Shown here in pieces: positions 1 through 64,000 of a DNA stretch of 64,000 nucleotides (the stretch's first letter is position 1; each line of letters opens with the position of its first letter). The notes under the pieces were generated by a model. The model was not told where the DNA came from. It saw only the letters and a list, made by a program, of their open reading frames with translations, and did not search any database. A program made the position numbers and the translations under genes. Source of the DNA: Terriglobia bacterium (lineage in GTDB: Bacteria > Acidobacteriota > Terriglobia > Terriglobales > Acidobacteriaceae). Location of the stretch: positions 124,001 through 188,000 of the forward strand of contig JAIQGF010000014.1 in NCBI GenBank assembly GCA_020072845.1, given 5' to 3'.

Positions 1-57
1 TCGATCACTCTCACGCGGAGGCTAAACACCGGGAAAACCCAAAAGTTGCGGCGCTGA

Positions 58-252
58 CTAATACCTGTCGTTTTGTTCAAAGCAGGGCCGACCCTCGTGG
101 CCGCCGGCCTGGTGAGTGCGTATCTCTCGCGCTATTCGGACGTAGGTCTCCTCCAATTCCTTCTTGCGCTGTTCCGGCAGGCTGAGATCTTCCAGCGCGC
201 TGACAATGTCGTCGAACTCCGACTCGAGGCGCTCCATCTCTGCGCAAAGCAT
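58..252 (-). CDS. Small acidic helical protein, last gene of the Kbl/ACP run
   Basis: A 64-residue protein I do not recognise. The start is well supported: GGAGGTG lies 4 bases before the ATG, and the gene begins 27 bases after the stop of the Kbl-like gene, so it is probably the last member of that operon. The first 45 residues are rich in Glu, Leu and Arg with a heptad-like pattern, so a short coiled coil is plausible. There is no signal peptide, membrane segment or Cys motif. A role as accessory to the carrier-protein pathway is inference from position only. Confidence 0.6.
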   Translation of the reverse strand: MLCAEMERLESEFDDIVSALEDLSLPEQRKKELEETYVRIAREIRTHQAGGHEGRPCFEQNDRY

Positions 253-279
253 TTTTCACCTCCATTTCCGCGCCGCGGA

Positions 280-1527
280 TCACGCCGCGCACCGGGCGAT
301 GAGTTCCTTCCTGCTCAATCCCAGGATCCCGTGTTTCTGGCCGACTTTCTTGAAGGCCGCAATCGCCGAATCCAGATGATGCTTTTCGTGAGCGGCCGAC
401 ATCTGGGTGCGAATGCGCGCCTGGCCCTTGGGCACCACCGGAAAGAAGAAGCCGACCGCGTATACGCCCTCCGCAAACAGATCGCGGGCAAAGTCCTGCG
501 CCAGTTTGGCGTCGTAGAACATGACCGGCACAATCGGGCTGTCGCCTTCCTTGATGTCGAATCCGGCCTCCTTCAGCAACCCGCGCCAGTACTTGGCGTT
601 CCATTCCAGTTTGTCGCGCCGATCGGTGCTGGCCGTGATCAGGTCCATGACCTTAAGCGCGCCCGCCACGATCACCGGCGCCACTGCGTTGGAGAAAAGG
701 TAAGGACGCGCCCGCTGGCGGCACATCTCCACCAGCTCGCGGCGCCCGCTGACGCAGCCGCCGGAAGCGCCACCTAGCGCCTTGCCCAGCGTGGTGGTGA
801 TCACATCGATCTTGCCGAGAACGCCACAATGCTCGTGCGTTCCGCGGCCGGTGCGCCCGATGAAGCCGGTGGCGTGCGAGTCGTCGAGAAACACCATCGC
901 GTTGTATTTTTCGGCGAGCTCGACGACTTGATCGAGCTTGGCCGTGTCGCCATCCATCGAGAAAACGCCGTCCGTGATGATCATGCGCGCGCGCTTGTCC
1001 TGGTGCTCTTGCAGCTTTTCCTCCAGGTGTTCCATGTCGGAATGCTTGAAGGTGTCCTGCATGGCCTTGCACAGGCGCATGCCGTCAATGATGGAGGCAT
1101 GGACCAAGCGGTCGGCGATCATCACGTCCTGCTCGTTCAGACAAGCCTCGAAAAAGCCGGCGTTGGCGTCCATGCAGGAAGGAAACAGCAGAGTATCTTC
1201 GGTGCCGAGAAATGCGGTGAGGCGATTCTCCAGCTCGCGATGGATGTCCTGCGTGCCGCAGATGAAGCGCACCGACGACATGCCGTACCCGCGGCTGTCC
1301 AGGCCGGCGTGAGCGGCGGCGATCACGTCGGGATGACTGGAAAGACCCAGGTAATTGTTGGCACAAACGTTGATGCACTTCCTGATCCCGCTTCCGACGG
1401 GAAACTCAACCTCGATTTCCGAAGATTGCGGCGAATGAATGAAACGCTCTTCTTTAAACAGGCCGGCGGCCTTGATCGCCTGGATGTCGGCCAGATAGGA
1501 ATTGCGGACTGCATCGTGAAAGGCCAC
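280..1527 (-). CDS. kbl: Glycine C-acetyltransferase-type alpha-oxoamine synthase
   Basis: A PLP enzyme of 415 residues, close to the usual Kbl length of about 398. It closely resembles 2-amino-3-ketobutyrate CoA ligase, which condenses glycine with acetyl-CoA (or cleaves aminoketobutyrate in threonine breakdown). Visible motifs are NNYLGLSSHP, SVRFICGTQ, the cofactor motif DDSHATGFIG, the PLP lysine in TTLGKALGGASGG, and PKGQARIRTQMSAAH near the C-terminus. Its neighbours are unusual: there is no threonine dehydrogenase. Instead it follows an acyl carrier protein, an acyl-CoA ligase and a phosphopantetheinyl transferase on the same strand. The family assignment is secure. Whether the acyl donor is acetyl-CoA or an acyl-ACP made by the neighbours is open. 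Confidence 0.9.
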   Translation of the reverse strand: MAFHDAVRNSYLADIQAIKAAGLFKEERFIHSPQSSEIEVEFPVGSGIRKCINVCANNYLGLSSHPDVIAAAHAGLDSRGYGMSSVRFICGTQDIHRELENRLTAFLGTEDTLLFPSCMDANAGFFEACLNEQDVMIADRLVHASIIDGMRLCKAMQDTFKHSDMEHLEEKLQEHQDKRARMIITDGVFSMDGDTAKLDQVVELAEKYNAMVFLDDSHATGFIGRTGRGTHEHCGVLGKIDVITTTLGKALGGASGGCVSGRRELVEMCRQRARPYLFSNAVAPVIVAGALKVMDLITASTDRRDKLEWNAKYWRGLLKEAGFDIKEGDSPIVPVMFYDAKLAQDFARDLFAEGVYAVGFFFPVVPKGQARIRTQMSAAHEKHHLDSAIAAFKKVGQKHGILGLSRKELIARCAA

Positions 1528-1584
1528 GGGTTGCCCTCCCAGTGAAGTTATGAATTCGAAGCCCGAGAACCGAACGCCCGGGGC

Positions 1585-1845
1585 TCATGCCACGGGGACT
1601 TGCTGGAAACGCCGCACCAGCGCCACGATGCTCTGCACGGTGTCAAAGGCCTGGGGCGTGGCGTCAGCGTCGGGAATCTTGATCGAGCACTTCCTCTCCA
1701 GGAAACGCTTGAGAGAAACCATGGAGAAGGAATCGACGATGCCCCCCGAGATCAGGGGCGTCGTCTCGGTAACCTCCCGCTCGTCACCTTCCTCCAGGTA
1801 CTCCTTGATCACGTAATCGCGCACCATTTTGGCGAGTTCGTCCAT
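1585..1845 (-). CDS. Acyl carrier protein
   Basis: An 86-residue acidic carrier protein. The phosphopantetheine attachment Ser is in GGIVDSFSMVSL, matching the D-S-[LMF] motif at the start of helix 2. I chose ATG 1845, preceded by AGGAG, over an in-frame TTG at 1869. It lies between the acyl-CoA ligase upstream and the Kbl-like enzyme downstream, so it probably carries the acyl group passed between them. It is not next to fatty-acid synthesis genes, which argues for a specialised rather than housekeeping ACP. Confidence 0.85.
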   Translation of the reverse strand: MDELAKMVRDYVIKEYLEEGDEREVTETTPLISGGIVDSFSMVSLKRFLERKCSIKIPDADATPQAFDTVQSIVALVRRFQQVPVA

Positions 1846-1882
1846 TGCCCTGTTCTCCTGTTTGCGCAAACCGCTGCGCGTA

Positions 1883-3580
1883 TCACTCGTTCATCACGGT
1901 GGAAAGATCGCCCACCGGCTCGTGGAACTCCTTGCAGCGCAAAATCCGGCGCACGATCTTGCCGCTGCGGGTCTTGGGCAAGGAGTCCACGAACTCGATT
2001 TCCTGCGGCATCGCCAGCGGAGACAGCCGCTTGCGAATCCGGTTCATGATTTCCAGTTCCAGGTCCGCCGAGGGCTCGTAGCCCCGCTTCAGGGTGACGT
2101 AGGCCTTGACGACCTCCATGTTGACGGGATCGGGCTTGGCCACCGCCGCCGATTCGTACACCGCGGGATGCTCCAGCAGCGCCGACTCGATCTCGAACGG
2201 GCCGACCAGATGGCCGCCGGTATTGATCACATCGTCGTCCCGGCCCATGAACCAGAAATAGCCATCCGCATCCACCGAAGCGCGGTCGCCGCAGAGGTAC
2301 CAGCCGTTCTTGAATTTATTTTGAAAGCCCGCCTCGTTCCTCCAATAACTCCGGAACTGCGAGGGCCAGCCGGGGCGCAGCGCGATCAGCCCGGCAACTC
2401 CCGGCTGGTTGACCGGCTCATGGGTCTTGGGGTCCAGCACCGTCGCGGTGATGCCCGGAAACGGCTTGCCCATCGAACCCGGTTTGATCCGCATGCCGGG
2501 GAAATTGGTGATCACGATGCAGCCGGTTTCGGTCTGCCAGTACGTGTCGTGGAAGGGTTTGCCGAACACTTCTTGCGACCAGATCACCGCCTCGGCATTG
2601 AGCGGCTCGCCCACGCTCGCCAGATAACGCAGGCTCGACAGGTCATGCTTGCGGGGAATCTCGTTCCCCTCTTTCATCAGCAGACGGATGGCAGTGGGCG
2701 CCGAGTACCAAACGGTGACGCGGCGCTTCTCGATGAACTCATACCAGCGCTCCGCGTTGAAGCCGGAATCGAGCACCACCTGCGAGATGCCGTTCGCCCA
2801 CGGGCCGATGATGCCGTACGACGTGCCCGTGACCCAGCCCGGGTCGGCGTTGCACCAGTAAATGTCGTCCGGCCGCAGGTCGAGCACGTATTTGGCGGTG
2901 AGGTACTGCGAGACGATGGCGTAGTGGACGTGTTGCGCGCCCTTGGGCTGGCCGGTCGTGCCCGAGGTGTAATGCAGTACGGACGGCGACTCGGCGGTCG
3001 TCGGATAGACGGCAAAATTCTCGACTCGGGGCAGTTGCTCCATCTGGAAGGCCGTTTCTCGCGTCTGGAGCGGCGAGCCGCCGGCGTCCACCACGATGAT
3101 GTGGCGCAGTTCGGGCAGTTCATCGCGAATCTTCCGCACTTTGTGCACGTGCTTTTTCTGGGTGATGATCGCCGAGGTCCGGGCGTCGGCGAGACGCACG
3201 AACAGCGACTCGTCGCCGAACGCGGAAAAAAGAGGCTGCGCCACCGCTCCCGTCTTCAGAATGCCGAGAAAGCCGATATACAGCTCGGGAACACGGTCCA
3301 GGAAAAGACACACGCGTTCGCCGGGCTGGATGCCGAGTTCGACCAGGAACGCGGCGATGCTGTTGGAGAGAACGCGCAGGTTGTCAAAGGTGAACCGCTT
3401 CTCGTTTCCGAGATAGTCTTCCCAGATGAGCGCGAGCTTGTCCGCCTGACCGAGGCGGCAAATGCGGTCGCTGCACATCCAGCCAATATTGAGCGGCTGG
3501 CCCGGCTCATAGCCCAGTTCACGCTCGGCCAGCGACCAATTGAATCCGGAGACCAGTTCCTCGTAGGACGGCGGGGCCAT
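1883..3580 (-). CDS. AMP-forming acyl-CoA/acyl-ACP ligase, acetyl-CoA synthetase-like
   Basis: A 565-residue ANL-superfamily adenylating enzyme that activates a carboxylic acid as acyl-AMP and then transfers it to a thiol. Motifs in order are the P-loop HYTSGTTGQPKGAQ, the aromatic/Glu core TYWQTETG, the hinge region around YLCGDRA and FMGRDDDVINTGGH, and the C-terminal catalytic lysine in PKTRSGKIVRR. The sequence resembles acetate/propionate CoA ligases but is shorter than housekeeping AcsA (about 650 residues). The next gene downstream is an ACP, so the thiol acceptor may be holo-ACP rather than CoA. That point is inference. Confidence 0.88.
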   Translation of the reverse strand: MAPPSYEELVSGFNWSLAERELGYEPGQPLNIGWMCSDRICRLGQADKLALIWEDYLGNEKRFTFDNLRVLSNSIAAFLVELGIQPGERVCLFLDRVPELYIGFLGILKTGAVAQPLFSAFGDESLFVRLADARTSAIITQKKHVHKVRKIRDELPELRHIIVVDAGGSPLQTRETAFQMEQLPRVENFAVYPTTAESPSVLHYTSGTTGQPKGAQHVHYAIVSQYLTAKYVLDLRPDDIYWCNADPGWVTGTSYGIIGPWANGISQVVLDSGFNAERWYEFIEKRRVTVWYSAPTAIRLLMKEGNEIPRKHDLSSLRYLASVGEPLNAEAVIWSQEVFGKPFHDTYWQTETGCIVITNFPGMRIKPGSMGKPFPGITATVLDPKTHEPVNQPGVAGLIALRPGWPSQFRSYWRNEAGFQNKFKNGWYLCGDRASVDADGYFWFMGRDDDVINTGGHLVGPFEIESALLEHPAVYESAAVAKPDPVNMEVVKAYVTLKRGYEPSADLELEIMNRIRKRLSPLAMPQEIEFVDSLPKTRSGKIVRRILRCKEFHEPVGDLSTVMNE

Positions 3581-3610
3581 AACCTGTCCGATCTCGGCGC
3601 ACGATCCTGG

Positions 3611-3982
3611 TCACGACTCCAAGATGACCATCGCGCCGGTTTGTCGTTTGCTCGGAGCGACTGAGAGCCTGATGTGCCGCACCCCCAGTTGTTCGGATTC
3701 CGATTTCATTCTGTCGTGCAGCACGATTGCACAGTCGTCGCCCAGCTCGACTTCCACCTCGCGCATCATGCCCAGATCAGCGACCTCGACTCCCAAGGCC
3801 TTGAGCGTGGCTTCCTTGGCTGCGAAGCACGCGGCATAACATAGTGCCGGTCTTCTATCCCTGCTGCACCGGCTGATCTCCCGGCTGGTGAAGATGCCAT
3901 CGCCCGACACCCATTCACCTTGCGCGAGTTCCCGCTCCACTCGGCTGGTTGCGACGAGATCGATCCCGAAGCCAATAATCAT
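3611..3982 (-). CDS. acpS: Holo-ACP synthase (4'-phosphopantetheinyl transferase)
   Basis: A 123-residue AcpS-family enzyme that moves phosphopantetheine from CoA onto the Ser of an ACP. Family signatures are GFGIDLVATSRVE at the N-terminus (Mg-binding Asp) and FAAKEATLKAL (Mg-binding Glu). I prefer ATG 3982, which puts the GxGID motif at residue 4 as usual; a TTG at 4012 would add ten residues. It heads the minus-strand run AcpS-ligase-ACP-Kbl, so it probably primes the ACP encoded two genes downstream. It could also be the genome's general AcpS. Confidence 0.85.
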   Translation of the reverse strand: MIIGFGIDLVATSRVERELAQGEWVSGDGIFTSREISRCSRDRRPALCYAACFAAKEATLKALGVEVADLGMMREVEVELGDDCAIVLHDRMKSESEQLGVRHIRLSVAPSKRQTGAMVILES

Positions 3983-4217
3983 GACAGTTGCCAGGCGCAA
4001 CGCCGGATGCAAGCGCCTCGCCTGCTTGCATCATGATCCACCTCAGGGTTCAGGGTGGAGCCGAATTTTCAATTCTGCCCACCCAGGAGTTCCCGAAATA
4101 GGCCTCCGGGCACACCCTCGTTGCCACCGCAGCTAATTGCGGTCGCGTAAATTCGTGTTGAGGGTCCTAGAATGGAGGCAGCAGAGGTTCGATTGCCGCC
4201 TGCGTTCGGAGGCCGCC

Positions 4218-4406
4218 ATGGAACTGCAACTGACCTTGCAAGAAGAACAACTGGTGGCCGAGGTTCTCCGGCAGTACCAGCGGGAACTGAGGTTGGAGAT
4301 TTCGCACACCGATCACCATGAGTTCAAGTCGAAGCTGCGTGAACGGGCGCAAGTGTTGGAAGGAGTGCTGGAGAGGCTCGGGGTTTCGCAATTCGCCGCG
4401 AATTGA
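4218..4406 (+). CDS. Small hypothetical protein
   Basis: A 62-residue protein starting at an ATG five bases after a GGAGG ribosome-binding site. It is Glu- and Arg-rich and predicted helical, with no signal peptide or membrane segment. It ends 33 bases before the universal stress protein gene on the same strand and may be cotranscribed with it. I do not recognise the family. Confidence 0.6.
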   Translation: MELQLTLQEEQLVAEVLRQYQRELRLEISHTDHHEFKSKLRERAQVLEGVLERLGVSQFAAN

Positions 4407-4439
4407 TTACCGATCAACCAGCGGCGCCAAAGGCGCACG

Positions 4440-5303
4440 ATGGAATTCGCACCGAAGAAAATTTTGTCGTTAATTGACCTGAGCCAGGCGTCCGCCAATG
4501 TGCTGAAGTGGACAAGGCTGTTTGCGGAGAAGTTCGGTTCCGAGGTCCAGATTCTGCATGCCATGTGGCCGCCGGTTCCGCGCGCCGTCACCGAGGCCGA
4601 AGGCGCACAGTTGCTGGAAGAATTCGAAGAGCGGCGGGTGGAATTGCAACGGGCCATCCGCGCGCAGGCCGACCAGGTTTTCAACCACCGGATTCACTGC
4701 GAAATTGCCGTTGGGGTAGGCCACCCCGTCAAGGTGGTGCTGGGCGGAATCGGCCAATTGCGTCCCGATCTGATTGTGTTGGGCAGCCACGGCCACGACG
4801 GCATGGCGCGCTCGTTGATGGGTTCGGTGGCGGAGAACGTGGTGCGCGAGTCGGCTTTTCCCACCCTGGTGGTCAAAGGCGCGGACTTAACGCTGGGCCA
4901 GCAAACGCTCAACCGGCTGTTGTGCCCGGTGGACCTTACGCAATCGGCGGCGGAATTTCTGGACGCGTCGGCGAGCCTGGCCAGCAGCTTCGGCGCGACC
5001 TTGGAAGTGTTCCGCGTGCTGCCCGATGACACCGCCGATGTGGAGCAGGAAATGGACCGGCTACAGCAATGGGTGCCCGACCTGGTGCGACAGCGCTGTC
5101 CGATTTCCGAGACCGTGCATGCGGGCGATACCGCGGAGCAGATCGTCATCTTCGCGCGCCAGCGTGCGGTGGACATCATGGTGGTGGGAGTGGAGCCTCG
5201 CAGGTTTCTCGAGTACACGGTTTTGGGCCGGACGACAGAGCGCGTGGTCCGTCACGGGCCATGCTCCGTCCTGGTGTTGCGGCTGGAGCCTCGAAGCAAC
5301 TAG
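4440..5303 (+). CDS. Universal stress protein, two tandem UspA domains
   Basis: A cytoplasmic 287-residue protein with two UspA-like domains, at about residues 1-143 and 150-287. The first carries the ATP-binding signature GSHGHDGMARSLMGSVAEN. The second has a weaker equivalent around VLGRTTERVVRHG. Tandem Usp proteins of this size are common and usually respond to energy or redox stress. The exact role here cannot be read from the sequence. The stop lies 5 bases from the stop of the convergent PilZ gene. Confidence 0.88.
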   Translation: MEFAPKKILSLIDLSQASANVLKWTRLFAEKFGSEVQILHAMWPPVPRAVTEAEGAQLLEEFEERRVELQRAIRAQADQVFNHRIHCEIAVGVGHPVKVVLGGIGQLRPDLIVLGSHGHDGMARSLMGSVAENVVRESAFPTLVVKGADLTLGQQTLNRLLCPVDLTQSAAEFLDASASLASSFGATLEVFRVLPDDTADVEQEMDRLQQWVPDLVRQRCPISETVHAGDTAEQIVIFARQRAVDIMVVGVEPRRFLEYTVLGRTTERVVRHGPCSVLVLRLEPRSN

Positions 5304-5308
5304 TCTTG

Positions 5309-5626
5309 CTATACCTGCGGTACGGGTGCGAAACGGTCGATCTCCACAGCAACGCCGTACTGCCCGCTAGCGGAATCCGAGCGAACGATGCGCCCGTGGC
5401 AGCAAACCATCCCACTTAACGGTAATCCGACTTCTTCCGGCAACATGATAACCATGTCGATTTCGCTGCCTAGGTCAATACGAGCATCGGTGAAGAAGAA
5501 CAGCCCTCGGTCACTGATGTCCTTCGTGGATGCGGCGATGCTGTGCTGGCCCGCCGTAACCGTCGCCGGGGCTTCGTAACGAATGCGCCGCTGATTGCGT
5601 CGTTCCTTAGATTTGGAGTCGCTCAC
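5309..5626 (-). CDS. PilZ domain protein
   Basis: A 105-residue stand-alone PilZ domain, expected to bind cyclic di-GMP. The two conserved elements are present: an Arg-rich stretch RRNQRRIRYEAP near residues 9-20, and the D-x-S-x-x-G motif as DISDRG about 25 residues later. No effector domain is attached, so it probably acts by protein contact. It is convergent with the universal stress protein gene. Confidence 0.82.
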   Translation of the reverse strand: MSDSKSKERRNQRRIRYEAPATVTAGQHSIAASTKDISDRGLFFFTDARIDLGSEIDMVIMLPEEVGLPLSGMVCCHGRIVRSDSASGQYGVAVEIDRFAPVPQV

Positions 5627-6206
5627 TGGTATCTCCCACGCGCCTGAAGGCTGATAATGCTACCGCCGATCCGCTAGTCGCACCACATTTATCAGAGCTC
5701 GGTGGGAATGACTGTACAAGAATGGCCAAATTAAAAGGGCCGCGACATTGGTTATGCTCTAGCCGCCAGCTCCTGCGAGGGAGTCAACGACGTGGAACAT
5801 GCACCGTCACAGCCCCTTGATGCAATCGCTGCTTTCGCAGTGCCGAACCCCAACGGAACCTCGCAGAACCGTCGGTTTTTTCGGGTCCGGCCGCTCAACG
5901 AGTCGCCTCGCCGTGCGGATCACCCAGCCTACTTTGGACTGGCGACCGATGATTGACGCCAACCCTTTCAGCCGTCGACGGCAGGGAGATTAGACATTGC
6001 ACTAATCATTGTCAATGCCCATTTCTTGTGCAACTGTGGAAATTCCGGCCGAATTCCGCGCGGCTCGCGAATGCCCCCGCAACTGGTTCAAGCCAAGCCA
6101 AATAGAGTTGCATGATTTGGATTGACTTGCAGATGGGTTGGCGCAATATCTGACTCTACGATTTTTCGTGATCGCCCAGCCGCTTCCTGCGCAGAGGCCA
6201 CCGCCC
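5627..6206. other. Intergenic region, no convincing gene
   Basis: About 580 bases between the PilZ start and the Fis-like gene. Short open frames on both strands lack ribosome-binding sites and recognisable products. The stretch must hold the PilZ promoter on the minus strand and the HTH gene promoter on the plus strand. I saw no strong hairpin or repeat. Confidence 0.5.
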
Positions 6207-6485
6207 ATGACGGACGAACTCGACTCGTTGGTGAAGCAAATGTATCAGCGAGGGATTCTCTATCGCGAGGCGGTCAGCGAATTCCAGAAGGTTTTCGTAG
6301 CTTCCGCCCTGCACGAATATAGAGGGAACCTCTCCCACGCTGCTCCAAAATTGGGCATGCATCGGAACACTCTGACGCGGGTGATTGCTCAGTTGGGGTT
6401 GGATGTTTCCGCGTTTCGTTCCCCGCGACGGCGTCCGCCCGCCAGTGTGACGGCTGCAGAGCGCAAGACGAATGCTCGCCGATAG
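6207..6485 (+). CDS. Fis-type helix-turn-helix protein
   Basis: A 92-residue DNA-binding protein. Residues about 20-65 match the Fis/NtrC C-terminal HTH: FVASALHEYRGNLSHAAPK leads into LGMHRNTLTRVIAQLGL. An N-terminal helix follows the start, and a basic Arg/Pro tail closes the protein. There is no receiver or AAA+ domain, so it is a stand-alone Fis-like regulator or nucleoid protein. The start is ATG 6207; an upstream in-frame start would add a poorly conserved stretch. The target is unknown. Confidence 0.7.
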   Translation: MTDELDSLVKQMYQRGILYREAVSEFQKVFVASALHEYRGNLSHAAPKLGMHRNTLTRVIAQLGLDVSAFRSPRRRPPASVTAAERKTNARR

Positions 6486-6645
6486 CGGCTCCCGTCTCCC
6501 AAAATTGAACTTGCCCCCCGCACCGAAACGGGAACGACCGCGTCTGCAATGTGCGCTGTGCCCTTGCGGTTTGGCCCCAGCCCGAGCAGCCTGAGAGTGG
6601 CGCGAGTCCCTCCTGCTCGCGTACGGCGGTTTGCAGGAGTTGGCG

Positions 6646-7125
6646 ATGTCAACTCTGCGGCAAGTACGCACTCGAAGCTTCTGGGCAAAAGAGTACTCGT
6701 GGATTCATTCTGCTTCCTCAGCGCAAATCACTCTGATATCGGCGTTCGCCGGATTTCTAGTCTTCGGCACGGCAGCCATGTGGGAGTGGATCGCATCGCG
6801 GGAAGGGTGGTCACTGCTGCCCATGGCGCTGGTGTCCGATGTGGTTGCGGGTACGCTTTCCGGAGTTTTTATCTTTGCGGTGCTCCGCAACGCTCGGGAG
6901 CGCCGCCTGGCGATGCTGCGGCGACTCAAAGCCATCCGTGAGATCAATCACGAAATCCGGAACGCGTTGGAATTGATTCAATTGTCCGCCTATTCCACCC
7001 AACATCAGCAGGCCATCGACACCATTACGAATGCAGTCGACAGGATTCAGTGGACACTGCGGGAAATCGTCTCTCCAACAGCAGAAGCAGAGGAAACAAC
7101 ATCGGACCGCGATCGAACGCCTTAG
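6646..7125 (+). CDS. Two-helix membrane protein with histidine-kinase-like H-box segment
   Basis: A 159-residue protein. GGAG lies 8 bases before ATG 6646. Two hydrophobic helices are predicted at about residues 26-47 and 60-83. They are followed by a cytoplasmic helix containing INHEIRNALELIQLSAYST, which resembles the H-E-x-[RK]-N phospho-acceptor box of histidine kinases. No ATP-binding (HATPase) domain follows, so the protein is either a truncated kinase or a phospho-accepting/dimerisation partner. It is probably coexpressed with the Fis-like gene upstream. Confidence 0.6.
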   Translation: MSTLRQVRTRSFWAKEYSWIHSASSAQITLISAFAGFLVFGTAAMWEWIASREGWSLLPMALVSDVVAGTLSGVFIFAVLRNARERRLAMLRRLKAIREINHEIRNALELIQLSAYSTQHQQAIDTITNAVDRIQWTLREIVSPTAEAEETTSDRDRTP

Positions 7126-7147
7126 CAGCTACGGATGCAGCGAGGAG

Positions 7148-7366
7148 TCAGGCAATCGCGCCCGAGGCCCTCAGCCAATGCTCGGCAGGATCAACCTTGA
7201 GTGGGAGCTTGCGAGACGTTGTGGCCTCGCAGCGATGGGCACGGGCTGCGATGGCGATGCTCCCCAGTTCCGCCGAGGCGGCAACGAAGTCCTTACAGTC
7301 GGCACAGAATGCAAGCAAAACTCGACCGTGTATGGACACGTAAACGGAGGAGCGCTCGCCGGCCAT
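7148..7366 (-). CDS. Possible small hypothetical protein
   Basis: A 72-residue frame with ATG 7366 seven bases after AAGGTG. It contains a C-x-x-C pair (CADC) and no signal peptide. No family is recognised and the gene is short, so this is a tentative call. Otherwise the roughly 430 bases between 7126 and 7561 hold nothing I can name. Confidence 0.35.
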   Translation of the reverse strand: MAGERSSVYVSIHGRVLLAFCADCKDFVAASAELGSIAIAARAHRCEATTSRKLPLKVDPAEHWLRASGAIA

Positions 7367-7561
7367 AGATTGCACCTTCGCTGTGGCATACACACTTTAA
7401 TGCCGAATCAAGAGCTGTCAATTGGCGAATGTTAGTGCAATCCGGTCTTCCTCGCAGTCGCTTGACAGAGCGCGTCTTGGCGGAGTTTTGTACCGAATTT
7501 CCACAGGCAGTCCGATGGGCGCAGACTTGCTGGTGAATCCGCTCCCCGGAGCGCGTTCGAG

Positions 7562-8059
7562 TCACTCGATGCGCGTGGGATCGAGCACGCAGTCGAGGCA
7601 GAGACGGCGGGCCGGGGCGAAGCCCTCGTGTTTGAAGAAGGCGAGGAGGTCGAAATCATCCCAGGAAACTTCGGTCCGCAGGGTGGTGACGTGAAGAGCA
7701 GAAAGATTCATCCGCAACTGCCGGAGCAAAGCCCTGGCGACGTGCTGGCCGCGGTAGGCGGGATGGACGCCGATGGCATCGAGGGACGCGGTGGGCTCGA
7801 GGACGCCGTACTCGCCGTAGTAAAGCGAGGCAATGACGAAGCCGACGACGCAGCCGTCGACTTCGGCGGCGAGGGACACCTGCAGCGCCGCCTGCTTCAC
7901 AGCGCGCTCCAACATCAGCTCAAAGTACCGAGGACGGCGGCGTCCGGTGGCGGCTGCGTCAATGGAGACGACGGCCTCCAGGTCGCGTTCGTGCATGATG
8001 CGGACAGGAAGGCTGTCCGTTTCCAGCATGCCGGGTTCGTCCACAGGTTTGGAATTCAT
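7562..8059 (-). CDS. GNAT-family N-acetyltransferase
   Basis: A 165-residue acetyltransferase. The acetyl-CoA-binding motif A is visible as IGVHPAYRGQHVARALL, preceded by the strand LAAEVDGCVVGFVIAS. The start ATG 8059 follows GGGAG by 7 bases. It lies 14 bases downstream of the SDR gene, at the 3' end of the benzoyl-CoA operon. The substrate is unknown. The position suggests acyl-CoA-linked or regulatory acetylation, which is inference only. Confidence 0.8.
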   Translation of the reverse strand: MNSKPVDEPGMLETDSLPVRIMHERDLEAVVSIDAAATGRRRPRYFELMLERAVKQAALQVSLAAEVDGCVVGFVIASLYYGEYGVLEPTASLDAIGVHPAYRGQHVARALLRQLRMNLSALHVTTLRTEVSWDDFDLLAFFKHEGFAPARRLCLDCVLDPTRIE

Positions 8060-8073
8060 CACGATCTCCCTTC

Positions 8074-8796
8074 TCACGCGCTGCCGAGGGATTGTCCACC
8101 GTCCACGCGCAGGATCTGGCCGGTAATCTGCCGCGCGCCGGGTCCGCATAGAAAGGCGACCGCGGCGGCGACGTCGGCGGGTTCGACGAATTTTCCCAGC
8201 AGGCTTTCCGCCAGCGCAGCATTTTGAATGTCCTGCGGCATGGATTGGGTCAGCGGAGTGAGCACCCATCCCGGCTCGACGACATTGATGAGGATGCCGA
8301 AGCGCGCCACTTCTCGGGCGGCGGTTTTGGCCAGCGCGATGAGCCCAGCCTTGCTCGCCGAATACGCCGCCGTGCCGAACTTGCCCCGCGAGCCGTTGAT
8401 GGAACCGATGAGCACGATGCGCCCGCCGCCGCCCGCGCGCATCAGGGGAATGGCATGGCGCAACAGCAGAAAGGCGCCGCGCAGGTTCACGCGTTGCACA
8501 ACATCCCAATCTTCAACCGCAAGTTTCCACAGCACGCCTTCGCGCGAAATTCCCGCGGCGTGTACCACCAGGTCGAGGCGGCCGTACTCGCGCTGCACGG
8601 CGGCGAGGGCCGACGACACCGAAGCGTCGCTGCCGACGTCGCAAACCTGGTAAAGCCCGCTGCCTGATGCCGGGCACGCGACATCGAGCGATACCGCGCG
8701 CGCGCCCTGCTGATCGAGTGCGGCAACGATGGCGGAACCGATGGCGCCCGAGCCACCAGTTACCACCGCGATCTTGTCCTGGAGAGATGCGTTCAC
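8074..8796 (-). CDS. Short-chain dehydrogenase/reductase (FabG-like)
   Basis: A 240-residue classical SDR with the NAD(P)-binding motif TGGSGAIGSA near residue 13, HAAG in place of NNAG, catalytic Ser in IGSINGS, and YSASKAG with the Tyr-x3-Lys pair. The start is a GTG sharing four bases (GTGA) with the stop of bcrD, so it is translationally coupled to the reductase. Canonical Thauera clusters do not carry an SDR at this place. It may oxidise a 3-hydroxyacyl-CoA produced after ring opening (3-hydroxypimelyl-CoA level), but the substrate cannot be read from sequence. Confidence 0.85.
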   Translation of the reverse strand: MNASLQDKIAVVTGGSGAIGSAIVAALDQQGARAVSLDVACPASGSGLYQVCDVGSDASVSSALAAVQREYGRLDLVVHAAGISREGVLWKLAVEDWDVVQRVNLRGAFLLLRHAIPLMRAGGGGRIVLIGSINGSRGKFGTAAYSASKAGLIALAKTAAREVARFGILINVVEPGWVLTPLTQSMPQDIQNAALAESLLGKFVEPADVAAAVAFLCGPGARQITGQILRVDGGQSLGSA

Positions 8797-9641
8797 GCTA
8801 CCACCTCGGCGCGCCGGGCGAGGATGCGATGGCGGTACGCGCCCCAGAGCGCCGCGCCCAGCGCGCCAGCATAAATGGAATCGGCGTGAGTGCGCACCCG
8901 CATGTCGAGTTTTTCTTCCGCGATCTTTTCCTCCAGGGCGCGCGTCAGGCCGATGTCGGAGGCGAGACCGCCGGTAACCGCCACGTCTCCGGAAGCGCCG
9001 ATGGCGCGCAGCAATTTGATGTAGCGTCCCGCCATGGAAAGGTGAATGCCTTTGAGAATGTCGTTGCGCGATATACCGCGGCTGACCATGTTGATCACGT
9101 CCGTTTCCGCCAGCACGGCGCAAATGCTGCTGACCAGCTCGGGATTCTTCGCTTCGCACGACAGCGGGCCGACATCTTCCAGCATGATGCCCAGGTAGCG
9201 CGCGACGTTCTCGAGAAACTGCCCAGAACCGGAGGCGCACTGGCTGGTCATGCGATAGTTCAACACGCGGCTGCGTTCGTCAATGCACATGGCACGCGCG
9301 TGCAGGGCGCCGACATCAATGACCGCACAAACGCCCGGCATCAGGAAAGCGGCGCCGCGCGCGTGCGTGGTCATGCCGTAAAAATGGCCGCTGCGAAAAT
9401 CCACCAGCTCGCCCTCGCCGGTGCTGGCGGTATAAGCAATGTCGTCGCGGCGCACCCCGGCTGATTGCAGCACAACTTCATAGCCTTCGCGAATGACCTT
9501 GCGCAGGTCGCGCCGGCGAATGCGCTCATTGTGCACGGCCAGAGGTTTCGCGGCGCCGTCCGCGGCGGTTTTGACCAGCACAAACTTTGCGCCGCTGGAG
9601 CCAACGTCCACGCCGGCGGCGATGATGGTCTCGGCGCTCAT
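8793..9641 (-). CDS. bcrD: Benzoyl-CoA reductase, subunit D (ATPase)
   Basis: This 282-residue subunit has the same length as I recall for Thauera BcrD and near-identical motifs. With BcrA it forms the ASKHA-fold ATPase module that drives electrons into the dearomatising subunits. Visible are the phosphate loop GVDVGSSGAKFVLV, the block FYGMTTHARGAA, and the two cysteine regions expected to help bind the [4Fe-4S] cluster shared with BcrA: TSQCASGSGQFLEN and SSICAVLAETDVINM. The start overlaps the bcrA stop (ATGA). The whole cluster is cytoplasmic. Confidence 0.95.
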   Translation of the reverse strand: MSAETIIAAGVDVGSSGAKFVLVKTAADGAAKPLAVHNERIRRRDLRKVIREGYEVVLQSAGVRRDDIAYTASTGEGELVDFRSGHFYGMTTHARGAAFLMPGVCAVIDVGALHARAMCIDERSRVLNYRMTSQCASGSGQFLENVARYLGIMLEDVGPLSCEAKNPELVSSICAVLAETDVINMVSRGISRNDILKGIHLSMAGRYIKLLRAIGASGDVAVTGGLASDIGLTRALEEKIAEEKLDMRVRTHADSIYAGALGAALWGAYRHRILARRAEVVA

Positions 9642-10975
9642 GCGGCGCGATCTCCTGCAGCATCGCGCAGAGCGAATAACGCCGCTCCGAGCGCTCCGGT
9701 GTAGATGGATTCGGAAGAAATATTGAGCGTGCGCTCGCCGTAATTATGGCGGACAAGGTTCTCCAGCGCGGAGACAGCGGCGGGATTACGCGCCACGCCG
9801 CCGGCAAAAGTGAATTCGTTGGAAATTCCTCCGGAGCGCGCCAGCAGCGACATGGCGCGCAGCATGATGGCGCGGTGCAGGCCGGCGAGGATGTCGGACT
9901 GCTTCTGGCCGAGCGAGAGGCGGTCGCGCAACTCGGCGCCGGCAAAGACGGTGCATGTGCTGTTGATCTTCACGCTGCAGGTGCTCTCCTGTGCGAGCGT
10001 GCCGAGTTCGTGCAGGCCGAGGTTCATTTCGTCGGCGATGTAACCAAGATAGCGGCCGCACCCCGCCGCGCAGCGGTCGTTCATCTGAAAGCTGGTGACG
10101 ATGCCGGCGGCGTCGACCTGAATCGCCTTGGTGTCCTGGCCGCCGATGTCGAGCACGGTGCGCGTGCCGGGAAACATGGCGTGCGCGCCGAGGCCGTGAC
10201 AGAGGATCTCGCTGCGAATCTGCTCTTTGGGAAATGGAAGTCGCTGGCGCCCGTATCCCGTGCCGACCATGCCCACGATGCGGAATTCGAGCGAGCGCAC
10301 TGAGGTGATGGTGGAACGAAGACTGGGGGCACGCTCCCGAATGGCCGCCGGCGCAGTGGCCAGGGTCTGTTCGAGAGCGGCGGCGGCGTGGCGCCCGAAG
10401 GCGTCGTCGGTGGCGGCGTTTTCCACTTCCAGGATGGTGGCATCAAACAGGCCGCAGAGAACGTCGAAGGAGATGCGCTTGGGATCGCTGCACTGCTCGG
10501 CGAGTTGCATGTAGTCGGCGGCGGCCAAGTCGCGGAAGAAATCGCTCTTGCGCACCGCCAGCTCGCTGAAATGCTCGGCGACCCGGGAGCGCATGGAGTC
10601 GCAGATACGCTTCAGAGATTCGTTGATCGCGTCGCGGTTGGAGGCGTAGCGGGGCGCGCCGGCATGGCGATGAAGCGCGGATTCGAGGTGGTTGAGTTGT
10701 TCCAGGTGCTGTTGACGGCGGAAATTGCGCGCCAGCGGTCCGAGAAATTTGTTCTCCATTCCCGTGAATTCGGGATCGGCGGCGAGCGCCTGGCGGACGA
10801 GTTCAAATCTGGACTGCACCAGGGCTTCCTCGCGCACGATCTGCGACGCGACCTCGTAATTGCTGCGGGTATTGGTGATGCCGCGGCCGATCACGCGGCC
10901 CGCACGGTCGAGCGCGACGGCTTTGGTCGTGGTCGAGCCGAGATCGATGCCCAGCACAATTTCCACCGCGCTCAT
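9638..10975 (-). CDS. bcrA: Benzoyl-CoA reductase, subunit A (ATPase)
   Basis: A 445-residue ASKHA-fold ATPase subunit of class I benzoyl-CoA reductase. The phosphate-binding loop is GIDLGSTTTKAVALD. A long insertion of about 200 residues follows, as in BcrA proteins, then DIGGQDTKAI. The cluster-binding cysteine regions are NDRCAAGCGRYLG and INSTCTVFAGAEL. In the family, two ATP are hydrolysed per two electrons transferred to benzoyl-CoA. Both ends are coupled by ATGA overlaps to bcrB and bcrD. Confidence 0.95.
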   Translation of the reverse strand: MSAVEIVLGIDLGSTTTKAVALDRAGRVIGRGITNTRSNYEVASQIVREEALVQSRFELVRQALAADPEFTGMENKFLGPLARNFRRQQHLEQLNHLESALHRHAGAPRYASNRDAINESLKRICDSMRSRVAEHFSELAVRKSDFFRDLAAADYMQLAEQCSDPKRISFDVLCGLFDATILEVENAATDDAFGRHAAAALEQTLATAPAAIRERAPSLRSTITSVRSLEFRIVGMVGTGYGRQRLPFPKEQIRSEILCHGLGAHAMFPGTRTVLDIGGQDTKAIQVDAAGIVTSFQMNDRCAAGCGRYLGYIADEMNLGLHELGTLAQESTCSVKINSTCTVFAGAELRDRLSLGQKQSDILAGLHRAIMLRAMSLLARSGGISNEFTFAGGVARNPAAVSALENLVRHNYGERTLNISSESIYTGALGAALFALRDAAGDRAA

Positions 10976-12255
10976 GCGCTCACCCGCTTTTGCTCGAGCA
11001 TCTGGAGGTAGCTCTCGATGCGGTTCTTGATATTGGCGGAGGAAAAGTAGCGCGGGTCCACCAGGTCGCTCTCGATGAAGCCGCCGGGGACGCCGGTACG
11101 CTGCTCGAGTTGGCGCAGCATGAGCAGTTGGCCGACGCTGAAGGAATTACAACTCTTGACGCTGTTGATCATGAACCCGTCGGCGCGGTATTCGCGGATG
11201 TAGCGCTCGAGCAGATCGACGCGCGCCGGCAAGCCCAGGTTCGTATAGCAACCGAGGCAGTATTCGGCGAGGCTCTCCAGCGGGCGGTTGGGGTCGTGGC
11301 GGAAGCCGCGGTCGTAGAGCCCGCCCACCTTGGTGTAGGTGCTGGCGACCACCACGGCGCCCTCGTCGTAGAACATCTTCCAGAACTCGCGGAAGCTGGT
11401 CCAGTTGGGCGGGCCTTCGACGACGAGGCGGTAGCGCTGCCGCTCCATCGTGCCTTCGGGCGTGATGGGGCCGAGGCCGAGGCGGATGCGCTCGGCGATT
11501 TCTTCGCGGAGCACGCGGTAGTAGTCGACGCCTTCGGCGGTGCCGCGGAAGGCGGTGAACATCGGCCCGATGTAGTAGACGCCGCCAAAGTAGGCGTCAA
11601 TCGGCGAGGGCTCGTGTTTCGCGCTCTCCAGCACCCAGACCAGATCGTCTTCCGCCTGCGCGGAGAGGGCGAGCATCTCCGAAAGGCGCGCCTCGTCGTA
11701 GCGGCGTCCGCTGATTTGCTCCAGCTTGGGGATGACCTCGGAACGAAGCTGCTGCACAACATAATCCACATGGTGCGGTTCAATGCGGCCGTTGGCCAGG
11801 TACGGTACGTGCAGCATGGCGACCGGGCATTGATATTCCTGCCGCAGCAGTTCGAACCACTTCAGAAACGTGAAACAGCCGGTGTAGGAAAGCAGCAGCA
11901 GGTCGGGACGCGGTAGCAGGACACCCGTCGGGCCAACGTTGCCCGACTTCAGCATGCCGATGTCGCACTTCACGTAGGTGCAGACATCCTCGCTGTGGCC
12001 CTGCTTTTCCGCTTCCGCGATGAAGTTGGCCGAGAGCTTGCGCATGCCCGACTGCAACGCGTTGATTTCCGGAAGGATCGGCAGCAGGTCGAAGGAGCGC
12101 AGCAATTCCGTGAGGTTCCCGGGAACGAAGGTGGAGACGACTTGCTGGCCGGTTTCGCGCGCCCGCCCCAGCGACTCGTAGTAATTCCCCACCAGCTCCT
12201 TCTGCAGCACCATGCTGCGCTCTTTCTGCACGGATGTATCCTGCAATCCGCTCAT
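10972..12255 (-). CDS. bcrB: Benzoyl-CoA reductase, subunit B
   Basis: A 427-residue subunit of the dearomatising BcrBC module, related to 2-hydroxyacyl-CoA dehydratase subunits. Candidate cluster-ligating cysteines are in LSYTGCFTFLKW, YVKCDIGML, AEYCLGCYTNLG and SVKSCNSFSVGQ. The chosen start, ATG 12255, overlaps the bcrC stop (ATGA); an in-frame start at 12267 would overlap by 16 bases. With BcrC it should bind benzoyl-CoA and two [4Fe-4S] clusters. Confidence 0.93.
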   Translation of the reverse strand: MSGLQDTSVQKERSMVLQKELVGNYYESLGRARETGQQVVSTFVPGNLTELLRSFDLLPILPEINALQSGMRKLSANFIAEAEKQGHSEDVCTYVKCDIGMLKSGNVGPTGVLLPRPDLLLLSYTGCFTFLKWFELLRQEYQCPVAMLHVPYLANGRIEPHHVDYVVQQLRSEVIPKLEQISGRRYDEARLSEMLALSAQAEDDLVWVLESAKHEPSPIDAYFGGVYYIGPMFTAFRGTAEGVDYYRVLREEIAERIRLGLGPITPEGTMERQRYRLVVEGPPNWTSFREFWKMFYDEGAVVVASTYTKVGGLYDRGFRHDPNRPLESLAEYCLGCYTNLGLPARVDLLERYIREYRADGFMINSVKSCNSFSVGQLLMLRQLEQRTGVPGGFIESDLVDPRYFSSANIKNRIESYLQMLEQKRVSA

Positions 12256-13421
12256 GCCTCGCTCCACAGCCGGATGGAATCCGAAAACGTGCCGGCCTGT
12301 TCGCGGATGACGGCGAACTGTCCCGTGTCCTCGGAATACTTGAACTGCGTGTGGGGAATGCGCTCGCGCTCGAGCGCCGCCACCAGCATGGGCTGTTCGA
12401 GCAGCGCAGGATCACAAAAACTGGGTGCGCAAAAAATGACGCCGTCGGCGCGGTCGCGGCGTACCGAATCCACCAGCCACCGCCCGCGCTGACCGTCCGG
12501 CGCGTAGCACGAGGCGGTGGCAACGCTGTGCGCCAGGTAAGCGTGCGCGAGGTTCTCGAGGGGATTGCCGTCTTCCGGCACGTCGGCGGTGAACCAGCGC
12601 AACCCGAGCAGCAGGTCGTCGTCCACGATCCAACAGCCCGCACGTTCCAGGGTAACGAGCAAGGCCACCGGAGGCTGCTCGCAGAACATGCCGGTCAGCA
12701 CAATGCGGCTGCGGTCCTCGGCAAGTCCAGGTTCCTGCGAAGCCAGATCGAGGTAGCGGCGCACCATCGTGGTGTGCTCCTCCGGGGGAAGCACACTGCC
12801 CGCTCGCAGCACCGCATAAACCTGCGCGATGGGGTAGAGCCACGGCGAGCGGCTGCGTGCCTGGTAGAGTTCCCGGAGCACCCGGCGGTTCTGGTTGTAC
12901 ACCTGAATGCTGCTGCGGAGGTCTTCATCGGAAATCGGCCGGCCGGCCAGTCGAACCATGTCGTCGCGCATCGCCGCCAATTCCCGCCGCCAGAATTCGC
13001 CTCCGACACGAGCGTCGTAATTCTGGGGAAGGTCCACATAGCGCACATAGCGTCCGGGAAAGAGCATGCTCCACATGCCGCTCAGGTTGCGGATCACATC
13101 GCAAATGGATGGGAACAACATGCCTTCGAGCGCGTCCAGGCGTCCCGAAAGCGCCAGTTCGATCGTGCTGCGCGGGATGTGGCAGATGTAGCTCTGGAAG
13201 TAGGCATCGCCGCGGATGATCTCCAGCCGATCGCCGCCGCCGAAGATGCCGACCGGCAGCATCCCGGCGGCGTGAATCAGTTCCCGCGGGACATACATCG
13301 GCATGTAGCCGATCGCCTTCCGCCCGGGTGCGGCGGATTTCCATTCCGCAACCGCCTTGAAGTCCAGATCTTCATACAGCGCTTGCGCGTGGCCGAGGAT
13401 TGCTTCCAGTTCCCGGTTCAA
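12252..13421 (-). CDS. bcrC: Benzoyl-CoA reductase, subunit C
   Basis: A 389-residue partner of BcrB, close to the family length of about 383. Characteristic stretches are GRKAIGYMPMYVPRELIHAA near the N-terminus, SYICHIPRS, FPSICDVIRNLSG, TGMFCEQPPVALL and APSFCDPALLEQP. The cysteines in the last four are candidate cluster ligands. The start appears to be TTG 13421, sharing TTGA with the oah stop and preceded by AAAGGA. Confidence 0.93.
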   Translation of the reverse strand: MNRELEAILGHAQALYEDLDFKAVAEWKSAAPGRKAIGYMPMYVPRELIHAAGMLPVGIFGGGDRLEIIRGDAYFQSYICHIPRSTIELALSGRLDALEGMLFPSICDVIRNLSGMWSMLFPGRYVRYVDLPQNYDARVGGEFWRRELAAMRDDMVRLAGRPISDEDLRSSIQVYNQNRRVLRELYQARSRSPWLYPIAQVYAVLRAGSVLPPEEHTTMVRRYLDLASQEPGLAEDRSRIVLTGMFCEQPPVALLVTLERAGCWIVDDDLLLGLRWFTADVPEDGNPLENLAHAYLAHSVATASCYAPDGQRGRWLVDSVRRDRADGVIFCAPSFCDPALLEQPMLVAALERERIPHTQFKYSEDTGQFAVIREQAGTFSDSIRLWSEA

Positions 13422-14518
13422 GCGGTCGTTCCTTTCTTCTTTATGCCCGGCGTAATTTCCGCGATCAACTCCTCACTCCAGCGCACACCTTCCGCCAGAC
13501 GCTGGCGCAGGAGCACGAAGTCCACCTCGCGCTGCTGCTTCGGCCCGAAGTGGAATGCGCGGAAGCCGGCGTTGCCCTCGGTCATCATGTTCAGCGCCAG
13601 CCATGCGCGGTTGGTTTCGCGATTCCGGTCCCAGTGTTCCAGCTTGTGCTTGCGCACGCTTTCGATGGTCTTCGCCATGCACTCCGGCATGGTGTGCAGC
13701 AGCTTGGTACAGAGCTGCTCCACGGCGTCATCGAGCAGCGCAAGATCAATCGCGCCGCTGGACATCGCGGCCTTGCCGGCTTCGCGGGCGTCACCGATTT
13801 TCCAGTCTCCGAATACGTGCCGGCCAAACTCGTCGTGCTCGCGGTCGGTCACCACCAGCGGGTTGGCAACGTACTTGCTGTCCAGCATGAGCGCGGGCAC
13901 GATCTGCGTGAGTCCGCCGAGGCGATAGAAACGATGCGCGCTCCAGGGTTCACACAGCGTGGCGCTGTACATCGCGTGTTCGATCCCGACGAACAGCGGC
14001 AGGAAATCGGTGCTGCCGCCGTCGGGCACGGAACCGTGCCGCGGCCCGGCCTGGCCGAACACGGCGAGATCGCTGGCGACGGAAAAATCGCAGGCCATGC
14101 CGATCTCCTGCCCGCCGCCGACGCGCATGCCGTTCACGCGACAGATCACCGGCTTGTCGCAGTGCAGGATGGCGGTGACCATGTCGTTGAACAGGCGCAT
14201 GTACTGGCGGTATTCGCCGGGCGCGCCGGCGTAGACCTCGGCGTACTCGCGCGTGTTGCCGCCGGTGCAAAATGCCTGCGTGCCCGTGCCGGTCAGCACC
14301 ACCGCCACCGCGGCGCGGTCGTTGCCGGCCTGGCGCAGCGCGAGGATGACCTCTTTGATCATGGTGGTGGTGTAGCTGTTCAACTCGCGCGGGTTGTTCA
14401 GCACGATCCACACGTTGTGGAGCCCGTTGACGAGCTTGCCGTCACGATCGCGCGCCGGTTTGCGTTCGATCAGGATTTCGCTCGGGCAAAACTTTTCGAC
14501 CAGGTTGTGGTCCTTCAT
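13418..14518 (-). CDS. oah: 6-oxocyclohex-1-ene-1-carbonyl-CoA hydrolase
   Basis: This 366-residue member of the enoyl-CoA hydratase superfamily is the ring-opening hydrolase (Oah/BamA) that gives 3-hydroxypimelyl-CoA. It has the family N-terminus NLVEKFCPSEILIE, the oxyanion-region segments FCTGGNTREYAEVYAG and NGMRVGGGQEIGMACDFS, and HGSVPDGGSTDFLP. BamA is widely used as a marker of anaerobic aromatic degradation. It overlaps had (ATGA) and bcrC (TTGA), so it is part of one coupled message. Confidence 0.94.
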   Translation of the reverse strand: MKDHNLVEKFCPSEILIERKPARDRDGKLVNGLHNVWIVLNNPRELNSYTTTMIKEVILALRQAGNDRAAVAVVLTGTGTQAFCTGGNTREYAEVYAGAPGEYRQYMRLFNDMVTAILHCDKPVICRVNGMRVGGGQEIGMACDFSVASDLAVFGQAGPRHGSVPDGGSTDFLPLFVGIEHAMYSATLCEPWSAHRFYRLGGLTQIVPALMLDSKYVANPLVVTDREHDEFGRHVFGDWKIGDAREAGKAAMSSGAIDLALLDDAVEQLCTKLLHTMPECMAKTIESVRKHKLEHWDRNRETNRAWLALNMMTEGNAGFRAFHFGPKQQREVDFVLLRQRLAEGVRWSEELIAEITPGIKKKGTTA

Positions 14519-15624
14519 GGTTTCGATCCTTGTTGCTGAGGAACCAGCACGGCTCGGCGACGCAGTTGATGGTGATGCGCGGCTTCCAGTACCTGCACGG
14601 CTTCGTCCAGGGGGTGGAGTTCGACGAAGGGCGCGAGTTGCACTTTGCCGTCGAGCACCGTCGCGAGCGCGTGCGGATACTGTTCTGGAGGGCAGCCCCA
14701 GTTGCCGCGCGCGGTGGCGTCAAAGGCCATCAGGTTGGAAAGGCGCAATTCTACTTTTTGCGCGGTGTATCCGACCACCGCCAGATGAGCGCCGGGATCG
14801 AGCAGGCTGAATGCGGTCTGCTGGCCGGCGGTGGTGCCGCTGGTTTCAAAGATCTTGAGGCCAATGCCGCGCCGGCCACTCTGCTTCGCGAAAGAGCGCA
14901 CCGCGGAACGCACGTCTGCGCACTCACGGCTGTTCACGGCAAGCGAAGCGCCGTGTTGCGCGGCAAGTTCCAGGCGCCCGTTGTCAACGTCAATCGCCGC
15001 CACGGCTGCGCCCAAGGCGGCCGCGATCTGCGCGCCGAAACCCCCGATTCCGCCGACGCCGACGAAGATAGCAACGTTGTCCGCGCCGAGGCCGGAGCGG
15101 CGAATCGCCTCGTAGGGGGTCGTTACCGCGTCGGCCACCACCGACAGCATCTCCAGCGTGATGCCGGCGGGCAGTTGGTCGGGTACGGGGCAGAGGCCGC
15201 GCGCGGGCACGCGAACGTGCGTGGCGAATCCACCATCGCCATCATTGCCCGGCATGAATTGCTTGCGGCAGATGGTGGCATGGCCGCAGCCACAAGCGTC
15301 GCAGGCGCCGCAAGGAATCACGGCGGGCACGATGACCGAGCGCCCCAGCCATTCTCCGGCCTGTTCCCCCGCGAGCACGACGCGCCCGGAGATCTCGTGG
15401 CCCAGGATCAAAGGCAGGCCATGGCGGGTGGGGACGCCGTCGTAGGCAAATCCGATGTCGGTGTGGCAGACGCCGCAGCCGGCAACCTGGATGAGGACAT
15501 CGTCCGCCGCGAGGTGCGGTGGGGCTGCCTCGACGCGAGCGAATTTTCCTTGGGCGACTAAAGCCAGGCCTGGCACGAGGGCGGGCGCGGCACAACCCGG
15601 TGGCGTAGACCGGACGGCAGCCAT
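14515..15624 (-). CDS. had: 6-hydroxycyclohex-1-ene-1-carbonyl-CoA dehydrogenase
   Basis: A zinc-type medium-chain alcohol dehydrogenase of about 369 residues, giving the 6-oxo substrate of Oah. The catalytic zinc region is GCGVCHTDIGF with LGHEISG; the structural-zinc cysteines are in PCGACDACGCGHATIC; the NAD-binding turn is GVGGIGGFGAQ. Three in-frame ATGs compete (15636, 15630, 15624). I prefer 15624 because GGGGA sits about 5 bases before it, while 15636 directly abuts the palindrome. It is the promoter-proximal gene of the operon. Confidence 0.92.
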   Translation of the reverse strand: MAAVRSTPPGCAAPALVPGLALVAQGKFARVEAAPPHLAADDVLIQVAGCGVCHTDIGFAYDGVPTRHGLPLILGHEISGRVVLAGEQAGEWLGRSVIVPAVIPCGACDACGCGHATICRKQFMPGNDGDGGFATHVRVPARGLCPVPDQLPAGITLEMLSVVADAVTTPYEAIRRSGLGADNVAIFVGVGGIGGFGAQIAAALGAAVAAIDVDNGRLELAAQHGASLAVNSRECADVRSAVRSFAKQSGRRGIGLKIFETSGTTAGQQTAFSLLDPGAHLAVVGYTAQKVELRLSNLMAFDATARGNWGCPPEQYPHALATVLDGKVQLAPFVELHPLDEAVQVLEAAHHHQLRRRAVLVPQQQGSKP

Positions 15625-15636
15625 GGTCATCCCCAT

Positions 15637-15652
15637 TCGAACGAACGTTCGA
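15637..15652. promoter_or_regulatory. 16-bp palindrome, likely repressor operator
   Basis: The sequence TCGAACGAACGTTCGA is an inverted repeat with perfect 7-base arms around a central AA. It lies immediately downstream of the predicted -10 box and abuts the start of had. Its size and AACG/CGTT core resemble operators of TetR-family acyl-CoA regulators. No regulator gene is adjacent, so the binding protein is unknown. Confidence 0.7.
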
Positions 15653-15681
15653 TATATACAAGCTTACGGGGCCTCGGGCAA
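15653..15681 (-). promoter_or_regulatory. Sigma70-like promoter of the bcr operon
   Basis: On the minus strand TTGCCC (-35) is followed after 17 bases by TATATA (-10). Transcription would start within or next to the palindrome, so a bound protein should block initiation. The untranslated leader would be very short. Confidence 0.55.
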
Positions 15682-15767
15682 CACGGCTGTGACCGCCATC
15701 ACGCCCCGCTGTGACCATCTGGCGGGGATGGATCTGTAGATTAAGGACGCCGAGCGCTACCCTGCTC

Positions 15768-16154
15768 TCACGCGTAATCGATGGGGTGGCTCTTCAGCCA
15801 GTGCTGATCGCGCGCCGCGGCCACATTGGTTATGGCGCCGCGAGCGACGGTTTCAGCGAAGGTGTGACTATTCCATGCGAAGCTTGCCGCAAAGCCGACG
15901 GCGCCGCCGAGAGCACCGTAGGCAACCGCCCGGACCGCCGGCTGGTGTTTCCTGCCCAGGTACCCGCCCACCACGCCGATGCATGCACCAAGGGTTGCGA
16001 GCTTCAATGCTTTCTTGTTCACATCGGCGAGAAACGGGGAGATCGGACCCCCGTTTAGAAACGCCGTGCGACCTCTGCTCGCTCCCTGGAGGCCGGAACC
16101 AACCAGCTCCCGCCCGTAACCAACGATGGATGCAATCCGCTCGTGCAGATTCAT
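15768..16154 (-). CDS. Small Gly/Ala-rich membrane protein
   Basis: A 128-residue protein with two likely membrane-spanning or glycine-zipper-like stretches (ATLGACIGVVGGYLG and AVAYGALGGAVGFAASFA). The N-terminus is soluble. I do not recognise a family. The ribosome-binding site before ATG 16154 is weak. It faces the same way as the bcr operon, but the operon promoter lies between them, so it is probably a separate unit. Confidence 0.5.
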   Translation of the reverse strand: MNLHERIASIVGYGRELVGSGLQGASRGRTAFLNGGPISPFLADVNKKALKLATLGACIGVVGGYLGRKHQPAVRAVAYGALGGAVGFAASFAWNSHTFAETVARGAITNVAAARDQHWLKSHPIDYA

Positions 16155-16285
16155 GACAAGGATGCTCCCAGAAGCCCGGCCTATGTTCTCGTGGCTTGTC
16201 TCCCGGTGCAGTGACGGGGGTCACGCGAACCAGTGCGGGCACAAGCGATTCTCGAGGACTCCGGCCAAGTCGTCAAGAATCACGG

Positions 16286-16332
16286 TGGCCAGGGACGGAA
16301 TCGAACCGCCGACGCCAGCCATTTCAGGGCTG
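16286..16332 (-). pseudogene. tRNA-Phe 3' half (anticodon arm to acceptor)
   Basis: Read on the minus strand, this contains an anticodon arm with 5-bp stem CAGCC/GGCTG and loop CTGAAAT (anticodon GAA at 16323-16325). A five-base variable loop follows, then a T arm GGCGG-TTCGATT-CCGTC and the acceptor strand CCTGGCC plus discriminator A. The D arm and 5' acceptor strand (expected GGCCAGG) are absent, and the end reads CCG instead of CCA. Half-tRNAs of this kind are classic scars of integration into a tRNA gene. Confidence 0.65.
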
Positions 16333-16499
16333 TCGTCGCCCTAATCTATCGGTTGTGGCAAGATCTGCCCTCGCGTCAAGAGACGCAACAAAATCCTCCA
16401 CAGCGGGTTCCAACAGATAGCCACTTTGCCACAAGGATTTTGTCCGGACGGGAAAGGCCCCTTAACCGAGGAGGCCCGTCGCGGGAAGGAAGGTAAGCC

Positions 16500-17198
16500 A
16501 TGTTAACCAGGAAAATGAAGCTGGCCTTGGCGGCGTCGCTGGTGCTGATGCTGTGCGGGGCGGGCTTCGCCCAGGAGCAAGAGCACAACCGGGCATATCA
16601 ACATCAACAAGGTTCTCGTGACGGGCACAATGACCGCGCACGCGACCACAGCTATCGCACGCCCGACCACCGCCAGGACGAATACCGCGGGAATGGCCAG
16701 TACAGGCGCTACCCCAACGGTCCGTATGGCGGCTCTACCAACGGCACTTACCGCCATAGTCCCTACTACGGGAATGGCCAGTACGGTGGCTATTACAACG
16801 GTCCGTACGGTGGCTATGGCAACGGCCCTTACGGCAATAGTCCCTACTACGGGAACGGCCAGTACGGTCGTTATCCCAACGGTCAGTATGGCGGCTACGG
16901 CAACGGCCAGTACGGCAACTACGGCGGCAACGCGCAAAGCGTGGCCTACAACCAAGGGTATCAGACCGGCCTATCTTACGGGGCGGCGGACCGCAATAAC
17001 GGTCACAGCTACCGTCCGACCTACAGCAGCACCTATCAAAACGGCACCAGTGGCTACCACTCCTCCATGGGCAGCCAGACGGCGTACAAGAATGCGTTCC
17101 GGCAAGGCTACCAGGCCGGCTACCAACGCGGCTACGGCTCTGGCGGCTCTGGCGGCTACGGTGGTTACGGCGGCGGCTACGGCGGGCGGAGGTACTAG
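16500..17198 (+). CDS. Secreted Gly/Tyr/Asn-rich repeat protein
   Basis: A 232-residue protein with a Sec signal peptide (cleavage near GAGFAQ). The mature part is low-complexity: repeats of GNGQYGGY, NGPYGGY and NSPYYGNGQYG from about residue 60 to 145, then a region of spaced Gly/Tyr/Gln ending in a Gly-rich tail. AGGAAGG precedes ATG 16500 and a good terminator follows. The composition suggests an envelope or matrix structural protein. No enzyme motif is visible. Confidence 0.75.
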   Translation: MLTRKMKLALAASLVLMLCGAGFAQEQEHNRAYQHQQGSRDGHNDRARDHSYRTPDHRQDEYRGNGQYRRYPNGPYGGSTNGTYRHSPYYGNGQYGGYYNGPYGGYGNGPYGNSPYYGNGQYGRYPNGQYGGYGNGQYGNYGGNAQSVAYNQGYQTGLSYGAADRNNGHSYRPTYSSTYQNGTSGYHSSMGSQTAYKNAFRQGYQAGYQRGYGSGGSGGYGGYGGGYGGRRY

Positions 17199-17231
17199 TC
17201 GCGAGTCCCGAGTCGCGCGTAAGTAAGAATT

Positions 17232-17257
17232 GCGGGCCATACGGCCCGCGATTTTTT
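17232..17257 (+). terminator. Rho-independent terminator
   Basis: GCGGGCC - ATAC - GGCCCGC forms a perfect 7-bp GC-rich stem followed closely by a run of seven T. It lies 33 bases after the stop of the Gly/Tyr-rich secreted protein. Confidence 0.88.
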
Positions 17258-17349
17258 TATGTGGGCGACGCAAATTGCGCGCAAAATCGCACCCGAGAAC
17301 GAACATCTTTCCCGCTCTCGTGAAAGCATCCTCGAGGAGGACTCGCCGC

Positions 17350-18120
17350 TTGTTTAGGAATGCGATTGTTCGAATCCCGGGAAGTAATTTTGGAAAGGGG
17401 CTCACCACCGCCGGCCTGGGAGTTCCGCGCTATGACATCGTAGTGCACCAGCATTCACGCTATCGCGAAGCGCTGGAGGAATGCGGCCTCACGATCACAA
17501 CCCTGGACGCCGATCTCCGTTATCCTGACTCGACCTTTGTGGAGGATACCGCGGTACTGACCCCGCGCACCGCGATCTTGACACGACCTGGAGCCGCGAG
17601 CCGCGCGGGCGAGGTCGCTGCGATCCGCGAGACCATCCGCCGCTTCTTTCCGGCCACACTGGAAATTGAGGCGCCGGGAACGCTCGACGGAGGCGACATC
17701 TGCGAGGCTGAAGATCACTTCTTTCTCGGCCTGTCGCACCGCACCAACGAAGGGGGTATCTGGCAACTGGCGGCACATCTTGCCGGTCTGGGTTACACCT
17801 CTTCCGTGATCGATGTACGCGAAATGACCAGCATTCTTCACCTGAAGAGCGGCATCTCCTACATCGGCGACAACACCATGGTCGCGATGGAAGAGCTGGC
17901 GGGAAATAATCTCTTTCGCGACTACGAACTGATTCGAGTTCCCTTGCAGGAAAACTATGCCGCCAACTGCGTTCGCGTGAATCAACGAGTGCTGGTGGCA
18001 GCCGGATATCCGCATCTCACGGCGGAACTTGCCGATCGTGGGTTCAATCCTCTGGTGCTCGATATGTCAGAATTTCAAAAAATGGACGGCGGCCTCAGTT
18101 GCCTTTCATTACGGTTCTAG
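17350..18120 (+). CDS. Dimethylarginine dimethylaminohydrolase / amidinotransferase-family hydrolase
   Basis: A 256-residue member of the guanidino-group-modifying superfamily, matching the DDAH length of about 255. Family features are PDSTFVEDTAVL (Asp/Glu of the substrate pocket), GTLDGGDI, LHLKSGISYIGDNT with the catalytic His, and the catalytic Cys in the C-terminal DGGLSCLSLRF. Expected reaction: hydrolysis of methylated arginine to citrulline and dimethylamine; a related arginine or guanidino substrate is possible. I chose TTG 17350 because GAGGAGG lies 9 bases upstream and the protein then has the family length. Confidence 0.85.
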   Translation: MFRNAIVRIPGSNFGKGLTTAGLGVPRYDIVVHQHSRYREALEECGLTITTLDADLRYPDSTFVEDTAVLTPRTAILTRPGAASRAGEVAAIRETIRRFFPATLEIEAPGTLDGGDICEAEDHFFLGLSHRTNEGGIWQLAAHLAGLGYTSSVIDVREMTSILHLKSGISYIGDNTMVAMEELAGNNLFRDYELIRVPLQENYAANCVRVNQRVLVAAGYPHLTAELADRGFNPLVLDMSEFQKMDGGLSCLSLRF

Positions 18121-18245
18121 CAAATCACACACATGCGTGACCGCCGCCGCTGTCAACCAGCCGGCGCACATCCAGAGTTGTAGTGGAGCGTCCGAGCATA
18201 ACCAGCCCTGGTCGCAGTGCCAACGCTCGCTCGCCGGGAGGCCGT

Positions 18246-19892
18246 ATGTCTGCTCCCTTGCTGCCCATCCGAGAGATCACCGCCAAACTCAATATTCCGG
18301 ATACATTTGTCGAACCCTGGGGTACGCACATCGCCAAGCTGCGGCTGGAACTGTTGTCGGCGCCCCGGCCGCCGGGCCGACGGCGGTTGATTCTGGTCAC
18401 AGCGATGACTTCCACCAGCAGCGGCGAGGGGAAAACGGTCACCTCGATCGGGTTGGCCCAGGCGCTGGAACGGATCGGCAAGACGTCGATCGTAACTCTC
18501 CGGGAGCCGTCGCTGGGGCCCGTGTTCGGATTGAAGGGTGGAGCGACCGGTGGCGGCCGCTCCGAAGTGCTGCCCAGCGAGCGGATCAACCTGCATTTTA
18601 GCGGCGATTTCCATGCAGTAACCTCGGCCCATAACCTGCTCGCGGCGATGCTCGACGCCCACATCCATCACGGGAATGGGTTGCGCGTCGACGTGAAGAA
18701 CGTGCTCTGGCCACGCACGATGGACATGAACGATCGGTCCCTGCGCACAATCGTCAGCGGCTTGGGCGGCCTCATGAACGGGCCGGCACGCGAGACCGGG
18801 TTCGTGATCACGGCCGCCTCGGAGGTGATGGCCATTCTGGGCCTGGCTTGCAGCCGGCAGGATTTGCGGCGACGCTTGGACCAGGTGGTGGTCGCGCTCG
18901 ACTACGATGGCAAAGCCATTCGCGCGCAGGATCTCCATGCAACCGGCGCCATGATGGTGCTGCTGAATGACGCTATCCTGCCGAATCTCGTGCAAACCAC
19001 GGAGCACACGCCGGCCATCATCCATACGGGTCCGTTTGCAAACATCGCACACGGAACCAGCAGCGTGCTGTCACTGCGCATGGCGCTGCAGCTGGCGGAT
19101 TATGTCGTGAACGAGACGGGGTTCGCGGCAGACCTGGGGGCAGAGAAATATTTTGACCTGGTGATGCCCTCCTCCGGCCTGCAGCCGTCGGCCGCCGTAC
19201 TCATCGTCTCCGTGCGATCGATCCTGAGGCAAGGCGGAAAAAACGCCAGCACACTGCCGCTTAGCGCCGGCTTCCAGGCAGGGTTCGAGAACATTGCCAA
19301 GCACATAGATACGCTGCGGAAGTTTGGCGTGCCGGTGGTGGTCGCAATCAACAAGTTCCCGGGCGACACGGTGGAGCAGCTTGCTGCGATCGGCGCCTTC
19401 TGCCGCGAGCTGGGCGTAGAGTCTGCCGTTTCGGAGGTCTATGAACGGGGAGGAGCGGGCGGCATAGACCTGGCCGAAAAGGTCGTCAGTGCAGCTGAAC
19501 AAGCCGGGGTGGGATGCGGCCGCACCCTCTACACGCCCGATCGGCCCCTGCGAGAAAAAATCGAGACGATTGCCCGCGAAGTTTATGGAGCAAGCGACGT
19601 CGCGTTCGAACCCACAGCCCGAAAGAAATTGGACGTCTTCACGCAACGAGGCTACGCGCACTTGCCGGTATGTGTGGCAAAGACCCAGGCCTCCCTGACG
19701 GATGATCCGGAAGTCTTGGGCGCCCCTCGCAATTGGACGTTGACCGTGAGGGACGCCGGGCTGTTCGCTGGAGCCGGCTTTGTTGTGGCCGTGACCGGGG
19801 AGATGATGCTCATGCCCGGTCTGGGCAAATCCCCCCAGGCAGTTCGGGTGGACGTGGACGATGAGACGGGCGCAATTCAGGGCCTGATTTGA
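18246..19892 (+). CDS. fhs: Formate-tetrahydrofolate ligase
   Basis: A 548-residue enzyme (typical length about 556) that makes 10-formyl-THF from formate, ATP and THF. The P-loop is TSTSSGEGKTVTSIGLAQAL. Other family stretches are REPSLGPVFGLKGGATGGG, INLHFSGDFHAVTSAHNLL, HTGPFANIAHGTSSVL and MLMPGLGKSP at the C-terminus. GGGAGG lies 5 bases before ATG 18246. No acetyl-CoA-pathway genes are nearby, so one-carbon folate supply is the safest role. Confidence 0.95.
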   Translation: MSAPLLPIREITAKLNIPDTFVEPWGTHIAKLRLELLSAPRPPGRRRLILVTAMTSTSSGEGKTVTSIGLAQALERIGKTSIVTLREPSLGPVFGLKGGATGGGRSEVLPSERINLHFSGDFHAVTSAHNLLAAMLDAHIHHGNGLRVDVKNVLWPRTMDMNDRSLRTIVSGLGGLMNGPARETGFVITAASEVMAILGLACSRQDLRRRLDQVVVALDYDGKAIRAQDLHATGAMMVLLNDAILPNLVQTTEHTPAIIHTGPFANIAHGTSSVLSLRMALQLADYVVNETGFAADLGAEKYFDLVMPSSGLQPSAAVLIVSVRSILRQGGKNASTLPLSAGFQAGFENIAKHIDTLRKFGVPVVVAINKFPGDTVEQLAAIGAFCRELGVESAVSEVYERGGAGGIDLAEKVVSAAEQAGVGCGRTLYTPDRPLREKIETIAREVYGASDVAFEPTARKKLDVFTQRGYAHLPVCVAKTQASLTDDPEVLGAPRNWTLTVRDAGLFAGAGFVVAVTGEMMLMPGLGKSPQAVRVDVDDETGAIQGLI

Positions 19893-19990
19893 CAGTGGAA
19901 CGCAAACATCAGGGCAGTTTTGAAGAATGATCGGGCCGGCGACACGCCTGTCTCCCGCTAGTGGACACAAGCGGCGAAAAATTGCGGAAC

Positions 19991-20209
19991 TTACAGCATC
20001 CAGTTCCGCGGTTCGGCCTTGGGCGGTTGTGGTTTACCTGCATCTGTAGTCGGTTTGGCAACTGCAGTTTGCCTGGAGATCGACCGCTTGGTCGGACCCC
20101 TTCGTGGCCGCTCGATGTTGAAATGTCCGGGCATCGCAGGTGGATTGTGCGACCGATTGGACGCGCGATTTGCCTGACATGTATGAGGCGTAGGTTGCTT
20201 ACTCGACAT
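19991..20209 (-). CDS. Small basic Pro/Asn-rich hypothetical protein
   Basis: A 72-residue frame with AGGAG four bases before ATG 20209, which is the main support. The product is basic and rich in Pro, Arg and Ser with no recognised domain. It lies 36 bases after the TonB-like gene on the same strand and could be cotranscribed. Outside it, the 19.9-20.2 kb gap shows nothing else. Confidence 0.4.
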   Translation of the reverse strand: MSSKQPTPHTCQANRASNRSHNPPAMPGHFNIERPRRGPTKRSISRQTAVAKPTTDAGKPQPPKAEPRNWML

Positions 20210-20245
20210 GTTCTCCTACTCGCTGATTACGCTGGCTGCCGAAGT

Positions 20246-21142
20246 TCAATAGAGCCGGAAATTAACCTCCACATTGATCTGCACTGCCACCGGAACACCG
20301 TCTTTGCGGGCGGGCTCGAATCGCCAAGTGCGAATGGCTTCGATCGCTTTCTCATCCAGGCCCATCCCAAGTGTCCGCTGAACGCGGATCTTTTGCGTGT
20401 GTCCGTCCGACCCCACGATGAGCCATAGAACCACCGTACCCTGATACTTGGCCTTGCGCGCTTCCTCGGAGAATTCCGGATCGGGCGCGTAGATAACGCG
20501 CGGCGCAGTGACGCCGCCGCCGACGCGATACACGCCACCCCCCATTCCCCCGCCCCAGCCCGGTCCGACGCCGGGACCCCGGCCAGAGCCCACGCCGCCG
20601 CCGCTCCCGCTCCCGATTCCCCCGCCCGAGCCGGTTCCGCTCGATGGTGGTCCCAACACAGACGACAGCGGGTCCCCGAGCGGACCAGCCTGCTGCGGCA
20701 GTTGAAGTTCGGGCGGGACGACCACGGTGGGCTCGGCGACGAGCTTCGGAGTCTCATTGCGAATCACCACCATGGGAGGCGTGATCTGCTCGCGCGAGAA
20801 TTTCGGCAACACGCCTTTGGATGCCGCCAGCTTGTCCCGATCTCCGCCGCCACCGCCGCCGCCTGCTCTTGTCGCTGCGGGCGGGAGCAGATACGGGCTC
20901 ACATCCGACACCAGCCCGATCACCTGCTGCTTAATTTCGCTGCGGTGATGCATCACGTAAGTGCCTGAGGTCAGAAGCACCACGATGGCGAGCACGTGTA
21001 CGAGAAAAGACAAAACGAAGGTACTGGGGCGAGTCGTGTAGAGCCCGTAACCCTCGCCGAAGAGGGTGGGCAGAACGGTCGGCTCCGGGGCAGAGCACGC
21101 CTGCGGGTGCTCCGCAATTCGAGGCGAAGCAAACCCGATCAT
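20246..21142 (-). CDS. TonB-family energy transducer
   Basis: A 298-residue protein with an N-terminal cytoplasmic segment of about 40 residues, one membrane helix near residues 42-62, a long periplasmic linker and a C-terminal TonB_C domain (PEFSEEARKAKYQGTVVLWL through TWRFEPARKDGVPVAV). The linker is unusual: instead of Pro-Lys repeats it has poly-Gly and Gly-Ser-rich stretches around residues 93-99 and 165-205. It should pass proton-motive energy to outer-membrane transporters. No ExbB/ExbD genes are nearby. Confidence 0.85.
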   Translation of the reverse strand: MIGFASPRIAEHPQACSAPEPTVLPTLFGEGYGLYTTRPSTFVLSFLVHVLAIVVLLTSGTYVMHHRSEIKQQVIGLVSDVSPYLLPPAATRAGGGGGGGDRDKLAASKGVLPKFSREQITPPMVVIRNETPKLVAEPTVVVPPELQLPQQAGPLGDPLSSVLGPPSSGTGSGGGIGSGSGGGVGSGRGPGVGPGWGGGMGGGVYRVGGGVTAPRVIYAPDPEFSEEARKAKYQGTVVLWLIVGSDGHTQKIRVQRTLGMGLDEKAIEAIRTWRFEPARKDGVPVAVQINVEVNFRLY

Positions 21143-21343
21143 TGTGATTCAAGTATAGCTCCGGAAGCGCCTCGTCTCTTGTCAACTTCACTCTTGTGGA
21201 TAGCGCTCCCGTTCCCGGCGTGGGAAATGCGTCCGTATACGTGGTTCCCAATTCGGTCGGTGAACGGTCGTCAGGTTGAGTCCGCGTCACCGGCCCAGGC
21301 CTGATCGGAAGCAGGGAGAGACCGATCAGCGCGCCGCTTCTGT

Positions 21344-21535
21344 CTACAGCATGCCGCCTGTGCTCACTGTCAGCATGTTTAAGGCGGTTTCAATCCTCAG
21401 AATGGCTTCCTCGAGTTCGGGGTGCTGGTCGAGTCTTTTGCGCAAACTGTCGAGCAGCCGATGTGCCTCCTCGAGATGCCGGGCCGCGTCTGCCTGTTGT
21501 TCCGGTGAAGGCGGGTTGGTTGGCGTTTCGGTCAT
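21344..21535 (-). CDS. Small DUF-like helical protein
   Basis: A 63-residue acidic helical protein. GGAGG is placed 6 bases before ATG 21535, which makes the gene credible despite its size. The segment AARHLEEAHRLLDSLRKRL is amphipathic. It may be a small regulatory or dimerising protein; the family is not recognised. Confidence 0.55.
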   Translation of the reverse strand: MTETPTNPPSPEQQADAARHLEEAHRLLDSLRKRLDQHPELEEAILRIETALNMLTVSTGGML

Positions 21536-21579
21536 TTCAGTCCTCCGTGTGCGCCTCAGCAGTCGTGCACCGGCCAGCT

Positions 21580-22869
21580 CTAGTTCCGATACCAGTCATC
21601 GCGGACCAGGGGTAGCCGGCTGTCGCCGCGCTCGGGTTTCGCCAGCAACGTCTGATAGATGTTCACCCGCCCGCTCGCGAAGCGATGCGCCGAGCCTGCC
21701 ATGTATAGTCTCCAGATGCGATAGGTGCTGTCATCCGTGATGCGGCGCGCTTGCTCGGCATGGTCCTCGAGTCTCTGCACCCACCGTTTCAGGGTCAACG
21801 TGTAATGCTCGCGCAGGCTCTCCACATCCCTCACCTCGAAACCGCTGATTTCCGCCGCATGCAAACTCTCGTTGATGGGCACTAACTCGCCATCCGGAAA
21901 CACGTACGCGGCGGAAAACGATGCCTTGGGCAGAGGCCATGTCGCCGAGTAGGCGATCCCGTGGTTCAGGAACACGCCCCCGCCTTTCAGCAGCCGCCAT
22001 GCGCGCGAGAAGTATTCAGGCAGCCGTTTCTTGCCCACGTGTTCAAACATGCCCACGCTGACGATCTTGTCATACTGTTGGCTGCCATCGAGGTCACGAT
22101 AGTCGCGGAGCTCGACGCGGCACCGGCTCTCCAGCCCGGCCGCGCGAATCCGCTCCCCGGCCACCTCTGCCTGCTTCGCGCTGAGAGTGATTCCATACGC
22201 ATCCACGCCATAGTGCTCCGCCGCGTGCTGGACGAGAGCACCCCAGCCGCAGCCGATATCCAGCAGACGTTCGCCCCGGCACAGCCGCAGTTTTCGGCAG
22301 ATGTAGTCCAGCTTGCGCACCTGCGCCGCGTCCAGATCATCTTGCGCAGTCTGAAAATAGGCACAGGAATAAACCAGCCGTGAATCGAGCCAGAGCGCGT
22401 AGAACTCGGTGGGCAGGTCGTAGTGATAGCGGATCGCCTGCCGATCGCGGCCTTTGGAATGGAGCCAGCCATGGAGGCGGGGCGCCCGGCGAAGCAGCCG
22501 CAGGTGACCGCTCGGCGGCAATCTGCGTACGAGCGCTCCCATGCGAAGACGTTCCGCCAGCGAAAATTCCTGGCGCAGAAGATAGTCACCGAATTCAAGA
22601 GCTGTGCCGATGTCGCCCGCAATATCGAATTCGTCGTTTACGTAGGCTTCGCCCATCCCCTGCTCGTTGGGAAGATCGCACATCTGCCGCACTGCGTCGG
22701 GATGCTTGATGACGAGAGTGCAGCGCGGTTGGCCGGCGCCGCACGTGCTTCCGTCCCACAATCGGATCTGCAAGTCGGCTTTGCCGTAGCCCGCGAGAAG
22801 AGTTTCGAAGAGCTCGATTGCGGCTTGGGCCGGAACTTCTCTGACGACATTTTTGGCCAACGCGCCCAT
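21580..22869 (-). CDS. cfa: Cyclopropane-fatty-acyl-phospholipid synthase
   Basis: A 429-residue SAM-dependent methyltransferase of the CFA/mycolic-acid cyclopropane family. It is expected to methylenate cis double bonds of membrane phospholipid chains. The N-terminal domain is followed by RYHYDLPTEFYALWLD, the SAM motif DIGCGWGALVQHAAEHYG, GITLSAKQ, VGMFEHVGKKRLPEYF and VFPDGELVPI. ATG 22869 is chosen because GAGGAGG precedes it by about 8 bases. The open frame runs further upstream over the archease remnant. Confidence 0.92.
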   Translation of the reverse strand: MGALAKNVVREVPAQAAIELFETLLAGYGKADLQIRLWDGSTCGAGQPRCTLVIKHPDAVRQMCDLPNEQGMGEAYVNDEFDIAGDIGTALEFGDYLLRQEFSLAERLRMGALVRRLPPSGHLRLLRRAPRLHGWLHSKGRDRQAIRYHYDLPTEFYALWLDSRLVYSCAYFQTAQDDLDAAQVRKLDYICRKLRLCRGERLLDIGCGWGALVQHAAEHYGVDAYGITLSAKQAEVAGERIRAAGLESRCRVELRDYRDLDGSQQYDKIVSVGMFEHVGKKRLPEYFSRAWRLLKGGGVFLNHGIAYSATWPLPKASFSAAYVFPDGELVPINESLHAAEISGFEVRDVESLREHYTLTLKRWVQRLEDHAEQARRITDDSTYRIWRLYMAGSAHRFASGRVNIYQTLLAKPERGDSRLPLVRDDWYRN

Positions 22870-22954
22870 GAGTCTCACCTCCTCGGCTGCCTCGAGGTGC
22901 AGGTCACTTTTGCCTGGATACGATCTTGCCGCAGGATCCGGCCAAGTGCAACCT

Positions 22955-23155
22955 TCAGCGGGCGCCTGTCGCCAAAATTCCGAATTGGCACAAATGGTCA
23001 GCGAAGGCTTCACCACCGGCCTCGCTGCCGATGGCAGCCTGCACCGTCGTCATTGCCCAAGCGGCGTTGGTGAACAACTCGCCCAGATTGCGCCCTCGGA
23101 CCCGGAGGGCGCGGTCGGCGGCATGTTCGATCTCCTTATTAAACCACAGGCACAC
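22955..23155 (-). pseudogene. Archease N-terminal fragment
   Basis: From GTG 23155, the first 36 residues (FNKEIEHAADRALRVRGRN, then LGELFTNAAWAM) match the start of archease proteins (EHTAD...LEELF.NAA.AM), which assist the RNA ligase RtcB. Archeases are about 140 residues. Here the similarity ends and the frame stops after 66 residues, so the conserved C-terminal half with its metal-binding Asp residues is missing. It overlaps the end of the radical SAM gene by 17 bases. No rtcB is in the window. Confidence 0.5.
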
Positions 23156-24239
23156 TGGCGTCAGCGCCGCCACTGGATGGGCGGACACGACCGTCGATCC
23201 GATTCAGGCCACAAGCAGCGGCACAGGTGAAGGCATCTGCCATCTCCCGCCGCGTGACGCAACGGGCGATCTTGCCGTAATGATCCTGGTCGACGCAGCC
23301 GGCGGGATGGTACTGCGACATCAGGTTGACGTAGGTGTCGGGTCCGAGTTCCTGGGCAATCCAGCGCAGGACGTGCGGCGTACCCGCCAGGCCGTCCGGC
23401 ATCACGAGGTGCCGCAGCAGAACACCGCGCGAGGCAATGCCATCTTGATCGAGAACCAACGGACCGACCTGACGATGCATTTCCTTGATCGCGGTACGGG
23501 CGGCCTCGGGGTAATCGGCGGCGTGGGAACAACACGTGGCGACATCCGCGTCCCAGTACTTGAAATCCGGCATGTAGATATCCACCACGCCGTCCAGCAG
23601 AGCGAGCGCGTCCAGAGAGTCGTAGCCGCTTGTGTTGTACACCAGGGGAAGATGCAAACCCGCTTCCACTGCCAGCAGCAGCGCTTCCAGGATTTGCGGG
23701 ACGACGTGCGAAGGCGTCACCAGGTTGATGTTGTGACAGCCGCGTTTCTGCAGGGCAAGAAACATTGCCGCCAACTCCGGCGCGGTGGTGGCCCGTCCTT
23801 CACCGCCCCAGCTTATTTCGTAGTTCTGGCAGAACACGCAACGGAGATTGCAGTACGCGAAGAAGACGGTTCCCGATCCGCGGGCGCCGCTGAGGCATCG
23901 TTCTTCACCGAAATGCGGACCGTAGCTACTAACAATGGCGTGGCGGCCGGTGCGGCAAACGGAGGTTTCGTCGTTCAGCCGGTCCGCACCGCATCGCCGG
24001 GGACACAACTTGCAGCCGGCGAGCGCGGCGACGGCGCGTTCGACCCGGCCGCGCAGTTCACCGTTCTTCCACAGCTCAAGGTACGCCGCTTCAAACGGAC
24101 GGCGATCCCGCGCATGTTTCCGCAGTGCCATAGGACCCGGGTGGACCAAAGCGATTCCAGTTCTTGGGACGAGAAGAAAATAGGCGCGGTGAGTGCGGCG
24201 GAGCGACATTCCCCCGTTGGGCACCGCGCCCGTGCTCAC
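23139..24239 (-). CDS. Radical SAM protein, PflX-like
   Basis: A 366-residue protein with the radical SAM motif CNLRCVFCQN (C-x3-C-x2-C) and an N-terminal Cys-rich element CKLCPRRCG, as in the COG1313 family of pyruvate-formate-lyase-activase homologues. The partner glycyl radical enzyme or true substrate of this family is uncertain. A GTG at 24239 overlaps the stop of the aldo/keto reductase gene (GTGA), suggesting coupling. Later ATGs at 24209 and 24131 are possible starts and would trim poorly conserved residues. Confidence 0.82.
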   Translation of the reverse strand: MSTGAVPNGGMSLRRTHRAYFLLVPRTGIALVHPGPMALRKHARDRRPFEAAYLELWKNGELRGRVERAVAALAGCKLCPRRCGADRLNDETSVCRTGRHAIVSSYGPHFGEERCLSGARGSGTVFFAYCNLRCVFCQNYEISWGGEGRATTAPELAAMFLALQKRGCHNINLVTPSHVVPQILEALLLAVEAGLHLPLVYNTSGYDSLDALALLDGVVDIYMPDFKYWDADVATCCSHAADYPEAARTAIKEMHRQVGPLVLDQDGIASRGVLLRHLVMPDGLAGTPHVLRWIAQELGPDTYVNLMSQYHPAGCVDQDHYGKIARCVTRREMADAFTCAAACGLNRIDGRVRPSSGGADASVPVV

Positions 24240-25282
24240 GAGCTCCAGCGGCGGAAAAAGAGCGCTTCGCGCGCAATCGGCGCGGCTTTCGCCGTCAATG
24301 CGGCCCGCTGTTGTTCGCTGAGGGGCGTGAACTCGCGCGCGAGCTGGACATTTTCGGCCAACTGCTCGACCGAATCACACCCGATTATCACGGTGCTGAC
24401 CGGCAGCGACAGCACATAGTAAAACGCGTCCCGGATGCCCAGTGGGCCGGGCTGCTTTTTCCCCGGCGCATACGGCCCGACCGCGGGCCAGTTCGACAGC
24501 AGGCGCCCGCGCGCGGGAATCTTCATGCCGATGATGCCCATCTGTTTTTCCACCGCCATCGGGAGCAGTTTTTGCTCGAAGCTGAGGTGGTGCGGGTCGG
24601 CCGCGTTGACCGCCATGAGAATCTGGTCGAAGGGAAACCGCCGCAAGCATTCCATGAGCACTTCCGGATCGGTGTGGCCGGTCACGCCGAGGAAGCGCAC
24701 CAGCTTCTGCTCGCGCGCTTGCTGCATCGCCTCGATGGCGCCGCCTTTGGCGAAGATCTGGTCCACATCGTCCATGGAGCTGACGTGGTGCAGTTGCCAC
24801 GCGTCGAGGTGGTCGGTGTTGAGCAAGCGCAGGGATTCCTCCAGCAGTTTGAGCGAGCCGTCGCGGGTACGGTCGTGCGTCTTACTGGCGAGATAGACCT
24901 CCTTCCGGCGACGCTTCATCACCTGACCGATGTAGCGCTGGCTCCAGCGTTCGCTTCCTCCGTACCGTGGCGCGGTATCGATGTAGTTGATGCCGAGATC
25001 GATCGCCTTCTCGACAATGGCGACCGCCTCCGCCTCTTTATTGGGCTGCTCGACGGTGGCCTGCCCGCCGAGACTGAAGATACCTACGCGGAACCCGGTG
25101 CGACCCAGATTGCGCGTCGGCAGTGCCTGCGGCGTCGCCGGGTTGAAGGGCAGCAGCGGCTCGGCAATCGCTACTTTCTCGGCCATGCCCTCCGCCACCA
25201 GTCCCGCCGTCAGCGCGCCCGTCGCCTTCATAAAATTGCGCCGCGAACTCGAACTGGGCTTCCCATTTGCCTCGCTGCTCAT
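24236..25282 (-). CDS. Aldo/keto reductase with Tat signal
   Basis: A 348-residue protein starting at ATG 25282 (GGGAGG 5 bases upstream). The N-terminus contains a twin-arginine motif in SSRRNFMKATGAL followed by a hydrophobic stretch, so it is probably exported folded. The mature part is an aldo/keto reductase: GRTGFRVGIFSLGG, the catalytic set around NYIDTAPRYGGSE (Asp, Tyr), ASKTHDRTRDG (Lys) and WQLHHVSS (His). Substrate unknown. It is coupled to the PflX-like gene downstream. Confidence 0.86.
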   Translation of the reverse strand: MSSEANGKPSSSSRRNFMKATGALTAGLVAEGMAEKVAIAEPLLPFNPATPQALPTRNLGRTGFRVGIFSLGGQATVEQPNKEAEAVAIVEKAIDLGINYIDTAPRYGGSERWSQRYIGQVMKRRRKEVYLASKTHDRTRDGSLKLLEESLRLLNTDHLDAWQLHHVSSMDDVDQIFAKGGAIEAMQQAREQKLVRFLGVTGHTDPEVLMECLRRFPFDQILMAVNAADPHHLSFEQKLLPMAVEKQMGIIGMKIPARGRLLSNWPAVGPYAPGKKQPGPLGIRDAFYYVLSLPVSTVIIGCDSVEQLAENVQLAREFTPLSEQQRAALTAKAAPIAREALFFRRWSS

Positions 25283-25400
25283 GATTGCCTCCCGCACCGC
25301 TGTTTGCCCGGCAAGTTCGACCGTCAGTTGCTGAGGCGATCGGTGAATCTGCCGGCGCCAGCGCATTTTGCCTGACAATGATGACTCACGCCGGCCACGT

Positions 25401-25441
25401 GGGAGTCACAGATTGCGGTAACCGTCACTTTAATGACTCCC
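25401..25441. promoter_or_regulatory. Interrupted inverted repeat upstream of the B12-radical SAM gene
   Basis: GGGAGTCA (25401-25408) and TGACTCCC (25434-25441) are perfect inverted 8-mers. A further TGACTC is at 25382-25387 and a central GGTAACC lies between the arms. They sit in the 306-base divergent gap between the aldo/keto reductase and the radical SAM gene, about 150 bases before the latter. Apart from this I see nothing in the gap. A regulator site is possible but unproven. Confidence 0.3.
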
Positions 25442-25588
25442 GAAACGGAACGGCATTCGCACATACCGAAGTTGCCGAGTGTGCAGCGGCACGTAATCGT
25501 GGGAAGCTTAGAGACAGACGAAAAGCGTTGCACGCTTGTTCAAAGCTTCGCCAATGCCGTCCGCCTACGCTTGGCCGGGGAAATAATC

Positions 25589-26839
25589 GTGAGGGTGCTG
25601 TTCATCTCGAGCAACAACGTAACCAGCGGCCTGGAAACGCCCTTGCCGCTGGGCTTGGCGTGCGTTACCGCCGCGACGGAGAAGGCCGGGCATGAAGTGC
25701 GGCTATTGGCGCTGGCGTCGGAAGCCACTTGGGAAACAGCGATCCGGAATGCGATCGCGCAACTGCACCCCGACATCATCGGCATCTCGGTCAGGAACAT
25801 TGACGACCAGAACATGCAGGGCGCGCACTTCTTCCTCGCACCATTAAGACAATTGGTTGCGGTTTGTCGCAAGGTTTCGCGTGCTCCCGTCGTCTTGGGG
25901 GGCGCCGGCTATAGCATTTTCCCCGGAAGCGCTTTGACATTCCTGGGCGCCGACTTCGGAATTCAGGGCGAAGGTGAGATCACGTTTCCCGCTCTGTTGT
26001 CCTGGCTGGAAACGGGCCGTCGAACCGCTGTGCCACCCGGCGTGTATCTGCCGAATCGCGCGGCCCTCCAACGAAGCTATGTCGAACACTTGGACACGCT
26101 GTGTTTGCCGGAACCTCGCTTGTGGTTGGACTCCACCGATACGGCGGCGCGAGTTCCGGTGCAGAGCCGGCGCGGTTGCCCGCTGGATTGCGTCTTTTGC
26201 TCCACCAGCGCCATTGAGGGCAAACCGGTGCGCAAGCGGTCACCGGAATTGGTGGCCGCATGGATCGCCGAAGTCTGCGCACGAGGATTCCGGAACTTCC
26301 ATTTCGTGGACAATACTTTCAATCTCCCGCCGTCCTACGCCAAAGACCTGTGTCGCAGAGTGATCGACTCAGGACTTGGCCTCGACTGGTGGGCCATTGT
26401 CTACCCGAAATGGGTTGACCTTGAGTTGGTGCGGTTGATGGCCAAGGCAGGGTGCACGCAGATAAGCCTGGGATTCGAAAGCGGGTCGGAACCCATACTT
26501 CAGATGTTGAACAAGCGGTTTCATTGCACCGAAGTCCAAATCATCTCCGAGATGTTTGCCGACGCGGGCATCGAGAGGTTCGGTTTTCTGTTGCTCGGTG
26601 GACCGGGTGAGACCAGAGACACCGTCGAGGAGAGTCTGGCGTTTGCCGAGTCGCTGCATCTCGATTTTCTGAAGATCACTGTGGGAATACGAATCTACCC
26701 GCACACACCGCTCGCAGCCCGGGCGGTGGCGGACGGTGTCGTGAGAGCAGATGACGATCTGCTTTCTCCACGATTTTATTTGGCTGCCTCGCTGCGGGAC
26801 TGGCTGCCCGAACGCGTGGCTCAGATGGCGGCATCTTGA
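25589..26839 (+). CDS. Cobalamin-binding-domain radical SAM protein
   Basis: A 416-residue class B radical SAM protein. The N-terminal half is a Rossmann-like B12-binding domain (VRVLFISSNN, PDIIGISVRNID, VVLGGAGYSIFP). The radical SAM core begins with SRRGCPLDCVFCST (C-x3-C-x2-C), followed by HFVDNTFNLP and SLGFESGSEPIL. GTG 25589 is chosen because GGGGA precedes it and the first strand follows at once. Such proteins methylate or rearrange unreactive carbons. The substrate is not evident. Confidence 0.85.
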   Translation: MRVLFISSNNVTSGLETPLPLGLACVTAATEKAGHEVRLLALASEATWETAIRNAIAQLHPDIIGISVRNIDDQNMQGAHFFLAPLRQLVAVCRKVSRAPVVLGGAGYSIFPGSALTFLGADFGIQGEGEITFPALLSWLETGRRTAVPPGVYLPNRAALQRSYVEHLDTLCLPEPRLWLDSTDTAARVPVQSRRGCPLDCVFCSTSAIEGKPVRKRSPELVAAWIAEVCARGFRNFHFVDNTFNLPPSYAKDLCRRVIDSGLGLDWWAIVYPKWVDLELVRLMAKAGCTQISLGFESGSEPILQMLNKRFHCTEVQIISEMFADAGIERFGFLLLGGPGETRDTVEESLAFAESLHLDFLKITVGIRIYPHTPLAARAVADGVVRADDDLLSPRFYLAASLRDWLPERVAQMAAS

Positions 26840-26970
26840 CTCGAAGTGGACATCACCTGATCGAGCGCGGCGCCGGCTCGTAGGCGAGTCCGCTAGTCCC
26901 AACATGGCTTGAGAGCCCGATCGACTCAATCTGCGTAGCAGTCCGGACAGAATTTGATGTGGAGGTCTAT

Positions 26971-27390
26971 ATGCTGCAGCGATTCGTTGCGGGGACCGCA
27001 ATTGCAGCGGTGGGAATTGCGTGCGGAGCGCTCGCCATTCTCCTCGTGCCTACCGTGCCAGTGCAGAGGAGCTACCTGCTTCCGCTCTTCTGGTGCTTCG
27101 CGCCGCTCGCGTGGGGTATATGGGCGATGCTGGCGCCGCGCTCCTGGGTCCCACGGAGGCTGCCGGTCTGGGGAGCGATCCTGGGACTCATCGCCGGCAC
27201 GCTCGCGGCGTTCGTGCTCGATATGCCCGCGCGGATCCTGGGCCAACCCGTGCCGGCCGCACTCCGCGGAGTAGGCGTAGCGGTGATCGTGGCGTTCTAT
27301 TACCTCTTGTGGATGCTGGTGCGTGCTGTCTATCGGGCACTCGGACCAACCGACTCAGCCGCGCCGAAGTCCTTCACCACCGCGGCCTAA
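26971..27390 (+). CDS. Four-helix membrane protein
   Basis: A 139-residue hydrophobic protein with about four transmembrane helices: residues 5-24, 32-52, 62-80 and 95-118. GGAGGT stands just before ATG 26971, favouring it over the ATG 12 bases upstream. No family recognised. Confidence 0.65.
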   Translation: MLQRFVAGTAIAAVGIACGALAILLVPTVPVQRSYLLPLFWCFAPLAWGIWAMLAPRSWVPRRLPVWGAILGLIAGTLAAFVLDMPARILGQPVPAALRGVGVAVIVAFYYLLWMLVRAVYRALGPTDSAAPKSFTTAA

Positions 27391-27630
27391 GATCGGTTTC
27401 ACCAGCTGCAAATCCTCCCGGCGGTGGGATTTTGGCCCACAGCTCAGCAGCTCGCAGTCGAGGCAATTATTGCGCTTCGCATGCACGCCCGGTTGCTTCC
27501 AAGGGCCAATTTGGGAACACCTTGCTTAGCGCGTCGCGCATTCCTTTTCGGTCCGACGCAAAAAATCGGCCAGCCAGGGCGAGTTGGCCCAGCCGGCCTG
27601 TTATGTCTTAGGTTCCCCGGAGAAACGAAC

Positions 27631-28317
27631 TCACCTACTTCTTCGGATGATCTTGGAGCTCTTGCGGACGCCACGAGCGACAACCGCCGATGTACTCTCA
27701 CTTGTTTCGGTCGTCAGCAGGGGCTCTGCCAGGGGAGCGCCGTTCTTAACCAAATCAGTCTTGATTTGTACCTTCTGATTCGCCAGCGGATTGATATCCG
27801 TCTCAAAAGTCTGGTAGCCGGGAAGGGCAATCCTGATCTGATGTGCTCCTGGCGCGATCAGCATGCCTCGACCCGCGCCCTTGAACTCACCCACATGGCC
27901 CACGAAAAGACCGTCCATGAAAACCGCAGCCCTCGATGGGTCGACATCGAGTTTGACTTCGGCCGTCACATTTGGCATCGGTCCTGTGGGTGCATTCGTC
28001 ATGCGTACGAGAACGACTTGCTTCTGCCCGGGCTGAACAAGTACTTTTGCCGTGAAATCCTGGTAGCCGTCCTGGCGCACTACAATGTCGTGGTCGCCAG
28101 GCAATAGCAGGACCTTCTTCGATCCCTTGAGTTCCTTCAAGTAGCCCACGTATTGTCCATCAACCCAAACGCCGGATGTCTTTTCGACATGGGAGATTCC
28201 TTTAAACTCAATCTCTCCCATGACCGCGTTTTCGGCGTACATAGTGAGGGCCAGAAGCAGAGTGGGGATCAGAAGCATCGCCCACCGTAGTGGATGCATT
28301 GTCCGGAGTATTTTCAT
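27631..28317 (-). CDS. Secreted protein with two PEGA repeats
   Basis: A 228-residue protein with an N-terminal signal or anchor (residues about 10-28). It has two PEGA-type beta repeats: GVWVDGQYVGYLKELKGSK with HDIVVRQDGYQDF, and AAVFMDGLFVGHVGEFKG with HQIRIALPGYQTF. A perfect AAAGGAGGT ribosome-binding site lies 4 bases before ATG 28317. PEGA domains are common on acidobacterial envelope proteins and probably bind surface polymers. The Ser/Arg-rich tail is not a known domain. The 240 bases downstream to 27390 hold no gene. Confidence 0.8.
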   Translation of the reverse strand: MKILRTMHPLRWAMLLIPTLLLALTMYAENAVMGEIEFKGISHVEKTSGVWVDGQYVGYLKELKGSKKVLLLPGDHDIVVRQDGYQDFTAKVLVQPGQKQVVLVRMTNAPTGPMPNVTAEVKLDVDPSRAAVFMDGLFVGHVGEFKGAGRGMLIAPGAHQIRIALPGYQTFETDINPLANQKVQIKTDLVKNGAPLAEPLLTTETSESTSAVVARGVRKSSKIIRRSR

Positions 28318-28516
28318 CGTTACCTCCTTTCCCAGGTGGGAGTGGTGCAATACGCTTGCCAGCCTTTGTAAGTCATTCCATTGAAACAACCTCCGTCAAG
28401 GACGCGCCTTCACTGGGTGGAAAGAATGTTCGGGCTACGGTAAGAATTGCAAGTCGCCCCTGTGCAGACATGTGCCAACAACACTGCGGCCACGCACCCG
28501 CTATAAGAATGCGGAT

Positions 28517-28665
28517 GAAACCACAGCGGCCAAAACTAACCAATCCCACCACTCAATTTTTTTCAGTTTCCTCCTGGGCGGGACATACAATTCGAGAACC
28601 GCGGCGAAAACAAACCATTCCCACCACTTCACTCTCAGTTCCCTGTTGCCCGGGTCAGACAATTC
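28517..28665. repeat. Imperfect tandem repeat, units of 77 and 72 bases
   Basis: Two units (28517-28593 and 28594-28665) share GA.AACC.C.GCGG, then CCA.TCCCACCACT, CAGTT.CC, GGG and end in ACAATTC. They lie in the roughly 470-base gap between the PEGA and SYLF genes, which otherwise contains no gene. Such units recur in acidobacterial intergenic DNA. Function unknown. Confidence 0.6.
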
Positions 28666-28735
28666 ACGCTTAGCCATCGCTGTGATCCATCCATGAAGAA
28701 AGGCGCGCCACGGTTGATGGTCTTGGAGTCAAGCG

Positions 28736-28779
28736 ATTGTGCGTGTCCAGCGAGCGGCGTCGCTTTGGACACGCACAAT
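28736..28779. terminator. Strong 18-bp hairpin after the SYLF gene
   Basis: ATTGTGCGTGTCC pairs perfectly with GGACACGCACAAT. A two-base bulge and a further AGCGA/TCGCT pairing then close on a GCGGCG loop. It begins 10 bases after the SYLF stop codon. No T-run follows on the minus strand, so it may stabilise the transcript end rather than act as an intrinsic terminator. Confidence 0.5.
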
Positions 28780-28789
28780 GTCCCAGCGG

Positions 28790-29491
28790 CTACTGGTTGC
28801 TTGCCTGTTCGGCCCGTGTATACTGCCCGATTTCTTTCAGCAGCGGCTCCGCAGCTTCAGGCACTTTCACGGAGCCATTAAGGATCTCCCGCCGATTGAC
28901 ATTCCCCCCATACATGGCATGGTTTCCGCTGTGGTCGGCCTGGACAACGGCGCCATCCAGGCTGACGCCGGCGAACAAGCCCTTACTGCGAGAATAAGTC
29001 AGGATTTCCGCATTCATCTTGGCATCCGTAGCGGCGGCCGCATGCCGACCGACTGGGCCGGCGGCTGCGGTTGCATCGGCGCCGATTTTAAACTTATCGC
29101 TGAGCAGGCTTCGCAAACCCTTCTCATTCCTGAAAATCATCACGACGTCGGTGGACGAAGCGCCAATCTGGAAACCGACGCTGCCGCCGCCGAGGGCGAC
29201 AAACAAGGGACTGCTCCAACCCTCAGCCGTGCGACAGGTTGCTATCCCCTTGCCATAGTTCCCACCAACGACAAACGCGGCCTTCTTTTCCCCGGGAATG
29301 ATGGCGATACATTTTGCCGACTCCAACAATTCCTGGGGGATCGCTTTGTCCGGGGTCGCCATGATCTCGCGAAAGACTTGCGTAGCATCTTGGATTCGTT
29401 CGATGTCGTCGCTGCGTCCGGAACTGGCGAACGCAGAAGAAACCAGCGCCACAAAAAAGACAACCGCGATCATGATTCGCTTCATCATCAC
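28790..29491 (-). CDS. Secreted SYLF (Ysc84) lipid-binding domain protein
   Basis: A 233-residue protein with a Sec signal peptide ending near SSAFASS. The rest is a single SYLF domain: CIAIIPGEKKAAFVVGG, GWSSPLFVALGGGSVGFQIG, TDVVMIFRNEKGL and GLFAGVSLDGAVV. SYLF domains bind membranes and lipids. In bacteria they are periplasmic proteins of unsettled role. GGAGGT precedes the first ATG by 6 bases. Confidence 0.88.
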   Translation of the reverse strand: MMMKRIMIAVVFFVALVSSAFASSGRSDDIERIQDATQVFREIMATPDKAIPQELLESAKCIAIIPGEKKAAFVVGGNYGKGIATCRTAEGWSSPLFVALGGGSVGFQIGASSTDVVMIFRNEKGLRSLLSDKFKIGADATAAAGPVGRHAAAATDAKMNAEILTYSRSKGLFAGVSLDGAVVQADHSGNHAMYGGNVNRREILNGSVKVPEAAEPLLKEIGQYTRAEQASNQ

Positions 29492-29687
29492 GAAACCTCC
29501 ATTTCTTGATCCCGCCTCTCTCTGCTCTGAATGTGCTTCCAGCCAGGCAAGAGGACGGCGTAACAGCGATTCGTCGAGCAGTTCTCAGCCCGGTTGGGGG
29601 AGAGGCGGCCTGCCCTGCGAACTGCTCGACATCTTCGCTCTGCGCAGCGAAACCTGTTCCGAGCCAGCGCGTAACGTGATTGCTGTT

Positions 29688-30551
29688 CTACTGCGCCTGC
29701 GCCACCATCTCTTTGGGAGTGCTCACGTAGCCGCTGACCTTGCCCTTGTCAACCGTGAACACGACCACCTCGTAGAGCCCCCGGTCACGTCCGGTGTAAA
29801 ACTGCAAGGGCTCAAACATGGTGCGATCTTTTTTCTCGATGACACGATCGTCCGCCACCACATTGAGGGTGTACTTGCTGCGTTTGGGATCCACTTTCTT
29901 GAGTTGCAAGCTGATGTTGGAGACCCGCGCCGGGACTTGTCCTTTCACCAAGGTCAATTCGTAATAGCTACGCTCCCCGCGGCGCCGCAGAAGATCCAGG
30001 TCCTGCCGCGTGTGCGCGATCAGGCCGCTCTGCACACCCAGGTCGCCGACAGTTTGTTCGAGCTTGTTCTTGGTTCCTTGCAGGTCTGACTTGGTAGCGT
30101 CGACATCGGTCTTTACGCTACCCACTTCGGTTCTCACGCTGCCCACCTCGGTCTTCACTCCGTCGATCTGCTCTTTCTGCTCCTTCTCCGAGGCTTTCTG
30201 TTGCTGCTGCAGTTGGGCGGTGCGTTCATCCAGTTGTCTTCCGGTCATACCCAGCGTCTGGGCCAGGGCGTCGGTGGAAGCCCGCATGGTCGAGTCCGTG
30301 GAATCGAGATGCTGGTTGAGTTTCTCCTGGGTCGCAGCCGTGGCGGTTTGAGCCGCCTCCAGCTTGCCGATGCGCCCGCGCGCTTCGAACATCAGAAACA
30401 GTGAAGCCAGCACATAGACGCTGGCTATGCTGGCGATCACCAGCCGCGCGGTTTTCATGCCGCTGCCGGTCTTCGGGGAAGAATCATGCTCAGACGTCTT
30501 CGGAGAAGAATCATGCTCAGACATCTTCGGGGGAGGATCGTACTCCGACAT
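29688..30551 (-). CDS. Membrane-anchored coiled-coil protein
   Basis: A 287-residue protein beginning at ATG 30551 (AGAGGT about 8 bases upstream). The N-terminus carries three short tandem copies of a MSEYDPPPK/MSEHDSSPK/TSEHDSSPK unit. One membrane helix follows (about residues 34-55), then a long coiled coil to about residue 195 with repeated TEVGSV[RK]TEVGSVKT units, then a C-terminal globular domain ending VSGYVSTPKEMVAQ. It probably spans the periplasm or connects membrane to wall. No enzymatic motif. Function unknown. Confidence 0.7.
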   Translation of the reverse strand: MSEYDPPPKMSEHDSSPKTSEHDSSPKTGSGMKTARLVIASIASVYVLASLFLMFEARGRIGKLEAAQTATAATQEKLNQHLDSTDSTMRASTDALAQTLGMTGRQLDERTAQLQQQQKASEKEQKEQIDGVKTEVGSVRTEVGSVKTDVDATKSDLQGTKNKLEQTVGDLGVQSGLIAHTRQDLDLLRRRGERSYYELTLVKGQVPARVSNISLQLKKVDPKRSKYTLNVVADDRVIEKKDRTMFEPLQFYTGRDRGLYEVVVFTVDKGKVSGYVSTPKEMVAQAQ

Positions 30552-30923
30552 GGTGTCTACCTCTCTGTGGTCAGATTTAGTCAACAGCTTTGAACCTGCC
30601 AAAACGTTCCAGTCGGACATAGTGAAATGCAGGCCAGTTGCCACAATGGCAATGAAAGCTGAAACTGATTGTGGAGACAGACACTTATTTCGGGCGGCCC
30701 ACGATTTCACTTCCGCTCGCCATGAAAAACTTACCCGTATGGAGCGGTGGCCCTGCATTTCTGTCCCAGTGAACAGAGGATAAATAGGTAAAAAGTTCCG
30801 TCGCCGCTGGGCTGCCTTTGACCCGACTTCCCGCGAACTACATCATTGCCGCGGTTGCAGTTATCTATCGGATCTGCGAGGTGGCATGCAAAATGCAAAT
30901 GCACTCTCCGAGGTATGTGGACC
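30552..30923. other. Intergenic region, nothing recognisable
   Basis: About 370 bases between the coiled-coil gene and a small plus-strand frame. Base composition is less GC-rich than its neighbours. I see no RNA gene, terminator with T-run or clear repeat. It must hold the promoter of the coiled-coil gene. Confidence 0.5.
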
Positions 30924-31073
30924 ATGAATCCAACTTACTACACTGTGACGCGCTTTCTGTGGAGTGTCGCTTACAAGAGTGAGGTTTGGTTTCGTCTCAT
31001 TTATGAGCGTACCTATTTACCGGAACGCGGTTTGTATCGTGACAAGTTAGTCCACGCGGAAATCGTCCAGTAG
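30924..31073 (+). CDS. Possible small aromatic-rich protein
   Basis: A 49-residue frame with a GAGGT about 10 bases before ATG 30924. The product is rich in Tyr, Trp, Phe and Arg (YKSEVWFRLIYERTY). No family is recognised. The call rests on the ribosome-binding site and an unusual but protein-like composition. Confidence 0.35.
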   Translation: MNPTYYTVTRFLWSVAYKSEVWFRLIYERTYLPERGLYRDKLVHAEIVQ

Positions 31074-31128
31074 TTCAAGGGCATTGACGCGTGTCGAACT
31101 TTGAATCGAGAGCGGGAGGTGTCTGCAA

Positions 31129-31480
31129 ATGAAGATGCCAAGATGGAGCTACATCGCACTCGTTGCCCCCCTTGCAATAGCCTTGGGGTTCGCAGGCAAA
31201 ACTCTGGCCGCAAAGCCCAAGATGGTGACGGTCCCACAGAATGGGGTCATCGAGGTGAGGCTCGACCAGGCACCCGGTGGGAAGGCGCTACAGGTGGCAT
31301 GAAGGTTATTGGACCCGGCCACCGTACGCGGGAGCTCATTGGGTGGCACCTCATCATGATGGAGAGCGGTTCTTCAACGGTTACTGGGACGGAGATCGCG
31401 GCCGGTTTGAACATGACCACCGCTGGGACCGCGACCGGGACCGTGACCGGGACCGCGACCGCGACCACGACCGCCGCTAG
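31129..31480 (+). pseudogene. Frameshifted secreted WxxGxW-repeat protein
   Basis: A signal peptide (MKMPRWSYIALVAP, then cleavage near KTLAAK) opens in one frame after GGAGGT and stops at a TGA about 170 bases on. The next frame at once continues RYRWHEGYWTRPPYAG and HWVAPHHDGERFFNGYWDG, then a (Asp-Arg)n tail. That is the W-x-x-G-x-W pattern of small secreted acidobacterial proteins. The break lies near 31265-31295. It is either a real frameshift or a base error. It overlaps the molybdoenzyme chaperone gene by 4 bases, tail to tail. Confidence 0.55.
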
Positions 31481-32136
31481 TGGCGCATGACCGGCGGACC
31501 CGCCTTCGCGGTATTGCTGACTTCATCGCGCCGGTCCTGCAGGAATGCCGCGAGCAGAATCGTGAGCGGACCGAAGGCAGAGGGAGAATTGTTATTCAGC
31601 TTGGCAGCGGCTGTGGGCACCCAATTCAGCAGGTGGCGGCCGAGAAAATCTGCTTCGAGCTTTGCGAGACTATGGCGGGTGGCAAGATCCTGCGCATTCT
31701 CCAAGGTGTAGTGCACAGCAGCCAGGAATTCCAGTTGGGTGATGAGGTAATCGGGAACGGCACAGCTTGCATCCCATCTGAGCCCGAGTGCGTCGTAAAA
31801 CCATGTGTTCTCGAGCGCGATCTCTTGCGCGGGCCTGGTCTTGTCATGCGCTGATTCGAAAAGAGGTACCGGAGGCTCGGGAATGCCAACATCGAAGAGC
31901 GCGATGTACGTCGCTTCGTATTCCTCGTAGTTCTTGAACCAGGTGAGGTCCGGGGAGTCTCCCGCGCAGCGTAATTGCTGCCACAGGCCGGCAAGCGCGT
32001 CCTTCAACGCCGGCTGCGCGAGTGTGTCGAAGCGCTCGGGTGACGGCTGCGAGAACACGAAGGCGAAGAATCTGTACAGATCGAGGCCTGCCCAATCAAG
32101 TTTCGCAGGTGCGCGGGATTCGCCGGCTACTGTCAT
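31477..32136 (-). CDS. TorD/NarJ-type molybdoenzyme chaperone
   Basis: A 219-residue cytoplasmic chaperone of the TorD/DmsD/NarJ superfamily. It is expected to bind the Tat signal of the alpha subunit and help insert the molybdenum cofactor. Recognisable are LDLYRFFAFVFSQPSPERF at the N-terminus, YEATYIALFDVGIPEPPVPL (the E-Y-x-x-L-F signature region with P-x-P-x-x-x), and LEADFLGRHLLNWVP. ATG 32136 follows GAGGAG. It starts 7 bases after the gamma gene, closing the operon. Confidence 0.85.
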   Translation of the reverse strand: MTVAGESRAPAKLDWAGLDLYRFFAFVFSQPSPERFDTLAQPALKDALAGLWQQLRCAGDSPDLTWFKNYEEYEATYIALFDVGIPEPPVPLFESAHDKTRPAQEIALENTWFYDALGLRWDASCAVPDYLITQLEFLAAVHYTLENAQDLATRHSLAKLEADFLGRHLLNWVPTAAAKLNNNSPSAFGPLTILLAAFLQDRRDEVSNTAKAGPPVMRH

Positions 32137-32143
32137 GAACTCC

Positions 32144-32866
32144 TCACTGCAATACCTGCCATACGGAAAAGTATTTTCTCCCGTCGCGATCCTTCTGGCT
32201 GCCATTCCAGATGGCAAAAGCCAACGGCGTGCCTGCCGGCAGATCGGGCAACTCAATCGCCACCGTCCAGCGGCCCTTCTCGTTTGCGGCGTGGGCCGCG
32301 AATGAGGCTCCGGTCCGGCGCGTAGTACCGCGTCCAGCCGCCTCCATCAGCATGGGACCGCGCGCGGCGTTCCAGTAATAGATCTGCACGGGATCATCCG
32401 TGTCACCCATTTGCAGCGAAGGCGTCACAGCACCCGGCTTTGTCGGGAACATGACGGCGGCCGCGTCGAAGAATCTGTCATCGGCTTCGGTGGGGAGCTT
32501 GCGAAAGCGCGTCTCGGGGGGCGTGTTCGGGACGTCGGGCAGCGCGGCGCTGTCGTGGGTTCGATCGGCCCACGACATCTGCACCAGCACTTTGCCGCCG
32601 GCGCGCGCGACTCGCACCTCCAGTACTGGGATTTCCAGAGATGCCGGCTCGTCGGTGTCGTACAACGGGGGCGTGCGGTTCAGGCTGATCCGGTGGGCGG
32701 AAACCTGCCCCCACAATGCCGGGTCGTTGAGGAGCACGTCGGCCGTTGCCGACAGTGACGTTGCGTTCAGCGTCTGACCGGCCGGCGCCTTGCCGGCCTG
32801 CGCACCGGCGATCGTACTGGTTGCAAGTACGACCACGAGAAGCAACGTCACTCGATTCGTTCGCAT
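32144..32866 (-). CDS. Heme b-binding gamma subunit, ethylbenzene dehydrogenase-type
   Basis: A 240-residue secreted protein (Sec signal ending around TIAGAQA) of the type II DMSO-reductase gamma family (EbdC, DdhC, SerC, ClrC). These subunits bind one heme b through Met and Lys and pass electrons between the beta subunit and periplasmic cytochromes. Family stretches are VSAHRISLNRTPP, VLVQMSWADRTHD (with a candidate Met), AAVMFPTKPGAV and the C-terminal WNGSQKDRDGRKYFSVWQ with candidate Lys. It marks the enzyme as periplasmic rather than NarI-anchored. Confidence 0.85.
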   Translation of the reverse strand: MRTNRVTLLLVVVLATSTIAGAQAGKAPAGQTLNATSLSATADVLLNDPALWGQVSAHRISLNRTPPLYDTDEPASLEIPVLEVRVARAGGKVLVQMSWADRTHDSAALPDVPNTPPETRFRKLPTEADDRFFDAAAVMFPTKPGAVTPSLQMGDTDDPVQIYYWNAARGPMLMEAAGRGTTRRTGASFAAHAANEKGRWTVAIELPDLPAGTPLAFAIWNGSQKDRDGRKYFSVWQVLQ

Positions 32867-32875
32867 GGCAGTCTC

Positions 32876-33877
<1,002 letters not shown>

Positions 33878-33887
33878 GGCTGCCCCC

Positions 33888-36653
33888 TCAGACCTTTGCC
33901 TTCTCGATTTCCACTTTGATGTCGCGATTGTTGCCGGTCGGCCCCCAGTAGTTCAGCCGGAAATTGACGTGTCCATACTTGCCGATGAGCTGCGTGGGTT
34001 TGATCTTGATGTAAGTGAGCGACTGCCAGCCGCCCTGCTGGAAGCCGAGGTACTTCTCCCAGCCGTGATACATGGTCACGCGGCCCCGTTTCTCTCCCGG
34101 CAGAATCTGCAGGCGGCAGACGCACTGGCCGACGTCGTTATGGATGCGCACCCAGTCGTTGTCTCGCAGGCCGCGTTTGCGGGCGTCGTCGGGATGCATG
34201 TAGACGATGGGGCCACCGCGCTGCAACCGCAGCATCGCCCGGTGGTCACGCCAGGTGGAATGGATGGACCAGCGCCCGTGCGGAGTGTTCCAGTAGAGCG
34301 GATACTTCTCCGGCACCGGTTCCTTGAAGGTGGGCAGCGCCTCACCCAACTCCAGGCACCAGGGATGATCGATGTAGAACTGCTGCCGCCCGGTGAGGGT
34401 GCGCCATGGCCGCTTCTTCTCCAGTTGGTGCTTGAACGGCGTGTAGGCGATGCCGTCCTCGATGTCGCTGTTCCATGACTCCGGGTCGGTGGCGACAAAG
34501 CGGTGCGGCTTCTCCTGCAAATGCTGGTAGTTCATGCCTTTGGTCTCAACCGCGTTGGCGAGGATGAAGTTGGCCGCTTGCTCGTCGGTGAGGATGGTTC
34601 CTTTACCCGTCCAGTCGTGCGCCAACTGCGTGAAGTCGCGGTTCCAGTCGAAGGCATCGTCGTGGAAGGGCTTCAGACCCTGCTTGGTGGCCAGCTCCGC
34701 CATCTTCTCGGCCAGGGCGTGGAAGATGTCCCAGTCCGTCTTGCTCTCGAACAACGGTTCGAGCGCTTTGCCGAAGGGATGGATGTAGCTGTGGCAATCG
34801 GTGGTGTTGATGTCCACCTTCTCGTAGTAGCTGGCGGCGGGCAACACGACATCGGAATAGAGCGCCGTGGTGTCCATGCGGTAGTTGATGTCCACGATCA
34901 GGTCGAGATCGCGCCACAGCGATGACTCCAGGATCTCGTTGCCCTTGGCCTGATTGAGATAGTTGGCGCGCCACACAATGAAGGCGCGCGGCTTGCGGCC
35001 GCCCTTGGGCCACAGCGGCATCCACCCATTCTTCACCGATTCCTGGATGTACCAATCGATGGGCTTGCCGTTGTAGAGGTGCGGATCCTTGCTGGTGGAG
35101 TGGACGTAGCTCCACAGCGTGGTGTTCTGGAAGCGTTGCTTCTTGCGTCCTTCGGGGAAGGCAAGCTGAAAGAAACCATGCTCCGGCCAGACGCGTTCCT
35201 GGCCCACGTAATGGTTGAAGCCGCCGCCGTTCTTGCCCACGTTGCCGGTGAGCACCACCAGCAGGATGAATGAGCGGTTGATCAGGTCATTGTGGAACCA
35301 GTGGTTCGTCCCCGCGCCGTGGATGATCATCGCGGGTTTGCGTGTTCCTAATTCTTTGGCGAACAACTCGATTTCGTGTGCCGGCAGTCCGGTGCGCGCG
35401 GCTACTTTGTCCAGCGTGTACTGGGCCAGCTCTTTCTTGAGCATCTCGAAAACGGTGGTGACCTCGACGGTCTTCCCATTCGCAAGCTGCACGCTGAAGT
35501 TCCCCGTCAGAGCGGGATCGACGCCGTTGAGCTGGATCGTCTTCTGTTCCGAGCCCATGGACCCGGGTGCCGGTACGGCGCGCTGTTGTCGCGCGTCCCA
35601 GACGTAAAAGACATCCTCTTTGCCCTTAGCCTCGAGGTCCGATTGGCGCAAAAAACGCTTCGTGCCGGATAACACAAGCAGCGGCAGGTCGGTCTGCTCT
35701 TTCACGTAGGGAACATCGATCAGGTTCTGCTCGATGAGAAGCCGCGCCACCCCCAAAGCAAGAATGCCGTCCGTGCCCGGATTGATCTGCCAGTAGAGGT
35801 CGGCGTGCGTGGCGCTGGAGTTGTAATCGGGCGAGATGCAGACGATCTTGGCGCCGTTGTAGCGAGCTTCGTAGGCGAAGTGGGCGTCGGGAATGCGCGT
35901 CTGCGAAATGTTCGAGCCCCACAGCACGATGTACTTGGAGTTGAACCAGTCGGCGCACTCGCAAGCCTCGGTTTGCACGCCCCAAGTAAGCGGCTCGCCC
36001 GGCGGCAGATCGCAGTACCAGTCATAGAAGGAAAGGAATACTCCCCCGATGTAGTTTGCCAGGCGCGATCCCGCGCAGAAGCTGACCGGACTCATGGCCG
36101 GGATCACGCTAAAGAACGTGTTGGTGTCCGGCCCATAGTTGTAGATGTTGTCGAGCAGTTTCCCGGCGACCAGCGTGAGAGCTTCGTCCCAGGTGGCCCG
36201 ACGCCACTTGCCTTCGCCGCGCTCCCCGGTGCGGATCAGCGGATAGCGCAACCTCTGCGGACTGTACACATACTCGACGAAGCAGCCGCCCTTCTGGCAT
36301 CCGCGCGGGTTGTAATCGGGCAGGTCCTGGCTGATGCGCGGATAATCCGCCGCCTGTTCTTCGCGTACCATCACGCCGTTGCGGACATAGACTTTCCATG
36401 AGCAGGAACCGGTGCAATTGGCGGAGTGCGTCGAGCGAACTACTTTGTCCCAGGTCCAGATCTTGCGATAGAAGTCCTCCCAGCCGCGGTAGGGATAACT
36501 GCGGAGAGGGTCGAAGTCGCCGACGAGCGTAGTGAGAACCGGCTTCTCTTTGCGGGAACAGCCAGGGATCGCTAGTGCCGCCGCCGTCATGGCGGCGGTC
36601 TGAAGGAAGGTGCGCCGCGACCGCTGGTTGTCCGACTTGTCCTTATTGGTCAT
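33888..36653 (-). CDS. Catalytic alpha subunit, type II DMSO-reductase family (nitrate-reductase-like)
   Basis: A 921-residue bis-MGD enzyme. The twin-arginine motif RSRRTFLQ is followed by a hydrophobic run ending AIPGC, possibly a lipobox. The FS0 cluster ligands are in HSANCTGSCSW and YNPRGCQKGG (His plus three Cys, the Nar/Ebd pattern). The Mo-ligand Asp is in FYDWYCDLPPGEP. Later blocks are WGSNISQTRIPDAHF and VVLPAASYYEK. Substrate cannot be fixed by eye: nitrate, chlorate, selenate or a hydrocarbon are all used by this clade. Gene order with Rieske and cytochrome b resembles archaeal-type periplasmic nitrate reductase operons. The start overlaps the upstream stop (ATGA). Confidence 0.9.
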   Translation of the reverse strand: MTNKDKSDNQRSRRTFLQTAAMTAAALAIPGCSRKEKPVLTTLVGDFDPLRSYPYRGWEDFYRKIWTWDKVVRSTHSANCTGSCSWKVYVRNGVMVREEQAADYPRISQDLPDYNPRGCQKGGCFVEYVYSPQRLRYPLIRTGERGEGKWRRATWDEALTLVAGKLLDNIYNYGPDTNTFFSVIPAMSPVSFCAGSRLANYIGGVFLSFYDWYCDLPPGEPLTWGVQTEACECADWFNSKYIVLWGSNISQTRIPDAHFAYEARYNGAKIVCISPDYNSSATHADLYWQINPGTDGILALGVARLLIEQNLIDVPYVKEQTDLPLLVLSGTKRFLRQSDLEAKGKEDVFYVWDARQQRAVPAPGSMGSEQKTIQLNGVDPALTGNFSVQLANGKTVEVTTVFEMLKKELAQYTLDKVAARTGLPAHEIELFAKELGTRKPAMIIHGAGTNHWFHNDLINRSFILLVVLTGNVGKNGGGFNHYVGQERVWPEHGFFQLAFPEGRKKQRFQNTTLWSYVHSTSKDPHLYNGKPIDWYIQESVKNGWMPLWPKGGRKPRAFIVWRANYLNQAKGNEILESSLWRDLDLIVDINYRMDTTALYSDVVLPAASYYEKVDINTTDCHSYIHPFGKALEPLFESKTDWDIFHALAEKMAELATKQGLKPFHDDAFDWNRDFTQLAHDWTGKGTILTDEQAANFILANAVETKGMNYQHLQEKPHRFVATDPESWNSDIEDGIAYTPFKHQLEKKRPWRTLTGRQQFYIDHPWCLELGEALPTFKEPVPEKYPLYWNTPHGRWSIHSTWRDHRAMLRLQRGGPIVYMHPDDARKRGLRDNDWVRIHNDVGQCVCRLQILPGEKRGRVTMYHGWEKYLGFQQGGWQSLTYIKIKPTQLIGKYGHVNFRLNYWGPTGNNRDIKVEIEKAKV

Positions 36654-38122
36654 GGCTTACCTCCCGGAATCACGCTCTGCGCAACCGCCTTCTCTCGCTT
36701 GTGCGCGCCGAAAGTCCGCACGTACGCCAGAACGTCGGCCACGTCCTGGTCAGTGAACGCCGGTGCGTCGGTTCGCTCGAAGGCCGGCATGGCGGTTCCC
36801 TGCCGTCCGTAGCGGATGGTGCGCACGATGAATTCGTCGGTCGCTGCCTTCTGAAAGACCGGATTGCCGATCTCCGGTGCAATTCCTCCGCGGCCTTCCA
36901 TGCCGTGACAGCCCGCGCAGTTGCGCAGGAACAGCGTCAAGCCCCGAGTTGCATCGCCCGCCAGCGTGAGAGGCGGCATCTTTTCGACCGCCGGCACCCC
37001 GGCTCGCAGGTACTCGGTGACCGCCGTGATCTCCTCCGGCGCCAGGCCGCCGGCTTGCTTGTCCCACGCCGGCATCTGCGTGCCTGGCCGGCCGTGCTGG
37101 ATGTTGCTGGTCAAGTACTCGCGGCTCGCGGTCGCGATCAAGGAAACGCCGCGAATGGCGGGGATGAAGCGCTTGAACGTTTTGTCCCAGCGGCTGTAAG
37201 TCCCATTGCCATGGCAGGCCGCGCAGTATTGCCCGTAGACCTGCTCGCCGGAGAGCGGCGCCGGATGCAGCGCACGATACTTCTGCTCGATCTTGTCGGG
37301 AGCGAGATAACTCTCGGGTATATCGCGCTTCCACTGCGAGAGCATGTAAACCGTCAGCGCCAGCGCTTCCTGCCGGGTCACGGTCGGGTTACGCATCTGG
37401 CTGCCGGCAACCAAGCTCGCGGGATCGCGGAAGTGAGCTTCCTGCCACCTCCAGGTTGTGTGTGGCGGCCTGAGATTGCTCATGATGAGCTGGTGGCGCG
37501 TCTTGGCGCCTTCGTTGTCGAGCACCGGCCCCAACGCACCCCCGCGCCCTCCCAGCTTGTGGCAGGAGCCGCAGCTCTTTTCCTGATAAAGCTTCGTGCC
37601 GGTGAGCAGCAGTGGGATTTGTGCTGCCGGCAACTTTTCCGCGTCGTGACAGGTGGCGCAGGTGGACTGCGTCATCTCTGGCGGCAGCAGAGGATAGTCC
37701 CAATAGGCGTCGTCCGCCTTGGCATCGCGGAACGTGGTCGCCGGTCCTTGTCCGTGATGGCAGATGGTGCATCCGAAGCGATCGACAGGATGCTTGTCAA
37801 GGATGCCCGCGGGGTGGACCCGGTGGGGCAACGCGACATCGGTCATTCTGGGATCGTCGATTCCGTTGTGGCAGGTGACGCAGCGGTCCACCGTCCCCAG
37901 CGCCGGCAGGCTGACCTGTTTCAACTCAACGTGGAACTTGGCCAGCAGTTCGCGCCCGCGCTCGTCGGTGGCTTTTTCCCGGAGGATTTCGCGGTATTGG
38001 CGCTGCACGGCGCTCCACTGCGCCAGGTAGTTCTCGTGGACCGCGGCGCCCACCAGATAGACGATGGTGAGAACGCTGGCCCCGAGCAGAATCCAACGAT
38101 AAATGCGTGAGGGGTCCTTCAT
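36650..38122 (-). CDS. Membrane-anchored hexaheme cytochrome c
   Basis: A 490-residue protein with an N-terminal membrane helix (about residues 9-27) and six CXXCH sites: CVTCH, CTICH, CATCH, CGSCH, CAACH and CAGCH. The last two belong to two class I cytochrome c domains, with candidate distal Met in GTQMPAWDK and GTAMPAFER. It lies between the cytochrome b and the molybdoenzyme alpha gene and overlaps the latter (ATGA). It is the natural electron carrier between the Rieske/cytochrome b module and the periplasmic enzyme. Confidence 0.92.
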   Translation of the reverse strand: MKDPSRIYRWILLGASVLTIVYLVGAAVHENYLAQWSAVQRQYREILREKATDERGRELLAKFHVELKQVSLPALGTVDRCVTCHNGIDDPRMTDVALPHRVHPAGILDKHPVDRFGCTICHHGQGPATTFRDAKADDAYWDYPLLPPEMTQSTCATCHDAEKLPAAQIPLLLTGTKLYQEKSCGSCHKLGGRGGALGPVLDNEGAKTRHQLIMSNLRPPHTTWRWQEAHFRDPASLVAGSQMRNPTVTRQEALALTVYMLSQWKRDIPESYLAPDKIEQKYRALHPAPLSGEQVYGQYCAACHGNGTYSRWDKTFKRFIPAIRGVSLIATASREYLTSNIQHGRPGTQMPAWDKQAGGLAPEEITAVTEYLRAGVPAVEKMPPLTLAGDATRGLTLFLRNCAGCHGMEGRGGIAPEIGNPVFQKAATDEFIVRTIRYGRQGTAMPAFERTDAPAFTDQDVADVLAYVRTFGAHKREKAVAQSVIPGGKP

Positions 38123-38132
38123 CGCATTCCCC

Positions 38133-39671
38133 CTAATGCGCCGGCCACTGCGAGGGCCACCAGTAGAAATGCCAGTTCGGCCCCCGGTGGACGGTGGCGA
38201 AATAGGTCAGAATGGTGAAACCGACCAGGAAACAAGTGAAAAGCGCGACTGCCGCCAGGCGCACGGAGTCTTTGCGCTTCAGGACCAGCAGCGACCAGGC
38301 CGCGAAGATAAGCACCAGCAGCGAGCCGGGGTTAAAGATGATGATCCACAACTGATGAACTTCCGGGAACCAGTTGCGCAACCACCCGTAGTTCACCGTA
38401 AAGACCAGCATGCCGACCGTTACGAGCACCGCGAATAGCAGCGAGTAGCGGAAGACGGACTTCTCTCCCGGAGTCCCGAACCATGTGCCTTCACCGTCGG
38501 GCCTGCGGTCGAGGAATGGAATGAGGGCGAGTCCGAGGACGACGATCAACGGGATCATCAGTCCGCCAGTAAACGCGGAATACGAAACCAGTTCCTGGAT
38601 TCCGAGAAAGTACCAGGGCGCCTTGGCCGGGTTTTCCGGAATCGCAGGATTGGCCAGTTCCTTCAGCGGCGCGTCCCAGTAAAAGGAGAGCACGAGAGTG
38701 GACGCCACCGAGACCATGAACACAGCCAGTTCCGCCCAGAAAAGATGCGGCCAGCTCATCACTGTGTTCTCCGGCCCGCGGTTTACGGTTGGCCGCTGGC
38801 CTTTTACCAGGGCCATCAAGCCGTAGGTCTTGGTGGGAATGGGTTGGAAAACGGTTCGGCGGGCGCCGCCCCATTCCGCCTCGCCGCCCATCGGGTCCTC
38901 GGGACGCGCCAGGCCGCCGTCTTTGCGAATCCGCCAGAAGTGCACGCTGAGCAGAGTGACCAGCGCCAGGGGCAGCAGGAACACGTGCAGCACATAGAAC
39001 CGGATCAGCGCGTCCTGGCCGACATAGTTGGCGCCCAGGAGCAGCCGTTTCTGGAGACCGCCCGGGTCAAGCCAGCGCGTGACGCCGAGCGCGTCGGTCA
39101 GTTCACGGGGCGAGTTGGCGATATTGGAACCGATGGTGATGGCCCAGTAGGCAAGCTGGTCCCAGGGCAGCAGGTATCCGGTGAAGCTGAGGGCCAAAGT
39201 CATGACCAGCAGCCCCAATCCCACCAGCCAGTTGAATTCGCGCGGCTTCTTGTAGCTGCCGGTGAAGAACACCCGCGCCATGTGCAAGAGCACGGTCAAG
39301 ACCATCAACTGTGCCGCCCAGCGATGAATGTTGCGGATGAACCGTCCGGTGTAGACCGTGAAGTGGATGTCCTTGATCGACTGGTAGGCCAGGTCGGTGG
39401 AAGGCTTGTAATAGACCATCAGCAGAAGACCCGTGACCACCGTGATCAGGAACGTGGCCGCCGCCATCAGACCCAGGCCGAAGGTGAGCGTGGGACTGAG
39501 AGTGCGCACGTGGACGCGCACGCTGTGAATGTGCAGGAACAGGTTATGAAAAGTAGCCTGCGACTCTTCACGTTCGGATTCCGGTTCTTTGCCCAGGCGG
39601 AACCAGGCATCCTTCACCGTATGCGGCAATGCCTGCAGGTTGCGAATGAATTCCTGGGCCGCGGTCGCCAT
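38133..39671 (-). CDS. Cytochrome b of a Rieske/cytochrome b complex
   Basis: A 512-residue integral membrane protein from ATG 39671 (AGGAGG upstream). The first half is cytochrome b/b6-like, with heme ligands in the helix HRWAAQLMVLTVLLHMARV and in LHVFLLPLALVTLLSVHFWR. The quinol-oxidation loop motif appears as PAKAPWYFLGIQE, a variant of PEWY. Four or more further helices form the subunit-IV-like half, followed by an extra C-terminal pair. It should oxidise quinol together with the Rieske protein downstream of the flavoprotein gene. Confidence 0.92.
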   Translation of the reverse strand: MATAAQEFIRNLQALPHTVKDAWFRLGKEPESEREESQATFHNLFLHIHSVRVHVRTLSPTLTFGLGLMAAATFLITVVTGLLLMVYYKPSTDLAYQSIKDIHFTVYTGRFIRNIHRWAAQLMVLTVLLHMARVFFTGSYKKPREFNWLVGLGLLVMTLALSFTGYLLPWDQLAYWAITIGSNIANSPRELTDALGVTRWLDPGGLQKRLLLGANYVGQDALIRFYVLHVFLLPLALVTLLSVHFWRIRKDGGLARPEDPMGGEAEWGGARRTVFQPIPTKTYGLMALVKGQRPTVNRGPENTVMSWPHLFWAELAVFMVSVASTLVLSFYWDAPLKELANPAIPENPAKAPWYFLGIQELVSYSAFTGGLMIPLIVVLGLALIPFLDRRPDGEGTWFGTPGEKSVFRYSLLFAVLVTVGMLVFTVNYGWLRNWFPEVHQLWIIIFNPGSLLVLIFAAWSLLVLKRKDSVRLAAVALFTCFLVGFTILTYFATVHRGPNWHFYWWPSQWPAH

Positions 39672-39681
39672 GGTTCGCCTC

Positions 39682-40146
39682 CTACACGCGGTAACGCGTG
39701 CCTGCGGGTACCTCGTTGTCGGCATTGATCACGAGCTGGCCATCGGCAGCCCGGCTGATTTCCAGCCACGGCAGCGGACGCGGCGCCGGACCGCCCACCA
39801 CTTTTCCGCGATCGTCGAAACGTGATCCGTGGCAGGGACAGGCAAACCCCTGCTGGGCGCGCGAGACGATGCATCCCAGATGGGTGCAGGTGGTGGAGAT
39901 GGCGTAGAAGCCATCGTCGTCGCGGAACAGCACCAGGTTTTCATCGGAGAAGAGGGTTTCGCTGCCGGCCGTAAACTGCTCCGGCGCACCCAGCTTGAAG
40001 CGCCGCACCGGCCCTGGCAGTACCGCGGGGTTTGGCAGCCGGAACAGCCCCGCTGCCGCAGTGCCAACCGCGGCAAAGAAGCTGCCCAGCGACGCGATGC
40101 TGAGAAAACTTCGCCGGCTTACGCGGGGTGGGTCGAGACGGGACAT
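39682..40146 (-). CDS. Rieske iron-sulfur protein
   Basis: A 154-residue protein. The N-terminus has a twin-arginine motif VSRRSFLS and a membrane helix. The [2Fe-2S] ligands are in CTHLGC (Cys, His) and CPCHGS (Cys, His). The start ATG 40146 lies inside the end of the flavoprotein gene (28-base overlap), preceded by AAGGAG. It forms a bc-type quinol-oxidising module with the following cytochrome b. Confidence 0.94.
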   Translation of the reverse strand: MSRLDPPRVSRRSFLSIASLGSFFAAVGTAAAGLFRLPNPAVLPGPVRRFKLGAPEQFTAGSETLFSDENLVLFRDDDGFYAISTTCTHLGCIVSRAQQGFACPCHGSRFDDRGKVVGGPAPRPLPWLEISRAADGQLVINADNEVPAGTRYRV

Positions 40147-42032
40147 GGCTTCCACTCCTTGGCGAAACTGAATTGCTCCATGGTGATTGCGGTTGTGGGA
40201 CAGCGTTCGGCGCACAGGCCGCAGCGGATACAGCGTTCTTCGTCCTTGATGATGGCGGAAAGGTCGGACACATCGAGTTCCAGTGCGCTCACCGCCGCCT
40301 GCCCTTCCGGCGTGGGCGCGATGCGATCGAAAGACACCAGCTTCAGGCACACCGTCGGACAGACATCGACACATCCGCCGCACAGGATGCAGCGCTCGCC
40401 GTCGAAAATGGTGTTGATGCCGCAATCGAGACAGCGTCCGGCCTCGGCGCGCGCCTGCTCTTCGTTGTAGCCGATCTCCACCAGCGCCAAAGGGTCCTTC
40501 AGCCGCTCTTCCGCGGAACGGGTGGGAATGGCCAGGCGAGCGCGTCGTTCGTAGTGCTTTTCCCGCCGGTAATGCTCCAGAGGAGCGTGGAATTGCACTT
40601 CCTCCGGCGTGATCTCCCGGCCTCGCAGATGCCGGTAGATGGAGCGAGCGGCCTGCTTGCCGCTGGCAATGGCATGAATCATCAGCCGCGGTCCGTAGGC
40701 GATGTCACCGGCGATGAAGATTCCCGGCGCGGAGGTGGCACAGGTCGCGGGATCGTTGACGATCTGCTGCGGCGAGCGCATTTGGATGCCGTCGCGCTCC
40801 GCATCGAGGAAGCTCAGGTCCGCCGATTGCCCGACCGAGAGCAGGACGGTGTCGCCCTCGATCTCGGTGGTGACGGTCTCGTCGAACTTGGGAGCGAAGC
40901 GCTTGTTCTGGTCATAAACCTGGCTGCAGCGGACAAAGCGCACGCCCCGCACAAACTTCTGCCCGTTGCTCTCCCGCACCAGGATTTCCTTCGGCCCCCA
41001 ACTGTTGTGCCGGAGGACGCCCTCTTCCTGACCCTCAACGATCTCTACCGTGTCGGCGGGCATTTCTTCCAGCGATTCCAGGCAGACCAGATTCACCTGG
41101 CGTACGCCGGCCATGCGAGCCGCCGTGCGGGAGACGTCGTACTCTTCCTGTCGCAACACGGTGCGCGCCACGTCATAGGCGACGTTGCCACCGCCCACCA
41201 CGATGACGCGCTGGCCGAGTTCCACCTTCTTGCCCAGGGCCACGTCGCGGAGAAAATCCACGCCGCCCATCACGCCGATGGCATCCACGTTGGGGATGGG
41301 CAACGCCCGCGAGCGTTTGGCGCCGCAGGCGATCACAACCGCCGCGAAGTCGCGCCGCAGGTCGGTAAAGCTCACGTCCTTGCCCACCTGGGTATTGCAG
41401 CGAATCTCCACGCCCATGGCCTGGATCACCGCGACTTCAGCCTCGATCAGTTTGCGCGGGAGACGGTAGCCCGGGACACCCGTAGCCAGCATGCCCGCAG
41501 GTACGGGATCCATTTCGAAGATGGTCGGACGGAAACCCATCAGCGCGAGATCGTGCCCGGCGGCCAGACCGGCAGGCCCGCAGCCGATGATCGCGATACG
41601 CTCTCCCGAGGGTTGGGGAAACGCGGCGTTGGCGAGGAAATCGAGAAGATGACGGAGTTCGTCGAGGTCGTCGCACTGACGATCGGCGTTCTCGCTCTTC
41701 AGGTACGGGAACAGCTCTTTGCCGGCATCGGCGCGGGATTCGCACCCGAATTTTTCGCACACGAAGCGCTTGAGCGCGCGGATGGAGATGGGCTGGTCAA
41801 TGCTGCCGCGCCGGCAGGCAGTCTCGCAGGGTGCTCCGCAGATGCGTCCGCAGATGGAGGCCAGAGGGTTTGGACCGCGAGCGATCAGGTAGGCGTCTTC
41901 ATACTCGCCCGCCGCAATGGCCCGCACGTAACCGCGCGCATCGGTGTGGACCGGACACGCGTACTGGCATTTGATCTGTTCGCGCCAATACTCCCGGTCT
42001 GCGAATCGGACCTGGTATCGCTGCTGGTCCAA
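40119..42032 (-). CDS. GltD-like FAD/NAD(P)H oxidoreductase with ferredoxin tail
   Basis: A 637-residue flavoprotein. The N-terminal Cys-rich domain is KCQYACPVHTDARGYV and GRICGAPCETACRRG. The FAD fold is IIGCGPAGLAAGHDLALMG, the NAD(P) fold VVGGGNVAYDVARTV, and the second FAD contact GIFIAGDIAYGP. The C-terminus has two [4Fe-4S] motifs, CILCGGCVDVCP and CIRCGLCAERCP. The layout matches glutamate-synthase small-subunit relatives used as electron-entry modules. As first gene of the Rieske-cytochrome-molybdoenzyme operon it may link NAD(P)H or ferredoxin to that chain, which is inference. Confidence 0.88.
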   Translation of the reverse strand: MDQQRYQVRFADREYWREQIKCQYACPVHTDARGYVRAIAAGEYEDAYLIARGPNPLASICGRICGAPCETACRRGSIDQPISIRALKRFVCEKFGCESRADAGKELFPYLKSENADRQCDDLDELRHLLDFLANAAFPQPSGERIAIIGCGPAGLAAGHDLALMGFRPTIFEMDPVPAGMLATGVPGYRLPRKLIEAEVAVIQAMGVEIRCNTQVGKDVSFTDLRRDFAAVVIACGAKRSRALPIPNVDAIGVMGGVDFLRDVALGKKVELGQRVIVVGGGNVAYDVARTVLRQEEYDVSRTAARMAGVRQVNLVCLESLEEMPADTVEIVEGQEEGVLRHNSWGPKEILVRESNGQKFVRGVRFVRCSQVYDQNKRFAPKFDETVTTEIEGDTVLLSVGQSADLSFLDAERDGIQMRSPQQIVNDPATCATSAPGIFIAGDIAYGPRLMIHAIASGKQAARSIYRHLRGREITPEEVQFHAPLEHYRREKHYERRARLAIPTRSAEERLKDPLALVEIGYNEEQARAEAGRCLDCGINTIFDGERCILCGGCVDVCPTVCLKLVSFDRIAPTPEGQAAVSALELDVSDLSAIIKDEERCIRCGLCAERCPTTAITMEQFSFAKEWKPCPVSTHPA

Positions 42033-42396
42033 CGGTTCCGCCTAAGAAGAATATGAATAAAGCGACAGAGTGCGCTTTGGATCGCGCCTCGTCTATGACA
42101 GAAGTCACACCCCAAGAGGACATCTTCACTTCTAGCGGTCAGAAAGTGCGCCGGCTGACCGTTCTCTGCCTTCGAAACAGGTTGCAAGGGCCCCTGGTCC
42201 CGAACCAGATTCCATCGTCTATTGAAATCTGTTGAATTCTGCTGTCTGTTACTGATTGATGTTGAATCTGTTGCGGGCTGCTGGTTGAAAGCTGTTGAAT
42301 CTGAGTGCTTCTGGATGCTTTCACCGCCACAGAATCGACTACATTCCAAGATAACCGATCTGGAACCGCGTTACCTTCGCCGTGCTCGCCCGCTTA
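42033..42396. promoter_or_regulatory. Operon leader region with TGTTGAATCTG direct repeats
   Basis: About 360 bases ahead of the Rieske/molybdoenzyme operon and less GC-rich than its surroundings. Between 42229 and 42303 the element TGTTGAAT[CT]TG recurs at about 42230, 42260 and 42293 (spacing 30 and 33), with a partial copy GGTTGAAA at 42283. Spacing of roughly three helical turns suits cooperative binding of an activator or repressor on one DNA face. No gene seen here. Confidence 0.4.
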
Positions 42397-43146
42397 CTAT
42401 TTTCCCCCGCTGTTCTGCACCGTGCTCAGTTGGCTCCGGAGGTTCGCCAGAAACGTTGTGGCGGTTGCGCCCTCGTACTGGTCGAACTGCTCGCCGTCGT
42501 CCAGCGCGAATATTGAACCGGCTGTGAGTTCATAGGCAGTGGAGAGTACGTAGTCGCCGCCCGTCGGGCTCGATTTTCGCAGGAACATCACGTAATCCGT
42601 CTGATCCTTGGGAAAGCCCACGCCGGCGAAAATGATGCGGCGGACGTGACCCGACGGGAAATAAACATCGCCGCCGCGTCGGGTGACCACAACGGCCGAT
42701 CTGGTTGTGATGGGTGCGGTCCCATCCTGCTTCAGAACCTCCGTAACAGTGACAGTGAATTCGGAATACACTCCTGTCTTGTCGCGTGTCACGAAGCCGC
42801 TGGACGAGGTCACTCGGCCGATCAAAACCACGTCTGCACTGCTGATCGGCAAACCTTCCTTGGGAGCAGCCGAGTCGACCGTCACCGACACGGTTGAACT
42901 CTTTGGCGTGGGATCGGTTGCGATTGGGTCGGCCAGCGGATTAGAAAAGAAATGCCGCATACGATCATCTTTGGCGGTGCGTGCTGCAGCGTCCACGCCG
43001 GAGCGGACGTAGTCGGCTCGTGGGCCTTCAGCGGAATGTAACCGGGGAGGTTTGGTTTGCTGGAGTTGCGCGCCAGCGGTTGCTGACATCACAAGAATCA
43101 CTATTGCAGGCAGTAGCCTGAGGCATCGGTCCAGTTGTGTTCTCAT
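42397..43146 (-). CDS. Secreted hypothetical protein
   Basis: A 249-residue protein with a Sec signal peptide (cleavage near SATAGAQ). GAGGT precedes ATG 43146. The mature part contains beta-rich stretches (VVLIGRVTSSSGFVTRDKTG, TVTEVLKQDG, VVVTRRGGDVYFPSG) like small beta-barrel extracellular domains of acidobacteria. No known family or catalytic motif. Its ribosome-binding site and signal peptide make it a real gene. Confidence 0.65.
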   Translation of the reverse strand: MRTQLDRCLRLLPAIVILVMSATAGAQLQQTKPPRLHSAEGPRADYVRSGVDAAARTAKDDRMRHFFSNPLADPIATDPTPKSSTVSVTVDSAAPKEGLPISSADVVLIGRVTSSSGFVTRDKTGVYSEFTVTVTEVLKQDGTAPITTRSAVVVTRRGGDVYFPSGHVRRIIFAGVGFPKDQTDYVMFLRKSSPTGGDYVLSTAYELTAGSIFALDDGEQFDQYEGATATTFLANLRSQLSTVQNSGGK

Positions 43147-43265
43147 ATGTACCTCGACACTATTTCTTGGAAAAGCGGACTTAGAGGCATATCAGCAAGG
43201 CGTCTCTCCTTCATTAGGCGTGACGTGTCTTATCCCTTCTATTCCTATCTGTCGAAGATGGTTTG

Positions 43266-43616
43266 TCACGACTCTAAATTAGCGTCGCCCTTTGTGAACA
43301 TGGCGATATCCTCCAGCGTGTCTTCGGCAGTTCCTGCGAGATTCGAGTCTAGAGCGCATCTCTGAACCAGCGGAACGACCTTATCGAGGTGCAATCGATG
43401 GTGAAGGCGTACGACATGCCCAAGCGCCACCAAGGCCGCTCGCCGGACCTCATATCTCTGATCCGAAAGCGCACCCACAAGTACCGATTCGACCCATTCC
43501 CAATCATCAATTGTTAAAGCCGCCCGTATGAGTGCATCCGAGGCTATCTGGCTGGAGCTGACCAAGGCTCGCTGTACTGCTTCCTTGGATATCTGCTTTG
43601 GTTCTTCGTAGTTCAT
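43266..43616 (-). CDS. HEAT-repeat protein, likely immunity protein
   Basis: A 116-residue all-helical protein with HEAT-like repeats (VESVLVGALSDQRYEVRRAA, LVALGHVVRLHHRLHLDKV). It starts at an ATG that overlaps the stop of the RHS tip fragment (ATGA). Small HEAT-repeat proteins directly behind a toxin tip are a recurring type of immunity protein in polymorphic toxin systems. The role is therefore inferred from position and fold. Confidence 0.6.
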   Translation of the reverse strand: MNYEEPKQISKEAVQRALVSSSQIASDALIRAALTIDDWEWVESVLVGALSDQRYEVRRAALVALGHVVRLHHRLHLDKVVPLVQRCALDSNLAGTAEDTLEDIAMFTKGDANLES

Positions 43617-43993
43617 TCGGGTGCCTTAATAATTAAGCCCTTCTTATCGGTTAATCCCGCTTTCATCAGAGAGTTCCTCTGCTGCTGCGTGAGCTTTTCC
43701 CAACCCCGGACATGGCCGTGAAACACTCCGTCCCGTGTCTGGTCTAACACCACAAGTTGCCCGTTCTGCCTGTCAACACCGACTCTCCTTAGAGACGTGT
43801 CCTTCACTTGCACGGAGTTGTCTAGTGCCGCTTGACCGTCCTTCGGCCCTTGGCTCGCTCCGCCCCGGTCTTCGGACCCGTGCTTAGGGCTCGGTTCAAA
43901 TCGAGGTCCGTCTGGCTGAGCAGGGGTGCTTTCGCTGTTGGCTGATGCATTGGCTTGCTGAGCTTTACTAGGTCGGAGCGCCTCGCTAACCGG
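43613..43993 (-). pseudogene. Orphan RHS/polymorphic-toxin C-terminal tip
   Basis: An open frame of about 126 codons with no proper start (the first candidate is GTG 43813). Its N-terminal part is hydrophilic linker (PSPKHGSEDRGGASQ); the C-terminal 65 residues form a compact domain (LRRVGVDRQNGQLVVLDQTR, GVFHGHVRGWEKL) that looks like a toxin tip. It follows another RHS tip plus small membrane protein and precedes a HEAT-repeat protein with overlap. That is the layout of orphan tip/immunity cassettes stored behind a full RHS toxin. Confidence 0.55.
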
Positions 43994-44228
43994 CTAGCGC
44001 CACGATCCAACCTACGATCGCTAGCAGATTTACTGCCGCCAGCGCGTACCACCATCGGTTTCCACGTCTCGCGGCGTAGAGTGACGCTGCAGAGTTGAGA
44101 AGAAATCCAGCTACCTGAACGTCCCAAAGATGACGGAATGGAATCCAAAACTCCAGGGTCAGCAGGACAACTAGTGCGACCGAACTCAGGACTCCAACGA
44201 TGTTCGCTGTTCGACCCATCATCAGCAT
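43986..44228 (-). CDS. Small membrane protein, likely immunity protein of the RHS tip
   Basis: An 80-residue protein with three predicted membrane helices (about residues 6-24, 32-50 and 58-78). ATG 44228 lies just upstream of, and overlaps, the stop codon of the RHS fragment, so translation is coupled. Short multi-helix membrane proteins encoded directly behind an RHS tip are often immunity proteins to membrane-active toxins. That inference is from position. An upstream TTG at 44246 is an alternative start. Confidence 0.5.
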   Translation of the reverse strand: MLMMGRTANIVGVLSSVALVVLLTLEFWIPFRHLWDVQVAGFLLNSAASLYAARRGNRWWYALAAVNLLAIVGWIVALAG

Positions 44229-45483
44229 GCCCCCGCCAAGTCGCAAACGCCATGCAAGATGGGATGTTCTTCGGGATCGTATTCGCCGGTGTGAACATCG
44301 CCGAATGTTGTCGGTTGACCGGATTTCGGTTCAAACGGAACCTGGTCGACGTTGGCGTGTCGCGAACTGCGATCCTCGGCTGGAGTGCGGAACTCGTCAA
44401 AGCCGACGTTAATCCCTGCCTTTCGTGGCTCATACCCAGCCTGTTGCCAAGCAGCCTCGGCCTGCGCAACGGTCCCTCTAAAACTCCATATGGCGTTTAG
44501 CTCTTGGTGCCCGCCATGATTCTCGAATGTGAAGCTGAAACGACTATCTAGCTTCCCGCCTGCCGTTACGCCGCTGGTAGCACCGCTTCCCTGAATCCAA
44601 TATCCGGTGGACTTCGCTCCCTTCGCATCGGCGAAAGTCACACTCTTGCCGTCAAAGGTTCCGGTATATTTGTTGCGACTCTGATCCGTAAGATTTCCTT
44701 TCTCATCGCTCTTGATAACCGTTTTCCGGTAATCCCCATTCTCGTCTTTGTAGTACACGTAGCCGCCTTGGCACGTTGTGCCGTTGTTCTCTGAGCAGTT
44801 CTGATTGAAGTCGAGTCCTGTCGGGTCCGTGAGATTGATGGGGTTATTCCTAACGTAGGAGTAGAGGTTCCATTGCTGGGGATCCCTGATGCGCTTCTTA
44901 GTGATGAAGATGGGATCGGGCGTCATAAAGCGCCCGAGGCTGGAAGCATTATACCTGGCACCGAAGTTATCCAGTCCGCTCTCGCTATCCCGTTCTTTGC
45001 CGGTGAAGTGGCGTGGACTCGGATCGCTTCCTGAGCAGCTTTGCGCGTCGCCAAAGGGCAGATTCGTGCACCATTCGTGCAGGCCTCCATCCATTTGCGT
45101 ACGCGCGCGCTGCGTTCCCAGCCAATCTGAGTGTGTGAAGTACGTCGTCGCATCGGCATACGAGCCGATGTGGTGCCCGCCAGCGTAAATTTCGCCCCGT
45201 ATCCAGGACCCATCCGTGACGCTCAGCGTCGTTACGGCGCTGCCGCCGAGATCGTACAGATACTCGACGCTCTCCGTCCCCGTGCGTTTCACCCGACGCC
45301 CCTGCGCATCGTACACGTATGTGAAGCTGCCATTATCCCCCGAAATGATCCGGTTTTCAGCGTCGTAAACATACGTATGCGTACCGTCCGACAGCAGGTT
45401 GCCTGCAGCATCGTAGCTGTAGCCGTCAATACGGTTGTTCTGCTGGGTGAAGCTGAATGTTGGCGTCAGGCACGACCCGTTAT
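44222..45483 (-). pseudogene. RHS protein fragment: YD-repeat core end plus variable tip
   Basis: About 420 codons open from the junction at 45483. YD repeats (DGYSYDAAGNLLSDG, FTYVYDAQGRRVKRTG) lead to the RHS core end HFTGKERDSESGLDNFGARY, then GRFMTPDP and LYSYVRNNPINLTDPTG. After this conserved end comes a unique tip of about 190 residues (NQNCSENNGTTCQGGYVYY onward), the expected toxin domain, of unknown activity. The N-terminal secretion parts are missing. A frameshifting 154-base deletion separates it from the beta-repeat segment upstream. Confidence 0.75.
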
Positions 45484-46168
45484 GGGAGCGTAAGTCAGCG
45501 TATAGCTGTAGGGCGTGTAAGTTCCTGGGTCGCTGCCCCCGGTCAACGCTGCCCCTGACGGAGTTGCCGGAAACGATGTGCCGGTAAAATTCGAGTTCCC
45601 GGTACTGGACGAAGCAGACAGTGAGTAATTGACAGTGGATCCAACTGCCTTTGTGGCCAACGCCAACGTCCCACCCGCCGCAGTCGCCGTTACTGGCGAT
45701 CCGGAATCGCCATTAAAAGCGACGGCCAGCGCCGAGGCCAGCGAAGAGGGGGTTGAAGATTGTCCATAAGACACCGACTTCGCAGTCCCATTTACGGTGG
45801 CCGTGATCGTCCCGGTGTCGTAGACGGTGTTGTACACCGCGTTCTGACCGCCCGTCAGGCTCGCCCCCGAATTGCTGGGCGTAAACGAGGAGTTCGCGAA
45901 ATTGCCGGAGCTGAACGTGTACGACGACGACAGTGAATAATTGCTCGCTGTGCCCGTGGTTTTGGCGGTCAAGTTCACGGTGGCCGAATTCGCATTTGCG
46001 GTTACCGCCGCCGCGCCGTCACCGTTGATCGCCGACGCCAGGGACGAGGCGATTCCGGCCGCCGTCGAGCCCTGTCCCCACGACACCGAGTTGGCATGGC
46101 TATTGACGGTAATTGTCATTGTCCCTGCGTCGTACACGGGGACGCCGATGTCGTGTCCACCGGTGAGC
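45466..46168 (-). pseudogene. RHS-associated beta-repeat segment, locus 1 (fragment)
   Basis: About 230 codons containing two copies of a Ser/Thr/Ala-rich repeat of about 100 residues (TITVNSHANSVSWGQGST, INGDGAAAVTANANSATV, YSLSSSYTF, SGASLTGGQNAVYNTVYD). It ends out of frame at the 45483 junction and is cut off on the other side at 46168, where cytochrome sequence begins on the opposite strand. It has no start codon or signal. The same segment is repeated at 59741-60425. Confidence 0.7.
45484..46168 (-). repeat. 685-bp direct repeat, copy 1
   Basis: This block matches 59741-60425 without gaps, at roughly 95% identity by eye (scattered single-base differences, and a cluster near 45890-45930). 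Both copies are in the same orientation, 14,257 bases apart. Homology begins at GGGAGCGTAAGTCAGC and stops abruptly after CCACCGGTGAGC. Confidence 0.85.
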
Positions 46169-46344
46169 TTGGCTTCTCGTTCGCGGCTTTCGGCGGGGAT
46201 GCTGCGGCCACCTTCAAAGCGAAATGCGCCATGTGTCACGGCGCCGATGCCAGCGGGAATACGGCAATGGGGAAGAAATTCAACATCCCCGACCTGCGTG
46301 CGCCGACGAGATCAACGAACTCGCAACCTATGTTCGTCAATTGA
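46169..46344 (+). pseudogene. Cytochrome c remnant with internal deletion
   Basis: On the plus strand the sequence encodes a signal-peptide end and heme motif (GFSFAAFGGDAAATFKAKCA, MCHGADASGNTAMGKK) and then FNIPDLRAP. The typical C-terminal helix DEINELATYVRQLKK and a stop follow, but in another frame. The middle of the domain, including the distal Met region, is missing. The start is replaced by the RHS repeat. It is a broken single-heme cytochrome c of about 100 residues, squeezed between two gene remnants. Confidence 0.65.
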
Positions 46345-46598
46345 AAAAGTGAACCGGAGTCTGCCGCGGTCCTGGCCTGCCTGCATTGGTGATAATTGGA
46401 ATCTCACGACAGCAGCGGACGGAGGTGACTGAACCGCGTGGCGCAACTTGTCCCGTTAGCGCCTCGTGCAGCGCTCGACGTGATGCAGCGACACCACGAG
46501 AGGACCGGTATAGAAAACAACGGTGGCTCCGGCGCTCATTCGAGCAGTTTGCTCGAACCAGGCAGTCTGATTGCGGTTTGTCGGTTGTACTGCAGGAG

Positions 46599-47993
46599 TC
46601 AAGAAATGCTCGCGAGCTCTTTCTTGCCGGCCGTTGCCTCTTGCGCCTCGTGATGGGCCTCCAAAGTCAGGTCTCGCGTTCCCAGCTGCACCCCAATTTT
46701 CTTCAGGAAGTCATTGGGCGGAGAGCCGCCGGCAAAGATCCACACGAAATCGTTGGTGATTTCGTGTCGCTCGCCCTTGACGTCGAGTATGACGGCGTCC
46801 TGCCGGAACTCGATCGGCTTGGAATTGAAGATCACCTTGACCTTGCCCGAGCGCATGCACTTCTCGATGCGCTCGAGGTTCCGGGCCTTGATGCGGGCAA
46901 AGCTGTCCTGACGGTAGGAGAGCGTGACCAGGTTGCCGACCTGGTTGGCCAGTCCCATCGCCGCCTCGACCGCGCTGTCGCCACCGCCGACGATCAAGAT
47001 CTTCTTGTAGACGTAGTGATCGGCCTCGATCAGCCGGTACATGACTTTCGGCAGGTCTTCGCCTGGGACGCCGAGTTTGCGGGGAGTGCCGGTTTTGCCG
47101 AGTGCCAGCACGACGGCCCGCGAGCGGTATTGGGCTTTCGAGGTAACGATCGAAAACAAGCCGTCAGGCCCTCTTTGAATGTCTTCGACCTTCTCACCGC
47201 TGCGGACCTGGAAATCGGCGCGCTGCATGACCTTCTGCCAAAACGCCAGCAGGCTTTCCTTGGAGAGTTCCATCTTCTTGAACTTCCCGTACATGGGAAA
47301 TTCGACCGGGGTGGTCATCACCAGTTTCTGGCGGGGAAATTTCGCCACCGTGCCTCCCACCTGGTCCTGCTCGATGGTGACGTAGTTCAGCTTGTTCTCA
47401 ATCGCTCGCAGCGAGGCGCTGATGCCGGCGGGACCGGCTCCGACGATGAGGACGTCGCAAACGCCGGGAATTTCGCGGCGCGCATGCTCGCTCGTGAGGC
47501 GACCGGCTATGGTGTCGATGCAGTCACGACCCTGGTTGACGGCATTCTTGATCAACGCCAGCCCGCCCAGCTCTCCCACGATAAAAAGATTCCGGACGTT
47601 GGTTTCGTACTCGGGAGTCAGGAAAGGCATCTCGGCGCCCATGCTCGGGGTGGCCATGACCATGGTGATGGCGCCCACGGGACAGACTTCCGCGCACAAG
47701 CTGTGGCCGACGCACTTGTATCCGTTGATGATGGCGGCCTTGCCCCCAACCATCCCCAGCACGTCTCCTTCGGGACAGACCGTGGTACAACTCTGACAGC
47801 CAATGCAATAGGTGACGTCAATGTGCGGATGCTGGGCTCTGGGACCTCCAGAGAACAACTTCCCTTTTTCCGCGGCCGCTTGCCACCGCGCTTCCTTTTT
47901 CTTCAGGCCCTTCAGGTAGCCGCGCACGAAGAACAGCAGCACCGCGCCGGCGATCGCATACGATACGAGTGAATCCAAGCCCCAGGCCATCAT
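46599..47993 (-). CDS. Membrane-tethered ferredoxin/FAD-NAD(P) oxidoreductase
   Basis: A 464-residue protein. An N-terminal membrane helix (about residues 5-25) is followed by a [4Fe-4S] pair, YCIGCQSCTTVCPEGD and KCVGHSLCAEVCPVGAIT. Then comes a thioredoxin-reductase-like flavin domain with FAD motif LIVGAGPAGISASLRAIE and NAD(P) motif ILIVGGGDSAVEAAMGLA. The CxxC redox disulfide of thioredoxin reductase is absent. ATG 47993 overlaps the upstream stop (ATGA). As last gene of the multiheme operon it is the likely cytoplasmic electron-entry protein. Confidence 0.87.
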   Translation of the reverse strand: MMAWGLDSLVSYAIAGAVLLFFVRGYLKGLKKKEARWQAAAEKGKLFSGGPRAQHPHIDVTYCIGCQSCTTVCPEGDVLGMVGGKAAIINGYKCVGHSLCAEVCPVGAITMVMATPSMGAEMPFLTPEYETNVRNLFIVGELGGLALIKNAVNQGRDCIDTIAGRLTSEHARREIPGVCDVLIVGAGPAGISASLRAIENKLNYVTIEQDQVGGTVAKFPRQKLVMTTPVEFPMYGKFKKMELSKESLLAFWQKVMQRADFQVRSGEKVEDIQRGPDGLFSIVTSKAQYRSRAVVLALGKTGTPRKLGVPGEDLPKVMYRLIEADHYVYKKILIVGGGDSAVEAAMGLANQVGNLVTLSYRQDSFARIKARNLERIEKCMRSGKVKVIFNSKPIEFRQDAVILDVKGERHEITNDFVWIFAGGSPPNDFLKKIGVQLGTRDLTLEAHHEAQEATAGKKELASIS

Positions 47994-48925
47994 AGATATC
48001 CCAACATCCACACCACGCCGATGTGGAAAATGGCCAGGACCGCAAACGAGTAGCTGAAGGGCTTGTGGACCACGTGCCAGAGGTGAAACACCCGCTGCGC
48101 GCGCGAAAGAAACGCCAGGCGCTTGGACAGGGAAGAGTAATCGCGGGCAGCGGCGACCGCTTTTTCCAGCTCCACGTGTGAGCTTTGAAACAGGCCGCCA
48201 AGCGTGGACAGCCATTCCATGCCGCTCAAGGTCCGGCGGCGCAGGCGAGCGATGCGAAAGGGTCGAATGAGGTCCAGAAAAATCATGTATCCAAGTGCCA
48301 CAACCACGGGCATGCGCGCTACCTGAGCTTCCGTGGGGACGTCAAACAGGGCCCACAGGTCGGTTTGCCGGATCAGGCGCTGCGACGCAAGCGCATCGGC
48401 ATACTGCTCCTGCATGTCGCGCGTTTCGCCGAGCGACAACTCCGCCGCGGTCACGCGCCGCGGTATCTGGCCGTAGAGATAACGGCCAACCACGCCGCTC
48501 AACGCGACCGCGGTCATGATCCAGAACGCCATGCCGGCAAAACCGCGGAATTTAAACGACCCGTGGAAGGCGATCACGAAGGGCGCAAAGACTCCGAGCA
48601 GGACGTGGAAATCCATCCAGTGCTTGGTGCTTCCTTGGCGCGACAGCCACGCCCAGCGCTTGCGCAGCGGGTACAAAAAGATCACGAGAAACATCAGCAA
48701 GCCGATCACGCCGAGCTTGATCCCGATGGCGCCGCTCGGCTTGAGCAGCGCGTGCTTGGCAGAGTACGGGCGTTGCGCCGCGTCGAGGGTGTAGTAGTCG
48801 AATCCGTAAATGGCCACGCTGAATATAACGGTCAGGGCGGCGGCATACCCGACGATAAGGCGAACGGCATGGCCGCTGAGCGAAAATCGGGGCAGTGTGG
48901 GTTGCGCGATGGAGGTGGTGCTCAT
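47990..48925 (-). CDS. Multi-helix membrane cytochrome b-like protein
   Basis: A 311-residue integral membrane protein with about five to six helices. Candidate heme-ligand histidines lie in helices: MDFHVLLGVFAPFVIAFHGS in the middle, and FHLWHVVHKPFSYSF with AVLAIFHIGVVWM at the C-terminus. The pattern resembles ferric-reductase or cytochrome b561-like four-helix cores. ATGA overlaps couple it to the genes on both sides. It is placed to carry electrons from the flavoprotein across the inner membrane to the periplasmic multiheme cytochromes. Confidence 0.78.
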   Translation of the reverse strand: MSTTSIAQPTLPRFSLSGHAVRLIVGYAAALTVIFSVAIYGFDYYTLDAAQRPYSAKHALLKPSGAIGIKLGVIGLLMFLVIFLYPLRKRWAWLSRQGSTKHWMDFHVLLGVFAPFVIAFHGSFKFRGFAGMAFWIMTAVALSGVVGRYLYGQIPRRVTAAELSLGETRDMQEQYADALASQRLIRQTDLWALFDVPTEAQVARMPVVVALGYMIFLDLIRPFRIARLRRRTLSGMEWLSTLGGLFQSSHVELEKAVAAARDYSSLSKRLAFLSRAQRVFHLWHVVHKPFSYSFAVLAIFHIGVVWMLGYL

Positions 48926-49701
48926 GGTTTGGCCTTCACAGTTTCCTCGACGCTGACGTCGAAATGCTGGTAGCCGCGGAAGCGGTGGACGTTGCGCCAG
49001 TGCTGGCGCGCGGTTTCAACCTCCACTGTGGCCACCGACGGCAAGCGCAGGGTCGCATCCACGCCGCGCAAGGTGACCGGGGCGTACTCCACATCGGTGC
49101 GCAGCACGCGCAGTCCGATGTCGTCCATGCTCTGCGAAAGCTCGGCTTCGATGCGGACGATACTGCCGGACTCGGGATCAATCCATGCCGTACCGGTCAG
49201 GTCGAGGGGATATTCCCGGCCGCGGAGAACAAGCTCCGTGGTGGACGGCTTGTTCGGGCGATGGCGGAACCGGACCTTGGCGAGGGTCTGCCCCTTCGCG
49301 TCGTCCATTTCAGGCGGTGAAAAATCGAAACTATCCTGGTAGGACGGATGAAATACCAGCAGCAGGGTGGCGAAACCGTTGGTCACCAGCATCGGGACAC
49401 TGGTCTTCTTGGCCGCACCCTGCTGTTCGAGGCGCGATTCCTGCAAGCTCAGGTCTGATCCTGATTCCTGCGCGATGACCAGGTAATCGTAGACCGATTT
49501 TTCCTGGTGCTCGACTTTGCCGCGTTTCGTGAGCTTGATTTGCGAGACCTCTTCCGTGCAACGCACTTCTGAAAACAGCTTGATGAAGTTCCCAACCTGC
49601 GCGCGCGTGCGATCAACAATGTCGGCGGGCTGCTTGTCGGCAGCGGGCGCGGCCAGCGCGCAGAGCAACAGCGGGCATAGGAGCAGACGGACCAGTCTCA
49701 T
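48922..49701 (-). CDS. Periplasmic protein, possibly LolA/LppX-like fold
   Basis: A 259-residue protein with a Sec signal peptide from ATG 49701 (AGGAG 8 bases upstream), cleaved near LAAPAAD. The mature part alternates long beta strands (YDYLVIAQESGSDLSLQES, AWIDPESGSIVRIEAELSQ) typical of half-barrel lipoprotein carriers. I do not recognise a named family. It is coupled by ATGA to the outer-membrane barrel gene upstream and the cytochrome b downstream, so a role in assembling or bridging that complex is likely. Confidence 0.65.
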   Translation of the reverse strand: MRLVRLLLCPLLLCALAAPAADKQPADIVDRTRAQVGNFIKLFSEVRCTEEVSQIKLTKRGKVEHQEKSVYDYLVIAQESGSDLSLQESRLEQQGAAKKTSVPMLVTNGFATLLLVFHPSYQDSFDFSPPEMDDAKGQTLAKVRFRHRPNKPSTTELVLRGREYPLDLTGTAWIDPESGSIVRIEAELSQSMDDIGLRVLRTDVEYAPVTLRGVDATLRLPSVATVEVETARQHWRNVHRFRGYQHFDVSVEETVKAKP

Positions 49702-52193
49702 GGAGCCACTCCTATCCGGGAGCGATTGTCGAAGCGGTAGCCGAGGGTAAGGATCCACTGGTCGTAATCGAGAACGCCGCCCCGCTGCGTGGTGAAGTCG
49801 CCCTGGAGGAAGTAGTGGCGGGCGAACGAAGCATCGACCGACGAATTGATAAACCGGGATGCGCCCTGGGCGCTATAGGTAGATACCAGCGTCTGCCGGC
49901 CTGCCTGGATCTGCCAGTGCAGGGAGTCGCCAAAGTTCCGCGACAACGCCAGCGACCGGTAGCTGCCCGAGCCGAATGAGCTGTCGAACTTGGAGGCGCG
50001 CACGTCAGCCCGCAGGCCGGTCTTCCAGATGTGGTCCCAACTGACGCCGTACAACTGGTTGATCGAGGTCTTCTGGTCTCCCGTGCGCTCGCTGCGGCCG
50101 ATGTCGGTGTACACCGAGACGTGCCGCACCGGTTCGACGCGCACGCCTGCGCTCAGGCCCTGGAAAAGATACTTGTCCACCAGCCCGGTGCTGATCAGTT
50201 GCACCGAAAAACTGGGAACATCGCGGAAGTAGTTGTGGTTCAGGTCGAAGGAAATGCGCGGGTGCGGCTGGAAACGCAACGTAGTATAGCTGCGGCTCAG
50301 GCCAGCGCCTGCCCGAGTGACGCCCGGCGCAGGACGCGGATCATCAGCCTGGGCCGATTGATAGATGGAGAAGTAGCGTTTGAAAAAGATTCCGTTCTCG
50401 AAAAATATGAAGGGGCGATCGAGTATCCAGCCCAAGCTGCTCAGCGCCACGCCCGACGTGCTGGTGTAATGCACCGAGTCGAAGCTGCCGCCCTCGAAGT
50501 TGACGAACACGCCGGCGATGCGGCGGTCGGGGTTGTAATCCCAGGAGGTCGGGTCGGGTGTGGACCCGGCAAACATGCCGGCTGTCGCTCCGTGCCCGAG
50601 CTTGCGGCCGACGTAGCCGCCATCGATGGTGTCGAGGCTGCTGGCCCACGGCAGGTACAGGCGGCCGAAACCGGCCACCCAAGTTGATTTCGGGTTATCG
50701 TAGCTGACGCTGAGGTGATAGGTGCGATTGATCAGGTCTTGCAGGGTTTGCTGGCCGGCGTAGGAGCTGCTGGTGAGACGGCCGCGCCAGTATCCGCTCA
50801 TGTTCCAGTAGGTGCCGCCGATGCGCGTAATATCCGCCCGCAGCACGCCGCCGATCTGAGAGCTGCTGGATGCGACCGAGCCGTGGCTGCTGATGCCGCT
50901 GTAATCGAGCCCGACCCGCCCGCGCGCCCGGTTCACCTCCGGCAGCGGCGGGCGCGGAATTTCCTCGCGCGCCTCTTCGTCCAGCGGGTCGCCTTCGCTG
51001 AACGTCACCACTTGCGGATACTTGCGCTGTCCACCAACAGCGCGTGCTTGAGCGAGGGCTTCGGCGTCAAGCTCGGAAAGGTAAGCGATGTCGCCGGCAC
51101 GAATTTCACCGGTTGCGCTCTTCACGTCACATACGGCAGAGGTCGCCGCAACCGAGGCAACTTCCAGTTCGGCCACTGCCACCATGTCCTTGGCCGCCCC
51201 GGAATCAACGCGCCGCTTAATGGTGAGCTTGGTTCCCTGCGCGAGGCCGGCAGCACGGCCGCCGATGAGGTACACGGCATCCTGACCGACGTACTTTACT
51301 TTGAAGTCGGTCTGGATATTGAGCGCGGGCGGCAGCAGCACGGCATCAACCTGAACCGGTTGCGCAGGTTGCGCTGGAGAAACCGGTGACGGCTGCGGCT
51401 GTGCCTGCGGTATAGGCGCTGGTCGTGGCCCTGCATTTGGCACGGGCGCCGGCTGTGACGGTTGAGGCGGCGGCAGCAATGTGGCATCAAAAGATTGCGC
51501 AGGTTGCGCGGGAGAAACGGGCGCAGGCGGCTTCGGAGCTGGCTTTGCCTCGGGTGCCGCTGGCGTCGCCGGCTGGCTTGATTTTGTTGCTGGCTCCAAT
51601 GGCGGTGCTGCTGTTGGCGGCTGTTTTGCAACGGGCGAGGGTTTCGGCAGCGGCCCCTCTGTGGGCGCTTGCGCGGCGCGTGAACGGAAGATTTGCGACA
51701 GCGAGAGTTGCTGGCTGGCGGGTGTTGCCCCTCGCGATGGGCGTGCAACCGGAGCGGCCTGCGCTATCGTTTGCCCGGAACGCTGCGCTGGAGCTTGCAC
51801 CGCGAGTTCCAGGTGAAACAGCGGTCGTCGCGGCAATGTGTGCAGCGCGCGCAGCAGGTTGCGCTCCTGCACGATTCGCCTTGCCTGCTCGCCCAAGGAG
51901 TTGCTGTCGGCATCGGTGGCCTGCGGTTGGTCGGTTGGCTGCGGCTGCAGCGCTTTCCGTGCTTGCTCCGCCAACGATTCCTGGCCCGACGCCTGCGATT
52001 GGCTTGGTAGCTGTTTTGCCTGCAGCACCTTCTTGGCCTGTTCAGCTAAGGACTGCTCCTGTTGGGCGGCGCCCACTCCGGCACTCGCAAGCAGAACGCA
52101 CATCACTTGTGCCAGCCTCGCGGCGTCACGCGCCCGCAACACTTGCTTCCCAGATCGAATTCTTGTCCACATGTTTCGCCCAGCTTGCCCCAT
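49698..52193 (-). CDS. Outer-membrane beta-barrel protein with Pro-rich stalk
   Basis: An 831-residue exported protein with signal cleavage near ASAGVGAAQ. Three copies of a [SG]LAEQA[KR]K-like motif lie around residues 48-110. A stalk of about 150 residues rich in Pro, Ala and Gln (twice SPAQPAQ...LLPP) leads to a small globular region, and the last 380 residues have alternating aromatic/polar strands ending LTLGYRFDNRS, as in beta-barrels. Start ATG shares one base with the 34-heme cytochrome stop (TAATG). It is a candidate porin or sheath for the multiheme cytochromes, comparable in role but not clearly in sequence to MtrB/PioB. Confidence 0.75.
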   Translation of the reverse strand: MGQAGRNMWTRIRSGKQVLRARDAARLAQVMCVLLASAGVGAAQQEQSLAEQAKKVLQAKQLPSQSQASGQESLAEQARKALQPQPTDQPQATDADSNSLGEQARRIVQERNLLRALHTLPRRPLFHLELAVQAPAQRSGQTIAQAAPVARPSRGATPASQQLSLSQIFRSRAAQAPTEGPLPKPSPVAKQPPTAAPPLEPATKSSQPATPAAPEAKPAPKPPAPVSPAQPAQSFDATLLPPPQPSQPAPVPNAGPRPAPIPQAQPQPSPVSPAQPAQPVQVDAVLLPPALNIQTDFKVKYVGQDAVYLIGGRAAGLAQGTKLTIKRRVDSGAAKDMVAVAELEVASVAATSAVCDVKSATGEIRAGDIAYLSELDAEALAQARAVGGQRKYPQVVTFSEGDPLDEEAREEIPRPPLPEVNRARGRVGLDYSGISSHGSVASSSSQIGGVLRADITRIGGTYWNMSGYWRGRLTSSSYAGQQTLQDLINRTYHLSVSYDNPKSTWVAGFGRLYLPWASSLDTIDGGYVGRKLGHGATAGMFAGSTPDPTSWDYNPDRRIAGVFVNFEGGSFDSVHYTSTSGVALSSLGWILDRPFIFFENGIFFKRYFSIYQSAQADDPRPAPGVTRAGAGLSRSYTTLRFQPHPRISFDLNHNYFRDVPSFSVQLISTGLVDKYLFQGLSAGVRVEPVRHVSVYTDIGRSERTGDQKTSINQLYGVSWDHIWKTGLRADVRASKFDSSFGSGSYRSLALSRNFGDSLHWQIQAGRQTLVSTYSAQGASRFINSSVDASFARHYFLQGDFTTQRGGVLDYDQWILTLGYRFDNRSRIGVAP

Positions 52194-54757
52194 TAGCCGC
52201 CGCCACCGTTCTTATGGCAGGAGTAGCAGTTCGTGCTGTTCCAGACGAAGCCTTTGACGCCTGAGTGTTGCGAGGTGGTTTGCGCCTGCGTATGGCACTG
52301 GGTGCATAGGAACACGGTGTAGTCAGAAGGATTGGTGTGGCAGTCGCTGCACAACTGCGCCGAGTGGTGCGGAATCTTGAACCAGGTGTGATTGAACGTC
52401 GCACCCGCCCAGGTGGTGGTGGTGTGGCACGTCTGGCAGGTGGTGGGGAATCCCGCCGCGACGTGGTTCGGGTTAGTGACGGTCTGGTACTCGGTCTTGT
52501 GACACGAATAACAGTCGGTCGGCGTGCCCGCGTATTTTCCGTTGATATGGCAACTGGCGCAGGCCACGCTGGTGTGCGCGCCGGTCAGCGGGAAGGCCGT
52601 CTGGCTGTGATTGAAGGTTGAGGGCTGCCAGGCAGTGGTCGAGTGGCAGACCTCGCACTGCTGCGGGAACCCGGCCGTGACGTGATTCGGATTCGTGGTT
52701 GAGTTGTAGTTCTTCAGGTGGCAGGACACGCAGGCGGTATTGGCCGCCGTCAGCATGACCGCGCCATGGCAAGACGAGCAGTTCAGGGTGGTATGCGCGC
52801 CGGTCAGCGCCCACCCCGTGGTCGCGTGATTGAACGTCGCACCCAGCCAGTTGGTGGTGCTGTGGCACAACGAGCAATCCGTCGGGAAGCCAACCGCGAT
52901 GTGATTCGGATTAGTCGTCTGCTGGTAGGTCGACATGTGGCACGACGAGCAGGCTGCGTTGGCGGCGGTGAGCGGAGTGCCCGCGTGACACGCGGAACAG
53001 GGTTGAGTGGCATGCGCGCCGGTCAACGCAAAACCGGTGGTCGCGTGATTGAAGGTGGCGCTCAGCCAGTCGGTGGTGCTGTGGCAGGTCTGGCAGGTCG
53101 TCGGGAAAGCGACCAGCGTGTGATTCGGATTGGTTGTCTGCTGGTACGTCGACATGTGGCACGACGAGCAGACCGCGTTGGCGGCAGTGAGCGGAGTGCC
53201 CGCGTGGCACGCGGAACAAGGTTGGGTGGCGTGCGCGCCAGTCAGCGCAAAACCCGTCGTCGCGTGATCGAACGTCGCGCTCAGCCAGGTCGCTGTGCTG
53301 TGGCACTGCGTGCAGTTCGTCGGGAAAGCGACCACCGTGTGATTCGGGTTCGTGGTCTTCTGGTAGTCCGCCAAGTGGCAGGAGGAACAGGCGGTCGAGA
53401 TGGCGGTGTAGGTTCCGCCGGTGTGGCACTGCGTGCAGGGCACCGTGGTGTGCGCGCCGGTCAGCGGGAACGCCGTCTTGCTGTGGTCGAACGAGGCTGG
53501 CTGCCAGGCAGTCGTCGTGTGGCAGATGTTGCACTGCTGCGAGAACCCGCCCGTCACGTGGTTTGGATTGGTGGTTTTGTTGAAATCGTTCAGGTGGCAC
53601 GACACGCAGGTGGTGTTCGCTGCGGTCAGTATCCCGCCGGTATGGCAGGCCGAGCAATTCAGGGTGGCGTGCGCGCCGGTGAGCGCAAAACCGGTGCTGG
53701 CATGATCGAATGTCGCGCCCAGCCAGGTGGTCGTGTTGTGGCACAGCGTGCACTGTTGCGAGAACCCGATGGTGACGTGATTCGGATTCTGCGTCCCGTT
53801 GAAATCGTTGAGGTGGCACGACACGCAGGTGGTATTCGCCGCGGTCAGTGTCCCGCCGGTATGGCAGGCCGAGCAATTCAGGGTGGCGTGGGCGCCGGTG
53901 AGGACGAAACCGGTGCTGGCATGATCAAATTTCGCGCCCAGCCAAGTGGTCGTGCTGTGGCACTGCGAGCAGGTCTGCGCGAATCCGATCTTGACGTGGT
54001 CGGGGTCCTTGGCGCCGTTGTAGTCCTTGGCGTGGCAACCGATGCAGTTTGTCGGCGTGCCCTGGTAGCGCCCGCCCACGTGACAGGCGACGCAGTCCAG
54101 TTGGGCGTGCGCGCCGGTCAGGGGGAAACCGGTGAAGGCCGCATGATCAAAGCGCGCGCCCGCCCACGAGTCCATCGTGGTGTGGCACTGTTGGCACTGC
54201 GTCGGAAATCCCAAGGCAGTGTGACTGGGCGATTTCGTGCTGAGGTACGAATTCATGTGACAGCCGACGCAATCGGTGGACAGTCCCTGGTACTGGCCGA
54301 CGGCGGCGCCTTTGTGGCAGGACTCGCAATCGGCGACCGCGTGCGCGCCGATCAGCGGGAAGCGGTTCTGGTGCTCGCGAATGGATTTCAGCGAGATCGT
54401 CCAGCCGTTGACGCTGTGGCATTGCTCGCACTGCGCTCCCATCTGGCGGCGGTGAATGTCGGCATGGCAATCGGCGCACTTGTTGCCCACGTTGGCAAAC
54501 ACCGCATTGGTATGGCACTGCTGGCAGGCAACGTCCTTGTGCAGGCCGCGCAACGGGTACCGCGTCTTGTTGTGATCGAATTCCGGCACTTTGCGGATCG
54601 GCTTCCAGCCGCTAAACGTGTGGCAGTTCTGGCAGGGAATGTCGAGCTTGCCGTGGGGGCTGCGCGTGGTTTCAGGCACACGCGGTGGCTGCGCTGGAAC
54701 GCCACCAAGCGTGGTCAGCAGCAACAGAACGAATTGAATTGCCAGTGTCGACACCAA
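52193..54757 (-). CDS. 34-heme c-type cytochrome made of triheme repeats
   Basis: An 854-residue exported protein (signal peptide about residues 1-22) with 34 CXXCH motifs by count. From residue 188 to 773 it consists of eight tandem 73-residue modules, each with three hemes and the frame GFPTxCxxCHSTTTW, then FDHATTGFALTGAH, then CSACH...LTAANTxCVSCH. A looser ninth module precedes them and a partial one follows. Heme lysines and aromatic residues repeat in register. The start is TTG 54757 with AAGG upstream, or GTG 54754. It is likely a periplasmic or surface molecular wire. Confidence 0.92.
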   Translation of the reverse strand: MVSTLAIQFVLLLLTTLGGVPAQPPRVPETTRSPHGKLDIPCQNCHTFSGWKPIRKVPEFDHNKTRYPLRGLHKDVACQQCHTNAVFANVGNKCADCHADIHRRQMGAQCEQCHSVNGWTISLKSIREHQNRFPLIGAHAVADCESCHKGAAVGQYQGLSTDCVGCHMNSYLSTKSPSHTALGFPTQCQQCHTTMDSWAGARFDHAAFTGFPLTGAHAQLDCVACHVGGRYQGTPTNCIGCHAKDYNGAKDPDHVKIGFAQTCSQCHSTTTWLGAKFDHASTGFVLTGAHATLNCSACHTGGTLTAANTTCVSCHLNDFNGTQNPNHVTIGFSQQCTLCHNTTTWLGATFDHASTGFALTGAHATLNCSACHTGGILTAANTTCVSCHLNDFNKTTNPNHVTGGFSQQCNICHTTTAWQPASFDHSKTAFPLTGAHTTVPCTQCHTGGTYTAISTACSSCHLADYQKTTNPNHTVVAFPTNCTQCHSTATWLSATFDHATTGFALTGAHATQPCSACHAGTPLTAANAVCSSCHMSTYQQTTNPNHTLVAFPTTCQTCHSTTDWLSATFNHATTGFALTGAHATQPCSACHAGTPLTAANAACSSCHMSTYQQTTNPNHIAVGFPTDCSLCHSTTNWLGATFNHATTGWALTGAHTTLNCSSCHGAVMLTAANTACVSCHLKNYNSTTNPNHVTAGFPQQCEVCHSTTAWQPSTFNHSQTAFPLTGAHTSVACASCHINGKYAGTPTDCYSCHKTEYQTVTNPNHVAAGFPTTCQTCHTTTTWAGATFNHTWFKIPHHSAQLCSDCHTNPSDYTVFLCTQCHTQAQTTSQHSGVKGFVWNSTNCYSCHKNGGGG
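52439..54430 (-). repeat. Tandem 219-bp triheme-coding repeats
   Basis: Coding repeats within the 34-heme cytochrome. CXXCH first-positions recur at residues 188, 263, 336, 409, 482, 555, 628, 701 and 774, an exact 73-residue (219-base) period except for the first step of 75. A more divergent unit starts at residue 110. Units 5 and 6 are the most alike, suggesting recent duplication. Confidence 0.9.
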
Positions 54758-55152
54758 GCGCCTTGCACTTTCCCGATGGAATCCACTTCCCAGGTTCGGT
54801 CCCTTGGTCGGCTGTGAACTACCCCACGACAGCGGCTGCGGGAGACTTCTTCGCGGCTCGCTGGCATCCCTGGCGCGCTCATCCCTAAACGCGCGATAGG
54901 AGAGGGTGTTGTTGAAGCACTACAAGCAATTCCCTCGCCGTCGACAGTACCGTTTTAGTGTGGGGCGGGGAAGATTACGAAATCCCGTGTACCAGCGGCC
55001 ATCGCGAATGCCAGAGGGTAATCGTCCTGCCGATCAATTGAGGAGGTTGGATACGAGAAGGCGTGAAAATTTCACCTGATTCCAGCAAAACTTGCATGCT
55101 GTTGAAAACATTCACCTGCGGCTAGCGGCACGACACGATTGCCGGGTGCTTG
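54758..55152. other. Intergenic region between the two multiheme genes
   Basis: About 395 bases with no convincing gene. It probably contains a second promoter for the 34-heme gene, since the 23-heme gene upstream is separated from it here while the genes after 54757 overlap one another. Around 55060-55120 it is AT-richer, with AAAATTTCACCTG and an echo AACATTCACCTG. No T-run terminator seen. Confidence 0.45.
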
Positions 55153-57153
55153 TTAGCTGCCGGCGCGAGGCGCGGCCGGCGAGGTTACCGCCGGCCCGTG
55201 GCAAGCCTCGCATTGCACGGGAGTGAGCTTGTAGTACAACACGTCGCTTCCGTTCACGGTTTTGATATTGCTGTGGCAACGGACGCAGCGGACGTTCCGG
55301 TGCACGCCCTCGAGCGGCAAGCGGGTGCGGTTGTGGTCAAACAGGGAAGGCTTCCACTTGTTGCTGTTGTGGCAGCTTTCGCATTTTGGGGATGTCGCGG
55401 CAGTAGCGAACTGGCCGGCGTGGACATCCTTGTGGCAGCCCTCGCATGTATTCGGCGCGGTTCGGAAATCAACGTTTGCCAGGTTGGTTTCAAGATTCGG
55501 CGGCTTGTGGCAATCCGCACAGGCGACTCCGCGGTGAGAGCCGATCAGGACGAATTTTGTGGAAGCGTGGTCGAAGCGCGACAACTCCTTCCACGACGAT
55601 TGCGAATGGCATGCTTCGCAGCCGCCTGGCTTACCCGCGCTGGTCTTCAGCATGCGTTCCGCGAATTGACCCCGATGCGGGTCGCGGTGGCAGGCGGTGC
55701 AGGAGCGGTCCTCGAACCGGTAACGTGCCACTTTTTCGAAGCTGCCTTCTCCGGTTGGTTTATGACAATCGCCGCAAGCGACCGCCAGGTGACCGCCGGC
55801 GAGCGTGAAACGCGAGGTCTTGTGCCGCTCCAGGGTGAAGGTTGAGGGCCGGAATCTCTGCACCGTGTGGCAGGACTCACACCGGTTCAGGGTAGGAGCG
55901 GCGGCGAACTGCCGGTCATGCGCGTCTTTATGGCAGTCGGTACACAGGCCGAACTTGATGCGATAGAGAGTCGCCTTGCCCGCGGGAAGGTGGCATTTTT
56001 CGCAACCGACTGAGGCGTGCTTGCCCTCGAGCGGGTACGCAGTCGCCTTGTGCTCGACCAGCCCGAACTTGGCCGGTTTGAAGCCTTCCACGGTGTGGCA
56101 GCCTTCGCATTCCCCTTTATCCGCACGCTTGGCGAATTGCCCTGAGTGGGGATCGGGACGGTGGCAATCAGAGCACTTCCGGAACGCGACCGGCTTCTTG
56201 AAGTCACCACTCGCGTGACATTGCTCGCAGCGCAGCAGCGCGTGTTTGCCCAGCAAGGGGTATTTCGTGGTCGCGTGATCGAACTTGCCCGCCAGTACGG
56301 CCGGCGCCACCGACTTCCAGGTTACGGTGCTGTGGCACGATTGGCAGGAATTGACAAAGGTGCCGCGGTGCGGGTCGGCGTGGCAGCCGGTGCAGCGATC
56401 GAAGATCAGCCCGGTCCAGCGCGGAGCTCCGCCTCGCTCCGCCGGTGTATGGCACTTTTCGCAGAGTACGCGCGCGTGCGCCCCGGTAAGAGCGTAGCGC
56501 GTACGCGCGTGATCGAACTTAGGGACGTTCTTCCAGTCGTTGGTGGTGTGGCACTGTTCGCAAGTGCGGCCCAGTTGCTCGCGATGCGGATCCTTGTGGC
56601 AGGCGACGCAATCGCGGGAGAGGCCGAGATAAGTGCGGCCCAGGTCCTTCATTTTGATCAGCGGTTTTTCAGCTGCCACGATGAAGGCCGGCATATGACA
56701 GCGGTTACAACTCAGGGCCGCGTGTTTTCCGGTTAAGGGCCAACCTGCCTGGGCGTGATCAAACTGCTGCCGCGAAGGCTCCCACTTGATAAGCGGAAAC
56801 TGCTCACCATTGTGGTCGGAGTGGCAACGGGCGCAGGTCTGGCTGCCGGCGCTTTTGGCCACGGAGCGGGCGTGGAAGCCGCGCCCGGCGGCGATCCTGC
56901 CGGCGATTTCGCTGTGACAGTCCAGGCACTTGAACGTGGCCTGCCCGCCGAGGCGATGACAGCTGGTGCAGTTGGTTGCGCCCTCCAGGAAACGGTGAGA
57001 GCTGGAGAGGGGGCCGGGAGAAATTTGGGCTCGAGCGGTGCCGGCACACAGCAGGATGGCCGCAATACCAGCCAGGCGCAGCACGGCCCGGATGCCAAGG
57101 GACAAACCGCACAAAACGGAAGTGGCGCTCCAGTCTTCGTGTCGCTGTGCCAA
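55153..57153 (-). CDS. 23-heme c-type cytochrome
   Basis: A 666-residue protein with 23 CXXCH motifs by count and an N-terminal signal ending near AGTARAQ (about residue 43). Modules resemble those of the 34-heme protein but are less regular: pairs such as CHKDPHREQ, CHADPHRG and CHRPDPHSGQF alternate with FDHARTRYALTGAH-type linkers carrying the distal His. It resembles cytochrome c3/c7-type repeat cytochromes. The apparent start is TTG 57153, with a weak ribosome-binding site. It is the first gene of the conduit operon. Confidence 0.9.
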   Translation of the reverse strand: MAQRHEDWSATSVLCGLSLGIRAVLRLAGIAAILLCAGTARAQISPGPLSSSHRFLEGATNCTSCHRLGGQATFKCLDCHSEIAGRIAAGRGFHARSVAKSAGSQTCARCHSDHNGEQFPLIKWEPSRQQFDHAQAGWPLTGKHAALSCNRCHMPAFIVAAEKPLIKMKDLGRTYLGLSRDCVACHKDPHREQLGRTCEQCHTTNDWKNVPKFDHARTRYALTGAHARVLCEKCHTPAERGGAPRWTGLIFDRCTGCHADPHRGTFVNSCQSCHSTVTWKSVAPAVLAGKFDHATTKYPLLGKHALLRCEQCHASGDFKKPVAFRKCSDCHRPDPHSGQFAKRADKGECEGCHTVEGFKPAKFGLVEHKATAYPLEGKHASVGCEKCHLPAGKATLYRIKFGLCTDCHKDAHDRQFAAAPTLNRCESCHTVQRFRPSTFTLERHKTSRFTLAGGHLAVACGDCHKPTGEGSFEKVARYRFEDRSCTACHRDPHRGQFAERMLKTSAGKPGGCEACHSQSSWKELSRFDHASTKFVLIGSHRGVACADCHKPPNLETNLANVDFRTAPNTCEGCHKDVHAGQFATAATSPKCESCHNSNKWKPSLFDHNRTRLPLEGVHRNVRCVRCHSNIKTVNGSDVLYYKLTPVQCEACHGPAVTSPAAPRAGS

Positions 57154-57474
57154 TCTATCGCCTCACGATGGAAGTCCGCCGGTTGGCTGCGTTGGGGGGA
57201 AACTACTACATCAGCCCGCCGAGCGCATATTGAATTGTGTGGCACCGATGGCCATGGCCATCCGCGATGTCGGAACACGAACCCCGGTCCAGCCCGCGCG
57301 AAGCAAGATCAATTCGCAGGCTGAGCTCCCGCCGGGCGCAATGACCGTCTCGCGAGTATGCCCGCTCCCAGGTGCGGAAGGATTTCCCCGGCCTCATCTG
57401 ATCTCACCCGCCTCGGATCGAACGTCCTGGCCGCCCTGGAACGCGAGCGGCAGGTACTCTGCTCAGTGGTCGGG
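57154..57474. other. Promoter region of the multiheme operon
   Basis: About 320 bases upstream of the 23-heme gene and downstream of the small membrane protein. No gene, RNA or hairpin with T-run is apparent. Confidence 0.45.
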
Positions 57475-57930
57475 TCATGACGATGGAGCGTGATTCAAAG
57501 CGCCACCCGGATCGTGCCTGAACCTCTCCCAGAGTTTCTGACCGACCCACCCAACCAAGTACCATTGGAGAAACGAGAGCGCTACTATCGTCAGCAGTCT
57601 CCAGCCCCCCTCCGAGATTCCCGCGAAGAAACGATCACCCGTCACCTGCGGAAAAAGCAGATTCTGGCCACCTCTCGCCAAGGCGAAGGAGGGGAACTCG
57701 ACCCAAAAGGCGAGGTTGAAAAACGGATGCGTGAACGGAGACTCTACGATCCCGATGGAGTGTCCCGCAAAGGTATATCCCGCTCCTGCTGGATGGCCCC
57801 ACGGATCATGTTTGAACGGGTACGACGCGTGAGCAAAGGCGATCCCAAAGTAAATCCAGAAGCAGAGATTTGCGGCAAGGAGAACCTTCACGAATTTCCC
57901 CGCGCTATGGGACCGCACTGTTTCAGGCAT
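57475..57930 (-). CDS. Small membrane protein
   Basis: A 151-residue protein with helices at about residues 14-35 and 110-130 and a hydrophobic segment near 66-85. AAAGGAG precedes ATG 57930 by about 8 bases. Several aromatic/His pairs (FKHDPWGHPAG, FTHPFFNLAFW) are notable, but no heme motif is present. It lies between an RHS tip and the multiheme operon, in the position of an RHS immunity protein. I cannot decide between these roles. Confidence 0.6.
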   Translation of the reverse strand: MPETVRSHSAGKFVKVLLAANLCFWIYFGIAFAHASYPFKHDPWGHPAGAGYTFAGHSIGIVESPFTHPFFNLAFWVEFPSFALARGGQNLLFPQVTGDRFFAGISEGGWRLLTIVALSFLQWYLVGWVGQKLWERFRHDPGGALNHAPSS

Positions 57931-57962
57931 CCTGCACTCCTTTACACATTAGACACCGGCTA

Positions 57963-59057
57963 CTACTTGGGAGGGTCGGGAGGCATCTCGTTATAGTTGT
58001 GATGAGACTCGATCCCCTTTTGGCCTCGCGTTGGGTCTAGTGCGCGGACGGCATTTTCTCCGGCGATTGAATCGCGCATATTTGCTCTTGTCCCTGCCGG
58101 GGCTCCGCCGAGCATGTCTCCCCATATGTGTCCCAAAACCTCGTGACCAAACTCCTCGGCTGTATTTGCTTGAGGAATCTTCTGCGCTACCGCATCAGGG
58201 TCATAAACAGCTCCCGCTGTTCGAGTCGGGTCGATGATTGCGAGGAAAGGGTTCATGTAGCTTGTGGAGCCTCCGTTGAGTGGCAGACCCGTGTCCCAAC
58301 TCGACTGCCTTGCAAGGTTGTCGTAACTAACAGTTACGGTTCGGCTGTCTTGTACCAAGGCCCCGAGTTTAGCTGCATTCGGACTCAACGCAGAGAAGCT
58401 CTTCATATCTCCGGTGATTGCTATCGTCGTCTTGCTCGTTGTCCAGTGGATGCCGAGGAAGCTGTGATCGGTGGTTACAGTATTGGTGGTGACGCGCTTC
58501 GCGGCCTCAGCGTTTCCGGTCGCAGTCGCCGCGTCCTTTTGGCACTGCGCTGCATTGTTCGCGCACACGATCTCGTGGCCATCTGCGTCTCTAAACGAAA
58601 CTGGATTGTTGAGCGCATACGCGTACAGGTTCCAGCTCTGCGGATTCTTGCGGTTGGAGTACGACACCGAATCGGGCGTCATGAACCGGCCGATCGTGCT
58701 GGCGTTGTACCGGGCCCCGAAGTAGTCGAGGCCGGTTTCCGAGTCACGTTCTTTGCCGGTGAACTTGAGGTGGTTCTCCGTAATCGTGGGAGTCCACTCG
58801 GCCCCAAACGGAAGGTACGTGCCCGACCAGATGGGCCAGCCGCCCCAATTGGTGAGCAATTGGGCCGAGCCGAGGTGATCGCCATGGTAGAAGTGCATAC
58901 TGTCGATGTACGGCCCAGCCCCTCCCCAAGTTTCGATTTGGTACGTCCGGCTGGAACCTGCCGTCCCCCACACATTCATCGCGACCGTCTTCTGCTCGGT
59001 ATAGATCGGGCGAACCGTGCCGTCCGCGCTCACCAAAACGATGTCCTTGTAAAGAAT
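57963..59057 (-). pseudogene. RHS fragment, locus 2: core end and HEXXGH tip
   Basis: Open frame below an in-frame TAG at 59058-59060. It carries the RHS core end (FTGKERDSETGLDYFGARY, GRFMTPDS, LYAYALNNPVSFRDADGHE) and then a tip of about 200 residues. The tip includes EEFGHEVLGHIWGDM, a zinc-binding-like HEXXGH motif as in M49 peptidases, which suggests a metallopeptidase-like toxin. No start or secretion region survives in this piece. Confidence 0.65.
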
Positions 59058-59576
59058 CTACCAGCTACTGCCCGGCGTGGTGTTTCCGTCGACAATCAAG
59101 CTGATGGATGATATCGCTTTCCCGGCGTACTGGCTCAGGTCAATCCGGCGCAGATGGTTGGTATTGCTGATGGTGTCGCTGTTCATCTGCTGGCCGTCTT
59201 GGTCGTAGGTGTACCAATTCGTATTGGAAGCGTCAGAGAAGGTAACCATCATCCCGCCCTGCGCCCCGTTTTGCTGCCACTGCTGCAAGAACAGTTTGTC
59301 GCCGTTCTGGATGACGTACCCTGCGTATGCTGCTGCGTTAGGGAAATCAAAACCGGAAACCTGCCAGCCGCAGTTTGAGCAATTGGTACCCATAATCTCA
59401 ATCTGGTAATGATAGCTGTAGGCGCGAACAATCCGCCGTCCGTTAGCATACACGTAGTCCGTGTAGTACCCTGTGGCGATGTCTTGTTCCGATATCAACT
59501 CCCCGCCGAAGTAAACATAGCCAGTAGAACTGCCGCCCGCATCCTTGCGCACGCGCTGCCCGTCGGCGTCAGGCAC
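59058..59576 (-). pseudogene. RHS fragment, locus 2: middle section
   Basis: About 170 codons of RHS sequence beginning DADGQRVRKDAGGSSTGYVY and containing a lectin-like insert (NCSNCGWQVSGFDFPNAAAY, GDKLFLQQWQQNGAQGG). It ends at an in-frame TAG, after which the same frame continues into the tip fragment. It is separated from the beta-repeat part by a frame change at about 59564-59586, where about 50 residues found in locus 1 are missing. Confidence 0.65.
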
Positions 59577-60926
59577 GAGCCGTTATATGTGTTCTGGTGC
59601 CAGCGATTGCCGTACCGGTCGTAATCCCAACTGCATCCCGAGCCGTTCGTCGCCACGGCCGTCTTGAGCCGGTTGAAGGTGTCGTAGGTGTACGTCCAGC
59701 TACCGTTCACTGAGTCATTGGCATTGAGAATATCGCCGTTGGGAGCGTAAGTCAGCGTATAGCTGTACGGCGTGTAAGTTCCTGGGTCGCTGCCCCCGGT
59801 CAATGCTGCCCCTGACGGAGTTGCCGGGAACGATGTGCCGGTAAAATTCGAGTTCCCGGTACTGGACGAAGCGGACAGTGAGTAATTAACCACCGATCCA
59901 ACCGCCTTGGTGGCCAACGCCAACGTCCCACCCGCCGCAGTCGCCGTTACTGGCGATCCGGAATCGCCGTTAAAAGCGACGGCCAGCGCCGAGGCCAGCG
60001 AAGAGGGGGTTGAAGATTGTCCATAAGACACCGACTTCGCAGTCCCATTTACGGTGGCCGTGATCGTCCCGGTGTCGTAGACGGTGTTGTACACCGCGTT
60101 CTGCCCGCCCGTCAGGCTCGCCCCCGAATTGCTGGTCGTAAACGAGGAGTTCGAGAAATTCCCGGACGCAAAGGTGTACGACGACGACAGTGAATAATTG
60201 CTCGCTGTGCCCGTGGTTTTGGCGGTCAAGTTCACGGTCGCCGAATTCGCGTTTGCCGTTACCGCTGATCCGCTATCGCCGTTGATCGCCGACGCCAGGG
60301 ACGAAGCGATTCCGGCCGCCGTCGAGCCCTGTCCCCACGAAACCGAATTAGCATGGCTGTTGACGGTAATCGTCATTGTCCCTGCGTCATACACGGGGAC
60401 GCCGATGTCGTGTCCACCGGTGAGCGTTCCGCCAGAGTTAGTGTACGAAAAAGACGCGTAACTGAAGTTGCCGGAATCGTACGTGGTCCCCGAGGACAAG
60501 CTGTAATTCGTTGACGCGCCGGAAGTCTTCGCCGTCAGAGTAACCACCGAGCCGGAAGCGCTGGCGGTTACCGGCGCATTCGAATCGCCGTTGACGCTGG
60601 AAGCTAATCCCGCGGCGATGGTCGAACTCGTTGCGCCCGATCCCCAATTGAGGGAATTGGCGTGACCATTGACGGTGACGGTCATCACTCCCGCATCGTA
60701 GACGGTCGTGTACTGCGCGTCCTGACCTCCGGTCATTGTCGATCCAGAGTTGCCGGTGAAAGACGAACTGCCAAAGTTCGACGTGTCGTACGAGTATCCC
60801 GACGACAGCGTGAAGTTTTGCGCAGCTCCGGTCCCCTTGGAGGTCAGATAGACCGTGGTGCCTGATGGAGATGCAGTGGCCGGAGCGCCGCCATCCGCAT
60901 TGATCGTGCTTGCCAGGTTGGAAGAA
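59564..60926 (-). pseudogene. RHS-associated beta-repeat segment, locus 2
   Basis: About 450 codons open from the tRNA-Ser boundary. There are four units of a Ser/Thr-rich repeat of about 100 residues (MTVTVNGHANSLNWGSGATS, VTASASGSVVTLTAKTSG, NYSLSSGTTY, GGTLTGGHDIG), then the first YD repeats (GSWTYTYDTFNRLKTAVATN, WDYDRYGNRWHQNTYNGS). There is no start codon or signal: the frame simply begins a few bases after the tRNA CCA. The product would be an adhesin-like extracellular part of an RHS protein, now truncated at both ends. Confidence 0.7.
59741..60425 (-). repeat. 685-bp direct repeat, copy 2
   Basis: Gap-free match to 45484-46168 in the same orientation. In this copy the sequence continues as RHS coding on both sides, so this is the less damaged version. 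Confidence 0.85.
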
Positions 60927-61016
60927 TGGCGGAGAGAGAGGGATTCGAACCCTCGATACGGTTTCCCGTATACACGCTTTCCAAGCGTGCGCCTTCAGCC
61001 ACTCGGCCATCTCTCC
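60927..61016 (-). tRNA. tRNA-Ser (GGA)
   Basis: A complete 90-base class II tRNA on the minus strand: acceptor GGAGAGA/TCTCTCC, D arm with GCCGAGTGGCTGAAGGC, anticodon loop TTGGAAA (anticodon GGA) on stem ACGC/GCGT, long variable arm TATACGGGAAACCGTA, T arm with GGTTCGAATCC and an encoded CCA. RHS sequence starts directly after the CCA. Confidence 0.97.
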
Positions 61017-61045
61017 GGAGACACTTCGAAGGCGGGACGACTCTC

Positions 61046-61528
61046 TTATTCTACCTTTTTGTCGCCCAACTGCTGGGTCAGGTAATTCTGGATTCCCATT
61101 TCCTGGATCGCATGCAACTGGCCTTCCAGCCAGTCAACATGGTGCTCTTCGTCCATCAGAATCTGCTTCAGCAGCTCGCGCGACCCGTTATCGCTGGCGG
61201 CCTCGCAGGTGCGGATGCCGTTATTCAGGCGCTTCACCGCGTCGTACTCCAGTTGCAGGTCGTTCTTGAGCTGCTGTTCGATGGTCGCGCCGATATTGAT
61301 CTTGAAGTAGTCGCTCATGTTCGGCGTGCCGTCCAGGTACAGGATGCGCTCGATCAGCTTCTCGGCGTGGGTCATCTCCTCGATGGATTCCTTGCGCGTG
61401 GTCTCCGCCAGTTTGTAGTACGTCCAGTTCTCGCACATTTCCGCGTGCAGAAAATATTGGTTGATGGCCGTCAGCTCCGCCTTCAGCACTTCCTGCAGGA
61501 CCGCGATTACTTTCGCATCGCCTTTCAT
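61046..61528 (-). CDS. bfr: Bacterioferritin
   Basis: A 160-residue four-helix ferritin that stores iron and carries heme between subunit dimers. Ferroxidase ligands are visible: Glu18 in [10 protein letters not shown], Glu51 and His54 in EEMTHAEK, and the late pair in [10 protein letters not shown]. Met52, the axial heme ligand, is present, which makes this bacterioferritin rather than ferritin. GGGAGG lies 5 bases before ATG 61528. In a window full of heme and FeS proteins it fits a high iron demand. Confidence 0.96.
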
Positions 61529-61756
61529 GATTGCCTCCCTTCGGCCAGGCACATCGATGATTGCCGGATGGAATTGCGAACCCAGAAGTTTACCAGATGG
61601 GAGGCACGCCCGAATGTTGCTCGCAGTTTGGCAACGCCGGCGGAAATCTGGTTGACGGAGAAGATCCACTCAGGAAGAGGGCCTACATTCCCAGGGAGGA
61701 AGCCAGCGGCTCGTGCTCCTGAACAGGTCCCGGCGGCTGGCCTGATTTCCGATGCG

Positions 61757-62554
61757 CTATTCCGCCACCTCGGCGCTGTTGGAGGCGGCGGCCGCGGCTT
61801 CGGATACATCCGCCGCTGCGGCGCCCTTGTTCATCAGCCGGTGGTGAATGCAGTACAGCGCCAGTTCCAGGCGGTCGGAAACGCCCAGCTTGTCGTACAC
61901 CTTGCGCAGATAATTCTTGATCACCTGCTCCGTGGTTCCGACCTGCTGCGCGATTTCCTTGTTGCGCATGCCCTGCGCCACGCAGGAGACGATCCGCAGT
62001 TCCTTGTCGTTCAGGCGGTTCTTGGGACGCGGCGCGGTCAGCAGCGTCGCCTGCGAGCGGTAGGCCTCGATCATCCAGTTGACGCCGCGGTTGTCCAGCC
62101 AGGTCTCGCCCTCGGCGACCTTGCGCACGCACTTCACCAGCAGGTCGGGGGCGATGGAGCGCGTCACGATGCCGCGCACTCCGCGGCGCAGGTATTCCAC
62201 CGTCTGATCGGCATCGACATCGCCGGTGATCACGATCATCTTGACCTCCGGGGCGCGCTTCAGAAATTCCGTCGCCGCTTGCGGTGCATTGGAAGAGATG
62301 CGCGACTCGAACAGCAGCACGTCAGCGGGAAACTTGGCCACCGCCGAGAACGCCTGGGCCAGCGTTTCCGCCTGCGCGACGACGCGCAGGTCGTCCTCCA
62401 CCGCCAGCACTTTGCGGATGCCGACGCGGAAAATGGCTTGCGAGTCGGCGATGATGACACGAATGGGTTGGCCGTTTTCGGCCGAGGTGGGTTGGCCGTT
62501 TTCGCCCGAGGTGGGTTGAGTCTCCGCTTGTGCTTTGGCCAGTCGGCTGGCCAT
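61757..62554 (-). CDS. Receiver-LuxR response regulator lacking the phospho-acceptor Asp
   Basis: A 265-residue NarL/FixJ-type regulator. After a tandemly repeated TSGENGQP/TSAENGQP head comes a receiver domain (IRVIIADSQAIFRVGIRKVL). Its acceptor position reads DVLLFES, with Glu83 where Asp is expected, and the switch Lys is replaced in GIVTRSIAP. The C-terminal LuxR HTH is RLNDKELRIVSCVAQGMRN, then KEIAQQVGTTEQVIKNYLRK. A constitutively active or phosphorylation-independent regulator is plausible. GGGAG precedes ATG 62554. No histidine kinase is adjacent. Confidence 0.85.
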   Translation of the reverse strand: MASRLAKAQAETQPTSGENGQPTSAENGQPIRVIIADSQAIFRVGIRKVLAVEDDLRVVAQAETLAQAFSAVAKFPADVLLFESRISSNAPQAATEFLKRAPEVKMIVITGDVDADQTVEYLRRGVRGIVTRSIAPDLLVKCVRKVAEGETWLDNRGVNWMIEAYRSQATLLTAPRPKNRLNDKELRIVSCVAQGMRNKEIAQQVGTTEQVIKNYLRKVYDKLGVSDRLELALYCIHHRLMNKGAAAADVSEAAAAASNSAEVAE

Positions 62555-62572
62555 GTGGCTCCCCCAGGAGGT

Positions 62573-62896
62573 CTACTGGCGACGCTCGAACCGATACTCG
62601 TCAATGACGGCCGCAATGGCGCGGCGTTCGCCTTCGACGCTACAACGTACCACGCGTCCCAGACCGCTTACCAATACATCCGTGGATGCGCCCAACACTG
62701 CTGCCGGCATCGAAATGCGGAATTCGATCGGCGATCCGACCTTCATTTCCGATTCCAGATGAAACAGGACCCCGCCGGATGAAATGTCTTGCGTTTCCGC
62801 CAGGTGTTCTTCGCCCGATGTCGTGATGGCGATGGGGAGCCTAAGCGGGAACCGAACCGAGGTTCTCAGTTCCGTTGATGTTTCTTCAAGAGTCAC
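62573..62896 (-). CDS. PilZ domain protein
   Basis: A 107-residue single PilZ domain with the R-x3-R-like element RTSVRFPLRLP and DISSGG (D-x-S-x-x-G), expected to bind cyclic di-GMP. It starts with GTG and lies 18 bases upstream of the receiver-LuxR gene, so the two are probably cotranscribed. Confidence 0.8.
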   Translation of the reverse strand: MTLEETSTELRTSVRFPLRLPIAITTSGEEHLAETQDISSGGVLFHLESEMKVGSPIEFRISMPAAVLGASTDVLVSGLGRVVRCSVEGERRAIAAVIDEYRFERRQ

Positions 62897-63041
62897 GAAG
62901 GCCGTAGATTACACCGACTTCTTGCTGATTTAAAGTTACCAAAGTATTACCGGGTGAGGTCACCTGCGAGGGTTACCCGGAAGTCTTCATTTTCGGTTGT
63001 CGAGCAGGCGGACAACTGAAGACTGAGGACTGAAAACTCGC

Positions 63042-64000
63042 TTAGAACTTCGTCACTTCCGTGAAGTTAAACTTCTTTACTTTCATCGCCGGCACGACCA
63101 TGTCGAACGACTCTTCCCCGCTCGCCCGCACCGGCTGGCCCATCTCCTCGACGTTCGCCAGCAGTTCAATCAGGCTCTGGTTGAAGCGGAAATTCAAGAT
63201 GCCGTGCCGCACCTTGCCGCCCTCGACGTAAAACGTGCCGTCGCGCGTCATGCCGGTCAAAATTTTTTCGTACGCGTCCACTTCGCGGATATACCACAGC
63301 CGGGTGATCAGCACGCCGCGTTCGGTCGTCGCCACCATCTGCTCCACCGTCTTCGGTTCCGCCGGCGGCGCAAAAACAATGTTGAGCGGGATTTCGCCGA
63401 TTTCATTCGGCAGCGGCAGGCCGTGACCGGTGACCTCCACCGGCCCCACCTTGCCGGCGTGCCCCGATTTCTTCATCTTCTCCGCCGTGGCGCGCGCGTA
63501 CACCAGCCGCTTGGGGACGCCGTTCTCCACCAGCGCAACGCGCTGCCGCCGCACGCCCTCTCCGTCGAACGGCGGACCCGACTGCAGTGCATGATCGACG
63601 TCGTCGTAGATGGTGACGTTGGGGCCGAACAACTGCGTCGCAATACGGTTGTTGAGGAACGAGCGCTCGTCGAGAATCGTCTGCCCGCCCCAGTCCCAGA
63701 ACATGAAGCCGCACAAATCCAGCACCGCCGCCGGCTCCAGGATCGCGGTGTACTTGCCCGGCGCCAGTTCCTGGGGCGCGGCGGACTCGCGCGCCTTGCG
63801 CGCCGCAATCTCCGCCAGCGCCACTGGATCCAGATTGCGCACATCCGGCGAGTTCGCCTTCTGCCAGCCCGATGAGTCTCTGGCCAGCATGGTGACGGAA
63901 ATCTCCGCCGAGGTCTGCGTGTGATAGGCGCATAATCCGCGCGAATTCAATACCGCTTCCACGGACTCGGAGGTCGCATAAATCCCTGCCGTGGTCAGGT
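63042..64000 (-). CDS. TldD/PmbA-family metallopeptidase, C-terminal part (runs off window)
   Basis: The frame is open to the window edge, so the N-terminus and metal-binding HExxxH region are not seen. The visible 319 residues match the beta-rich C-terminal domain of TldD/PmbA proteins: LAPGKYTAILEPAAVLDLCG, FMFWDWGGQTILDERSFLNN, PPFDGEGVRRQRVALVENG, VEQMVATTERGVLITRLWYI and GGKVRHGILNFRFNQSLIE. These proteases work as TldD/TldE heterodimers on unfolded peptides. The partner is probably upstream, outside the window. Confidence 0.85.
   Translation of the reverse strand, partial: LTTAGIYATSESVEAVLNSRGLCAYHTQTSAEISVTMLARDSSGWQKANSPDVRNLDPVALAEIAARKARESAAPQELAPGKYTAILEPAAVLDLCGFMFWDWGGQTILDERSFLNNRIATQLFGPNVTIYDDVDHALQSGPPFDGEGVRRQRVALVENGVPKRLVYARATAEKMKKSGHAGKVGPVEVTGHGLPLPNEIGEIPLNIVFAPPAEPKTVEQMVATTERGVLITRLWYIREVDAYEKILTGMTRDGTFYVEGGKVRHGILNFRFNQSLIELLANVEEMGQPVRASGEESFDMVVPAMKVKKFNFTEVTKF

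What the first reader, a model, noticed from the sequence alone, without database searches (positions are those of the whole stretch)
46599..57153. Six-gene predicted electron conduit with 23- and 34-heme cytochromes
Seen: 23-heme protein, 34-heme protein, outer-membrane barrel with Pro-rich stalk, periplasmic beta protein, membrane cytochrome b, and membrane-tethered 2[4Fe-4S]/FAD/NAD(P) protein, all on one strand. The last five genes are joined by TAATG or ATGA overlaps. Known: porin-cytochrome complexes (Mtr, Pio, Pcc) move electrons across the outer membrane. Inference: this is a complete NAD(P)H-to-surface chain in an acidobacterium, with a barrel and cytochromes not evidently homologous to Mtr/Pcc parts.
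Basis: partly seen in the sequence, partly recalled or inferred. Interest (0 to 1): 0.9.

Follow-up and report, generated by a model that had tools for sequence, protein, structure and literature searches.

The report
Likely electron conduit in soil bacteria
Six neighbouring genes of an acidobacterium probably build a heme-lined wire through the whole cell envelope; it looks like a relative of a conduit type (PCC3) proposed for iron-oxidising bacteria, with an added entry enzyme that resembles NAD(P)H-using flavoproteins.

Summary
The cluster is conserved: the best 80 of 412 cytochrome b relatives found are all Acidobacteriota, and a set without the periplasmic gene sits on an Emticicia plasmid (Bacteroidota). 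AlphaFold gives a 22-stranded barrel unrelated by sequence to MtrB/PioB. But the kind is known: gene content, heme numbers and WX3HX13H/SGXXG motifs match "PCC3", described in 2017 from Proteobacteria. Apparently new: the phyla; a near-constant 23-heme partner (52 of 61) beside one of 19-79 hemes that numbers 3k+1 in 49 of 51 close relatives (tandem triheme modules); an NAD(P)H-type flavoprotein with His for Cys in its second cluster motif; a LolA-like helper. Direction and donor are inferred. Homology with proteobacterial PCC3 was not testable. Exceptions: seven of 70 loci lack a nearby flavoprotein, and one has the 23-heme gene without barrel. Verdict: new variant of a known kind.

The parts
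55153..57153 (-). 23-heme c-type cytochrome (cytA); likely periplasmic; start codon uncertain (TTG 57153, 57114 or 57105, or GTG 57084)
   Evidence: 23 CXXCH; 24 other His, net charge +33; start candidates; Pfam Cytochrome_C7/c3; 23 motifs in 52 of 61 complete homologous ORFs
52193..54757 (-). 34-heme c-type cytochrome (cytB) made largely of 73-residue triheme modules; likely outer face or extracellular
   Evidence: 34 CXXCH, spacing 32-16-25 repeated; 219-nt direct repeats; 41% Ser+Thr+Ala+Gly, 25.1 aa per heme
52539..53933 (-). 219-nt (73-residue) triheme repeat array inside cytB (best part)
   Evidence: the repeat finder D1, 6 copies at 219-nt spacing; DNA identities 55-84% among modules 2-9
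49698..52193 (-). outer-membrane barrel protein: signal-like N-terminus, three SLxEQA motifs, Pro-rich stalk, FlgT_C-like domain, 22-stranded barrel
   Evidence: AlphaFold2 mean pLDDT 75.7 over the last 551 residues; FlgT_C in 25 of 63 members, the window's own not among the reported; fold matches to outer-membrane barrels; motifs
48922..49701 (-). periplasmic LolA/LolB-superfamily protein (longest ORF starts 49758; likely start ATG 49701)
   Evidence: AlphaFold2 mean pLDDT 90.1; VIA Z 10-11 to LolA-superfamily chains 3bk5, 4z48, 9tp6, 3buu
47990..48925 (-). inner-membrane cytochrome b, PCC3-type IMP with two WX3HX13H and SGXXG
   Evidence: W103/H107/H121, S143-G147, W283/H287/H301; both WX3HX13H in 26 of 27 aligned members, one in the other
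46599..47993 (-). membrane-tethered Fe-S/FAD/NAD(P) oxidoreductase (YpdA/TrxR-like domain, no CXXC in it)
   Evidence: Pfam Pyr_redox_3, Fer4 families; hydrophobic N-terminal segment; motif survey

Best explanation
The six genes encode an acidobacterial variant of the PCC3 porin-cytochrome conduit. Inferred path: NAD(P)H (or ferredoxin) is oxidised in the cytoplasm by the tethered FAD/Fe-S protein; electrons cross the inner membrane through the two b-hemes of the 311-aa protein; the 23-heme protein, of nearly fixed length, carries them across the periplasm; they pass the outer membrane inside or beside the 22-stranded barrel; the 34-heme protein, whose length evolves in triheme steps, carries them to the outer face or beyond, to an acceptor such as Fe(III) minerals or humics. 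The LolA-like protein probably helps assemble or lipidate outer-membrane parts. Shown by sequence or model: gene order, heme motifs, b-heme histidines, barrel fold, module duplication, conservation. Inferred: location of each cytochrome, the electron donor, outward direction, the acceptor, the helper's role.
For: Conserved unit: 42 of 46 loci with at least 9 kb upstream of cytb carry all four upstream genes, and the flavoprotein is within 3 kb of cytb in 63 of 70 loci with at least 2 kb downstream. All 60 of 60 loci with cytB also have the barrel, as do 14 of 14 type II loci that are long enough. The 23-heme protein (E <= 1e-50) occurs in 26 of 297 Acidobacteriota genomes, all 26 among the 40 that have the cytochrome b. 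The inner-membrane protein has the PCC3 motifs. Barrel model of 22 strands. Non-motif His (24 and 35) about equal the hemes (23 and 34), as bis-His ligation needs. Same set but for peri, with 23 and 40 hemes, on an Emticicia plasmid. In print PCC3 has a periplasmic cytochrome of median 21 hemes (21-27 in Gallionellaceae) and a variable, up to 85-heme extracellular one.
Against: No experiment on any member was found; the Sideroxydans CL21 paper (passages) calls PCC3 functionally unverified. Seven of 70 loci have no flavoprotein within 3 kb, so NAD(P)H entry is not universal. Four of 46 long loci lack one or more upstream genes: L080 and L115 lack cytA, L105 lacks cytB, L148 lacks cytA, cytB and barrel; L129 has cytA, cytb and flavo alone. 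One genome splits the trio from the cytb-flavo pair. PCC3 is discussed mainly for Fe(II) oxidation, the opposite direction. O. bavaricus, a relative of the isolate O. savannae that carries the cluster, did not grow anaerobically. Neither cytochrome shows a standard lipobox by eye, so how the second one reaches the surface is open. Homology with proteobacterial PCC3 proteins was not testable.
Confidence: 0.65

Rival explanations
1. Same conduit, opposite direction: electrons from Fe(II) or another outside donor flow inward through the 34-heme and 23-heme proteins to the cytochrome b and the quinone pool, as proposed for PCC3 in iron oxidisers; the flavoprotein then makes NAD(P)H by reverse flow or is an accessory.
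For: He et al. drew PCC3 as an uptake pathway and found it in Sideroxydans and Leptothrix (passages); 26 Gallionellaceae genomes have a complete set (passages); 5 of 70 loci show no flavoprotein.
Against: The window encodes benzoyl-CoA degradation, as in a heterotroph that must shed electrons; the NAD(P)H-type flavoprotein overlaps the cytochrome b gene here; NAD(P)+ reduction from Fe(II) needs energy input that no part of the cluster evidently supplies (inference).
Confidence: 0.2
2. Not a trans-membrane conduit but an electron store: the two cytochromes sit in the periplasm as a capacitor charged by the cytochrome b, and the barrel is an ordinary channel that happens to be co-transcribed.
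For: Capacitor roles have been suggested for such proteins (passages); no contact between cytochromes and barrel is shown; L129 has the 23-heme gene without barrel.
Against: The barrel accompanies cytB in 60 of 60 and 14 of 14 loci; the conserved set has no evident transporter.
Confidence: 0.1
3. The inner-membrane pair works like an NADPH oxidase or ferric reductase: NAD(P)H passes electrons directly through the two b-hemes to the wire without quinone. (A version of the best explanation, so the odds overlap.)
For: The two HX13H pairs are an attribute of ferric reductase/NOX domains per He et al.; Pfam Ferric_reduct at E 0.033, below its cut-off; overlap with an NAD(P)-type flavoprotein gene; distant relatives on Bradyrhizobium and Methylophaga plasmids lie between a 2Fe-2S protein and a 7-heme cytochrome.
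Against: No quinone site was tested; loci without the flavoprotein must use another donor.
Confidence: 0.3

Closest known systems
PCC3 (He et al. 2017, PMC5566968, passages read; Gallionellaceae members in PMC10734462, passages)
   Same: Porin, two very large multiheme cytochromes (one near 21-27 hemes, one variable), ~300-aa inner-membrane protein with SGXXG and two WX3HX13H motifs; low residues per heme; Thr/Ser/Ala/Gly-rich repeats in the variable one.
   Different: Here in Acidobacteriota and Bacteroidota, not Proteobacteria; NAD(P)-type Fe-S flavoprotein and LolA-like gene added; 23 hemes in the smaller one; 3k+1 pattern; barrel of 22 predicted strands with an FlgT_C-like domain and optional stalk, whereas PCC3 porins are reported with up to 42 predicted strands. 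Homology of porins and membrane proteins not tested.
MtrAB(C)/PioAB/MtoAB
   Same: Works alike in outline: barrel plus multiheme wire across the outer membrane.
   Different: Barrel not of PF11854; 23- and 34-heme rather than decaheme proteins. The same genome has two separate clusters with MtrB-type barrels.
Burkholderiales 24-/49-heme porin clusters (PMC7399161, passages)
   Same: Two large cytochromes beside a porin; [quoted passage not shown] that paper says they may share homology with the clusters of He et al.
   Different: Different phylum; no flavoprotein mentioned in the passages seen.
Acidobacterial PCCs already in print: Holophaga with MtrB- and ExtB/E-type porins (PMC7399161, passages); karst MAGs with decaheme PCCs and ferredoxin-NADP reductase genes, and a third group with undecaheme or more-than-20-motif cytochromes (PMC13264449, section 18 read)
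   Same: Porin-cytochrome clusters in Acidobacteriota, some beside a ferredoxin-NADP reductase.
   Different: The Holophaga ones are other porin families. Which phyla the >20-motif clusters come from is only in a figure I could not see; they may include this system.

Membership tests
PCC3 | Outer-membrane barrel gene clustered with two multiheme cytochrome genes | tested here: met
PCC3 | One multiheme cytochrome with about 21 hemes (21, 24, 27 in Gallionellaceae), called periplasmic | tested here: met
   23 motifs; published numbers. Location itself not tested
PCC3 | A second, variable cytochrome (published median 34), Thr/Ser/Ala/Gly-rich, repeated, 22-39 residues per heme, called extracellular | tested here: met
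   34 motifs, 41% S+T+A+G, 25.1 residues per heme, 219-nt repeats. Location itself not tested
PCC3 | ~300-aa inner-membrane protein with WX3HX13H twice and SGXXG | tested here: met
   All motifs in P0005; both WX3HX13H in 26 of 27 aligned members, the other has one; SGXXG in 27 of 27
PCC3 | That protein has five transmembrane helices, motifs on helices 3, 4 and 5 | tested here: inconclusive
   Hydropathy peaks at 21-39, 66-84, 106-124, 128-146, 293-311 fit; a further peak at 202-220 makes it five or six
PCC3 | Sequence homology of porin and inner-membrane protein to proteobacterial PCC3 | not testable with these tools
   No proteobacterial PCC3 record was reached: plasmid searches gave none and one search failed
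PCC3 | Porin with a large number of strands (up to 42 predicted) | tested here: inconclusive
   22 strands in the AlphaFold2 model; methods differ
MtrB/PioB/MtoB porins | Match to PF11854 MtrB_PioB | tested here: not met
   No PF11854 match in any of 63 members at E <= 0.5; whole-genome PF11854 search finds three stretches of two other genes, not this one
MtrA/DmsE decaheme cytochromes | Decaheme protein over the TIGR03508 cut-off | tested here: not met
   cytA 56.4 bits and cytB 31.8 against a cut-off of 192.2; 23 and 34 motifs
Geobacter OmbB-OmaB-OmcB (Pcc) and ExtABCD | Homology to OmbB or Ext porins | not tested
   No model for these porins was run
Thioredoxin reductase / bacillithiol disulfide reductase (flavoprotein) | Over the family cut-off, with redox CXXC for TrxR (CXXC criterion recalled) | tested here: not met
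   YpdA 175.6 of 339.9 bits, TrxR 84.2 of 343.45; CXXC after the Fe-S part in 1 of 83 homologues
LolA/LolB superfamily (periplasmic gene) | LolA-like fold | tested here: met
   Foldseek E 4e-6 to LolA3; Z 10-11, rmsd about 4 A over 177-188 residues. No LolA family among the Pfam matches, so fold only

The most novel reading that the evidence does not exclude
Acidobacteriota own a quinone-bypassing electron exporter: a NOX-like NAD(P)H-to-heme-b gate whose genes overlap those of an outer-membrane wire; the outer segment is lengthened or shortened in triheme steps (19 to 79 hemes in close relatives) while the periplasmic segment stays near 23 hemes, so that reach is tuned by tandem duplication. 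Most of the set also occurs on a Bacteroidota plasmid.
Probability: 0.3. Interest if true: 0.75.

Novelty: new variant of a known kind. Interest (0 to 1): 0.5.

Why it matters
Acidobacteriota are among the commonest soil and peat bacteria (recalled), and how they breathe when oxygen runs out is poorly known. If this cluster works as read, the many carriers (412 cytochrome b relatives in one pattern scan, of which only the best 80 were examined) could pass electrons to iron minerals or humics, which bears on carbon loss and methane in wetlands. The pattern of a near-constant 23-heme and a 3k+1 variable protein is a natural series for testing how wire length affects electron transfer. Two cultured strains are at hand: Occallatibacter savannae AB23 has all six genes and Emticicia oligotrophica DSM 17448 has all but the LolA-like one.

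Tried and rejected
Mtr/Pio membership: rejected. In the structure comparisons the listed rows include TonB-dependent receptors, OprD-type and general porins and ushers; MtrB does not appear among the 50 rows shown in either, which by itself shows nothing. Solved-structure sequence searches with the barrel profile (E <= 1) and with the 23- and 34-heme proteins (E <= 0.001) found nothing.

A viral-contig scan with the cytochrome b profile gave no relative. Plasmid searches with the 23-heme (E <= 1e-20) and 34-heme (E <= 1e-30) proteins found only Emticicia; the three other plasmid hits of the cytochrome b (Methylophaga, Bradyrhizobium, Roseomonas) are not this cluster.

Chance as a source of the motifs: rejected. 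A soluble barrel end: rejected. The idea that all cytB proteins follow 3k+1 is too strong: 49 of 51 complete single-ORF type I proteins do (exceptions 23 and 54), but only 8 of 13 type II ones, the other five being multiples of three. Six more complete type I ORFs from three loci with split cytB were left out of the 51, truncated ORFs were left out of all heme counts, the window's own gene was not in the counts, and duplicates by identical last 150 residues were dropped. By strict CXXCH alone and with the split ORFs, 44 of 57 type I ORFs fit. In the barrel profile search, later rounds include earlier hits; the type I profile alone (round 0) found 13 of the 14 type II barrels and Emticicia's at E <= 5e-4, the fourteenth (L062) appearing in round 1. 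Genes were mapped for 38 of the 42 places; G239, G003 and G246 were not fetched for this, and the fourth is the window itself.

Literature: paper searches (open-access library only, 9 of 10 searches used). None of the listings or passages seen names PCC3 in Acidobacteriota or Bacteroidota, but supplements and figures were not seen, and PMC13264449 may show members in its Figure 6.

Full report
What is there. The six genes lie on the minus strand at 46599-57153. In order of transcription: a 23-heme protein (cytA), a 34-heme protein (cytB), a barrel, a periplasmic protein (peri), a membrane cytochrome b (cytb) and a tethered flavoprotein (flavo). Heme motif counts are exact and far beyond chance. 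From cytB on, every junction is a TAATG or ATGA overlap; cytA stands 395 nt upstream. The window is a stretch of an unnamed 4.23-Mb genome. A genome of the same family (G202) matches a record titled Acidobacteriaceae in contig length and coordinates.

How conserved it is. The cytochrome b has a match (E <= 1e-10) in 40 of 297 Acidobacteriota genomes. Neighbourhoods of 38 of the 42 places were mapped. The nearest relatives (L034-L042, 'type I') have the same order of six genes, as far as their contigs reach. More distant ones ('type II', L044-L062) have cytb first, then flavo in some, cytA, cytB and the barrel, with some variation. A third group (L063-L070) has related cytb or flavo genes, mostly beside decaheme cytochromes and without this barrel. 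A scan of species genomes found 412 encoded relatives of the cytochrome b; only the best 80 were kept. All 80 carry titles of Acidobacteriota (names such as Bryobacterales and Candidatus Solibacter checked); some genomes appear twice. Of 46 such loci with at least 9 kb upstream, 42 have all four upstream genes. Of 70 with at least 2 kb downstream, 63 have flavo within 3 kb (4 of them on the other strand), 2 have it farther off and 5 have none. All 60 loci with a cytB hit have a barrel hit. The 23-heme protein at E <= 1e-50 is in 26 of 297 genomes, all of which also have the cytochrome b (against 15).

Exceptions. In G071 the cytA-cytB-barrel trio and the cytb-flavo pair lie on different contigs. 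L129 has cytA, cytb and flavo in a row and no cytB, barrel or peri in 16.8 kb; it is the only one of 48 loci with cytA that has no barrel. L148 has peri, cytb and flavo only; L080 and L115 have no cytA; L105 has no cytB and only a barrel fragment. So cytB and barrel travel together, and the inner half can stand apart from them.

Outside the phylum. A plasmid of Emticicia oligotrophica DSM 17448 (Bacteroidota) carries cytb (32% identity, E 2e-44), flavo (40%), a 23-heme protein (35%), a 40-heme protein (39%) and a barrel (22%, E 3e-11; 4e-20 by the type I profile), annotated as hypothetical, NAD(P)-binding or cytochrome c3 family proteins. None of the seven genes compared there matches peri.

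Heme numbers. cytA has 23 motifs in 52 of 61 complete homologous ORFs; three have 24 and six have fewer, some of these being split ORFs. cytB varies from 19 to 79 in type I and from 16 to 54 in type II. Of 51 complete single-ORF type I proteins, 49 have 3k+1 hemes, counting CX2-4CH; the exceptions have 23 and 54. In type II 8 of 13 fit and five are multiples of three. The reason is visible in the sequence: a 73-residue module with three hemes, spaced 32-16-25, repeated in tandem. Neighbouring modules 6 and 7 of the window are 84% identical in DNA, modules 3 and 4 82%; in a genome of the same genus (L034, 40 hemes) modules 8 and 9 are 90% identical. Length thus appears to change by tandem duplication.

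The other parts. The barrel core, folded with 62 homologues, gives a beta barrel that I count as 22 strands from the DSSP string, preceded by a small beta domain; mean pLDDT 75.7, pTM 0.59. The strand list shows no plug-like domain; coordinates were not inspected. FlgT_C (PF16538) matches 25 of 63 members and PF11854 none. Structure comparison lists outer-membrane barrels in general. Peri has a LolA/LolB-type fold at high confidence. The cytochrome b has W103-x3-H107-x13-H121, SGxxG at 143 and W283-x3-H287-x13-H301; among 27 aligned members these four His, H284 and G144/G147 are invariant. Flavo joins Fer4 and pyridine-nucleotide oxidoreductase domains. Its second cluster motif has His for the second Cys in 78 of 83 homologues, so '2[4Fe-4S]' needs testing.

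How it probably works. NAD(P)H gives electrons to the flavoprotein, then to two b-hemes, then to the 23-heme protein, then through the barrel to the 34-heme protein and an outside acceptor. The split of roles follows the published PCC3 model: the basic 23-heme protein would span a gap of fixed width, and the variable, near-neutral, Ser/Thr/Ala/Gly-rich one would be free to differ because it reaches outward. That is inference. The window's benzoyl-CoA pathway fits a cell that must unload electrons, but shows no link to this cluster.

What is known. He et al. 2017 named PCC3 from genomes of iron oxidisers: porin, extracellular cytochrome (median 34, up to 85 hemes), periplasmic cytochrome (median 21), and a ~300-aa membrane protein with SGXXG and two WX3HX13H motifs, in Alpha-, Beta- and Gammaproteobacteria (passages). 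A study of Gallionellaceae gives 21, 24 or 27 and 10-35 hemes (PMC10734462, passages). A 2025 paper calls its function unverified (PMC12442390, passages). I therefore file this as a PCC3-like variant on composition and motifs, with direct homology untested. Added features are the flavoprotein, the LolA-like gene, the 23 hemes, the 3k+1 pattern and the new phyla. The passages I read do not report these; unread supplements and figures may.

Scores. Interest 0.5: the kind is known and the mechanism inferred, but the spread through Acidobacteriota and the modular length series are worth following and testable in cultured strains.

Noticed in passing
window 9638-15636, minus strand: Anaerobic aromatic degradation: benzoyl-CoA reductase subunits B and C and 6-oxocyclohex-1-ene-1-carbonyl-CoA hydratase score over NCBIfam cut-offs; two ATPase-type subunits and a dehydrogenase lie beside them (by eye).
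   Followed up: partly
window 32876-39725, minus strand: Type II DMSO-reductase-family molybdoenzyme alpha and beta subunits (over TIGR03479 and TIGR03478 cut-offs) with a c-type cytochrome protein and a cytochrome b resembling ExtP/ExtQ below cut-off.
   Followed up: partly
G000:C7 (L198:8225-16373) and G000:C21 (L199:2608-13327): Two further porin-cytochrome clusters with MtrB_PioB barrels and 10-heme proteins; the first is near a molybdopterin oxidoreductase, the second has ORFs with 19, 11 and 7 heme motifs next to it.
   Followed up: partly
window 45483-45782 and 59740-60039: A 300-nt direct repeat, 96% identical, lies on either side of the cluster in remnants that look like YD-repeat (Rhs-type) genes by eye; the cluster may have entered or could leave by recombination.
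   Followed up: no
G000:C3, L033:8273-8557: A fragment of a second cytochrome b copy, 72% identical over 95 residues, with none of the other five genes found in the 18 kb around it; likely a relic.
   Followed up: yes
L063-L067, L070 (other Acidobacteriota): Flavoproteins of about 790-810 aa beside 10-heme cytochromes; the one scanned (L063) joins cyclic-nucleotide-binding domains and several Fe-S motifs to an NAD(P)-type oxidoreductase. Resembles the ferredoxin-NADP-reductase-linked decaheme group of PMC13264449.
   Followed up: partly
L155:12877-16367 and L156:10073-13427 (plasmids of Bradyrhizobium BTAi1 and Methylophaga pinxianii): Distant cytochrome b relatives sit between a 2Fe-2S protein and a 7-heme cytochrome, like a smaller version of the inner-membrane module.
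   Followed up: partly
window 51867-52052 (barrel residues 48-109): Three SL(A/G)EQA(R/K)xx(L/V)Q motifs follow the signal-like start of the barrel protein; purpose unknown.
   Followed up: no
G073:C15:45293-47164 (L202): A lone second 23-heme-type gene, 65% identical, with one TGA inside and none of the other genes matched in the 17 kb fetched apart from cross-hits of cytB to it.
   Followed up: partly
L129:3891-8193: cytA, cytb and flavo directly in a row with no cytB, barrel or peri on the 16.8-kb locus: either a reduced version or a different use of the inner half.
   Followed up: partly
window 60927-61016: tRNA-Ser (GGA), minus strand.
   Followed up: no
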